Positions 1-64,000 of a stretch of DNA of 64,000 nucleotides are shown here, in pieces. Numbering within the stretch: position 1 is the stretch's first letter; each line of letters starts with the position of its first letter. This stretch comes from Bolinopsis microptera (taxonomy: Eukaryota; Ctenophora; Tentaculata; Lobata; Bolinopsidae). The notes beneath the pieces were generated by a model. It made no database searches. It saw only the letters and a program-made list of their open reading frames with translations, and was not told the DNA's origin. The position numbers and the translations under genes are program-made. Location of the stretch: contig NC_087084.1 of the NCBI RefSeq assembly GCF_026151205.1, positions 11,745,453 to 11,809,452 of the forward strand, given 5' to 3'.

Positions 1-8576
<8,576 letters not shown>

Positions 8577-8577
8577 A

Positions 8578-9713
8578 CGGGTGTAAGGCTGTCAGAATGA
8601 TGGTGTTTTTATAAAAGCCACAAAATCTTTAAAAACAGCTGTTTTAAACCAGAAACTTCACAAAATAATTAAAAACTAGGGAAGGTTTTCTTCCCGGGGT
8701 TTGGAATTGTTAAAATTTGCCAGTAAAAGGGGAAAAATCGGCATGAAATATACCCCTTTTTAGACTACGGCTGTCAGAATGAAGTTTTGTATTTTGAGGC
8801 CTACATTACAACAAAAAAACTTTTTGGTTTATTGGACTTGAAGGCAGTTAGGTAAATTATACATCAATAGCACCTCTGTTGTCAACTAAATCACTTTTCT
8901 TGGGGAATTATACAACATAGAAGGAAGACTGCGGCTGTCAGAATGGAGTTTTCCAAAACAAAGTTGTCCCCATTTTTCCATCATGGCTCTAGGAATATTT
9001 TTAGACCCTCTATCATTATTAACACATATCTGCAGCATTATTCTACCCAAATCAAACATTCCTGGCATTTTGGTATAAGTCAATAATCGCAATTTAGAAA
9101 CCTTCATTCTGATATACTGACTATCTACGGGTGTACGGTTATCAGAATGATGATTGATGCGGCTGTCAGAATGAAGTTTTTATCAAAGATCAAATTACTT
9201 TGTTAGAAACTTGATTTTGGGCATATCAAACAGGTTTGCATATACTAAAAACACAAATAAACACATTCTTTTATGTATCGGTTGTTTCTGATGTTTTTGA
9301 TCAACTTTTTTTGAATGCAGAATATCATCATTCTGACAGCCGCCATACCATCATTCTGACAGCCGTTTGAATTTCCTGTTTTGATTTGTTAACACATGTT
9401 TATTGAGGGTTTTTTTAGGGTATGAATGCATTCTTTTAGAGTTGTTTGATACACCAGTACCAGGTCTTATAGGGATAACTTTAACAACATGATCACAAAA
9501 CTGCCTCATATATATGCAATTTGAAATTGTGTTTCCAAATATTTCAGTAATAAATCATTTTTAGCCTTTCTTTCAGTGATGGAAGTGTTTATTTGTGTTT
9601 TTAGTATATGCAAACCTGTTTAATATGCCCAAAATCAAGTTTCTAACAAAGTAATTTGATCTTTGATAAAAACTTCATTCTGACAGCCGCATCATTCTGA
9701 CAGCCTTACACCC
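8578..9713. mobile_element. 1.1-kb inverted-repeat element with nine mirrored subterminal motifs
   Basis: The ends are CGGGTGTAAGGCTGTCAG and its complement, next to TA on both sides (a possible TA target duplication, as in Tc1/mariner/pogo). The motif GGCTGTCAGAATGA or a one-to-two-base variant occurs forward near 8588, 8769, 8932, 9127 and 9150, and in reverse near 9328, 9350, 9676 and 9692, all pointing inward. Longer arms of about 110 bp lie at 9150-9260 and 9580-9690. No transposase is recognised. The left edge touches the ATG of the minus-strand gene at 8576. Confidence 0.75.
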
Positions 9714-9917
9714 GTATCAGATATGAATATTAGTTGAAGATATGATATTCAACTTTTCGTATCCCAGATCTATGTCATTTTTTGACTGAAGAGCGAACAA
9801 TAGGAAAGTTGGTTAATTAGTTTTGATAAATCATACTTAACATTGTACTGTATATTATAGAGCGCATTGGAGAAACATTCAAGGGGCAATTTACCCAATT
9901 TACTTAGAATGCCTTAT

Positions 9918-11085
9918 AGGGTTGCCATTATCGGTACAATTCTTTTTATCGCGATAATCGATAATTTTTTCGAAATTATCGCGATAATATCGGTTATCGG
10001 CGATAAATTTGGCAAGATAATTGAAGTTATATTTGTCTGCACTCTGCATACTTATTATGCTCCTATGCTATGTAACCTTGTAATATCATCATTATATAGC
10101 AACAAAATGGCATGAAATGTAAAAAATCAACAATCAGCAAATCTAACGAAGATTCATTCAAGTTACAACATAGTTTATTCAAAAATGTCTGCTGGCGTGG
10201 TACGACATATAATGAACGGCGTATTTCTTAGATAGAGTCAGTTTCCTGCCTGTTAGTTGTGAATAGGTCGATCTCCCGAGCAAGGGTATCTATCCTTGGT
10301 ACCGAGTTTTCGAATGGCCTGTAAGTCCTGATAACCAGTCGTCGTTTGTCTCTTACTATTTGAACAACCGCTGGTGCAGAGACTTTAAGTTACTTCGTGA
10401 TAATTCTAGAACGTTACCAGCGATACGAAGTTATAAGGTTCTTTCTTTTAACATATCGTGTACGTAGACTATAAACTTCAAGAAAAGATCGAGAAAGTAG
10501 CGATTCTATCTTTCCAGCTATCAATAAATTGAAAAATCACTTCTGCTCGAGCGAGATTTGTCTCTTTTACACAGAACTGATAATGTCTTTAACTAACTCA
10601 GTCTTTTCAGCATCCAGTTTTAGATTACCAAGCTCCAAGTCAACCAAAACGTCGTTCACTGCATTGCAGTTATTACTCCAACATACTGCACAGTGAGCTC
10701 CAACGGTTTTTGCTGTCTTGTTGTAGTCTGAGTTCCTTTCTGTGCTTCAACAAACAACAATAACTACGTCTGAGCATACAACCTTCAAATTCAATCCACC
10801 TACTTACTTAGATGCGACAGTGCAACATTTAAATTTTCATTGCCACAAATTCATACACAATACACACTACACAGCACGTCAGCATACCATTACACTGTAA
10901 ATTATGCTAGCACTAGGGTTTTACTCTACAAACAAAAAAACAAACTTGAAAATCTGTGCCATTTTCCCCTAATAAAAGGTGGTCGATTATCGCGATAAGT
11001 CTCGAAAATTATCGCGATAATCGATAACGATTTTTGGAGAATTATCGCCGATAATTATCGGCCGATAATATCGGCTGGCAACCCT
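9918..11085. mobile_element. 1.17-kb hAT-like non-autonomous element
   Basis: The ends are AGGGTTGCCA and TGGCAACCCT. The repeat AATGCCTTAT lies at 9908-9917 and 11086-11095; that is ten bases, where hAT duplications are eight, so one or two may match by chance. The subterminal parts are crowded with TATCGCGATAATCGAT-like palindromes at both ends. The interior has one 54-codon minus-strand open frame (about 10559-10725, with a CAVCWSNNC Cys motif) that I do not recognise. It could be captured host sequence or a decayed transposase piece. Confidence 0.7.
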
Positions 11086-11337
11086 AATGCCTTATAAAAT
11101 CTAGGATTTTCAGACCACCCCTCGGCCTCCCTGGATTTTAAAATCCGTCCTCTCCTCTGCACCGGACGTTTGGACTGATCAACATCTTTAATAATACTAA
11201 TCTAAACTATGTATTCTGTGTAAAATTATATTTATCCCGTTTAATGCGACAATGAAAAATACTCTTATTAGGGAAAAGAAGTTTACTCGACGTTTCAATG
11301 TAACTACATCGTATTCATGATCTCAAATTATTTGTTA

Positions 11338-11385
11338 TATAGTAGTGTTGAAAGTATTAAATACCTTCAACACTACTATACATTA
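11338..11385. repeat. Short perfect hairpin
   Basis: ATAGTAGTGTTGAAAGTATT faces its complement across a very short loop. The rest of 11096-11760 shows no gene; a second small palindrome around CCACGTGG lies near 11530-11570. Confidence 0.7.
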
Positions 11386-11774
11386 CTATTCAATCAATAA
11401 ACCAATACTAATGACTGGAAAGCCACGCTACACTGTTCTTGGGAGCGGTAATTTTATAACCTTACCGTGAATTGCTACTAGAAGAACTCATTGTAGTGGG
11501 GCAGTCGATCACCAAAGAGCAGTGCGTCACGTGATACCACATGGCAACCCACGTGGTATCTCGTGGCGCAATCTCAACTACAAATACCTTTAAACTCATG
11601 CACCCGCCTTACTCCGCAAACCATCCAAATCTATTACTACCACTTAAACTTACACTCCAATCTAACGGTTTTTTACACTCAAACTAGAATATTCTTAGTG
11701 ATCGATAATTACGATTAAACCCTGCTAGCTGTAGTGTGAGACCAGACCTATTTTGCAATTGAGTTCGTGTCCCA

Positions 11775-11813
<39 letters not shown>

Positions 11814-11817
11814 TCTG
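11775..11817. repeat. (CT)n microsatellite
   Basis: A run of about 20 CT dinucleotides in gene-free sequence. Confidence 0.95.
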
Positions 11818-11987
11818 TTCTGGTCAACGGTTTCTGGCCTCCTACTTAAAGAGGGAGGTCTTGTCACCGTGCCCATAGAATGCAACTCCTGCTAGCTACA
11901 TGCCAGGACTCTCAAAGTATATGCGAAATCATAAAATAATATAAATATCAACGCAACAGACCTCTGCAGTCTTGAAGCTGTCACTAC

Positions 11988-12076
11988 CTGTCTCAGAGCA
12001 AACCCACTTCCATTGTAGTAGTTCAGTGGGCAGACAAGGGACTTCCGAGCAATGTCATCTCCTGGAATTAGTGCTT
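11988..12076 (-). CDS. Weak candidate exon of unknown protein
   Basis: An 89-nt stretch is open on the minus strand between an acceptor (ATTAATAG) and a donor (GAGACAG|GTAGTG). It reads ALIPGDDIARKS followed by CPLNYYNGSGFALRQ, which looks protein-like. No partner exon in matching phase was found. A separate 63-codon frame lies just upstream at 12080-12271 and ends in a stop before the acceptor. This may be a relic. I recognise no family. Confidence 0.2.
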
Positions 12077-12271
12077 CTATTAATTTATATCCTGGGATAG
12101 GTTATTTTCTGATGTTAAATCCTTGAAGGTTACCCAAAGGGAGCTTCCTTTTCTAATCTTTTTGACTGTTTGTTCCACAAATTTTATGATGTGGTTGATT
12201 TTGCTGTTGATAATTTCCTCCATTGTGAGAAGAGGTTTACCAAATATCCTCATTCTGATAGTCATCAGCAA

Positions 12272-15172
12272 TATAGGGAATTGCTAGGGGTTACGTAGGG
12301 CATAAATAAGCATAAATAAGTTACACGCCTTTCTGTGTGACTTCAATCTCAAATCTTATCTCAGGTGTATCTCGATTCATGGTTATCGTATGCTAACCAT
12401 GAACCATAATCATTATTTGCAATCTGTCTTGCAATCTGTCTTAAAATAGCCCCTCAGCTCTACTCGTTTTAGGTTTCCTATGTTTGCCAGTACCGTAAAC
12501 TGTATTAGATATTCTTAAATTAGTAATTTAGTCTGTTACGTTTTGTAACAGAAACATTTACATTGTATTAAATTGTATTTTTAACTACATTAAATGTACT
12601 TTTTCAGGAACTAGTCAAAGTGAGCCCTGTAGCGACGAACCTGTTTCTTCGGATAGCGAAGTGTAATGTCGAGTACTTCATCTGAGAATGGTTTCCCGTT
12701 TTATAAAGAAAATGTTACCTTTGAAGCGGTCTCGAACTTCCTACTCTCCCTCCTCTCGTCAGCTAGACAGTGTCCTATTATTTCTCTTGTGTTAATTTTG
12801 TGATAAATTCTTTCATGAGACCATCTCAGTTTTTGTCTTTCTTAGTAGTAGACGCCACCGAGAATGAAGACTATTTAGTAGCGGGGTAATGAATTTTTGT
12901 CTCATATAAATATAAGTAACATAGTAGTAGATATTTGTTTATTGATATAATTTGATCGTGAATTTTGATTGTTTGTATTATTATACCACAATCCTTTTAT
13001 TTTATTCGTTTAATAGTGAAAACCACAAAATTAAAATGAACATGAGGCATTTATCATAGCCTCCGATTAAAATATTCGATCATCACACCACGTACGTCAC
13101 CTGAGCTATAGGGCCTGTCGTGATATTTGAATCGCTTATGGCGGCCTCTATATCTATGTATGTATGTATATCGTCATCTCGCACACCTCTTTACGAATCT
13201 TCTGAATTTGGCATGTACAAATTTGTAGCCTTCCAGACATTGATAGCGTAAACGAGGTGTCGTACGTAACCTCAAGATCGGGTGACAAGGGGCTGACCAT
13301 ACCCGAACCTAATTGATTGGGTCTGAGGTCACGTGACTATGACTTCACCAGACCTTGTCCTCCGTTTCCCGCTCATTGGACCAAAGCTTGCATGCTTGTG
13401 AATGTAGGTGTAAGCACAGCTGTACTGTAGTTTAAACCTAATTAACCCCTATACACTATAGAAAACCGAAAATTTATTTCTGGCAGAAAGCTAGAAATTT
13501 ACCAAATTTATTGACATTGTTATAGCATATAGCCCTTGTGTCAGCCCTACTGAAAAGACCTGAAAAGTGGTTACTGGAGGGACAAGACTATCTGCGCCCT
13601 GCTAAAAAGACCTTAAAAGTGGTTACTGGAGGGACAGGACTATCTGCGCTACATAGACACTGTTGTCAGCACTGCGCGCGCGCGCACGAACCTTCCCATC
13701 GGTGTTCGTGGATAGGTGCTTTTCTTGACTTGTGAAACAAGCGCGCCCGCAGCGGCGCGAAAGCACATGGTTAGGTGAAGATAAACCCCAATCCCAACCC
13801 AGAAACCCTTACTGGATGGGGCCTAACTTTGAAAGTAAAAGAGTTAGAGACTTGTAACATATTCGTTTTGTAAAAGTAACGTTACCTCCCCAGGAGGAAA
13901 ATTTAAAACAACGTCGCGTAGTTATTGAGTTGTTGAGTTATCTCAAAATCTCCAGAAAAGTCCCATTTCGGGCCGATCAAAAGTTTGCAACTTTAACTTT
14001 GCGGATTCCTGTACTCCGATTGGCTGAATTGTGTCACGTGGTAGCTGCTTGAACATTGGACACAGGAGGAGCAAAGTGCAAGGAAACTGCCACAAACTGC
14101 TACTAGGGGGTGCACCATAAAAATAAACTTGCTCGGATTTAAAAAATTTGTGTACCATTGTTTTCTAGAGACTGTGAGAATTTTCACAGTACCAAATTTG
14201 TCATACCTTTTTGGAAAGATCAGTGAGTTTCGTCTATGATTTTATAATAGCTTTACATTTTACAATTCATGAATCCAACTTATCTAGTTCAACAAGATAC
14301 GTCTTTAGAAATAATCATCAAATATGTCGTCAAAAAGTTAAAAAATACGTCAAATCTCCGGATCTGATCAAATTCTATTTGTCTAATTCCTCAAATTCCT
14401 AACTTTTTACCGTCAAGAAGTAAACATATTATCTGTAATTTTGTATCTTCTCACCGTACTAACACCGTCGTAAGAATGGAGAGACGGAGAGTGGATCTTG
14501 CGGAGAATAGGCATTAACTTAAATAGTTTTGATTGATTGATTGAGGAGCACTACCCGAAGGCATTACTCGGCACTAACGCCTTTAAATCTTTAATTACAA
14601 TCAAATATAAATATATGCACACAATGTATAAAGTATTAATAATGTATAAAATATGATTATGCTATTAGCAAATTTAAATAGTACTATTAAGAATTTTAAA
14701 TAACTCTTATCTCTTGACAAAAATTTAGAACAGCGACACAGGGTCTGAAGAATGCGCGGTGATATTTTTATCTTTTAAAAGTTGTAAATGACAGTGAAAT
14801 TGGGCGGTGTCGATAGCATTGTAAAAAATGCTCGAAGATAGTCATATTTTGTTATGAGGTTAAAGTTTTGTTGCTCGTTATTATGATCAACGTATGTTGT
14901 ACCAAATTATTTAAATTTCTAAAAGTACGAAATTTGAGTTGTCCCAGTCCTTGTCATCCGGTTTATGTGCTTGTGCAGTAAGCACATGCTTGTTGACTGT
15001 AGACTTGAATGAATTTAGGAATTTGTCTTGTAGGCAAGTGGTGACATATTTGATGTCCTTGTTAATAATGTTGACTGTTTGGTTATATAACTTAGGCCCA
15101 ATGTAAGAAATGCTCTTGTCTGAATTACATAAACGGTTAAATGGTACTGCAAAGAACTCAGGTTCTCTTCTG
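12272..15172. other. Gene-free stretch with one 52-bp tandem duplication
   Basis: No convincing gene is seen on either strand. A 52-bp unit containing AGTGGTTACTGGAGGGACA occurs twice in tandem at 13545-13596 and 13597-13648, followed by a short CG-rich patch near 13675-13760. The remainder is AT-rich with scattered stops in all frames. Confidence 0.6.
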
Positions 15173-15953
15173 GATGATAATTAATCACTCTACACTCGAC
15201 TGTCACGTGACTTTTTCAACCCGTTCTCTAGCTGGTCCTGAACGACTATTCGAAACCCTAACCCTCTTATTTGATCCCAACCCTAACCCTAACCCAATCC
15301 TTAACAAAAGCATAAGCTGAAACCCTAACCCTAACGAGAAATTAGAATAACTTCCTTATACGGCCATATCACGTGATCGATACAGTTTTTCGCCTATATC
15401 TCGTCAGGGGAGCATTTTAACCCTATATCATGGGGGGTGATTCGGAATCAGCGTCCGAAAATACATCGATTAAAGTTGGTTTCAACTGTCGGGGGCCCTT
15501 TTAGAACAATCTCGAAGATCGACTGTAGAGTGATTTAGTACGCTCGGAACATGATTGCAGATCCTATCATGAAGCCTCTCCAGCCGTAGATATCGACAAC
15601 AAAATACGCCAATGCGATTGACACTGACAGTGAATCACCAATTCCAACAGCTAGAGCAAAATAAGATACACAAAATCCTTTCATTCTGATAGTCAATATT
15701 TCTGCTGCACTGAAATGAATTCCAATAAAACTGTCGGACTGTTGGAATAAAATAAACTTTGTAACAATTGGTTGACGAGATGGAAGATCCAAAATAACTT
15801 TATTCTGCGAGCGTACTAAATCACTCTACAGTCGATCTTCGAGATTGAATAAGAGGGTTAGGGTTTCGAATAGTCGTTCAGGACCAGCTAGAGAACGGGT
15901 TGAAAAAGTCACGTGACAGTCGAGTGTAGAGTGATTAATTATCATCCATCATT
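15173..15953. repeat. Nested inverted repeat with telomere-like CCCTAA patches
   Basis: Outer arms of about 100 bp (15173-15270 and 15848-15953) are near-perfect complements containing TCACTCTACACTCGACTGTC and CCCTAACCCTCTTATT. Inner arms of about 37 bp (15508-15546 and 15810-15847) contain GAAGATCGACTGTAGAGTG. Between the left outer and inner arms are 240 bp with CCCTAACCCTAAC runs and a CACGTGATC palindrome; the right side lacks this spacer. The centre carries a coding fragment in reverse orientation. Confidence 0.8.
15535..15792 (-). pseudogene. SVOP/SV2-like MFS transporter fragment, inverted piece
   Basis: An open stretch of about 80 codons contains EILTIRMKGFCVSYFALAVG and, after 18 residues, VVDIYGWRGFMIGSAIMF. 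In SVOP/SV2-type major facilitator proteins this matches the fifth to sixth membrane segments (the family pattern is roughly a Glu-Phe-Leu-Pro/Thr start, then a GWR motif before the next helix). The next part of such a protein, the SPRF-type motif, is found on the opposite strand at 15964-16514, so this piece is inverted relative to the rest. There is no start codon with context, and it is flanked by inverted repeats. The family call is from motif memory. Confidence 0.6.
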
Positions 15954-15963
15954 TTCTCTCCAT

Positions 15964-16514
15964 CGATATTATTTTTGGCCATCATGATGGGAGGGTCTCC
16001 GAGATTTGATACTAAGAAGGGCAACCGGGACAAAGCGGAAAGTACATAACAGTACAAACCATCGCCAAGTTCAACTGAAGCCCCGCCATTTAATTGAAAA
16101 GGCGAGATAATGTTGATGGCGATGAAACCAATAAAAATGGAATCGGATTTTATGGTGCCTTATTAAACTTTATCAAGGCAACTGGACGTTCAAACTAGAT
16201 TTAGTCATTCTATTCTAGGAGCAGAATATTTCCCAACAGAAGTATAATCATTTGTACTATCGATCGGGTTGGTATTTCAAAGAATAGGGGCTTGTGTTAG
16301 TATTGCATGCTCACAGTATGTTTCCAATATCATCCCAAGATTTGTACTAGCATTGACTAAAATTGCGGCTGCCGTCGTCAGTATTTGTCTAGTGCATGTC
16401 TGTGTCGTGTTGTGTGTATATATGTACAGGGAAAGGAAACAGCAGGAGCTCACATCGTGTAGGTTATCGAGGCCATTACCGAAATCTCTTTTTGGACGTT
16501 TTTTTCAATTGTAG
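15964..16514 (+). pseudogene. SVOP/SV2-like MFS transporter, C-terminal part, several stops
   Basis: One frame reads MMGGSPRFDTKKGNRDKAES, the usual SPRF...KGN..KA loop of SVOP/SV2-like carriers. After interruptions it reads LGAEYFPTEV, a stop, then SFVLSIGLVFQRIGACVS and two hydrophobic segments ending in a basic tail (YRERKQQ). That is the order of the last helices of the family (E-Y/F-P-T-E-V then the G..R.GA helix). In-frame stops near 16051, 16091, 16162 and 16244 show it is dead. The preceding segment of the same protein lies inverted at 15535-15792. Confidence 0.65.
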
Positions 16515-16996
16515 TATACGATATTTCAATTGATTTTTTATACGGTAAGCAAAAAAAGCGATTGTTAAGCATTAATAATTGTGATTAATGATATAATTTA
16601 GTCTGACGATAGAAATTAAAATTTACTGAGATTAAAAAGTAGACATATCCTCGACAATAAGTTCGTAGTGCAATAATTTTGGGAAACAAATTTCAACGGA
16701 CTTTGACTTTTAGGGACATTAATCCGTTCAAATAAGATCCGATAAGGTACATATAATTTAGTTAAATTAAAATGATGACACAGTTGATGTTATTTATAAA
16801 ATAATTTAAACATTTTTTCCAAAAATATAGACATTTATTTCAACTCTTCTAGACATAGTCTCCATGATTTTGAAATTGTGGGGTTTGCTGGGTTCATGCA
16901 CGATACATTTTAAGCTTAAACCAGTTCACTGTTCATTTGTCCATTGAAAACACGTTGATTAGCATTAACTGTACTAATTATGAATCATGATGCTAA
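16515..16996. other. Gene-free AT-rich stretch
   Basis: Nothing coding is seen. It is downstream of the stop of the minus-strand modular gene and probably includes its 3' untranslated region. A GGACATTAATCCGTTCAAATAAGATCCGATAAGG-type patch near 16715-16747, broken into shorter matches, resembles the pogo-like terminal sequence found near 20052 and 30622. Confidence 0.45.
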
Positions 16997-19900
16997 TTAT
17001 GCGTTGACGGGGCATTTATCAGCTCCACCACAGATAGTTGCAAGTTTCATTTCCTCAGAAGCGTAGGCAAACGAGCCCTTGCAGCTCATTCCGGTAAAAG
17101 AGAAGCTTTTCACGTCTCCGTATACCTCCGCACATTGTCTTGTCAGCTTCGAGGTGAACAAGATCTCACCCTCAACACTAAGCTCAACAACCCCATCGTT
17201 GATGGCAAAGCTCCAGCCAACAGTTCCCACAGGAAGTCCCTTAACCTTGTCCCGTATTCCTTCAGGTGTCTGACAGCGGAAACAGCCGGACATGGAGATC
17301 CTTTTCAAACTCCACTCGAACTGTCCGATTGAATCTCCATCACTATTATACATGACGATGGTCTTGACTTTTCTATTGTGGAGAAAGGAGCGTACTCCAA
17401 TACCTTTAGAGCTGGCGAGCCCACCAGTCAGCTTGACAGAGCATTCTGGGTTTGAACAGAAACCACATTCTGGAGTCCAGCAGTCGCAGGTCTTCTTACC
17501 ATCCGGGACTACTGGAACTGGGTCTACTAGGACTACTGGGACTACTGGCTCTGGGTCTACTGGGACAACTGGCTCTGGGTCTTCTGGGACTACTGGCTCT
17601 GGGTCTACTGGGACTACTGGCTCTGGATCTACTGGGACTACTGGCTCTGGGTCTACTGGGACAACTGGCTCCGGGTCTACTGGAACTACTGGCTCCGGGT
17701 CTTCAGGGACTACTGGCTCTGGGTCTACTGGGACAACTGGCTCCGGGTCTACTGGGACAACTGGCTCCGGGTCTACTGGGACAACTGGCTCTGGGTCCAT
17801 TGGGACAACTGGCTCCGGGTCTACTGGAACTACTGGCTCCGGGTCTACTGGGACTACTGGCTCTGGGTCTTCTGGGACTACTGGCTCTGGGTCTTCTGGG
17901 ACTACTGGCTCTGGGTCTACTGGGACTACTGGCTCTGGATCTACTGGGACTACTGGCTCTGGGTCTACTGGGACTACTGGCTCTAGATCTACTGGAACTA
18001 CTGGCTCTGGGTCTTCTGGGACTACTGGCTCTGGATCTACAGGAAATACTGGCTCTGGATCTTCTGGGACAACTGGCTCCGGGTCTACTGGAACAACTGG
18101 CTCCGGGTCTACTGGAACTACTGGCTCTGGATCAACTGGAACTACTGGCTCTGGATCTTCTGGGACTACTGGCTCTGGGTCTACTGGGACTACTGGCTCT
18201 GGATCAACTGGAACTACTGGCTCTGGATCAACTGAGACTACTGGGACTGGGTCTACTGGGACAACTGGCTCTGGGTCTACTGGGACAACTGGCTCTGGGT
18301 CTACTGGGACAACTGGCTCTGGATCTACTGGAACTACTGGCTCTGGGTCTTCTGGCTCTGGTGGCCCCCTTCGGCTTTCTTGATCCGTCACTTCTTTAAC
18401 TCTTTCACCCTTTTCTAAAAAATGATATTCTCATAACTTTTCTTTAATTTAATATAAAGTTCCCAAATCTGTCAAAGAGAATAAAGGGCAATGTTATTAA
18501 AAAGTTAAAACAACGTTGGAGTTTACTAATGCATTTACAAAAAGCTCGTAGTGATTAGTGGTTGATAAACATTAAATACTGGGTAAAAGTACTTCCTTAT
18601 ATACAATGTTAAAATTTCTTAATAAGTTAATAGTCTTAATAAACTCTGACTTAAACTTAATATTCTCATGATAAATGTGCTACTTACCAATTGTTTGTTT
18701 CCCTTTTCCTTTTCGGCGCTCAATATCTGATTTTCCTCCTCCTTTTTCCTCTGAATTAAAAATACATTCAAATCAGAGAAACTGACTTAAATTCGCTTTT
18801 TATCTTTGTTGCAATTCGTAAATCAAATCTCAATATTTCCATACTTCAAATATTTCAAATTTCAATAATGATTCTACGAACCTGCGCATTCTTCCTCGGA
18901 CTCATCTGACCCGTCGGTGCACTCTGCTTTACCATTACAGAAGAGTTTCTTAGGAACGCATTGTATACCGTCCGCACACTTCTTTTTGGCTGCCGGACAC
19001 TCGTAGGCTGGTAAAGTGATTATTCATTATTTATTATTTATTATTTATTATTTATTATTTATTATTTATTATTGATTTATAATTCATAATTCTAAATTTA
19101 TATAGCTTAATATTGTTGAAATAGTCCGCTTACCAGGACAGAAGGCAGGATCTTCATCCGACCCGTCGAGACATTGGATGCTACCGTCACACATTGTCCC
19201 TTTAGCGATACACTGGTTACCAGTGGCGCACTTTTTCGTGCCGATCCCGCATACACCCGATCCCGAAACTAGTTTGAACATAATAAATATGTTATATAAT
19301 ATATTTGTTATATTGGAGAAACGCAGTGCTGAACTAACTTGAACCTATGAAATCTGCCGTTTGATTGCGGAGCGTAAATATGGCAAATTAAAAATATTGT
19401 TAATATAACTAAGTTTAGTATGGAAAAGTACTTTTTTCACTTGGTTAAATATTATGTTCAATATTATGTCAAATATCTATTATACTAAGTGCTAACCATA
19501 GCAAATGTCGCGGCTCTCATCGGATCCGTCAGCACATTGCGTGCTACCATCGCACTTTCTCTGTAAGGAGGCACATCCATTTCCGTCAGCACATACCATT
19601 TCGCTTTCTTTACAAGTGCAGCCCACGTCATCGGACTTATCGTTACAGTGAGGAATTTTAAATTTATCACATTTTCCAGATGAAGGAAAACACTGGATTC
19701 CGTCCGCACACTTTTGCTGTTCAACGGGGCATTCAAAACCTGGTTGGGGTTTAAGTTACTGTATAGTACTTTTGTAGTACTATTTATGAATAAATCCTAA
19801 CCATTCAACACATAAAAACTATATTGAGGAATAACTCTGCATACTTGTGCAAAACTCCGCTGATTCATCAAAGCCATTTGAACACGCAGGACCTCCATTA

Positions 19901-22900
19901 CACAGACCACTGTTGGGAACACATTCGTCAATATCGCCACACTTTGTTTGTCCCTCCGGACATACGTACCCTGAAATTGTTGTTTTTGAAAATTATTCAC
20001 TTTTGAATCGAATAGCTGATCGTTTTTATACGCAGTGAGTAGTGACTACGTTATCGGACCTTATTTGGACGGACATTACTTGAACGCTGGAGGCCCTACC
20101 GTTCATCTTAATGTCCGTTCAAATAAAGTCCGTTCAATTAATGTCCGTCCAAGTTAAATTCCGTTAAAATTTTTTAGAAAATTTTTCCATTTCGAACTTT
20201 TGTCCAGAATATGACAACTTTGAGAACTTGATTGTGCCGTAAGTTAACGATGGAAAGGTTCTCCTTGGTCTGCCGGAGGCACAGAAAATTCTACTAGTTT
20301 ATGATGTTTTCAAGGGTCACTTGGCGGAAAAAAGTCAACGAAATTATGGCACTCAAGCAGCTTAAGATTCGAAGTACCCTTTTAGGGATGGTTCGCTTTT
20401 ATTTGAATATTGGATAAGTGTCAAAGTGTGTGCGGGTGGTGTTCACATACAATAGTTGCATTTCATTCACAGGAATTCCTTTCGAGCATCTGTGATGGGA
20501 CCTCATAAACGTATAGTAATACCAATTATTGTACAAATACTAAACTTTGCTTGTTGACGTCAGTATTTCAGTCTATGTTTATTCGCACACATTATTGCAT
20601 TTCTAAGATTAACATAAATTTCAGGATGAACCCCTTCGGTCCCTCCAATTTTTAGGAAACAACAACTTACTCCATGTGCAGTCACTTTCTTGTGTTCCTG
20701 ATCCAGAGGCTACCTCTTTGTCAGCTGGACATGCCGTGCAGGTAGAAGCTGCGTTTGCTGCTAAACTCCATTGATCTGCCGGACAGGCTTGACAGCCACT
20801 TGACTGATCCAGATACTGGCCCGCAACACAATCTTCTGCAAGTATAGTCGAGTTTAGTCAAGTATTTATAGAACTGCAAGTTTCAGCCGCTGGCAAGCAG
20901 CTTAAGATTCGAAGTACCCTTTTAGGGATGGTTCGCTTTTATTTGAATATTGGATAAGTGTCAAAGTGTGTGCGGGTGGTGTTCACATACAATAGTTGCA
21001 TTTCATTCACAGGAATTCCTTTCGAGCATCTGTGATGGGACCTCATAAACGTATAGTAATACCAATTATTGTACAAATACTAAACTTTGCTTGTTGACGT
21101 CAGTATTTCAGTCTATGTTTATTCGCACACATTATTGCATTTCTAAGATTAACATAAATTTCAGGATGAACCCCTTCGGTCCCTCCAATTTTTAGGAAAC
21201 AACAACTTACTCCATGTGCAGTCACTTTCTTGTGTTCCTGATCCAGAGGCTACCTCTTTGTCAGCTGGACATGCCGTGCAGGTAGAAGCTGCGTTTGCTG
21301 CTAAACTCCATTGATCTGCCGGACAGGCTTGACAGCCACTTGACTGATCCAGATACTGGCCCGCAACACAATCTTCTGCAAGTATAGTCGAGTTTAGTCA
21401 AGTATTTATAGAACTGCAAGTTTCAGCCGCTGGCAAGCAGCTTAAGATTCGAAGTACCCTTTTAGGGATGGTTCGCTTTTATTTGAATATTGGATAAGTG
21501 TCAAAGTGTGTGCGGGTGGTGTTCACATACAATAGTTGCATTTCATTCACAGGAATTCCTTTCGAGCATCTGTGATGGGACCTCATAAACGTATAGTAAT
21601 ACCAATTATTGTACAAATACTAAACTTTGCTTGTTGACGTCAGTATTTCAGTCTATGTTTATTCGCACACATTATTGCATTTCTAAGATTAACATAAATT
21701 TCAGGATGAACCCCTTCGGTCCCTCCAATTTTTAGGAAACAACAACTTACTCCATGTGCAGTCACTTTCTTGTGTTCCTGATCCAGAGGCTACCTCTTTG
21801 TCAGCTGGACATGCCGTGCAGGTAGAAGCTGCGTTTGCTGCTAAACTCCATTGATCTGCCGGACAGGCTTGACAGCCACTTGACTGATCCAGATACTGGC
21901 CCGCAACACAATCTTCTGCAAGTATAGTCGAGTTTAGTCAAGTATTTATAGTTGCAAGTTTCAGCCGCTGGCAAGCAGCTTAAGATTCGAAGTACCCTTT
22001 TAGGGATGGTTCGCTTTTATTTGAATATTGGATAAGTGTCAAAGTGTGTGCGGGTGGTGTTCACATACAATAGTTGCATTTCATTCACAGGAATTCCTTT
22101 CGAGCATCTGTGATGGGACCTCATAAACGTATAGTAATACCAATTATTGTACAAATACTAAACTTTGCTTGTTGACGTCAGTATTTCAGTCTATGTTTAT
22201 TCGCACACATTATTGCATTTCTAAGATTAACATAAATTTCAGGATGAACCCCTTCGGTCCCTCCAATTTTTAGGAAACAACAACTTACTCCATGTGCAGG
22301 CACTTTCTTGTGTTCCTGATCCAGAGGCTACCTCTTTGTCAGCTGGACATGCCGTGCAGGTAGAAGCTGCGTTTGCTGCTAAACTCCATTGATCTGCCGG
22401 ACAGGCTTGACAGCCACTTGACTGATCCAGATACTGGCCCGCAACACAATCTTCTGCAAGTATAGTCGAGTTTAGTCAAGTATTTATAGACTGCAAGTTT
22501 CAGCCGCTGGCAAGCAGCTTAAGATTCGAAGTACCCTTTTAGGGATGGTTCGCTTTTATTTGAATATTGGATAAGTGTCAAAGTGTGTGCGGGTGGTGTT
22601 CACATACAATAGTTGCATTTCATTCACAGGAATTCCTTTCGAGCATCTGTGATGGGACCTCATAAACGTATAGTAATACCAATTATTGTACAAATACTAA
22701 ACTTTGCTTGTTGACGTCAGTATTTCAGTCTATGTTTATTCGCACACATTATTGCATTTCTAAGATTAACATAAATTTCAGGATGAACCCCTTCGGTCCC
22801 TCCAATTTTTAGGAAACAACAACTTACTCCATGTGCAGTCACTTTCTTGTGTTCCTGATCCAGAGGCTACCTCTTTGTCAGCTGGACATGCCGTGCAGGT

Positions 22901-25900
22901 AGAAGCTGCGTTTGCTGCTAAACTCCATTCATCTGCCGGACAGGCTTGACAGCCAGTTGACTGATCCAGAGACTGGCCCGCAGCACAATCTTCTGCAAGT
23001 ATAGTCGAGTTTAGTCAAGTATTAGTTGCAAGTTTCAGCCGCTGGCAAGCAGCTTAAGATTCGAAGTACCCTTTTAGGGATGGTTCGCTTTTTATTTGAA
23101 TATTGGATAAGTGTCAAAGTGTGTGCGGGTGGTGTTCACATACAATAGTTGCATTTCATTCACAGGAATTCCTTTCGAGCATCTGTGATGGGACCTCATA
23201 AACGTATAGTAATACCAATTATTGTACAAATACTAAACTTTGCTTGTTGACGTCAGTATTTCAGTCTATTATGTTTATTCGCACACATTATTGCATTTCT
23301 ATTTCTAAGATTAACATAAATTTCAGGATGAACCCCTTCGGTCTCTCCAATTTTTAGGAAACAACAACTTACTCCATGTGCAGGCACTTTGTGATGTTCC
23401 TGATCCAGCGGCTACCCCTTTGCCAGCTGGACATGCCGTGCAGGTAGAAGCTGCGTTTGCTGCTAAACTCCATTCATCTGCCGGACAGGGTTGACAGCCA
23501 GTTGACTGATCCAGAGACTGGCCCGCAACACAATCTTCTGCAAGTATAGTCGAGTTTAGTCAAGTATTTATAGTTGCAAGTTTCAGCCGCTGGCAAGCAG
23601 CTTAAGATTCGAAGTACCCTTTTAGGGATGGTTCGCTTTTATATTTGAATATTGGATAAGTGTCAAAGTGTGTGCGGGTGGTGTTCACATACAATAGTTG
23701 CATTTCATTCACAGGAATTCCTTTCGAGCATCTGTGATGGGACCTCATAAACGTATAGTAATACCAATTATTGTACAAATACTAAACTTTGCTTGTTGAC
23801 GTCAGTATTTCAGTCTATTAATGTTTATTCGCACACATTATTGCATTTCTATTTCTAAGATTAACATAAATTTCAGGATGAACCCCTTCGGTCTCTCCAA
23901 TTTTTAGGAAACAACAACTTACTCCATGTGCAGGCACTTTGTGATGTTCCTGATCCAGCGGCTACCCCTTTGCCAGCTGGACATGCCGTGCAGGTAGAAG
24001 CTGCGTTTGCTGCTAAACTCCATTCATCTGCCGGACAGGGTTGACAGCCAGTTGACTGATCCAGAGACTGGCCCGCAACACAATCTTCTGCAAGTATAGT
24101 CGAGTTTAGTCAAGTATTTATAGTTGCAAGTTTCAGCCGCTGGCAAGCAGCTTAAGATTCGAAGTACCCTTTTAGGGATGGTTCGCTTTTATATTTGAAT
24201 ATTGGATAAGTGTCAAAGTGTGTGCGGGTGGTGTTCACATACAATAGTTGCATTTCATTCACAGGAATTCCTTTCGAGCATCTGTGATGGGACCTCATAA
24301 ACGTATAGTAATACCAATTATTGTACAAATACTAAACTTTGCTTGTTGACGTCAGTATTTCAGTCTATTATGTTTATTCGCACACATTATTGCATTTCTA
24401 TTTTCTAAGATTAACATAAATTTCAGGATGAACCCCTTCGGTCTCTCCAATTTTTAGGAAACAACAACTTACTCCATGTGCAGGCACTTTGTGATGTTCC
24501 TGATCCAGCGGCTGCCCCTTTGCCAGCTGGACATGCCGTGCAGGTAGAAGCTGCGTTTGCTGCTAAACTCCATTCATCTGCCGGACAGGGTTGACAGCCA
24601 GTTGACTGATCCAGAGACTGGCCCGCAACACAATCTTCTGCAAGTATAGTCGAGTTTAGTCAAGTATTTATAGTTGCAAGTTTCAGCCGCTGGCAAGCAG
24701 CTTAAGATTCGAAGTACCCTTTTAGGGATGGTTCGCTTTTTATATTTGAATATTGGATAAGTGTCAAAGTGTGTGCGGGTGGTGTTCACATACAATAGTT
24801 GCATTTCATTCACAGGAATTCCTTTCGAGCATCTGTGATGGGACCTCATAAACGTATAGTAATACCAATTATTGTACAAATACTAAACTTTGCTTGTTGA
24901 CGTCAGTATTTCAGTCTATTAATGTTTATTCGCACACATTATTGCATTTCTATTTTCTAAGATTAACATAAATTTCAGGATGAACCCCTTCGGTCTCTCC
25001 AATTTTTAGGAAACAACAACTTACTCCATGTGCAGGCACTTTGTGATGTTCCTGATCCAGCGGCTACCCCTTTGCCAGCTGGACATGCCGTGCAGGTAGA
25101 AGCTGCGTTTGCTGCTAAACTCCATTCATCTGCCGGACAGGGTTGACAGCCAGTTGACTGATCCAGAGACTGGCCCGCAACACAATCTTCTGCAAGTATA
25201 GTCGAGTTTAGTCAAGTATTTATAGTTGCAAGTTTCAGCCGCTGGCAAGCAGCTTAAGATTCGAAGTACCCTTTTAGGGATGGTTCGCTTTTTATATTTG
25301 AATATTGGAAAAGTGTCAAAGTGTGTGCGGGTGGTGTTCACATACAATAGTTGCATTTCATTCACAGGAATTCCTTTCGAGCATCTGTGATGGGACCTCA
25401 TAAACGTATAGTAATACCAATTATTGTACAAATACTAAACTTTGCTTGTTGACGTCAGTATTTCAGTCTATTAATGTTTATTCGCACACATTATTGCATT
25501 TCTATTTTCTAAGATTAACATAAATTTCAGGATGAACCCCTTCGGTCTCTCCAATTTTTAGGAAACAACAACTTACTCCATGTGCAGGCACTTTGTGATG
25601 TTCCTGATCCAGCGGCTACCCCTTTGCCAGCTGGACATGCCGTGCAGGTAGAAGCTGCGTTTGCTGCTAAACTCCATTCATCTGCCGGACAGGGTTGACA
25701 GCCAGTTGACTGATCCAGAGACTGGCCCGCAACACAATCTTCTGCAAGTATAGTCGAGTTTAGTCAAGTATTTATACTTTTATAGTTGCAAGTTTCAGCC
25801 GCTGGCAAGCAGCTTAAGATTCGAAGTACCCTTTTAGGGATGGTTCGCTTTTATTTGAATATTGGATAAGTGTCAAAGTGTGTGCGGGTGGTGTTCACAT

Positions 25901-28900
25901 ACAATAGTTGCATTTCATTCTGGAGGTCCTAGCGTTCACCTTAATGTCCGCTCAAACAAAGTCCGTTCAATTAATGTCCGTCCAAGTTAAAGTCCGTTGA
26001 ATGTTTTTCAAAAATTTTTCCATTTCGAACTTTTTGTCCAGAATATGACAACTTTTAATTTCAGTCAATTTTAATAGCATGATCACTATCTTGATCTAAA
26101 TTTGTTTGCCCATAATTAAATCTACGAGGGAAAAACAAAGCAATCACTTTTTTATTCCTAAATATACATTTCCGAAAGACTTTGAGCTTTTGAGGTTATT
26201 TTTAACGAGAATAATTGGGTAAATGATTATACGACAAGTAGTATACATAATGGTACTTATACCCCACCTAAAAATGGCGCACCTGTATTTGTGTGTAATT
26301 ACGTAATTTAACCCTAATTTGTGGTAATTTTTGCTAACCTTAATTGCTAATTGTATACACTAACCCTAATTGGGAGTGTTTACTCCTCATTAACATTTTG
26401 CTAATATGGGGAGACCTTACTATCACACTGGGGCTAACCCTAGATGACAATTATGTAGTGTGTGCTGTAACTTGAATGACTGCGTATGTTGCACGAGAAA
26501 CTATATACAATAGCTATTGTCAGAAGCTTTTAGGCACACCTGTTCATGTTATATAAAGGAGCAAGTGCTGAGGCAGCTTTGTGCACATCTAATTACAACT
26601 CTTATATTATGGCTATTAATGGAAAAGTCATTATTTGTAATACGGGAGTATCATGTAAGTGTTAACTTGTGACACACAGAAAGTTTTTTCTTGTTACCTT
26701 TTAGCTTTATAATAAGGACTAATGTTGACCTCTGGGAATATTTCTAAGTTGTCAGACCGTGAACTAAGAGAGGAGTTAATATAATAATCTGGGGCTAGTA
26801 CTGGCACTCCGAGGAAAGTATACGAGGTGCAAATGTTAAACCTTAACTTAGTAAAGTTTGATCTTCTGGATCAGGTTTAAGTCGAAAACTGACTCATGAT
26901 TGCATCCGTATGAATACTCAGGATGGCAAAGTCACAACACCTGTTGATGTGACAAAGGAATTAATCAGTTTTGATGAGTTGCACTTGAAATATCTTATCG
27001 ATCAAATTGGAGACAAATCTGACTATCTCATGATACGGCTGGGCATTGTTTGTGTGAGATAATGGTAAGATCGCTTGTAAGCAAAGGGTTCCAGCAAGGC
27101 GGGGATTCCCGCTAACTATAACAAAATAAGAGAGTATTCTCTCTAATTCCAAAAATTGAAAAATGACTGTTTGCAATTCAGACTGCTTCAATGTTATTAT
27201 CATCACTGATAATTATAATAATGAAACCACTAGTACTGAAAAATAAAAGGATTAAATTAGGTGGGAATTCCCACTATATTTAATATAATAGGAGAGCACT
27301 CTCTTCGTTTACTTTTTTTTCTAGTTATACTACTGTTTGAATTTACTTGTTATTCTATTTTAATTTTAAATATTATCTTATTACACATTTTGCTACTATC
27401 TTTTCTTGCTATCTATTTTTAAATGGTTAACCATACTTTTTTCTTTTTTTTTTTATTTTTGGGGAAAATTTGTCTTCCTCAGCTGGTCGTTACTTTATTT
27501 TTTAAATATTCTTATCATTTAAAACTTTGATCAGCTGCAGGGGGTAAATTTGCGTCAAGGTTCTGTAATATGAACCAGTTTTCACAGAAAAAAGACCGTC
27601 CGTAGGTGGTGAATAGCCACATCCTTCACGAGGTGACCCCGTTCTCTGCATTTTATTTTACCCTACTTTTTGACTTATATTTTTATTTTCCAATGCAGAG
27701 GTTACTAAATACGGCGGATCGGTTATAAAATACTTAGTACTATATAAAGGCTTAAAAACAGACCTCTTATCACAAAACTATTAGCATGAGCGAACTGACT
27801 TTTAATGTAACACGAGCCTTGAATGACTCTGTCATTGAATTTAAGGTTAGAGCCCCTGAAACACAGTTCAACGGAACCCCTGAAGAAGGGTTGGAGGTGC
27901 TCTTGGGGGGTGTTGACACGATAATAGAGCGCTTCATGCAACGACGGAACTGTTTCAAGTTCCATGTCACTTTGGACGGGGTATTTCAGGTATTTGATTT
28001 GCTACTAACAATCTGTTAAAATAGTGATAAGGAAATTTTCAAATCCAAAAGAAGTGGTTTAACAAGGAAAAAAATATAGATAAATAGAAGTTGATATATT
28101 TCATTTACAGAAACATATAAACGGTGAAGAGCAGACATTTGGTTTCAAGACACGAGCAACTGTGTGTCTGAGATCATCAAACAAGGATGAGATGATCAAT
28201 GAAGTTCGAAACAAAATCTTGGATTCATACGAGTCTTTTCAAGGAATGGGTTGGTAAAGTTTTCTAATTTTTATTTCATTAACCTCCAACTACCTTGACC
28301 CTAATCAAACCAAGTTGAGTTATGTTACAATTGCAGATACAAAGATTATTACAAATAATCTCAACAGGTAGCGGTTGGATATGGAGACGATGGCAAATGG
28401 TTACAGTGCTCGTCATAAAGTACAACCCTGTATCAGGATGATTGATTGAGTGATTGATTAGGGGTCTATATAGGGACCACTATAATGTTGAAAATTGTTG
28501 TTTTATATCTTACTAATTTCAATTAACTTTGAGAACTTTCAATAGTTTAAAACCAAAAATCAATAAAAAGAGTGATTGAAATTAAAAAATGTAGATAGAA
28601 GACATATTGCATTTAAGTTTGAATTATGACGTGATTTAAGAACATAATTATCCATGTTATATATAACACTCTATATAACATTATATAAACTCTCTTAAAT
28701 TCTAGAATGTCGACTTACTTGCCAACTCCCAAACTGCTGAAAAAGAGAAGATGTCTGTTGAACATACGGAATAAAGATGACCAATCATTCCTTTATTGTA
28801 TTGTGGCTGCTTTGAAAAGACCTGATAGAAACCCAACACGACCCGGATTCTATAAGCGTTATGTCAAGAAACTGATCACGACAGGTATATAAATTATCAG

Positions 28901-31900
28901 TGATGATAATAACATTGAAGCAGTCTGAATTGCAAACAGTCATTTTTCAATTTTTGGAATTAGAGAGAATACTCTCTTATTTTGTTATAGTTAGCGGGAA
29001 TCCCCGCCTTGCTGGAACCCTTTGCTTACAAGCGATCTTACCATTATCTCACACAAACAATGCCCAGCCGTATCATGAGATAGTCAGATTTGTCTCCAAT
29101 TTGATCGATAAGATATTTCAAGTGCAACTCATCAAAACTGATTAATTCCTTTGTCACATCAACAGGTGTTGTGACTTTGCCATCCTGAGTATTCATACGG
29201 ATGCAATCATGAGTCAGTTTTCGACTTAAACCTGATCCAGAAGATCAAACTTTACTAAGTTAAGGTTTAACATTTGCACCTCGTATACTTTCCTCGGAGT
29301 GCCAGTACTAGCCCCAGATTATTATATTAACTCCTCTCTTAGTTCACGGTCTGACAACTTAGAAATATCCCCAGAGGTCAACATTAGTCCTTATTATAAA
29401 GCTAAAAGGTAACAAGAAAAAACTTTCTGTGTGTCACAAGTTAACACTTACATGATACTCCCGTATTACAAATAATGACTTTTCCATTAATAGCCATAAT
29501 ATAAGAGTTGTAATTAGATGTGCACAAAGCTGCCTCAGCACTTGCTCCTTTATATAACATGAACAGGTGTGCCTAAAAGCTTCTGACAATAGGTATTGTA
29601 TATAGTTTCTCGTGCAACATACGCAGTCATTCAAGTTACAGCACACACTACATAATTGTCATCTAGGGTTAGCCCCAGTGTGATAGTAAGGTCTCCCCAC
29701 ATTAGCAAAATGTTAATGAGGAGTAAACACTCCCAATTAGGGTTAGTGTATACAATTAGCAATTAAGGTTAGCAAAAATTACCACAAATTAGGGTTAAAT
29801 TACGTAATTACACACAAATACAGGTGCGCCATTTTTAGGTGGGGTATAAGTACCATTATGTATACTACTACGACAATAATTGTTTTATCGAGAACATCAT
29901 AGTGTCGTATGTTAACGACGAAAAGGTTCTCCTTGGTCTGCCGGAGGCACAGAAAACTTTTCTAGTATATGATGTTTTCAAGGGTCACTTGACGGAAAAA
30001 GTCAACGAAATTATAGAACTCAACAACATAGTTTATGAGCTAGTTCCCGCCAACAAGACTAACTTGTTTCACATTTCAACCTCTAAATATTACGGTAAAT
30101 CGTGTTGCCAAGGACATTGTCCGACGTTGTTATAGTTCATATTACTCAGGGGAGGTAATGAAACAAATAAGTGCTGGGAAAGCTCCACGTGATGTTAAGG
30201 TTAACCTTAAGTTGTCTAATATAAAACTAATTCACGCTGAATGGGTGGTAAAAGTTTACACTGAAATGCAGGACCGAGGTAGTTTGATAAAAAAATGTTT
30301 CCAAAAAGCGGGTATTACTGATGCTTTAACTTTAAGCATGGAATATTTAATGCCCGAAAACCCATTTGATGAAGATGATATGTGATATAAGACAATAATC
30401 ATGTACACATATTTTAACATGTTTACTGATTAAAGACTGCTTTTCTTGCTTTCTGTATGAAAAATGGATTTAAAAATCATTTGCTAAAATTTAAAAAACG
30501 TAAAAAAAGATGAAAAAATTCAGATTTTTGATGGTTTTGATTGCCTTCTAGCGTTCATATTAATGTCCGTTCACACTTATGTCCGTTCAAGTAATGTCCG
30601 TCCAAATAAGGTCCGATAAGGTAACTTCAAAATTTGGTTTATTTTTAAGATTTTGTAGGGTCTCTAACACTAATACGTTGAAATAAACAAAAATCCAAAT
30701 AATTTGTATGAACTGCATGCATTGAATTTTTTTATAGATTGTGATTATATAATTTGACCAAAACCCATAATCATGGGTAGAGTGGACCGCTGCCAGTGTC
30801 TCTCTTTCCCAAACAAAAGGAAATGATATTAATTTGATTGACCGTTTTCAAATGCAAAATGATACCGAGAATGAAATCGGTCGCTCGCTTTTCCCATTCA
30901 TTCACGGCTTATACGAATTGCAGGTGTGCCCCCTCGGGCAGAACCACCTGGGGCACACCTGGGGCACACCTGGGGCACATCTCGGGCACATCTCGGGCAC
31001 ATCTCGGGCACATCTTGGGCAAAACCACCCAGGCGGTTCTGCCCGAGGTGTGCCCGAGGTGTGCTTTCTGCCCGAGATGTGCCCGAGATGTGCCCCAGGT
31101 GTGCCCGAGTGTGCCCGAGGTGTGCCCCAGATGTGCATCGGCAGATTACCGAGTTACCTAAGATGTGAAGCTGTACTAAAGCGTTTTCTGAAGTTTCATG
31201 TATTGTTTCTTTCAATTCGTATAAAGTTTTACTCGATCATAACACGGCAATAAAATTAACCAAACATTTTTCTAATTAATAAACTAACCTAGTACTCTTA
31301 GTCCAAGAGAAGAACAAGTGTATATTCCCGGTTGTGGGTCACAAAATGTGTCGCATTGACCATCTGGATAGTAGTTAGATTGGCAGTCTTGACAATCGGA
31401 TCCCACTTTCTTTCCAACACAGGTCTTCCTTCCGTTAGAATCACAGGTGTAGCTTCCACTGACAGGCTTACAGTATGTGCTACACTGTGACCCGTAGTAG
31501 TTTAGTATGCAATCAGCACAGCCTGTGCCAGTGAATCCAGGGTTGCAACTTAACAGTCTGTAGTACACTGTTAACCGTCCACCACCACTACGATAAGTTG
31601 TTGAATAACTATGACCAATGATGGTGTTTTCAAATGTGAGAGCCATATTGCTCATGGTTCTAATATGGTCGTCATATTTGACATCCTTGTCCCATACCTC
31701 CATGGAGAGATACACATTCAAGTTGGATGGAAGGTCCACTGTTGCTGTGACAGATGGGTAGTATGTTTGGCTATCTTGTGTAAAACTGGTTGAACCTCTG
31801 TGGAACAGCACATTACCATTGGAACTTATTTTAACATTTCTAAAAAAGAAATCACAATCAGACCACCCGCCCAACCATGAATAGTCACAATCATCATATG

Positions 31901-32328
31901 AGTCGTAATACTTGTAGAACTTTATTTCCCCCCTTGCTGCACAATCCACTGTTTCCTGTAAGGAATTGAGCACTGATGTTACTAATGTTATCTAAAGATA
32001 TATCCAGAGAAACGGTCAAGCTTTTACATCGATTCCATTGGTTGGCCCATAGATAACAGTATTAACACTGTAAAACTGTAAAACTGTCTCTACTTAGCTT
32101 ATACAATTTTTAGGTAAAGCTATAAACATGAGAGATATTACTGATATAAATGTGACATCAATCGACACAATATACTGAGCCATTGTATTACCCAATGGAC
32201 AGTGGACACAAAGAAATCCAATGTGTTTAATAAAACTCAGTAATATCTTAGAAGAATTTAAACAATCTTTATACACATACCAATCTTAAAATCAGTGCAG
32301 CAGCCAGAAGAAGAAATTTTCTGCCCAT
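16997..32328 (-). CDS. Secreted modular protein: DSL-like head, ten Cys-rich repeats, five LDLa modules, Pro-rich repeat, unknown C-terminal domain
   Basis: Exons on the minus strand: 32281-32328, 31289-31955, ten of 165 nt (25577-25741, 25025-25189, 24473-24637, 23923-24087, 23373-23537, 22828-22992, 22289-22453, 21751-21915, 21211-21375, 20671-20835), 19845-19970, 19497-19739, 19134-19268, 18882-19007, 18688-18750 and 16997-18414. All phases match and the total is 1491 codons plus TAA. Residues 1-16 are a hydrophobic signal peptide (MGRKFLLLAAALILRL). Residues 17-239 are a C2/MNNL-like domain and DSL-like Cys-rich loops. Residues 239-788 are ten 55-residue repeats, 789-998 five LDLa modules, 999-1019 a basic linker, about 1028-1325 PEPVVPVD repeats and 1326-1491 a Cys-containing domain I do not recognise. 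There is no obvious membrane helix, so it is probably extracellular: adhesion, matrix or recognition (inference). I know no protein with this exact architecture. Confidence 0.85.
17507..18360 (-). repeat. Coding 24-bp minisatellite (PEPVVPVD repeats)
   Basis: About 35 units of 24 bp stay in frame and encode Pro-Glu-Pro-Val-Val-Pro-Val-Asp, with Val/Glu and occasional Ser, Phe, Met or Leu variants. Many differences between units are silent. It sits in the last exon of the modular gene, between the basic linker and the C-terminal domain, and would form an extended acidic, proline-rich stalk. The unit length being a multiple of three lets copy number change without breaking the frame. Confidence 0.9.
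18882..19970 (-). other. Exon block encoding five LDL-receptor class A modules
   Basis: Exons 19845-19970, 19497-19739 (two modules), 19134-19268 and 18882-19007 all start and end in phase 1. Each module shows the six-Cys LDLa layout. Calcium-binding acidic endings are seen in most: CNDKSDDVGC, CADGSDESRDIC, CLDGSDEDPAFC and CTDGSDESEEEC. The first module (exon 19845-19970) has SNGFDESAEFC, where the usual DGSDE is NGFDE. In the LDLa family these acidic residues hold calcium and form ligand-binding surfaces. Confidence 0.9.
19019..19073. repeat. (TTTATTA)n microsatellite
   Basis: About seven tandem TTTATTA units in the intron between LDLa exons 18882-19007 and 19134-19268. Confidence 0.9.
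20052..20352 (+). mobile_element. Left end of a pogo-like element with a transposase scrap
   Basis: It begins TTATCGGACCTTATTTGGAC, the complement of the sequence ending near 30622, followed by repeated AATGTCCGT and AAGTCCGTTC motifs. From about 20215 the plus strand reads KVLLGLPEAQK then VYDVFKGHL. Both match the transposase fragment at 29890-30385, and this copy carries a stop and a frameshift. It is cut off at 20352, exactly where the tandem exon array begins. Confidence 0.65.
20353..25920 (-). repeat. Tandem array of ten exon-plus-intron units (538-552 bp)
   Basis: Ten complete units and a truncated eleventh. Each carries one 165-nt exon with a TGCAG acceptor and a GTAAGT donor, phase 1 at both ends. 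None has a stop or indel in the exon. The encoded repeat has six Cys (C-x11-C-x2-C-x14-C-x2-C-x15-C) with cores ACPAD and TCTACPA, like TNFR/GCC2-GCC3-type ephrin-receptor-like repeats. Exon starts are 540 bp apart for the three leftmost units, which look identical. Spacing rises to 545-552 bp on the right, where exons share a diverged version (EWSLAAN, KGVAAGSGTSQSAC). Copies 4 and 5 are intermediate. The outer edges abut pogo-like sequence on both sides. Confidence 0.95.
25921..26228 (+). mobile_element. Second copy of the pogo-like left end
   Basis: From TGGAGGTCCTAGCGTTCACC onward this matches 20088-20230 (repeated TTAATGTCCG and AAGTCCGTT motifs, then CCAGAATATGACAACTTT). It directly adjoins the truncated last unit of the exon array. 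The terminal 30-40 bp of the element are missing here but present at 20052. From about 26050 the match to the first copy is lost. Confidence 0.6.
26229..29872. mobile_element. 3.6-kb palindromic element with about 990-bp arms
   Basis: The left arm 26229-27218 and right arm 28888-29872 are near-identical in inverse orientation, e.g. ATTATCAGTGATGATAAT near 28890 against its complement near 27200; the same 81-codon open frame occurs at 26961-27206 (minus) and 28900-29145 (plus). The outer ends read GTAGTATACATAATGGTAC and its complement. The 1.67-kb centre carries a plus-strand gene fragment (27786-28885). The element lies in the second intron of the modular gene and inside or next to pogo-like sequence. 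No short terminal target duplication was made out. Confidence 0.75.
27786..28885 (+). pseudogene. Polinton (Maverick)-associated protein, N-terminal fragment
   Basis: Exons with splice borders: 27786-27989 (starts MSELTFNVTRALNDSVIEF), 28111-28249, 28368-about 28437 and about 28706-28885. The exon 2/3 junction gives GSGW, and exon 3 ends near KYNPVSG without a clear GT donor. Exon 4 reads YLPTPKLLKKRRCLLNIRNK then DDQSFLYCIVAALKRPDRN. The order GSGW, KY.P..G, LP..L..K, NI.NxD..F..(W/C), AAL.P is what I remember of proteins beside or fused to the family-B polymerase of Polinton-like elements in cnidarians and arthropods. Only this N-terminal portion is present, and no polymerase motif is seen. 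It is cut by the right arm of the palindrome and therefore broken. Confidence 0.5.
29890..30385 (+). pseudogene. pogo/Tigger-type DDE transposase, C-terminal part, frameshifted
   Basis: It reads KVLLGLPEAQKTFLVYDVFK, then VYELVPANKTNLF. After a shift of frame near 30075-30085 it continues DIVRRCYSSYYSGEVMKQIS and NIKLIHAEWVVKVYTEMQ, then a KKAGIT-like end and an acidic tail (ENPFDEDD). Known pogo/CENP-B-like DDE proteins have a D(V/A)F.G..T..V segment, a P.N.T.LFQPLD block and an L.P.HA.W(I/V) block in this order. The N-terminal DNA-binding part is absent, replaced by the palindromic element. A second, shorter copy lies at 20215-20350. Confidence 0.75.
30546..30622 (+). mobile_element. Right terminal sequence of the pogo-like element
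   Basis: It contains repeated AATGTCCGTTCA-like motifs and ends CAAATAAGGTCCGATAA, the complement of the start at 20052. Motif copies face inward as at the left end. Confidence 0.65.
30925..31157. repeat. Dispersed GTGCCCGAG minisatellite, copy 1 (one intact end)
   Basis: Tandem 10-11-bp units TGTGCCCGAG(A/G) or TGTGCCCCAG in both orientations around a centre. It ends on the right with GGCAGATTACCGAGTTACC, a sequence shared by the other copies. The left end is truncated. It lies in the second intron of the modular gene. Open frames such as CARGVPEVCPRC are by-products. Confidence 0.85.
31289..31955 (-). other. Exon encoding the C2/MNNL-like and DSL-like head of the modular protein
   Basis: Phase 0 start (CCTTACAG acceptor), phase 1 end. 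The first half is beta-rich with WSDCDFFFRNVKISSNGNV and MEVWDKDVKYDDHI, reminiscent of the C2-type N-terminal domain of Notch ligands. The second half has closely spaced Cys: CNPGFTGTGCADC, NYYGSQCSTYC, YTCDSNGRKTCVGKKVGSDC and a second NYYP-x-GQCDTFC loop. This resembles DSL/EGF-type modules, especially the Y.Cd..G...C pattern. The assignment to the Notch-ligand class is inference; EGF repeats proper are absent. Confidence 0.6.
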
Positions 32329-32975
32329 TTTTTCTTCGAATGGCCAGAGTTTGACCGCGTCACCACGAGTAACTTTGATTATATTTATAATTTAAGTATA
32401 TTTTAGTTAAATAAGTGCTTACGATCAAATTGAGATTAACTAAACAGAAAGTGTTTCAACAGCCAACATCAAAAAGTTTCGTGGCAAAACGAGGAACAAA
32501 GATCGAAAGTTAGATTTTGCTACAGTTTCTCTGTCGAGAGATGACACCTGTTGAGCGTGATTGTACGATTAGTTTTGATTGAACTGGTGAAAAACGAAAT
32601 GGCAACGATAACTGAATAGTGAATACTTATAGAGGATTTCATAGACCATATTGAATCTGTAAAAATCATGATTAGTCACCACCGCAGAGGATATTTAAAA
32701 ACCTTATAATCATATTTGTGACTCGTGATTGGAGTAATTCATCCGTAAATGCTAAATTTCATTCATTCCTTGTCCGACTTATTAAATCGTCTCATCTCAT
32801 CGGGTAATACCACTCACCTGACCCAGTGATTGTACCAGGCGTACCTCACTCCCTGGCAACAGCAAAACAAACCTATTCAACACCGAGACAGGAGTATTAC
32901 TCTAATAAATCAAACTAATAATCGAGTTCTTAGAAATCTCGAAAGTTGAATATTTGGTTTTGTTGGATCTGTGCC

Positions 32976-33235
32976 ATGCAAAATGGTCCACAGGAACTCC
33001 CTCAGACCAAGCCCAAGCCAATTGAATTATTTACAAATTTAGCAACACGAAATTATCCAAGGGTATGAATACCAAGTTGGAATGACATCAACGACATCCT
33101 TACAAAGTTACAACAATACAACTATTACGATTCAAGTGTGGTAGTTATTCAGATGGAAGTTTTGGAGGAGAAGTATGCCAACGACGTGAAGAATAACGGT
33201 AGTCTATCGAAGCGTGAGAATTATTTAACGTTTTA
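32976..33235 (+). pseudogene. Small unrecognised reading frame interrupted by one TGA
   Basis: ATG at 32976 gives MQNGPQELPQTKPKPIELFT... for 30 codons, then TGA at 33066-33068. The same frame continues for about 55 codons (WNDINDILTKLQQYNYYDSS, VVVIQMEVLEEKYANDVKNN) to TAA. A further open stretch after an acceptor (TAATTTGCAG, about 33316) reads FFIEFGVELGMEFVMHVEGS. It lies divergently about 650 bp upstream of the modular gene. It could be a dying gene, a misread base, or a longer gene with an unrecognised intron. No family is recognised. Confidence 0.3.
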
Positions 33236-33491
33236 ATGTAATTTATTAATGTGGTTGAGTTTGTAATATTTATATTATATATAACATGATAATATTAAGT
33301 CCTAGTTAATTTGCAGTTCTTCATAGAATTTGGAGTGGAGTTGGGGATGGAATTTGTAATGCACGTAGAAGGGTCGAACTTCTTAGACGTCAATCTCACA
33401 AGTGAAATTCTGTACATAATTATAAACTTTAAAAGGTGAAATCATGAACAACTGTTTCAGTTTGGCAAATATCATACGTACAAGCAATAAT

Positions 33492-33982
33492 AACTGGTAA
33501 CTCGGTAATCTGCCGATGCACATCTGGGGCACACCTCGGGCACACTCGGGCACACCTGGGGCACATCTCGGGCACATCTCGGGCAGAAAGCACACCTCGG
33601 GCACACCTCGGGCAGAACCGCCTGGGTGGTTTTGCCCAAGATGTGCCCGAGATATGCCCGAGATGTGCCCGAGATGTGCCCCAGGTGTGCCCCAGGTGTG
33701 CCCCAGGTGGTTCTGCCCGAGGTGTGCTTTTTGCCCGAGATGTGCCCGAGATGTGCCCCGGGTGTGCCCAAGTTCTTTTCCCAAGGTTTTCCAATTACCA
33801 TGCCCGAATTTTGCCCGAGATGTGCCCGAGGTGTGCCCGAGGTGTGCCCCAGGTGGTTCTGCCCAAGGTGTGCCCGAGGTGTGCTTTCTGCCCGAGATGT
33901 GCCCGAGGTGTGCCCGAGGTGTGCCCGAGTTTGTGCCCGAGGTGTGCCCGAGGTGTGCCCCAGATGTGCATCGGCAGATTAC
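33492..33982. mobile_element. GTGCCCGAG minisatellite element, copy 2 (both ends intact)
   Basis: The left end reads GGTAACTCGGTAATCTGCC and the right end GGCAGATTACCGAATTATCC, flanking about 450 bp of TGTGCCCGAG-type units that face each other across the middle. The sequence GCCGATGCACATCTGGGG next to each end is shared with the other copies. No clear target-site duplication is seen. Confidence 0.8.
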
Positions 33983-34164
33983 CGAATTATCCACATAAAT
34001 TAAATAATAAATAATGTCAACATACACTGAGGAGTACCTAAAGTTGAGGACTGATGACAACCTTGGATTAGTCATATGGGACTAATGGATGAACTATCGG
34101 ATAAACTAATAACTTAAGGGGGGCACATACCATTCTCCTAAACAGATACTGTGGCCTGGTGATG

Positions 34165-34550
34165 ACGAGCTTGGGATCCTTTCCTTAAATATTAGCTCTA
34201 TTCAAAAAAATGTAAATCAAATTATCGACGACATTACCATGATTATGCGAAGTATGACATTATCAGCCTTAATGAAACCAATTGCAACATATCTAAAGTC
34301 TAAACTCGCAAACGATCTGAATGATTTACTTATCGAAGGTTTTCGTCCTCCAATTTACCAAGCCCCAATCAGAAAATCTTGCAAAGAAGGAGGCCTACTT
34401 ATGTCAACAAACGGGTATGTAGCTCCTCAGATGATATCGAAAACTTAACTATGCATCAATACCCGAGTTTGTCTAGTGAATTCCTGATCACTAAGATCCG
34501 ATCATGTAAAATGCTAAATAACACAGTTTTTTTAGTCAATGTTTACAAAT
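34165..34550 (+). pseudogene. LINE endonuclease-domain fragment
   Basis: With frame changes the plus strand reads LSLNISSIQKNVNQIIDDIT, KYDIISLNETNCNIS, GFRPPIYQAPIRKSCKEGG and SEFLITKIRS...VFLVNVYKS. This is the start of the apurinic-type endonuclease of a LINE ORF2: N-terminal LN.N, then the SLNET catalytic Glu motif, then GG(L/V). Frameshifts near 34240 and 34400 and the lack of downstream reverse transcriptase make it a fragment. Confidence 0.7.
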
Positions 34551-34559
34551 CGTGACCTG

Positions 34560-34745
34560 CAATTCGTGACCTTAATTTACTCATCGGTAAGTTGAATTTC
34601 ATGACGATCAATAAATTAAATAAACGTGACCTCAGACCTGCAATTCACGACCTTGCAAGCCAATAGCTGTGAACTTGTGAGAGGAATCCTCTTCTTACAC
34701 AAATCTAATCAAATAAACTCATCAGACTGTTATGTTCACGCTCGG
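34560..34745. repeat. Dispersed repeat, inverted partner at 39066-39330
   Basis: GAGAGGAATCCTCTTCTTAC and TGTTATGTTCACGCTCGGA here are matched in inverse orientation near 39066-39140, and TTACTCATCGGTAA near 39300. The pair encloses 34.7-39.1 kb. It is non-coding. Confidence 0.6.
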
Positions 34746-35088
34746 AATTTAGCAACCGGCCAGATATCCGGCTGAATCCGGATATCCGGCTGAATTCAAT
34801 ATCTGGTATGAAAAGTGGAGAAAAGTGGTTTTCAGAAAAACTGAAAAAATTTGTTCTTTTCGGTACTATTTTCGGTTCAAGTCATACTCGATACGTACCT
34901 CTCGTATCGAGATTCGAGAGCTCCCGTTTCCGAGCTCGTGTTGCCAAAGGGGAGGCCAGCCTTCCGAGATCGCATTACTAGGGGAAGCCTTGAGTCCAAA
35001 ATTGTGTATCGAGGGGTGGGTGCGGACTTTGAAAAACCGAAAAAATATTTTTGGTTAATAATGAACAGAGTTATAGTTAATAGTAGTA

Positions 35089-35873
35089 CAGTCAAATCCG
35101 TCTTAATTTAAGCCTTTGTCGGACAAAATTCGCAACAAAGCGATTTTAACGGGATATGGTCGGGAAAGGTCCCAGGAATCATTCCAGAGAGTTCCCAAAA
35201 TTTTCGACTTCATGAAAATCCACAATCACCACTTTTTTTACCACTTTGGTTTTCTGCAAATAAATTTTCAAAATTTTTATAAAAATTAGTTCAATATTTT
35301 TTTAAAAATTAGTTCAATATACGTGGAATGTAATTGTGAACATTTGTCACGAAAACATATTTTTGAAACATTTTAAAATTTACTAATTTAATTACTAATT
35401 GATTAATATAATATAATTAAATAATTACTTTTGAAAAAGTTGTTCAAAATATTGAAAGTGAAAATGTTCAAAAAATGTATTAAAAATTAAAATTAGTTTA
35501 TCAGACGTTTTACGTAATTATAAACATTTTTTTATCAGACTATATTTTTGAAATATTTGGAAAAAAATTACTAATAGTAATTATTTAATCAATTAATTAA
35601 ATAATTTCTTTATTAAAAGTTGTTAAAAAAAGTTGTTCTTCTTTGTTTTCTAAACACAATGCTTTAAACTAGAATCTTCTAGGATATTCAGAACGTGACT
35701 TATTTGCGGAAAAGCAAAGTGGTAAAAAGGTGGTAAAAAAGTGGCAATTGTGGATTTGCTGAAGTCGAAAATTTTGGGAACTCTCTGGAATGATTTCTGG
35801 TGCCTGTCCCGACCATATCCCGTTAAAATCGCTTTGTTGCGAATTTTGTCCGACAAAAAGACGGATTTGACTG
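35089..35873. mobile_element. pogo/Tc1-type non-autonomous element (785 bp), TA flanks
   Basis: The ends are CAGTCAAATCCGTCTTA and AAGACGGATTTGACTG, next to TA on both sides. The subterminal TTGTCGGACAAAATTCGCAA is mirrored at the other end. The interior is AT-rich and carries GTGGTAAAAAG motifs. No open frame is seen. The same ends bound the 3.4-kb element at 48824-52216. Confidence 0.8.
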
Positions 35874-36313
35874 TACTACTATAACTATAGCATGAAACGT
35901 GGAGAAAAGTGGTTTTTGGCCCCTTGCACAGATTTTATGTGGCGGCGATGGCCCCCTGGCCCCCTCCCCCCTCTTCCTACACCCCTGTCAAAAACAATTA
36001 AAAAACTGCTTGATCAGATACGACAGTTGCACCCAATCGATATATTGAAATCCCTCCAATTATAATAAAAGCAAACTTTATTCAATAAAAAATCGTACGA
36101 TCATAACGATGGACGCGAAGCTACGGAGAATTAATAGTTAGGTACCTATCTTTACCCTAGCAGAAACTCACAAAGTGAGTTATCGAGGATAATATGCGAT
36201 TATTCAGGAATATATGCATTCTTCAGAGCGGACTGTAATATATATATAATATAATTGTGGGTGGCACTGGCGTCGTCTGCTTACAGTGCTCAATCGGCAA
36301 GCCGAGAGCTAGA

Positions 36314-36618
36314 TACAAAATGAAACGACCGGTTGAGTCAGACAAATGTTTCAATCATGATACAAAACCATGATATCATCAGTGACAACTGAGGTATAGG
36401 AACTAAAATCAAAATTACAAAGCTAAAATTTAACATAAACAATCACTCGTGAAACAATACTAGGGGTGGTAGTATTGTTTCACGAGTGATTGTTTATGTT
36501 AAATTTTAGCTTTGTAATTTTGATTTTAGTTCCTATACCTCAGTTGTCACTGATGATATCATGGTTTTGTATCATGATTGAAACATTTGTCTGACTCAAC
36601 CGGTCGTTTCATTTTGTA
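36314..36618. repeat. 305-bp nearly perfect palindrome
   Basis: Arms of about 150 bp are perfect or nearly perfect complements around a centre near 36466 (ACTAGGGGTGGTAGT). The ends are TACAAAATGAAACGACCGG and its complement. A transcript would form one long hairpin. The neighbouring region to 37300 holds only remnants of pogo-like sequence (GTGGTAAAAAG motifs). Confidence 0.9.
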
Positions 36619-37805
36619 TATATAATATATATATGTAATATAAATATAATACAGGGAACACAGTATTCGTCCGAATTTCATTTTTAGATTTTGCACATTT
36701 AATTATATAATGTAATTTTACTCCCTCCAAACGTTTATGGGAATCGTGCAGAAAGCCCAATAACGGTATCCTAGCACCCTGTCACGTGATTAGCGATTAG
36801 GTAATCATTGATTACCCAATCAAATCTAGAACCTTCTACGACATTCAGATTCAGAAGTCGTTTTATTAGCGGAGATTCAATGCGGTAAAAAAGTGGGAAA
36901 TAGTGGCTATTCTTTAAAAATTTCGAGAATTGTACTAGTCCAAAATATTGAAAGTGAAAATGTTCACAAAATTTATTAAAATTAGTTCATCATACGTTTT
37001 ACGTAATTATAAACATTTTTTATCAGACTATATTTTTGAAATATTTGGAAAAAATTTCTAATAGTAATTATTTAATCGATTAATTAAATAATTTCTTTAT
37101 TAAAAGTCGTTAAAAAAAGTTTTTCTTCTTTGTTTTCTAACGCACACTGCTTTAAACTAGAATCTTTTTAGATATTCAGAAGTTGACTTATTTGCGGAAA
37201 ATCAATGTGGTAAAAAGGTGGTAAACAAGACGTGGTAATTGTGGATTTTGCAAACACATTTGAAAAGCACAAGAATAATGCAAAATATTGAGGGGTCCGG
37301 TTAAGCTAAGTTAGGGATAATATATAGTGATATATACCCCCGAATGTCTATACTATATGTTATGAACATAATAACCTGGGGTCCCCAGATAATGGCAGTA
37401 TTTGAGTTGGTTTACTGATCCTTATCATATCATATCTGTGTTTAAAAAATATATATTTTTCGGTAATCTGCCGATGCACATCTGGGGCACACCTCGGGCA
37501 CACCTGGGGCACAAACTCGGGCACACCTCGGGCACACCTAGCGGCACAAACTCGTGCACACCTCGGGCACACCTGGCGCACAAAGCACACCTCGGGCACA
37601 CCTCGGGCAGAACCACCTGGGCACATCTCGGGCACACCTCGGGCACACCTCGGGCAGAACCACTTGGGCACATCTCGGGCACACCTCGGGCAGAACCACC
37701 TGGGGCACATCTCGGGCAAAACCACCTGGGGCACGGTCATTCGGGCAATATGAATTATGGCTAGGCTACTAACCTCAATGATATCATTTACTACCTACTT
37801 ATATT

Positions 37806-37839
37806 TGCGATAGTATTATACTAGTATTATACTATCGCA
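37806..37839. repeat. Perfect 34-bp hairpin
   Basis: TGCGATAGTATTATACT is followed directly by its complement, between the left minisatellite arm and the Merlin transposase fragment. Confidence 0.9.
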
Positions 37840-38011
37840 ATATAATATATATGAGCAATATAATTTTCAGAGACACATATCTAATATATTTATTAACGAA
37901 CAAGTGAAAAACACGATTGAACTGTCCATAACTGTACATAATAATTTCATTAAACTGTAAGCAATATATTACATAATCAATCTGTATATTTACAAAACTA
38001 TTAAACACATT

Positions 38012-38400
38012 CTAATCAAAAATCCTACGCATCAACTGCGGGAGCTCCTGGTTAAAATATCTTCTGACGGAAGGGCCGGAGCGGGTCAGGTGGTTCCTTC
38101 TCAGCCAGAGGGCGATGAAGAGGGCTGAGGAGTCTCTTCGCGTCCTGTCATGTCCTCGTAGCATATGCCTCTTGGCGTGAAACCACATGCCCTCACATGT
38201 ATTCGTATGAACACCGGTGACGGGGTCGACGAAGCCTCTGCTGTGGTTTACGACCAAGTGGGTGTAGCCGTGGTGTCGGAGGGCGTTGTACCCCTTCCAC
38301 TTGTCGGTAAGGATGATAGTCCCAGGAGTGACGAGTTGCTTGATTAGACGAAGAAGAGTGTGGTGGTTCAGTTTGTTGTCTGTGCACTCCACCAAGAAGG
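38012..38400 (-). pseudogene. Merlin (IS1016/ISXO2-like) transposase, C-terminal part
   Basis: It reads TFLVECTDNKLNHHTLLRLI, IILTDKWKGYNALRHHGYTH, VNHSRGFVDPVTGVHTNTCE and MWFHAKRHMLRG, ending MRRIFD. ISXO2/Merlin transposases share T-D-x-W-x-G-Y, then VNHS..FVDP..G.HT..(I/C)E..W, which provide the later catalytic Asp and Glu. The N-terminal third is missing: upstream of TTFLVE the frame runs straight into minisatellite units. It is therefore not functional on its own. Confidence 0.85.
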
Positions 38401-39474
38401 TGGTGCCCCAGGTGGTTCTGCCTGAGGTGTGCCCGAGGTGTGCTTTGTGCCCGAGGTGTGCCCGAGGTATGCCCGAGGTGTGCCCGAGGTGTGCCCCAGG
38501 TGTGCCCGAGGTGTGCCCCAGATATACCCGAGATGTGCCCGAGATGTGCCCCGGGTGTGCCCAGGTTGTTTTCCCAAGGTTTCCCAATTACCATGCCCGA
38601 GGTGTGCCCGAGGTGTGCCCCAGGTGGTTCTGCCCGAGGTGTGCCCGAGGTGTGCTTTGTGCCCCAGGTATGCCCCAGGTGTGCCCGAGGTGTGCCCCAG
38701 GTGTGCCCGAGGTGTGCCCCAGATATACCCGAGATGTGCCCGAGATGTGCCCCGGGTGTGCCCAGGTTGTTTTCCCAAGGTTTCCCAATTACCATGCCCG
38801 AGGTGTGCCCGAGGTGTGCCCCAGGTGGTTCTGCCCGAGGTGTGCCCGAGGTGTGCTTTGTGCCCCAGGTATGCCCCAGGTGTGCCCGAGTTTGTGCCCC
38901 AGGTGTGCCCGAGGTGTGCCCCAGATGTGCATCGGCAGATTACCGAGTTACCGTGGAGTGATCTCATTTCATACTAATTCTCATCGTTTTTACCATATTA
39001 AGCTATATCCCTCCAATGGATCCTCTCGTAAAAGTTAAAATACCTCGTTTCAAGTTCAACAGTTTTTTCTGGTATGATCCGAGCGTGAACATAACAGTAG
39101 GATGATTTTATTTGATTAGATCTGTGTATGTAGAGGATTCCTCTCACATGAACTTGAAGGTATATTAGAGTATTAGTATTGCAGCTGCGGGTAATGTTCT
39201 ATGTACATTATAGTATTATTACCTAGCATATAATATAAGTTACCAGTCTAGGCCAGATAATAAAAATATGCAATGATCGTCATGTCTCATGAAGATCAAA
39301 TTACCGATGAGTAAATTAAGACTGACACTGGATAGTTTTGTCATTATTTGAATAAACTCCACGTATTGTGATTTATATCATATGTAGTTCTTGTACGCAT
39401 AATTTATTTCTAGGAATATTTTTACAAATTTGTACTAGCAATATTGAGTGATTCGAGTGATTCAAGTGATTTAA

Positions 39475-39960
39475 GGTTCACCCTGATTTTTTTTGCGATT
39501 ATTTGAACACAGAATCCACAGTTAGGTATATATTGAGATGATATTCATAGAGAATGTGTAGTATAGGCTTACCTTTCATATAAAGTTGGTTCCATTCAAA
39601 AATACTGATATTTGACAAATAAATGCGCCAAAATCTATCAAAATTGGTGCGTATGCCCAAATATGGTCATATGGTTTTTGGCTCATAACTCAGCCACTTT
39701 TTGTCCAATCTTGATAAAAATTCATATACAAGTTCAGGGAACCACTAGCTACAAGTAGAGCACCTAAAATCTCAGTTTTGGGCATTTTCAGGGTATTTGG
39801 CTAAATTGGGCCTAATTTGGACAAAATATGGGCGTGGCTGCCCCGCGGGCACCGTTTGGCGGTTGGGGTCCGGGACCCCCTCAAAAGTTTGGTCACCGTT
39901 TTTAGTTTGTTGGTCAACTGCTATCTCGAAAACAAGTTTCACAAAAAATCAGGGTGAACC
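39475..39960. mobile_element. 486-bp inverted-end element
   Basis: It begins GGTTCACCCTGATTTTTTT and ends with AAAAAATCAGGGTGAACC, preceded by TTAA on the left. The interior matches the arm of the large foldback element at 40338-44768, for example TGGGCGTGGCTGCCCCGCGG and ACCGTTTGGCGGTTGGGG. It is non-coding. Confidence 0.8.
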
Positions 39961-40054
39961 CCCAAACACCTAAGAACTGGCTATGGGCCACAAAAAATAG
40001 AAAATTTGTACCTGGGAGGATATTTTAAACTTTATGGATTTGGGCCTACATATA

Positions 40055-40168
40055 TTATCGGTCATAATTATCACAGACATTACGTTCACTCTAAAGACCT
40101 TAGCGTGAATAATTATGTACGTAACATTCGGCCCGTGAAAAGTTGTCCGTAATAATTATGACCGATAA
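40055..40168. mobile_element. 114-bp miniature inverted-repeat element
   Basis: The ends are TTATCGGTCATAATTAT and ATAATTATGACCGATAA, with a second inner inverted pair (GTGAATAATTATG). It is non-coding. Confidence 0.7.
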
Positions 40169-41989
40169 GGTAATTACATTAACACAGTTGCACTCGGTTA
40201 CAATGACCCTGTTATCACATCACATGGTGACATGTGTCACCTTGGTAACATAATACTACAAGACAATACCGCACCTATATATAGGTGCGAAATGAAGTTG
40301 ACACTCACAGTTAGGGTGAAGAGCAGGTTTAGTTTAAGGGGGGGGGGGGGGGGGGGGGGTTCACCCTGATTTTTTTGTGAAACTTGGTTTCGAGATAGTA
40401 GTTGACCAACAAACTAGAACCGGTGACCGAACTTTTGAAGGGGTCCTAGACCCCAACCGCCAAACGGTGCCCGCGGGGCAGCCACGCCCATATTTGGTCC
40501 AAATTAGGTCCAATTTAGCCAAATAGCCTGAACATGCCCAAAAACCAGATTTTAGGTGCTTTACTTGTAGTTAGTGGTCCCCTGAACTCGTATAAGAATT
40601 TTCATTAATAGTAAGGGGAAAAGTGGCATTCCGTTGGATTTACATGTTCACAAGGATTTAGCAACGGAATATGGTAGTTAGAACCCCTACGAACATAATT
40701 AGACTTGTCACCAATTTTGTATCTCGACAGAAACACCACTTTTTACCACTTTTTACCACCTTTGTACCACCTTTCTGGTTTGCCAAATATCTTTAGTTGT
40801 GAACGTCGTAGAAGGCTGGAAATTAACCTAGAATGTTTATCTTATCAAGGAGTAAAACTTTTGTACAAAAAATTTTTACATCGGACAATCAGCTAATTGG
40901 ATAATTACCAATTAGTTAATTACCAAAAAAAGTGAAAAATTTTTATTGGCTCAAAATGATTAAAATCGTTTGAAACACGGAGAAATGTAGTTTTTAGAAA
41001 AACTTCAAAACTTTTTCACTTACAAATTTTTTTCGAGACTTGGAAAAATTTCGAAAATTTGAAGAAAAAAAAATTTCCGCCAAAAGTGATAAAATTGCAT
41101 GAAACGTGGATAAAAATGCTTTGCAGAAAAACTTCGAACCTTTTTAGATTGGGGAATACTAAAATCATCAATATTTGAAGTTGGAGTTCAGTAAATCTCG
41201 GCATATTTTAGTAATTAGGAATAGCTTAGCGGAAAGGGCTGAACCTGAAAAACGTTAACCACACAATATTAGAGTTTCATAACTAATTACAATACAGCTT
41301 TATCAAATTCCACATAAAGAAACAGCACAAAAGGACCGTTTAAGATCGAACCAATTTTACCTGCTGTATACTATCATTTTATTGATTTCAATGATCAAAA
41401 CTTCTCTGTACCGTCAATCTTGCCAATCTATACCAGGTATCTGAATGTACCGGACCTCTTCTTTGCCTCTATAACAATTAGACCCAGTTGTGCAAGAAAT
41501 GCGATTTCTCACAGGGGCTTCTTTTAACTGTGCACCTTTTGTCACTCTCGCAAGAGGCCCGGTATTATAGGGGGGTATAGGAAGTGTAAATATACCTTCC
41601 ATCATCCACTGTGGCTTTTTTGTGTTGTGAATGCACATGCCGCTTCGTTTGCTATGCAAGATACCTCGAATAACCCGCATATGTCATTGCCAGGGTCGGG
41701 ACAGAGCTGGAGATAGCATTGAGAGGTTGCTAGAAATAGCTAGACTTAGAATAAACTGGTGGTAGCTGGGTGGTGCTAGCATGGAGGTAGCAGAACGTAG
41801 CTACACGGGGTTTCATTGGAGTTGGTTATTTTAATTGCCAAAGAGTGCCGGAACTAAAGTTACTTAAGATTGCAGTTTAGGGGCAGTGCAAACCACGGTG
41901 GAGTCAGGGACACAGAGCTACAGTGCAACAGTGCAGGAGTACTGCAAAAGAACAATGCAAGTGATACAGTCTGCAACAGTAAAACGCCG

Positions 41990-42205
41990 AAGAAGGAGAT
42001 AAGATTGTGGCTGCAGAAGAGGAGAAGAGCAGGAACCTGATTGTGTTTGGGTTGAAAGAAGAGGAGGAAGAAGAGATTCCTGCTCTGGTAACTGCATTTT
42101 TGGAAGAGGTGGGGTGAGAACTTAATTCCAAGCGACACGGTGGGCTGGAACCAATCAGGTACAGCTATCTGACCTATCAAGATCACCGTCCTGAGCTTTG
42201 TACCG
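41990..42205 (+). pseudogene. LINE ORF1 fragment
   Basis: The plus strand reads EEEKSRNLIVFGLKEEEEEE, IPALVTAFLEEVG and, in a shifted frame, IPSDTV...NQSGTA...PIKITVLS. The N(L/I)(V/I)(F/Y)GL.E and R.(V/I)K(V/I)T blocks are usual in CR1/Jockey-type ORF1 proteins, as in the related copy near 61180-61440. It lies in the centre of the Harbinger-like palindrome and is followed at once by a hexamer-array element. Confidence 0.6.
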
Positions 42206-42583
42206 CTACAATTGACCCCCTAACAATTGACCCCCCGACAATTGACCCCCTATGTAATTACACTGGCGTCAATTGTCGCAAAATCTAGGGCTTAGTACGA
42301 CAATTGACCCCCCATGTAATTACACTGGAGTCAATTGATCGGGTTAGGGTCAGGGTCCTGGGTCAGGGTTAGGGTTAGGGTTAGGGTTAGGGTTAGGGTT
42401 AGGGTTAGGGTTAGGGTCCTGGGTCAGGGTCAGGGTCAGGGTCAGGGTCAGGGTCAGGGTCAGGGTCAGGGTCAGGGTCAGGGTCAGGGTCAGGATTAAT
42501 TGTATTAAATTATATTTCCGGGGGTCAATTGTCGGAGGTCAATTGTCGGGGGTCAATTGTCGGGGGGTCAATTGTCGCCCACC
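42206..42583. mobile_element. CAATTGACCCCC element with (TTAGGG)n/(GGGTCA)n core
   Basis: Three ACAATTGACCCCC motifs at the left and four GGGGTCAATTGTC motifs at the right face each other. The core is about eight TTAGGG units, then about twelve CAGGGT units. Related to the copy at 60112-60668, including the shared inner sentence TGTAATTACACTGG. It is non-coding. The TTAGGG run is inside the element, so it is not evidence for a chromosome end. Confidence 0.8.
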
Positions 42584-45096
42584 CCTAAGCTTAACAGCCT
42601 TTCATCAGAATTTGATAGCTAGACTTTATTCTAAGTCTAGTTATTTCTAGCAACCTCTCAATGCTATCTCCAGCTCTATCCCGACCCTGGCAATGACATA
42701 TGCGGGTTATTCGAGGTATCTTGCATAGCAAACGAAGCGGCATGTGCAATGTGCATTCACAACACAAAAAAGCCACAGTGGATGATGGAAGGTATATTTA
42801 CACTTCCTATACCCCCCTATAATACCGGGCCTCTTGCGGGAGTGACAAAAGGTGCACAGTTAAAAGAAGCCCCTGTGAGAAATCGCATTTCTTGCACAAC
42901 TGGGTCTAATTGTTATAGAGGCAAAGAAGAGGTCCGGTACATTCAGATACCTGGTATAGATTGGCAAGATTGACGGTACAGAGAAGTTTTGATCATTGAA
43001 ATCAATAAAATGATAGTATACAGCAGGTAAAATTGGTTCGATCTTAAACGGTCCTTTTGTGCTGTTTCTTTATGTGGAATTTGATAAAGCTATATTGTAA
43101 TTAGTTATGAAACTCTAATATTGTGTGGTTAACGTTTTTCAGGTTCAGCCCTTTCCGCTAAGCTATTCCTAATTACTAAAATATGCCGAGATTTACTGAA
43201 CTCCAACTTCAAATATTGATGATTTTAGTATTCCCCAATCTAAAAAGGTTCGAAGTTTTTCTGCAAAGCATTTTTATCCACGTTTCATGCAATTCGATCA
43301 CTTTTGGCGGAAATTTTTTTTTCAAATTTTCGAAATTTTTCCAAGTCTCGAAAAAAATTTGTGTAAGAGAAAAAGTTTTGAAGTTTTTCTAAAAACTACA
43401 TTTCTCCGTGTTTCAAACGATTTTAATTATTTTGAGCCAATAAAAATTTTTCACTTTTTTTGGTAATTAACTAATTAGTAATTATCCAATTAGCTGATTG
43501 TCCGATGTAAAAATTTTTTGTACAAAAGTTTTACTCCTTGATAAGATAAACATTCTAGGTTAATTTCCAGCCTTCTACGACGTTCACAACTAAAGATATT
43601 TGGCAAACTAGAAAGGTGGTACAAAGGTGGTAAAAAGTGGTAAAAAGTGGTGTTTCTGTCGAGATACAAAATTGGTGACAAGTCTAATTATGTTCGTAGG
43701 GGTTCTAACTACCATATTCCGTTGCTAAATCCTTGTGAACATTTAAATCCAACGGAACCCTTAAATCGACCACTTTTCCCCTTACTATAAGATTGGACAA
43801 AAAAATAACCGAGTTATGAGCCAAAAACCATATGACCATATTTGGGCATACGCACCAAATTTGATCGATTTTGGCCCATAAATTGGTCAAATATCAATAT
43901 TTTTTAATGAAACCAACTTTATATGGAAGGTAAGCATATACTACACATCCTCTATGATTATCAGCTCAGCATCTACCTAACTGTGGATTCTGTGTTCAAA
44001 TAATCGCAAAAAATGAACAAAATCGTCCATATCTCAGTTCGCGATATTTGCGAAACTGATTTCGCTCAAAACAATTTTTACATGAAATTTTCGGAATCAA
44101 TGTAGAATTGCATTTCGACCTTAAGTTTTGTATTGGAATTTTGAGTTAGGCCTTTAAAAAAATTTGGCGGCCATATTCTGAAAAATGCCAGGCAAATTTT
44201 GGAAATCAGTTTCGCAAATATCACGAACTGAGATATGGACGATTTTGTTCATTTTTTGCGATTATTTGAACACAGAATCCACAGTTAGGTAGATACTGCG
44301 CTGATAATCATAGAGGATGTGTAGTATATGCTTACCTTCCATATAAAGTTGGTTTCATTCAAAAATATTGATATTTGACCAATTTATGGGCCAAAATCGA
44401 TCAAATTTGGTGCGTATGCCCAAATATGGTCATATGGTTTTTGGCTCCTAACTCGGTCATTTTTTGTCCAATCTTAATGAAAATTCATATACGAGTTCAG
44501 GGGACCACTAGCTACAAGTAAAGCACCTAAAATCTCAGTTTTGGGCATTTTCAGGGTATTTGGCTAAATTGGGCCTAATTTGGACAAAATATGGGCGTGG
44601 CTGCCCCGCGGGCACCGTTTGGCGGTTGGGGTCCGGGACCCCCTCAAAAGTTTGGTCACCGGTCCTAGTTTGTTGGTCAACTGCTATCTCGAAACAAAGT
44701 TTCACAAAAAAATCAGGGTGAACCCCCCCCCCCCCATCCCCCCCCCCCATCCCCCCCCCCCCCCCCCCTTAATGTTAAGAGGATTAAGTTTCATAGTTTG
44801 ATAATAACAGCTTTACGTGACTTTATAATTAGTTAATTAGTATCAGCATAATCCGAATACCTGAAGTTGGACCTGTTTTAAATTTGGTAACCATACTCGC
44901 TTGTTTTCTATTTTCTGGGTTACTGCCGAAACTTTTTTAAAGCTTGTTTCTTCCTGATGTAACCAAAGCGAAAAGCTTTTCAAATAATCACTGAAATTTA
45001 GATCTCGAACTTATATCTTTATATTCATTTTGTTTTCTAGTGACGATTGTAACAGTGAAGAGGCAACCTCTCTACGGTCGTTAACGTTTTAGTAAA

Positions 45097-46866
45097 ATGG
45101 AGCAGCAGACTGTACCAGACTTTAAAGATGAGATGAGGATGGAAGAAGAAAGTACTTCACCGGAATTGATCAAGACAGAGATTAAGCAGGAGGAAGATAA
45201 ACTTCTTGTTAAATCAGAAGTGCATTCGAATGCAGTTTCTCAGTTGGATTATCCCAACCAGGAATCAGCATTGCAGTGGGTTCATCCCAATAAAAATGCT
45301 CACATTCGCTCTGAATGTTCCTACAATGCAAGATGCAAAGATGAGATGAAGATGGAAGAAGAAAGTACTTCACCGGAATTGATCAAGACAGAGATTAAGC
45401 AGGAGGAAGATAAACTTCTTGTTAAATCAGAAGTGCATTCGAATGCAGTTTCTCAGTTGGATTATCCCAACCAGGAATCAGCATTGCAGTGGGTTCATCC
45501 CAATAAAAATGCTCACATTCGCTCTGAATGTTCCTACAATGCAAGATGCAAAGATGAGATGAAGATGGAAGAAGAAAGTACTTCACCGGAATTGATCAAG
45601 ACAGAGATTGAGCAGGAGGAAGATAATTTTCTTGTTAAATCAGAAGTGCATTCGAATGCAGTTTCTCAGTTGGATCATCCCAACCAGGAATCAGCATTGC
45701 TTTGCTACCAGTGGGTTCATCCTAATGAAAATGCTCACATTCGCTCTGAATGTTCCTACAATGCAAGCAAAAAAACAGCTTCAGTTTTACATCAGCGGAC
45801 TCATTCCGAAGAAAAACCGTATAAATGCTCTGAATGTTCCTACAGTGCGAGCGTAAAACAAATCTTAGTTCGCCATCAGATGACTCATACCGGTAAAAAA
45901 CCATATAAATGCTCTGAATGTTCCTACAGTGCAAGCCAAAAATCACACCTAGTTCGCCATCAGACAACTCATACCGGTGAAAAACCGTTCAAATGCTCTG
46001 AATGTTCCTACAGTACAAGCGTAAAACAAATCTTAGTTCGCCATCAGATGACTCATACCGGTGAAAAACCATATAAATGCTCTGAATGTTCCTACAGTTC
46101 AATCCAAAAATCACACCTAGTTCGCCATCAGTGGTCTCATACCGGCGAAAAACCGTTTAAATGCTCTGAATGTTCCTTTAGTACTGGCTGGAAATCAGCC
46201 CTGGTTTCCCATCAGATGGTTCACACCGGTGAAAAACAGTATAAATGCTCTGAATGTTCCTACAGTTCAAGCCGAAAATCACACCTAATTAACCATCAGA
46301 TGACTCATACCGGTGAAAAACAGTATAAATGCTCTGAATGTTCCTACAGTGCTCACTGGAAATCAACCCTGATTTTCCATCAGCGGACTCATACCGGTAA
46401 AAAACCGTTTAAATGCTCTGAATGTTCCTACAGTTTAAACCGAAAATCAAACCTAGTTAACCATCAAATGACTCATACCAGTGAAAAACCGTACAAATGC
46501 TCTGAATGTTCCTACAGTTCAGGCCGAAAATCACACCTAATTAACCATCAGAACACGCATACCAGTGAAAAACAGTATAAATGCTTTGAATGTCCCTTTA
46601 GTACTGGCTGGAAATCAGCCCTGGCTTGCCATCAGATGACTCATACCGGTGAAAAACAGTATAAATGCTTTGAATGTTCCTACAGGTCAAACCGAAAATC
46701 AAACCTAGTTTACCATCAGATAAATCATACCAGAGAAAGCCCGTATAAATGCTCTGAATGTTCCTACAGTACAAACCGAAAATCAAGCCTAGTTAACCAT
46801 CAGATGGCTCATACATACTTTGCTTGCGCGGTTTTGCAACGCCTTTGTTCCTCTGTAAAATGCTAA
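45097..46866 (+). CDS. C2H2 zinc-finger protein, 12 canonical fingers, triplicated acidic N-terminus
   Basis: A single open frame of 589 codons. The N-terminal 215 residues are three copies of a 71-residue segment rich in Glu and Lys, with IKTEIKQEED and VKSE, which fit the psi-K-x-E sumoylation pattern. From about residue 220 come one degenerate finger (first Cys missing) and 12 fingers of form C-x2-C-x12-H-x3-H joined by HTGEKP-type linkers, each starting (Y/F)KC(S/F)EC. The short tail has no finger. It is probably nuclear and DNA-binding; the target is unknown. An acceptor-like TTTTGTTTTCTAG at 45029-45041 suggests a 5' untranslated exon. ATG at 45097 is the first in frame. Confidence 0.88.
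   Translation: MEQQTVPDFKDEMRMEEESTSPELIKTEIKQEEDKLLVKSEVHSNAVSQLDYPNQESALQWVHPNKNAHIRSECSYNARCKDEMKMEEESTSPELIKTEIKQEEDKLLVKSEVHSNAVSQLDYPNQESALQWVHPNKNAHIRSECSYNARCKDEMKMEEESTSPELIKTEIEQEEDNFLVKSEVHSNAVSQLDHPNQESALLCYQWVHPNENAHIRSECSYNASKKTASVLHQRTHSEEKPYKCSECSYSASVKQILVRHQMTHTGKKPYKCSECSYSASQKSHLVRHQTTHTGEKPFKCSECSYSTSVKQILVRHQMTHTGEKPYKCSECSYSSIQKSHLVRHQWSHTGEKPFKCSECSFSTGWKSALVSHQMVHTGEKQYKCSECSYSSSRKSHLINHQMTHTGEKQYKCSECSYSAHWKSTLIFHQRTHTGKKPFKCSECSYSLNRKSNLVNHQMTHTSEKPYKCSECSYSSGRKSHLINHQNTHTSEKQYKCFECPFSTGWKSALACHQMTHTGEKQYKCFECSYRSNRKSNLVYHQINHTRESPYKCSECSYSTNRKSSLVNHQMAHTYFACAVLQRLCSSVKC
45127..45765 (+). repeat. Three tandem 213-bp coding repeats
   Basis: Starts at 45127, 45340 and 45553, each 213 bp (71 codons). 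Copies 1 and 2 are nearly identical. Copy 3 has K-to-E and L-to-F changes and extra codons near CYQWVHP. This indicates recent duplication of the acidic segment of the zinc-finger gene. Confidence 0.9.
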
Positions 46867-47325
46867 CAGTAACAATTTTAATCGACCAGCCCTCCACAAC
46901 CTGGAGAAGGAGACCGCCAAGAGGAACTCTGTTTATGCCTAGTGATTCAGCTAAGTCAAACTATCATAATATGCACTACCGAAGTTTACACAATGATACT
47001 CGTTTTGAAGATTACTTAAAGCTCTCAGACCAGTTTCCCACCCCCAGTGGTTACAGAGCTCAGTCGACTAAAGCCGGGAAGAACAAGCACAGCACTACAG
47101 AACTAGCCGGACAGAACACAGGAAACTGCACACACAGTGCAGAACTGATTGTGATAACACGAAGTCCCGACAAGATGACGGAGGACACTGCAATTACATC
47201 CACAAACACTACAAACTACTTGAACTTCCGGGCAGCCCCACTAAATACAAACACTAACTTGAACTTCCGGGCAGCCCTTTTGAATATGTTAAATGCGAAT
47301 GTGTACTTGAAATCATACTGTATAT
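46867..47325 (+). other. Downstream region with an open frame of unknown status
   Basis: A plus-strand frame overlapping the end of the zinc-finger gene stays open for about 150 codons (e.g. RSLHNDTRFEDYLKLSDQFP) and includes a tandem pair NTTNYLNFRAAPLN / NTNTNLNFRAALLN. There is no start with context and no family resemblance. It may be 3' untranslated sequence or a lost exon. Confidence 0.25.
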
Positions 47326-47530
47326 TAATATATATACATATCACCGGAGACTCGCGGGCGGAACAAAATATTGCACGCGCACGCGCGTGCAATATTTCAT
47401 ATGTCCCCGAGGGCGCTAGCCCGAGGAGGACATATTTTCGTATAGCACGGAGGGCCCATCGGGCCCGAGTGCTATACGATTTTTCCGCCCGCGGGTCGAG
47501 GTGATGTGGATTATATCCACCAGCGGGCGT
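47326..47530. mobile_element. GC-rich multi-hairpin element, intact copy
   Basis: A chain of palindromes follows one another: ATTGCACGCGCACGCGCGTG, then TATGTCCCCGAGG...CCGAGGAGGACATA, then CGTATAGCAC...GTGCTATACG, bounded by CGCGGGCGGAA and TTCCGCCCGCGGG. The flanks are GGATATATA and ATATATCC-type sequence. The same sequence is found split at 48075-48158 and 52297-52440. It is non-coding and of unknown class. Confidence 0.7.
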
Positions 47531-47619
47531 ATTACAGTTAATATATAATTTTATAAATAAACAATGGAGCTTGTATAAAAGTCAACTCTAGAAAAGGTCG
47601 CCACTAATTGTTGTAACCA

Positions 47620-48158
47620 TGGTAACACGTCACGTGTTCAATGTAAGCCAATCATAAAGGGATGTGTCGTATATATAGGGGCTGGAGATGCACTGCATTC
47701 CTGGGCCGTGGGAATAATGAATGTAATGTCAGTGACGATGAATATCAATAATATAGGGGGATTATAGTGCTGATGTGTATTATGTAGTGTGTTATAATAA
47801 CTTTGATATAAATCAAAGTATCATGTCATCTGCTCACGAGCTGCATGAGCAGCCCTACCGGACACAAAAATAAAATGTATTATATAGTTGCAGTGTAATA
47901 AGGAATTTCACATGGAGACGATACAGAAACTGAAAATATTTTAGAGAACTCCGGGCTATATTGCTACTAGTCAAATTAAATGTCACTTGTTAGCGGGCTA
48001 TATCATGAGCGGGCTGTAGAGATATCGGGCCCTTTGACAGCGGGCTGGTGAGAGCCCGCTATGCGAAAAAGCGCACGCTGGTGGATATATATACATATCA
48101 CCGGAGACTCGCGGGCGGAACAAAATATTGCACGCGCACGCGCGTGCAATATTTCATA
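47620..48158. repeat. Dispersed repeat with promoter-like CACGTG, CCAAT and TATA motifs; related copy at 53440-53885
   Basis: Both copies contain, in order, TCACGTGTT, GAGCCAATCAT or AAGCCAATCAT, a TATA-rich patch, CCGTGGGAA, TCATGTCATCTGCTCACGAG and a GC-rich tail with GCGGGCTGGTGAGAGCCCGC. The order CACGTG, CCAAT, TATATATAGG at 47637-47680 looks like a polymerase II promoter (inference). It leads into the GC-hairpin sequence, so it may be the start of the same mobile element. Confidence 0.5.
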
Positions 48159-49550
48159 GGATACAAGGATACAAGGATACAAGGATACAAAAGTGATAAT
48201 TATTTTATTGAGTTCACAATAGTTATAATTCTGAAATAATTTAAGTTACACACTTCTAATCATTTACAAATGTGTAGGGATAAAATAGAAATGTTATAAT
48301 ATAATGCTATTTTCTTTAAGTAAATCAAATTTGTATGGTTCATGAGTTTATTTTGATTAACTAGAGCATTATGCACTTGCCAGTATTTGAGTGGAAATCT
48401 GGGCTCTTATAATAGGCTGTATATTGTTCGTTCACAGAGAGAATTGAATGGATTGCTCTTGCTGTGGCAGTAAATTTGGTAGGATCTAGATTTTTGTTGG
48501 AGAGCAGACCGGCTAGGTCAGTGATGTTTTGGGGATAAAAGTTGAATTTTTCCCTAACTGAGGAGTAAAGCAAACAGTCAATTAATACATGGCTTTCGTC
48601 CTCGATAGGTTTGAGCCCTTTACTGAAAAAGCAGTAAGTGCACCAACGTTCTTCTCTTGGTACAAGAGGGGTTTCGTATCTGCCCCTTTCAACGTAGAGG
48701 TTGTGGCAGCTGATACGAAACCTTGTCAAGCTTTTTCGAAAATCAGGTACTTTGATTATTCGTAGGTATGCCTCTGGTTCAAAATCATGTTTAATTAAGT
48801 TATAGAATTCTAGTTTTGTAGTACAGTCAAATCCGTCTTTTTGTCGGACAAAATTCGCAACAAAGCGATTTTAACGGGATATGGTCGGGACAGGTCCCAG
48901 GAATCATTCCAGAGAGTTCCCAAAATCCTCGACTTCAGGAAAATCCACAGTTACCACTTTTTTACCACCTTTTTACCACTTTGGTTTTCCGCAAATAAGT
49001 CACGTTCTGAATATCCTAGAAGATTCTAGTTTAAAGCATTGTGTTTAGAAAACAAAGAAGAACAACTTTTTCTTTAACAACTTTTTCAAAAATAAATTAT
49101 TTAATTAATTAATTAAATAATTAATAAATTTTCAAATATTTCAAAAATAAATTTTCATAAAAAATGTTCACAGTTACATTCCACGTATATTGAACTAATT
49201 TTTATGAAAATTTTCACTTACAATATTTTGGACTTGTAAAATTTTCGAAATTTGTAAATAAAAACCACTATTTACCACTTTTTACCACATCGAATCTCCG
49301 CTAATAAAACGACTTCTGAATGTCGTAGAAGGTTCTAGATTGAACCAATGTGTTAAAAATATAAAAGAGAACAACTTTTTATTCGACAACCTTTGGATTA
49401 GATAATTAATTAATTAGTTAATTCGATTATTAAACAAATATTCAAAAATTATACAAATTATTTTTGATCAAAATATTTTAAAATTACATATCACGAATAA
49501 TTAACAAATTTTCATTAATTTAATCGGGAAATCGAAGTAGTACTTTATAT

Positions 49551-50098
49551 AACCATATATACTAGATAAGAGTCTAACTTATGAGTCCTCAGCTGGCACA
49601 TTGGTGCAATTGGATCCTGACATTTGAGGAAGGTTGATCCACAATGTATTCCTGCTTTTCTGCATGAACAAGCATTGCCACAACCTGACTTTAAACAGTT
49701 GCAACTGATTTTTTGAATGAGCTTTTTCGGAGCTGTACTCATAAGAGTGGTCACTGGTACATGTGTCCCATTGTTCTGAATAATTTGTTCATCTTCCATC
49801 CCCAGCTTATCGGATCTAGGTCATTCTCATCCCACGCCTGCAGCTGATGGTAAACACGATAATAATGTTGTTCAGCTGCCCCAGATGTTGGCAGGAGCTG
49901 TTCGCACTTGATGTCTGCTGTTAAAGATTGCGACTTCTGTTCAAGACCTGAAAGTCTAGCTTCATCTAGTGATCTCTTGGTGGTGAGAAACAGTAGGTGG
50001 TCAAATGCAAAGTGTTTTGTCATGTGCAGTAAAATGACAAGCAAATCAGTATCATCACCAATTACAGAAACATCAACTTGATTAGACCTGTAGACCAC
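49551..50098 (-). pseudogene. Transposon-associated protein fragment (GDDTDLLV and Cys-rich tail)
   Basis: Two overlapping frames read VDVSVIGDDTDLLVILLHMT, LPTSGAAEQHYYRVYHQLQA, LDPISWGWKM and, after a frame change near 49780, ISCNCLKSGCGNACSCRKAG. In cnidarian and insect genomes many uncharacterised proteins carry this order: an IG(D/E)D.DLLVLL block, S.....Y....Q.W, a WGW motif, then a CNCK..C....C.C(R/K)..G..C tail. The middle HAFTG.DTTS block expected between the first two is missing here and occurs on the other strand nearby. Function unknown. Confidence 0.6.
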
Positions 50099-50239
50099 TC
50101 AACTGCCTCTCTGCAAATCAAAACATCTGCAAAACGATGTGCGAAACGGATTGAAAATGACGAAGTTATCAAGCAATTTGTTTATCTCGTTAGCGAAATT
50201 GATTGGGTTATCAATGATTACCTAATCGCTTATCAAGTG

Positions 50240-50377
50240 ACAGGGTGCTACGATACCGTAATTGGGCTTTCTGCACGATTTCTGTGCCACGCTTTCACTG
50301 GATCAGACACCACCAGTCGGATCCACGGAGTTGGTAAGGATCGGCTATTCAGAACGATTCCGATAGTGGGAATCTAG
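50240..50377 (+). pseudogene. Inverted missing block of the same protein (HAFTGSDTTSR)
   Basis: The plus strand reads FLCHAFTGSDTTSRIHGVGK followed by DRLF, the block that normally follows the IGDD.DLLV segment by a short distance in the same protein. Here it is on the strand opposite to 49551-50098, only about 200 bp away, so the gene has undergone a local inversion or is a pair of opposed fragments. Confidence 0.55.
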
Positions 50378-50784
50378 TGCACTAAGCTACGGAGAAAGTC
50401 ACGTGACATTTTTGGGCGAGCGAATTAGTAACTTAGTAAGAGCCTAACGTATGTGTACTATACCAACTTACCCTGTCTGTAATCCGGTTTGAGGATTCAT
50501 CATTTGGTGCGATCTCTACGTTACAGAATGAAAATTTGTTTAAACTGTGTTCGTGGACTAAAGATGGTCCTGCCTCATTTACAACGGACTCCTCTTCATT
50601 GGCCGATATAATAGTTAATAGCACTATGTTTACAGTATGCACTGAAGGGGTATCCTAGGAAGTTTCTTGAACTTTTAACAGGTACCCCTCCTCATTTAAC
50701 CCTCAATTAAGTTTCCTATCATTCGGTTGAGTCGACCGTTGAGATCGCATAGATCCAATGGATCCTTAGCTACTCCCTAGACTA

Positions 50785-50857
50785 GGTGACACTGGGATTC
50801 GAACCCTGAACCTTCTGCGCAGAAGGCGGATGCTCTAACCGCTAGGCTAGATATGAA
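50785..50857 (-). tRNA. tRNA-like sequence, probably SINE head or tRNA pseudogene
   Basis: The minus strand has an A-box-like TAGCGGTTAGAGCATC and a B-box GGTTCGAATCC. An anticodon arm with TTCTGCG loop sequence could give a TCT anticodon, with one stem mismatch. The acceptor stem does not pair well. It lies inside a DNA transposon and is followed by about 130 bp with no known gene, which suits a tRNA-derived SINE. A working tRNA is unlikely. Confidence 0.45.
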
Positions 50858-50859
50858 TC

Positions 50860-51600
50860 TTTGGAACTGGTCTATGGTCACTGTCTGCAATAATACACAC
50901 AAGACGTCACTCTGAGCTGAATCAGTCATGCCGTTGTACTGCCGTTTAATTTCGTTCAGTGACCAGGGGTTGTTGATCCAACCTGTGGTGCGTTGATTTG
51001 TTTATTTATACAAGGTATAAGAGGCGTCAGGATAAAGAATAGGACCTCTTAAAGCTATTCACCGAAACTAACTCCTTATTTGCCTGGTGAATTAAAACAT
51101 TGTATTGGTTAAAAATGCCTCTAGTTGCGCTCTCCGCTGAAATCAAACTTAAAAGTAAAACGGTAAAAACATATTACTATTATTGTATATTAATTGACAG
51201 CTACTAACATAGAATCTGCACGCGTACAGTATCAGGCACACGATGTGTTCTTCTTTTGTCAAAATATTAACTATTTCGTGTGATTTTAGTCCTCGATTTT
51301 TAGCAGATTCAACTTTTTTAGGAAGAGAAGCAAACAAACCAGTTTAAAAATTCAGTTAAGCACAACACTAAGTCGAGAGATATGATGTGTAAATAGTTAT
51401 AAGCTATAATAGTATCGTACAAATTTGGATATTTTACCGTTTATTCCATTTATCTGGATTTTTTAAATCTGTTATCTTATCTATGTGACGGTGTATGTTC
51501 TGTTATTTAAGTAAATTCATTTTACGTTTTACGTCACGGCAAATGTTTTTGATAAAAATTATATTTTGAAATTTTTAAAAATTTAATTATTATTTAATTA
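50860..51600. other. Gene-free interior of the pogo-type element
   Basis: No reading frame of substance. Short hairpins only. Confidence 0.5.
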
Positions 51601-52296
51601 ATAAATCAATTAATTATCTAATCCAAAGATTGTCAGATAAAAAGTTGTTATCTTTTATATTTTGAACACATTGGTTCAATCTAGAACCTTCTGCGACATT
51701 CAGAAGTCGTTTTATTAGCGGAGATTCAATGTGGTAAAAAGTGGTAAATAATTGGTTTTTCTTAACAAATTTCGAAAATTTTACAAGTCCAAAATATTGT
51801 AAGTCCAAAATTTTCAAAATTTTCATAAAAATTAGTTCAATATACGTGGAATGTAATTGTGAACATTCTTTATGAAAATGTATTTTTGAAATATTTGAAA
51901 ATTTATTAATTATTTAATTAATTAATTAAATAATTTATTTTTGAAAAAGTTGTTAAAGAAAAAGTTGTTCTTCTTTGTTTTCTAAACACAATGCTTTAAA
52001 CTAAAATCTTCTAGGATATTCAGAACGTGACTTATTTGCGGAAAACCAAAGTGGTAAAAAGGTGGTAAAAAAGTGGTAATTGTGGATTTTCCTGAAGTCG
52101 AGGATTTTGGGAACTCTCTGGAATGATTCCTGGGACCTGTCCCGACCATATCCCGTTAAAATCGCTTTGTTGCGAATTTTGTCCGACAAAGGCTTAAATT
52201 AGGACGGATTTGACTGTACTATTGGTGAGGAGGCCTTGGCAGATTTCCAGGTATTCACGAATTCTTCCCTCATATTATGACTGATTTGGGTGGAGA

Positions 52297-52440
52297 TATG
52301 ATATGTCCCCGAGGGCGCTAGCCCGAGGAGGACATATTTTCGTATAGCACGGAGGGCCCATCGGGCCCGAGTGCTATACGATTTTTCCGCCCGCGGGTCG
52401 AGGTGATGTGGATTATATCCACCAGCGTGAGCTTTTTCTT
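52297..52440. mobile_element. GC-hairpin element, right half after LINE insertion
   Basis: ATGTCCCCGAGGGCGCTAGC onward matches 47400-47520. The left half (to GCAATATTTCAT) is at 48075-48158. The two halves join to the intact order seen at 47326-47530. Confidence 0.8.
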
Positions 52441-52802
52441 ACAGATATTAGTTTTTTTTTATATCGGGTATATCCATGACTATGAGCGGGCGCTTCTCAA
52501 GTGTAGTTGTAATGCCACTAATTAGATGATCATTTACTAAGTTTTATAAATGTAAATATATCCACAATGTAATATATATCCACAAGTGGGCGTTTATCAC
52601 GAAGCTTCAGTTTCCAACAATCACAGCAAATTAATGTACAATATTTCAGAAATTTTACGAGAAAATCATGTTGCTTTTAGTTTAAGATGTTATAGAACAG
52701 GCCAAAATGACTGACTATAGAACGAAAAACCGGCCGCTATCAAACAATGTTTCAGCTCATTGTTTCATGTACATATAATTTTATTGTAAACAATCAAAAT
52801 AT

Positions 52803-53024
52803 AGGCCCTCTCTCCCTCTCTCCCTCATCTCCTTATATCCTTCTCTCCCTCTCTCACTCTCTCACTCTCTCCCTATCTTCCTTTCTCCTTTTCCCACTCT
52901 CCTTACCTCCCTCTCTCCCTCTATCCCCCTCTCTTTATCTTCATCTCTCCTCATCTCCCTCTCTCCTCCTCTCCCTCTCTTTCTCTCCCTCTCTACTTCT
53001 CTACCTCTCTCCCTCCCTGGAACC
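52803..53024. repeat. Pyrimidine (CTCTCC) tract
   Basis: More than 200 bp almost purely C and T on the plus strand, ending in CCCTGGAACCAG. It could serve as an extreme polypyrimidine tract for the candidate exon that follows. Confidence 0.8.
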
Positions 53025-53026
53025 AG

Positions 53027-53068
53027 AACAAACACCGCCAGTCGCCACAGAGCAGCTGCTACTACCAC
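53027..53068 (+). CDS. Candidate 42-nt exon
   Basis: It lies between an acceptor (AACCAG) after a long pyrimidine tract and a strong donor GTGAGT. In the frame that fits the next candidate exon (54306-54685) it reads QTPPVATEQLLLP. Short and without homology recognised. Confidence 0.35.
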
Positions 53069-54305
53069 GTGAGTTGTCATTATCAGTTACCAGGGTAACC
53101 AAGGTTACCCAGGTTACCAGTTACTAGAGTTTCTGTAGCAGCTACTGAGTGACTGGACAATCAAAAGTAGTAACCCAGAGAGCTCGAGATCACAGTCTGA
53201 TCATGGACAATGGACATTGAATATGAAAGTTAAAGATCAAATTTATAACATCAATTTAAATGGCAGTTTCAAAACAAAAACAGGGCAAAATATCTTTTGG
53301 GAACACAATAGAATAACACGTAAAATGTCGGCCTAAATTTCAAGGTTTATCAACTGAAATAGTGAACTGAAAATGGTAAACACAAAACAATTATCGATAC
53401 TAATGGATATCACAGGCTTAGACTTAACGTCTCCACGAATTTGGTAACCATAGTAACAGTGTGTCACGTGTTAATTATGAGCCAATCATGGCAATCTGCG
53501 TGAAAACTGATATATCATCCGATATAACATAAGGTGAGCTCACAGTTCAGAGTTGATACATTCTTTAAATCCACATATTGCCGTGGGAACTATTAAAGTG
53601 TACTGTGTAGTGTGTAAGTGTGGATCAATAACACTGTTCAGTGTTCAGATTTCATGTCATCTGCTCACGAGATGTATCATCAGCGAGATGTATCATCAGG
53701 AGACGATACAGAAACTGAAAATATTTTAGAGAACTCCGGGCTATATTGCTACTGGTCAAATTAAATGTCACTTGTTAGCGGGCTATATCATAAGCGGGCT
53801 GTAGAGATATCGGGCCCTTTGACAGCGGGCTGGTGAGAGCCCGCTATGCGAAAAAGCGCACGCTGGTGGATATATCAATATATCCGTTTGTATTATAGTA
53901 CTGCTATTATAACTATATGTTATTACATCACACAAAATCGCACTAAAAGCTCCAATTTCACACACTTACACCGCCTGTCTGCTCAAGATTTATTTTGTTC
54001 TTTATACAGCAAAATATGTGTCAATGAAGGCAAAAGTCAAGAATTCGGGCGGAGTGTGGCCGCAGTCTCGCCACCCGGAGGTCTAGCGCGTACCATTGCA
54101 CCACCGTCCTGGGTAACTGATAAGAAAAACAGCACCTCATATTCCAGCACTCCTCTTACTAGCATTTCCGGGAGTGTGAGCTGCTGCTATACACGACATG
54201 TATCCCAAAATATACATGATCCAAGTTATACACTGTGTGAGAGTTATATCTTGCAAAACTCAATAAATGTTGAACTGCTTAGACTAATATTCTTTTTCCC
54301 CCTAG

Positions 54306-54685
54306 TTGCTGCTGTCATCGAAAATGAGAAAAGAGACAAGAACAGTGCCAACAACTCAACGAAAGAATCAACATCTGCAGGGAGGAACTCATCTATATCC
54401 GGAAGGAGGCCCCTGCGACCGCGCTCTGCTATTAACAATAGCAACTCGTCGTCAAATGGTGATGGAGGAGACGATGAAGACGAGGGATTTAGACGGGAGA
54501 AGCTGAAAACGCGGTGCGAAAACGATGCAGTAGCCCCTTGCCGTACTTCAACCGAATTAACGAAGGAAGGAATCGATGAAAATGATGACAGTTTAAAAGT
54601 AGATTTGACAAACGACCTACACGATAAAAGAGATCAGTGGACTCCTTTACCACTACCTGTTAATTCTACCTATATCAACCAATAG
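54306..54685 (+). CDS. Candidate terminal exon of an unrecognised gene
   Basis: An acceptor TTTTTCCCCCTAG precedes an open stretch of 126 codons ending in TAG. It reads VIENEKRDKNSANNSTKEST, RRPLRPRSAINNSNSSSNGD, GDDEDEGFRREK and ends LPLPVNSTYINQ. It is hydrophilic, Ser/Asn-rich and acidic, typical of a disordered tail. Phase 1 start matches the donor at 53068. The intron between them would carry the dispersed repeat at 53440-53885. Upstream exons were not found, so the gene is incomplete here. Confidence 0.4.
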
Positions 54686-57015
54686 TAGAGGCTCTTACGG
54701 GCAAATAAGGCACTCTTCTGATGGAGCCCCTAGGCTCCTGGGATGATTGTTTTATGGACTAGTAATTAGTGCCGCATCGATAGCCGATCTCAGATGCCAC
54801 TATGGAGGCTGTATGGCCATGTGCTGACGGTTATTTGCTTTTTCCCGCGCACCTTGCTAAATCACAAAGTTAACGCTCGAATTTGATTTCAAAATATTCA
54901 CACAACTTCTAGATACCTACTTGACACTATTACCTAGCCAGATTTACCTCTGTTGCTTATCTCTTGGTGTTATGACCATTCAAAGTTTCAGATTATCACG
55001 TGACACATTATGTCACAGTAAATGCGCGCAAGAAAAACTTTCACACATATTTTTGATTCGGCGCAAGCGCGTTCCGCACAATTACTACAAAAAGGATCAG
55101 GAATTTTCCGACGAGTTACACTACGTCATTTAATAGACATTTATTATTATGTGTGATACGAATGGTAACGAAACTTGTATCATAAGAAACAATGATTTAA
55201 AAAACAAGCTGCTATGATAAATGTTGCTATAAATCAGTAAGAACTACCTCGATGTAAGCATATTAGGGGTCGTTCACATAATACGGAATCACCGAGAGGG
55301 GGGGGGGGGGGGGGGGGGGGGGTTAAATTAAACGTTGTTCAGGACGTGATTACGTAATATGTCAACGATCCTGTAAGAACATTACATTGGCTGTTACATT
55401 CCATACATTGAGTTTTACGGGGCTAAATTTGAACTTTAACAAGTTCTCTGTTTTAGTGTTCTGCTCTGGTGTTAGTTGGCATAACAAATACACCATTCGC
55501 AGCTTTAAATGTGACTGATCAGTGACGGGGAAGATGTAATTGTAAAATAGCATTTAGTCCGCTGCATTTCCCTAACACCCAATTTGGATCTTATGTCATG
55601 GTCAGTGTAATGAATTCCAACGAATCTTTAGACTAATACCCACCAGGTTCTGAAAATAGCACTTTCAACTGCTTTTAAAATAAGCTATTTCTAATTTTCG
55701 ATCTGAAGCTGTACGTAACTGACCGTAACTTCGTCGATTAGGCGAGGTTTTACAAGATAAAAAACTTTCATATGCCCCGTTTTAAACATCAAACTGTATT
55801 TTAATGTAATCAACGCCACAATGTAATAAAAACTATTTGTTTGATCAAAACTAAAATGTCATAGCTGAAATCGATGGATCAGTTTGATAAAAGTTGAAAC
55901 TAGTATAACGTGCTTCAAACCCCGGGTTGACATTTGGCCGTAAATCTTTGTTTGACATCTAGAGTTCTAAAGCTTACACACAAGAATTCTAGCAAACGTA
56001 ATGTATTAAGAGAATACAACGTTAAAGAATTAAATTACAAAGAATACAAAAGTAATTTCCACAATCATTGATATAAACAAGATGGATGTTGACGTCTTAT
56101 TTCGCTGAAGGTACTTTTGTAGAGTATAGCTGTGAAGTAGGCTCAATTCTTATATCTTTCCCTAGACCGTCCTCCAATCTGAAGTTATACAATTGTTATG
56201 CAATCTGAATTCTGAAGTTGTAGCAATTCGACTCCTAAACACCTTTCCTTTCTGTCAATATTTGAACAGCAGGATAATTCTGTGATTGATAATAGTATGA
56301 AACCCTCAGGATTGTAACCACAAGTCTAGATTTATGAAAAGAATTTAGACTTGTGGTTACAATTCTGAGTCTCTATCTGTCCTCTGAAGCATGTCGGTAC
56401 CACGTGCCCCCACAAATTATGTTTTAAAGACCCGAGGGCCACCCTTAAGGGCTTTGGAATCGGTTTATTGAATACAATATGATATACAAATAAACTGCAA
56501 TCGTAAAATTTATGTCGATACTAACTGAAATAATATAATCTGTAGTTAAAATAATAATACTGTCACCTAATTAAGATATATGATATAATTTATAAATAAT
56601 AAAATAAATATCTCTTTTATTTCCACACTAATTCTAACATCAAGCTTTAAATTTTAATTCACACACAAAAACTTTAAATTTTATCAGATTACAAATGTCC
56701 TAATATATGCGTCTCTTATCTTTAGCTAAGAAGTTAGGGGTGCAGCCGTTGTACTTCAATTAAAATAATTGATCACGCCGGATCACGATTTTATTTTATC
56801 AAAATCAGCTAGCCGTTTAGAATTGATTGCTGAGCTCTGTGCAGGCTGTACGTGGTACTGTGAAGTGGATGTGTGTCTGAAGTGAGCAGTGACAATCCTT
56901 GCGAGTGGTTGTTATTATGATGCGCAGAGATCAAGTTGATGGTCAAGAAAGCTAGAAGCACACTGTCATGGGTGTTTAGTGTCTTCAAACTCGTGATAGG
57001 ACCGTAATGACTACC
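54686..57015. other. Gene-free stretch with a small element and hairpins
   Basis: No gene is seen. It holds the small element at 55264-55375 and a hairpin at 56305-56369 (GTAACCACAAGTCTAGA facing its complement). The rest is AT-rich. Confidence 0.5.
55264..55375. mobile_element. Small inverted-repeat element interrupted by a 24-G run
   Basis: AGGGGTCGTTCACATAATAC at the left faces GTAATATGTCAACGATCCT at the right. A run of about 24 G lies inside. The ends resemble the flanks of the element at 232-540 (ATGTGAACGACCCCTAA). A run of G without a matching C run may be a decayed or excised G-run element. Confidence 0.6.
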
Positions 57016-57019
57016 CTAT

Positions 57020-57601
57020 ATATAAGTCTTTGGTCAGAAGCCTACTAGAGTACTGTTGTCCGCTGTGGGACCCTGTTAAGGTGACTGAGATCCAGCTTTT
57101 GGAGGGGGTCCAGCGAACATTCACCGATCGTATATAAATATGTTCATTATATGCAAGCCTCTTGATTTATAATGCGGCCTGGAAAATATGAACTACTGGG
57201 AGAGGCTTTCACATCTAAAGCTAATGTCACTGCAGCGCAGAAGGGAACGGTACACTATTCTGATGATGTGGAAGATCCTTCACAATGTTGTCCCCAATTG
57301 CAGCAATATAAGGTTCACAAAAACATCCAGACATGGTACCCGAGCAATCATCCCTTCCCTGTCTAGGTCGAGTTCCTCGAGCAACCAGACACTCTATGAC
57401 AGCTCATTTGCTGTAAGAGGACCAAAACTGTGGAACAAAGTGCCTGATAATATTAAAGCTGAAGCTACGTTTGAGTCGTTTAAAGTTAGTTTGTCCAAGT
57501 TTATTGCTTTGATACCGGACAACCCTCCGACTTCCGGTTATAGCTGCAGCTGGTCTAATTCCCTGGTAGACTACTTGCCATCGAGGTGGTCAGAAATCTG
57601 A
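57020..57601 (+). pseudogene. LINE ORF2 C-terminal fragment
   Basis: It reads SLLEYCCPLWDPVKVTEIQL then LEGVQRTF, a break near 57125-57185, then YWERLSHLKLMSLQRRRERY, WKILHNVVPN, SFAVRGPKLWNKVPDNIKAE and FESFKVSLSKFI. These are the usual post-reverse-transcriptase blocks of CR1/Jockey-like LINEs (LEY...W.P, Q+.FT, YWERL..L.L.SL..RR.RY, GP.LWN.LP). Interrupted, so dead. Confidence 0.85.
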
Positions 57602-57609
57602 TGACCCTT

Positions 57610-58660
57610 CCTGCTACGAGGATAAACACAACCAAAGTAACAAAAGTTAGTATGATATGTGATTGTGCGTGTTGTGCTGATAAGGCTTTGATTGAGCGAT
57701 GTTACAGTTTTTGAAAATAAACATATTACATGTGCACATAAAAACATTTGATAAACATTAGCACACTACAGTAATGTGTACCTTTTTTCGCTCTTGTGAG
57801 TGGGTGCATCATATTTCATTTTTGGAAGTCTCCTAAGTGAGAGTCTCCTACAATCAAATATTAGCATATCGCATTAGGCACCGGATGATATCAGAGTTGA
57901 AGTATTAAATCAGATTTCAGAGCGTACAGATTACAGGGTGTTCAAAAATATTGCAAGGATGTACTTTTGAATAACTCTTTTTCCACTAGGATTGCAGACT
58001 AGGATCAGCTACTACAAAAGTAAACTGCAGTTAAGACAAATGACTTGATTTTGTGAAAAGTTATTGGTAGTTCTAAGGTTTAATGGCTAATTTTGAGTTA
58101 TATTTTTCTCGAAGAAATATGGGCAATTTATTCCTTTGTCCTATAATATGGCACACCAAACCATAACGTTTTCCTTGGAATTTACTTTGGAAAAACCTGC
58201 ATGCGCAGTGAGCTAGTAAATTGACGATGATTGAAGTCAAAATTGTGAAACAGTACCAAGGATTAATTAAGTAAATCACCCAAATTTGCCTCGGTAGCTA
58301 GGGCACTGATTGTGGTTACTATGGGGCCATGGCAACGTGTTATCGAGTTACAAGACCTTGATTTTAGAATTAAATCCCACCAAACTTGCATAATATCGAA
58401 GATCCCCTGTACTTTAAAGTAATGCTTACGACGTTTGTGAAATCATTCTTAATGGTGAATAATGGAATTATCAAATAAATGAAATGGAAAATGGTCTCAA
58501 AAAGTCGAAAAATGTGACTAAAATTGTTGTAGACTAAAAATTTGCAAAATTTGTGACTTAAATTATGGTAACCAAATTTATTGTGAACCAAATTTATTGG
58601 CCCTAAGGTAATAAGAGCAGAAGGCTCAGTCTGCTCAATAATAAAAAATACTGACAATAA
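57610..58660. other. Gene-free stretch
   Basis: No supported gene or repeat boundary is seen between the LINE fragment and the minisatellite copy. Confidence 0.4.
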
Positions 58661-58667
58661 ATAAATC

Positions 58668-58912
58668 GAGATGTGCCCGAGATGTGCCCAGGTTCTTTTC
58701 CCAAGGTTTCCCAATTACCATGCCCGAATTTTGCCCGAGATGTGCCCGAGATGTGCTCGAGGTGTGCCCGAGGTGTGCCCCAGGTGGTTCTGCCCGAGGT
58801 GTGCCCGAGGTGTGCTTTGTGCCCGAGGTGTGCCCCAGGTGTGCCCGAGTTTGTGCCCCAGGTGTGCCCGAGGTGTGCCCCAGATGTGCATCGGCAGATT
58901 ACCGAGTTACCA
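58668..58912. repeat. GTGCCCGAG minisatellite, copy 5 (right end intact)
   Basis: The same units and the same terminal GGCAGATTACCGAGTTACC as copies 1 and 4, and the same internal TTTCCCAATTACCATGCCC block. The left end is truncated in plain sequence. Confidence 0.85.
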
Positions 58913-59810
58913 ATCATTGCTTCAAAGTTGGTTGTAATTGTGGAAAGCTTGAAGGTACACAATTAAGAACAACTAATTTTTACTAACCAGGTTACACTGT
59001 TACAGGTAAGACTGTCAGTTTGTTGCAGAGGTACCTGGTACATTAATCAGCCACAGTCATAGTACATGAACTAAAGCATCTGGCTCTGGTGTTCATCGCA
59101 CTTGTCCACCGACCACTGTAGATTATAGCCCCGCTTCAAATCATCTCCTAAACAGTTTAAAGCTAAAGCAGTTTAAACGAAGAGTAGCGCAATATATTTT
59201 TATCAAGAATAGACCACATTAAAATCAATAAAATCTTGGGCTGCAACTTCAAATTGCCACCTCAATCAAAATGAGCACTTGATTCCTACGTGGATAAGAA
59301 CAATATCCTTTGAGGAGCTATAAAATAATGACATTATACATCTTACAATATCATACATTTAAAACACTGCGTGGGGAAGTTAAACATAACTTTCGAGATA
59401 CAAATCGAAAAGTTCAAACATCCAGACAAGATATATTACTTACTATTAAGTATCTGTGCTCCCAAAAATCTTAACAACCCTCTAACACCAGGCTAGTAGC
59501 CAGCTGTTACGGTAATAGCCCAGCCCTCTAACACCCCTCTAATAGCCAAAACACCACCAGTAGTTATCAGGTATAATCCACGATTCTGCCTTCACTGATT
59601 ATCAGCCAGTGTCCACAATTATTTAATAAAGGATAACACTACACAGTGTAACTGTATATATATGATATTGATATTATATTTATGATAAATACAATGTATA
59701 AATACATTGTTTAAATTTAAACATAAAATCGAGGGTTTAGCTGACACCTACATTTCCCTGGTATCACAAGCCACAATTATTTTTTTACATCACACCAGTT
59801 ATCCCCAATC
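58913..59810. other. Gene-free stretch
   Basis: No gene is recognised; stops are frequent in all frames. Confidence 0.4.
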
Positions 59811-59814
59811 GATG

Positions 59815-60030
59815 AAGATCATTTTCCAGATGTCTTGAAAAACTACAGACCAGTGTCAAACCTTGGGAAAACTAATTAAAAGAGAAGGCTACAGGAGCAA
59901 TGAGCATGTAATGATAACCTCAATTGTCCTGGACAATATGCTTACAAAAGAGATCATATTTCACTTGTTATTAAGATAGTGTTAATCATATCTTCATAGC
60001 AGCTGATGAAAATATGAACATATTTATGTT
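59815..60030 (+). pseudogene. LINE reverse-transcriptase scrap
   Basis: With frame changes it reads VLKNYRPVSNLGK and later GQYAYKRDHISLVI. The NYRP(V/I)S.L block and the Q.AY...H(S/I) block are the first conserved motifs of LINE reverse transcriptases and occur at about the right spacing. It is degraded and short. Confidence 0.6.
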
Positions 60031-60111
60031 CTTCAGATTAAGTCAAAACCTTCGTCAACCAACCGAGAAATTGTTTCTTGAGGACAAAGAACTGGATGTT
60101 TAAATAGGTAC

Positions 60112-60668
60112 CGCGACAATTGACCCCCCCCCCCCTCCCGACAATTGACCCCCTGACAATTGACTTCCCGACAATTGACCCCCTATGTAGTTACAATGGG
60201 GTCAATTGTCTCGAAATCTAGGGTTTAGTACGACAATTGACCCCCAACAATTGACCCCCCAACAATTGACCGCCCGACAATTCACCCCCCGACAAGTGAC
60301 CCCCTGACAATTGACCCCCATGTAATTACACTGGGATCAATTGATCGTGTCAGGGTCAGGGTCAGGGTCAGGGTCAGGGTCAGGGTCAGGGTCAGGGTCA
60401 GGGTCAAGGTCAGGGTCAGGGTCAGGGTCAGGGTCAGGGTCAGGGTCAGGGTCAGGGTCAGGGTCAGGGTCAGGGTCAGGGTCAGGGTCAGGGTCAGGGT
60501 CAGGGTCAGGGTCAGGGTCAGGGTCAGGGTCAGGGTCAGGGTCAGGGTCAAGGTCAGGGTTAGGATAAGGGTTAGGGTTAATTGTATTAAATTATATTGT
60601 CGGGGGGCCAATTGTCGGGGGTCAATTGTCGGGGGGATAATTGTTGGTGGGGGGGGGTCAATTGTCGT
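60112..60668. mobile_element. CAATTGACCCCC element with a long (GGGTCA)n core
   Basis: Six to eight ACAATTGACCCCC motifs at the left face four GGTCAATTGTC motifs at the right. The core is about 35 GGGTCA units (60347-60560) with one or two GGTCAA variants. It contains the same inner sentence as the copy at 42206-42583. Frames such as (GSGSGS)n are by-products. Confidence 0.85.
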
Positions 60669-60845
60669 TAAAGTCTTTCGGTCTAATATAGTACTGCTCA
60701 ATGGGATGGTGTGGAAATCGCTCATAAAACATTAGTAATGTTTGTGCCTACTATTAAAAGCCAGGGAGTGTTTTAGACGAGATTTGTAGTGAAATCAACA
60801 AGAAAATGTGCGAGGAAATTTAATCTTGCAATTTAATAAACAAGA

Positions 60846-61457
60846 GATCAGTAACGAAAGAGAAACCATGCGAATGGTTGGAAACTGTCTGTTGTATATT
60901 GGACCAGTTCAGTATCACCTGGCTATGGAAGGCGATACCTCTTGCAGAAGAAATTGACAAGTTGAAAAGTGAGAAGATTTCAGATCAGAGTATTATCATC
61001 GATCTTCAGAATAAGGCTATTGAAAAAAGCAACAAACAGCTCAAATCAATGCAGAATACCGTGCAAACGGAGATGAAAAGCTACTTTTCAGTCGTTAGAA
61101 AAAGCATCAATGCTGCTTGCGCCCCGAAGAAGATCCACGCTGCAATTAAAAAAGTAGAAAACCAGATTGAGTGAAGCAAGAACGCAATCATTTATGGTCT
61201 ATCAGAATCAGAGAACGAGCAACTGCTGAGTAAAGTTGAGGAGGTTCTGAATGAAATTAGTGAGAAGCCTTTAGTCAGGGACTGCTGCTGTATTGGAGCT
61301 CCGAAAGAAAATGTATCCAGACCAGTTAAGTTCACATTGAGCAGTTCTGACCATGCAACACCAGTGATCAGAAACACCAGTACACTACGCTCAAAGGAGG
61401 GGAACAGCTCAGTTTACATCTGCCCTGATAGGACTGCCACGGAACGAAAAGCTTATA
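60846..61457 (+). pseudogene. LINE ORF1, broken by a stop and by a transposon insertion
   Basis: The coiled-coil-like part (LAEEIDKLKSEKISDQSIII ... ENQIE) is followed by TGA at 61172-61174. The frame continues SKNAIIYGLSESENEQLLSK, RPVKFTLSSSDHATP and YICPDRTATERKAY. This is the CR1/Jockey-type ORF1 order (N.(I/V)(I/F)(Y/F)GL.E, RPVK(F/V)T, SPDRT..(E/Q)R..Y). It stops at the G-run element and resumes at 63617 with KLVEELRLKRTTEPDKFHSI. One nonsense change and one insertion separate it from an open frame. Confidence 0.85.
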
Positions 61458-63616
61458 GGGGGGGGTGACATGTCTCCAATGTCTCCAATGTCTTTTGTCT
61501 TTTTTGAAAAGATAGGGTGCAGAGACATGTCCTGGAGACATTGGAGACATTGGAGACACCGCTTTTGGAGACATTGGAGACATTGGAGACAATGGAGACA
61601 CTGAAGACATTGGAGACAAAGCTTTTGGAGACATTGGAGACATTGGAGACACTGGAGACGTAGATGTATGGTTGGAGAAGGAGGAGGATCTAGGATGAGG
61701 ATGACCCAGGAGGAGGACTCAGAAGGAGAAGGAGGAGGATGAGGACTCAGGAGGAGGACTCAGGAAGAGGACTGAGGAGGACTGAGAAGGAGGAGGACTG
61801 AGGAGGATGGCTGAGGAGGATGGCTGAGGAGGATGGCTGTGGAGGATGGCTGAGGAGGATGGCTGAGGAGGATGACTGAGGAGGAGGACCTAGGAGGAGG
61901 ACCCAGAAGGAGGAGGACCCAGGAGGAGGACTCAGGAGGTGGAGGAGGAGGACTCAGGAGGAGGACTCAGGAAGAGGACTGAGGGGGACAGAGAAGGAGG
62001 AGGACTGAAGAGTACTGAGGAGGATGGCTGAGGAGGATGACTGAGGAGGATGACTGAGAGGGAGGAGGAGGAGGAGGAGGAGGAGGACTGAGGAGGAGGA
62101 GGAGGAGGAGAAGGAGGAGGACCTAGGAGGAGGAGGACTCAGGAAGAGGAGGAGGACTCAGGAGGAGGACTCAGGAAGAAAAAATTCAAAATTAAAAGAT
62201 TTTTGGGTGCTTTAAACTAACAAAACCTTACCAGGGGACCTCAGACTATCATGTTCATAAATATAATAGAGATTCGGCGGAATGACAGTGGACAGGCTGA
62301 GCGCGGCCAAGTAAACAAAACCAATCATGAAACAATTTGAAATTGTTTGTTGTATAAAATTTATTAAGTATCATTTTTGAAAATGGCTCATAGAACATGC
62401 TAAACCAGAAATCAATGTAGTTTATTTGATAAAATATTTGCAACATAAAATATCAAATATAATTTTGAGCATTTAATCATTAATAGTGAACATTGTGCTA
62501 TTTATAAATCTTACCACAATCAGTCAATCTATGATATAGATAATAGAAGGACGCCGCGCAACGGATCACACATACCAAAATATTTACTAAATGTTTTTCT
62601 TTAACCGGCATCTTGGTAGTTGGTCACCTAAATTCTGAGGATACCATTCACATAACGCACATCATATTCGAATATTACTGAATAGCGTGATTCACCATGA
62701 TCATGAAGCGAATTTTACTTCTTACAATTTATCATCTTATGTTGGGTGTGGATTTCCCCCAAGCCACACAGTCTGATTGCAATATTTCCAGATGGCTGAG
62801 GAGGATGGCTGAGGAGGATGGCTGAGGAGGATGGCTGAGGAGGATGACTGAGGAGGATGACTGAGAGGGAGGAGGAGGAGGAGGAGGAGGAGGAGGACTG
62901 AGGAGGAGGAGGAGGAGGAGAAGGAGGAGGACCTAGGAGGAGGAGGACTCAGGAAGAGGAGGAGGACTCAGGAGGAGGACTCAGGAAGAGGACTCAGGAG
63001 AAGGACTGAGAAGGAGGAGGACTGAGGAGAACTGAGGAGGAGGAGGAGGAGGACTGAATAGGAGGAGGGGGACTGGGGGAGGACTGAGGAGGAGGGGGAC
63101 TTGGGGAGGACTGAGGAGGAGGAGGAGGGCTGACGAGAAGGATGAGGAGGAGGACTGAGGAGGAGGACTGATGATTGAGGAGGAAGAGGAGGAGTATGAA
63201 GAGGAGGAGGAGGACCCAGGAGGAGGAGGACCCAGGAGGAGGACCCAGAAGGAGGACTCAGGACGAGGAGGAGAACGACTGAGGAGTACTGAGGAGGAGG
63301 AGGAGGAGGAGGAGGAGGATCCAAAAGCTGTGTCTTCAATGTCTCCAATGCCCCTAATATCCATTTTATGTCCCTAATGTCCCCAATGTCTCCAATGTCT
63401 CCAATGTCCCAAATGTCCCCAATGTCTCCAATGTCTCCAAAAGCTGTGTCTCTAATGTCCCCAATGTCTCCAATGTCTCCAATGTCTCCAAAAGCTGTGT
63501 CTCCAATGTCTCCAATGTCTCCAATGTCTCCAATGTCTCCAATGTCTTCGTCTTTTCGAAAAGGTAAGGTGCGGGAGACATTGGAGACATGTCACCCCCC
63601 CCCCCCCCCCCCCCCC
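61458..63616. mobile_element. 2.16-kb element bounded by G-run and C-run, inserted in LINE ORF1
   Basis: It begins GGGGGGGGTGACATGTCTCC and ends GGAGACATGTCACCCC with about 24 C. TTATA (or CTTATA) is duplicated at 61453-61457 and 63617-63621. The interior has inward (ATGTCTCCA)n and (GGAGACATT)n arrays and long GGA-rich tracts (TGAGGAGGA). A roughly 600-bp unique segment (about 62180-62790) lies between two near-identical 160-bp GGA-rich blocks. Frames such as PMSPMS are by-products. Confidence 0.85.
62698..62820 (+). CDS. Short frame with a signal-peptide-like start, inside the G-run element
   Basis: ATG at 62698 gives MIMKRILLLTIYHLMLGV followed by DFPQATQSDCNISR, a textbook secretory leader, then runs into the GGA repeat (RMAEEDG) and stops at TGA. 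CAATATTTCCAG just before the repeat would also read as an intron acceptor. It may be the captured first exon of a host gene; that is inference. Confidence 0.3.
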
Positions 63617-63710
63617 TTATAAAAAGCTTGTAGAAGAACTGAGACTAAAACGAACTACAGAGCCTGACAAGTTTCATAGTATTAGGAACAATAAGATAGT
63701 CAGCTTGTAG
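63617..63710 (+). pseudogene. LINE ORF1, end of the interrupted reading frame
   Basis: It resumes the ORF1 at KKLVEELRLKRTTEPDKFHS and ends IRNNKIVSL then TAG. It matches the end of the piece at 60846-61457 once the inserted element and one TTATA copy are disregarded. Confidence 0.8.
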
Positions 63711-64000
63711 AGGGTATAACTAGAGGCGAGACTGGCTAAAATTATTATTCCTACTTATCTAAATTAAAACATTATTGTTGATTTTGATCTTGAAGGGACC
63801 ATAATTTTTGAGGCCATTACTTGCCGATGATGTCAATGTTTATTTCAGGATTACCACTTTTGGAACTCAATAAATGTATCCTTGTAGCCTTGTATCCTTG
63901 TATCCTTGTATCCTTGTATCCTATCAGGTCCAGTTACTACAAAATGCCGTAGCCAAAGCTGTTGATGGGCAATATAAACATTACCATCTTGAGGATGAAC
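63711..64000. other. LINE 3' untranslated region and flank, with (TGTATCCT)n tail
   Basis: No gene. At about 63876-63922 five or six TGTATCCT units occur, the same tail type as on the LINE at 48159-48190, suggesting both belong to one retroelement family. Confidence 0.6.

Follow-up and report, generated by a model that had tools for sequence, protein, structure and literature searches.

The window, as the whole analysed stretch of 64,000 nucleotides is called here, contains on its minus strand a predicted gene with exons of the LDLa type (host gene), one intron of which holds a tandem array of ten exons encoding a putative cysteine-rich domain (CRD) flanked by pieces of a transposable element. 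The features are as follows.

16997..18414, minus strand: terminal exon with the (PVDPEPV)n minisatellite, the C-terminal domain and the stop codon
18688..18750, minus strand: short charged linker exon, predicted from splice sites and open frame only
18882..19007, minus strand: LDLa exon 5 (PF00057, E 9.7e-10)
19134..19268, minus strand: LDLa exon 4 (PF00057, E 8.6e-7)
19497..19739, minus strand: LDLa exon 2-3 (PF00057, E 5.3e-9, two stretches)
19845..19970, minus strand: LDLa exon 1, the exon that follows the array downstream, acceptor in phase 1 (PF00057, 22.9 bits, just below the 24.1-bit cut-off)
20047..20048, no strand: left TA target-site duplication
20047..20353, plus strand: left piece of the non-autonomous element, with the 40-bp inverted end and element positions to about 310 (304/309 identical to the C1 copy)
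20049..30621, no strand: whole insertion (pieces of the pogo-type element, CRD exon array and nested element), delimited by the TA target duplication and by empty paralogue sites
20354..25920, minus strand: tandem array of ten CRD units and a 116-bp partial unit
20671..20835, minus strand: CRD exon of unit 1, type A
21211..21375, minus strand: CRD exon of unit 2, type A
21751..21915, minus strand: CRD exon of unit 3, type A
22289..22453, minus strand: CRD exon of unit 4, type A
22828..22992, minus strand: CRD exon of unit 5, A/B hybrid
23373..23537, minus strand: CRD exon of unit 6, type B
23923..24087, minus strand: CRD exon of unit 7, type B
24473..24637, minus strand: CRD exon of unit 8, type B
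25025..25189, minus strand: CRD exon of unit 9, type B
25577..25741, minus strand: CRD exon of unit 10, type B
25921..26229, plus strand: first part of the right element piece, its start lying some 40 bp into the element (314/315 identical to C1 over 25921-26236)
26238..29868, no strand: nested element of younger age, its arms (about 978 bp) perfectly complementary, with the 8-bp target duplication TACGACAA
29877..30621, plus strand: second part of the right element piece, ending in the right inverted end, with a remnant transposase frame (753/756 identical to C1 over 29870-30625)
30622..30623, no strand: right TA target-site duplication
31159..33493, minus strand: stretch that contains the DSL exon, 95.6% identical to a C1 locus, with TGCCCGAG-repeat elements at both bounds
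31289..31955, minus strand: upstream DSL exon, donor in phase 1 (PF01414, E 4.8e-10; 96% protein identity to C1:23359560-23360240)

The ten exons of 165 nt are confirmed as real: none of the copies contains a stop codon, all are in phase 1-1 and the acceptor CTTGCAG and the donor GTAAGTTG are common to all ten, as an earlier note on this DNA had read them. The repeat unit comprises one intron and one CRD exon, and the identity of the units to unit 2 (93.6-100%) is far above chance expectation. The spacing of the exons measured 535-560 bp, not the 538-552 bp given previously, and the gradual change along the array described there proved to be a step, with units 1-4 of type A, units 6-10 of type B and unit 5 a hybrid of the two. 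An assembly artefact is judged unlikely; the same junctions are found on C1, and the insert is missing from four paralogues of the host gene.

The domain search with the repeat that the earlier note had proposed, done with three joined copies against Pfam, gave two matches above the cut-offs: TNFR_ELAPOR1_6th (PF23091, E 1.5e-15, 57.3 bits, cut-off 33.2) and Ephrin_rec_like (PF07699, E 1.9e-7, 31.2 bits, cut-off 23.1). The profile of the CRD matched the solved ELAPOR1 in the PDB at 1.4e-6, and a phmmer search of the PDB with the three joined CRDs gave no match. Six cysteine positions are invariant, each with a single residue, across 62 distinct intact CRD exons. The exon is accordingly classified by its sequence as encoding a TNFR/ELAPOR1-like CRD.

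The earlier location holds for the array proper (20354-25920) but took no account of the transposon pieces on both sides, which are parts of a larger insertion of 20049-30621. The inverted ends of 40 bp (20047-20086 and 30584-30623) are 98% identical, and the flanking pieces are assigned to a non-autonomous pogo-type element, the left one (20047..20353) matching the start of an intact 885-bp element at C8:15508936-15509820. At least 39 full-length matches, the query included, were found for this family among the best 40 scored of 1,666 candidates. Homology to a transposase was seen as a DDE_1 match of 23.2 bits (cut-off 22) in the homologous stretch L010:5621-5854 and weakly in the window's own homologous stretch (E 0.042); three genomic DDE_1 matches fall within element copies, and long open copies of PF03184 are present in the genome. 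The Pfam search of the element frame at 30044-30382 gave no transposase match.

The insert is missing in all four paralogues of the host gene, with the flanks abutting in P1, P2 and P3 and lying 37 bp apart in P4, as read from the letters for P2 and P3 and from match positions alone for P1 and P4. P3 reads GTGAC-TA-ACTTC and the window GTGAC-TA-[insert]-TA-ACTTC, and such a TA target duplication with an empty site fits Pack-TIR elements, the TA duplication also fitting pogo/Tigger. The array is thus placed within a single DNA-transposon insertion on the evidence of its ends and target site.

The empty paralogue sites refute as the origin the repeated tandem duplication of an exon of the gene itself, which the earlier note had assumed. 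In favour of such duplication, C1 has a DSL exon followed by tandem CRD exons in five units of 306 bp, and a single CRD exon precedes LDLa exon 1 in both P2 and P3. Against it, the array exon shares only 36-42% identity with the CRDs of P2 and P3 across the aligned part, its units are 97% identical to the best-matching one on C8 and reach 99.8% with those on C3 and C4, and a TA-flanked insertion holds the whole array. We regard such an origin as extremely improbable; an increase from two to ten units may nevertheless have occurred in place.

C1 carries a composite with inner junctions identical to those of the window and two CRD exons, its outer element pieces being 98.4-99.7% identical to those described here. 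Among the best 40 scored candidates of each search the full-length left junction was found in at least two places and the right junction in at least five, of which those at C5:23480842 and C8:12403421 are older; the arrays on C2, C3, C4, C10, C11 and C12 were not among these matches, and element copies or ends adjoin the CRD arrays on C11 and C12. The nested element (26238..29868) is missing from the C1 and C8 copies. The overlap of the left and right element pieces (to about position 310 and from about position 41) is unexplained by simple composite transposition.

The insertion lies in the sense orientation within a phase-1 intron of the LDLa-type gene. Because the insert agrees with the intron in strand and phase, the predicted model, DSL-CRDx10-LDLa-(PVDPEPV)n-terminal domain with five LDLa, reads in one open frame of 1,475 codons in which every junction past the DSL exon is in phase 1. 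This agrees with the earlier statements that 1-1 exons keep the frame and that the gene is a cysteine-rich multidomain one of the extracellular type. The C-terminal domain (17000-17401) gave nothing significant in the Pfam search. Neither the CRD exon of P2 and P3 nor their first exon was found in the host gene of the window, and its new start is putative; the gene could therefore be a pseudogene, and both the inclusion of the CRD exons in the host transcript and their function are inferred. The insertion might accordingly be an inert intronic one whose CRD exons are skipped or whose host gene is dead, with intactness reflecting youth and function elsewhere. The element pieces are just 0.3-1.6% diverged from C1, which leaves little time for decay, many CRD units are broken on C4 and C12, and the exons absent relative to P2 and P3 would fit as well. 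This account, which we rate as rather unlikely while giving it more weight than the other alternatives, is opposed by the fit of strand and phase on both sides with the long open frame, and by splice-site pairs intact in every CRD exon.

The ten exons belong to a genome-wide family of CRD exons with signs of positive selection. In the exon, 11 sites separate types A and B, every one of them replacement and none silent, against 6/372 intron sites (p 2.4e-4), an intron count that depends on the representatives chosen, being 2/372 for units 1 and 6 of the window (exon against intron, p 7.6e-5) and 5/374 for units 1 and 10. Type A and C11 differ by 16 replacement and no silent changes, with 7/364 in the intron (p 2.4e-6). 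When the pairs of eight groups were compared (11 of the 28 at first, later all, the pairs not being independent of one another), replacement sites changed faster than silent and intron sites taken together at p<0.05 in 21 of 28. The ratio was at most 1.0 in four: C10-C12b (0.67), C10-C2 (0.88), C12b-C2 (1.00) and A-C3, in which the exons are identical. The quotient of replacement to silent changes was 1.04-1.78 in 13 of the 15 pairs joining C10, C12b or C2 with one other group, and lower for C2-C12a (0.86) and for C10, C12b and C2 among themselves (0.67-0.98). In those 13 pairs, then, silent sites outpace introns too, and part of the exon excess may come from conversion from divergent exons or from constraint on introns.

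The units for the trees were drawn from 105 near-full-length ones, of which 79 had the searched splice context and 70 were 165 nt long without stops, 62 of them distinct. Parsimony counts on these 62 gave 0.88-1.67 changes per site at codon positions 1+2, 0.54-0.56 in introns and 0.41-0.65 at codon position 3. The control, three degenerate array groups (28 units), showed 8.9-11 exon indels per unit and exon/intron ratios of 0.87-1.52 (1.37 and 1.52 in two of them, not 1), in comparison with 0-0.5 indels and ratios of 2.3-15.6 in nine intact groups. The comparison left out, as having almost no changes from the reference, the young C4 group (ratio 0 for its 7 units) and units 1-4 of the window (ratio 3.4 from a handful of changes); hybrid unit 5 was in neither window group.

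These rates bear on the possibility that a 540-bp tandem-repeat family spreads like a satellite by ectopic recombination, its coding potential being incidental. The arrays on C4 and C12 are large and partly degenerate, that on C3 exceeds 20 units, and type-A units are near-identical among C3, C4 and the window, all as such spread would have it. An untranslated repeat, however, predicts similar rates in exons and introns, roughly as in the broken arrays, whereas in the intact ones replacement sites outpace introns, the six cysteines are kept and exon indels are nearly nil; we hold this explanation to be improbable. The same exon-versus-intron test supports the earlier suggestion that the domain is of a recognition type. 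Other loci are the probable place of origin of the A/B difference; the test therefore shows that such exons act somewhere, not that they do so in this gene.

The reading that we favour, and consider probable, is that a CRD cassette entered the gene of a secreted protein by transposition and that the array afterwards gained units or exchanged them. Mobilisation of the exons would have relied on the joint use of the outer inverted ends of the two element pieces that enclose them; the composite now sits at a TA within the intron of the LDLa-type gene. Unequal exchange may then have enlarged the array to ten units, starting from two of type B such as the sister copies have, and arrays resembling those on C3 and C4 may have contributed type-A units. 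Once spliced in, the CRD exons would form an extracellular cysteine-rich rod for recognition or binding, in which selection would have favoured changed residues. The earlier reading is thus retained in part: the array, the frame, the extracellular cysteine-rich gene and a young array with unit exchange stand, and the origin within the gene and the gradual change do not. At this locus a gene seems to have acquired protein domains from a mobile element in the recent past. More tentatively, and with considerable doubt, CRD cassettes with their own splice sites could form a mobile exon system, spread among genes of extracellular proteins by transposition and ectopic exchange, with arrays growing and shrinking and residues positively selected; if true, the system would generate receptor or adhesion diversity fed by transposons, at a stage so young that the empty sites are still readable.

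The extracellular proteins of animals are held to be products of exon shuffling, but the vehicle that carried a given module can seldom be seen. In this one genome the carrier can be read together with its target duplication, the empty sites, the sister copy, the agreement of phases and the diversification signature, and the route by which an inserted transposon leads to a new domain architecture therefore becomes directly testable. Arrays of the Dscam type likewise consist of tandem symmetric exons for an extracellular recognition module, used as alternative exons; unlike them, the copies in the window are very similar, the array is transposon cargo and mutually exclusive choice is not indicated. 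By its Pfam and PDB profile matches the repeat shares a domain family with the ELAPOR1 and ephrin-receptor-like CRDs, and ten consecutive CRDs beside DSL and LDLa modules do not make the architecture of an ELAPOR1 orthologue.

In metazoan exon shuffling, symmetric 1-1 extracellular modules enter extracellular genes without loss of frame (PMC8001218), and the CRDs of the window are such modules with the frame kept. That source speaks of intronic recombination; the event described here appears recent, its carrier being identified as a TIR element with target duplication. Among the titles and abstracts listed by the literature search there was no report of such a composite or of transposon-borne tandem arrays of 1-1 exons. 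Animal Pack-TIRs are described as TIR DNA transposons with captured host sequence, some of it exonic and some multicopy by transposition (Tan et al. 2021, PMC8277862); the captures have a median size of 224 bp, some of the elements are chimeric with host genes, and the fly family Ssk-FB4 has signatures of positive selection. The window resembles them in a TIR element that carries exonic cargo with such a signature. The chimeras named in that article include, besides Ssk-FB4, retained-intron, UTR or non-coding ones, in contrast to the present cargo of tandem complete internal exons with splice sites, phase-matched to the host intron on both sides. The case would thus be a capture of the Pack-TIR type, a known kind, of which the phase-matched tandem exon cassette with a signature of diversification is a variant.

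The array of cysteine-rich domain (CRD, TNFR/ELAPOR1-like) exons in the window is the cargo of a transposon. The composite that carries it (20049-30621) comprises:

20354-25920, minus strand: ten 165-nt CRD exons, with a unit (one intron and one CRD exon) every 535-560 bp
20047-20086 and 30584-30623: a 40-bp inverted pair bracketing the array
26238-29868: a nested younger element with perfectly complementary arms of ~978 bp and an 8-bp target duplication

Acceptor and donor are identical in 10/10 CRD exons, all exons are phase 1-1 with zero stops, and each encodes a 55-residue domain with six cysteines. A domain search with three joined copies recovered TNFR_ELAPOR1_6th (E 1.5e-15) and Ephrin_rec_like (E 1.9e-7), and the CRD profile (21 rows) matched solved ELAPOR1 chains at 1.4e-6. 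The sequence between the inverted ends and the array consists of pieces of one 885-bp element, intact on another contig of the same genome (C8:15508936-15509820; such contigs are labeled C1-C12) and represented by 39 full-length genome matches, including the C8 copy itself, among 40 scored of 1,666 candidates. Since a DDE_1 fragment above cut-off lies in a stretch homologous to the element and three DDE_1 genome matches fall inside its copies (C9:11109680, C9:5719721 and C10:12228033), the element is derived from a pogo-type transposon. Elsewhere in the window, a Merlin-type DDE_Tnp_IS1595 transposase fragment (38015-38587, E 9.7e-13) lies amid stretches of an 11-bp TGCCCGAG repeat, which appear again at ~30932-31158, 33496-33990, 37400-37760 and 58600-58980, and a plus-strand open frame of 593 aa (45085-46863), near-identical repeats in its first part, resembles C2H2 zinc fingers by eye.

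The LDLa part of the host gene has four paralogues (P1-P4) on the same contig. P3 reads GTGAC-TA-ACTTC where the window has the entire insert with a TA copy on either side; P2, also read in letters, is empty and lacks ~13 flank bases. By match positions only, the two flanks are one base apart in P1 and 37 bp apart in P4, where the right flank begins with 26 unmatched bases. The insert is therefore absent from all four paralogues.

A two-unit version of this composite, complete with the inner junction on either side, lies at C1:6298949-6301535, its outer pieces being 98.4%, 99.7% and 99.6% identical to those of the window. Beyond the inverted ends the compared stretches of window and C1 have no common sequence, which argues for movement of the composite through its outer ends. 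Among 40 scored candidates for each junction, the left one is full length at two places (window and C1) and the right one at five (window, C1 and C8 at 99-100%; C8:12403421 and C5:23480842 at 88-89%). C8 has the right junction as in the window and an intact left element whose right end abuts unit sequence. Several kilobases around the composite are common to C1 and C8, and these two copies count as one older insertion; both are free of the nested element. Arrays on C11 and C12 also have element copies or ends next to them.

In a tree of units, in which the near identity of the units leaves many nodes with low support, window units 1-4 (type A) group with the C3 and C4 arrays and units 6-10 (type B) with C1 and C8, while unit 5 is mixed. 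Two B units may have come first, the array then growing and acquiring A units through exchange with other contigs. The opposite order is the alternative; the sister copies on C1 and C8 have type B units only, so the B-first order is the simplest. The arrays of CRD units at C4:3311782-3324157 and C4:3450001-3455161 (stretches L023, L024 and L033) have young units along one side, followed by broken ones; no unit match was found in C4 3324158-3330000, and scattered CRD matches between the two arrays suggest a possible relic as long as 143 kb. Tandem CRD arrays also come in a second form, seen at C1:23357705-23359196 (stretch L031), where a DSL exon precedes five CRD exons with a unit length of 306 bp; further CRD matches, at ~275-bp spacing, lie at C6:2044256-2046259 and C7:3879434-3882088.

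Exons of types A and B differ by 11 replacement and 0 silent changes, against 6/372 intron differences between group representatives (p 2.4e-4; 2/372 between window units 1 and 6). The corresponding values are 16, 0 and 7/364 for A and C11 (p 2.4e-6) and 8, 0 and 5/364 for B and C11 (p 0.0032). Replacement exceeded silent plus intron change (p<0.05) in 21 of the 28 non-independent pairs of eight groups, and the ratio was <=1.0 in four. The clean signal, with silent change none or nearly none, lies among A, B, C3, C11 and C12a. In pairs with C10, C12b or C2 silent change also exceeds intron change and replacement/silent is 0.67-1.78, so that conversion from divergent exons or intron constraint may add to the signal there. 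Parsimony on 62 distinct intact units, with trees that ignore recombination between units, gave 0.88, 0.41 and 0.555 changes per site at positions 1+2, position 3 and intron with the tree of whole units; with the intron tree the values were 1.67, 0.65 and 0.54. Nine intact groups have exon/intron ratios of 2.3-15.6 with 0-0.5 exon vs 1.7-7 intron indels per unit; degenerate control arrays (C4 old, 13 units; C4b, 8; C12a old, 7) have ratios of 1.37, 0.87 and 1.52, respectively, with 8.9-11 exon indels per unit. The main objection to our reading is that this selection is one on the exon family, which need not involve the host gene.

Upstream of the insert lies a DSL exon (PF01414) with a phase 1 donor and downstream an LDLa exon (22.9 bits, slightly below cut-off) with a phase 1 acceptor; joining the predicted exons, DSL exon to stop, yields 1,475 codons in one open frame. 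The DSL exon sits in a 2.3-kb segment with TGCCCGAG-repeat elements at both edges; a C1 locus matches this segment at 95.6% identity and there has the DSL exon ahead of five CRD exons in 306-bp units. The CRD exon and the signal-peptide-like exon (by eye) of P2 and P3 were not found in the window. The host gene, whose start is putative, therefore seems to be a chimera that combines three sources on the same strand. Its predicted terminal exon contains a 24-bp minisatellite of 34 copies (17533-18355) coding for (PVDPEPV)n. A ~160-aa domain in genome stretch L010 (2734-3324), related by eye to the C-terminal domain of the window gene, matches none of the Pfam families above cut-off and has 143 genome matches among 150 scored of 218 candidates.

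Starting from what is observed directly, the insertion with its ends, its absence from the paralogues and its sister copy, we propose that the outer ends of two element pieces were used jointly, that the array grew and exchanged units, that the ten CRD exons would be spliced into the host transcript and that the resulting rod may have a binding role. Taken as a whole, this reading of a transposon-borne CRD cassette appears fairly probable to us.

That TIR elements in animals can capture host sequence is already described (PMC8277862), and 1-1 modules are the rule in metazoan exon shuffling (PMC8001218). What sets the window apart is its cargo, internal exons that come as a ready-made tandem cassette, agree with the host intron in strand and phase, and bear a signature of diversification.
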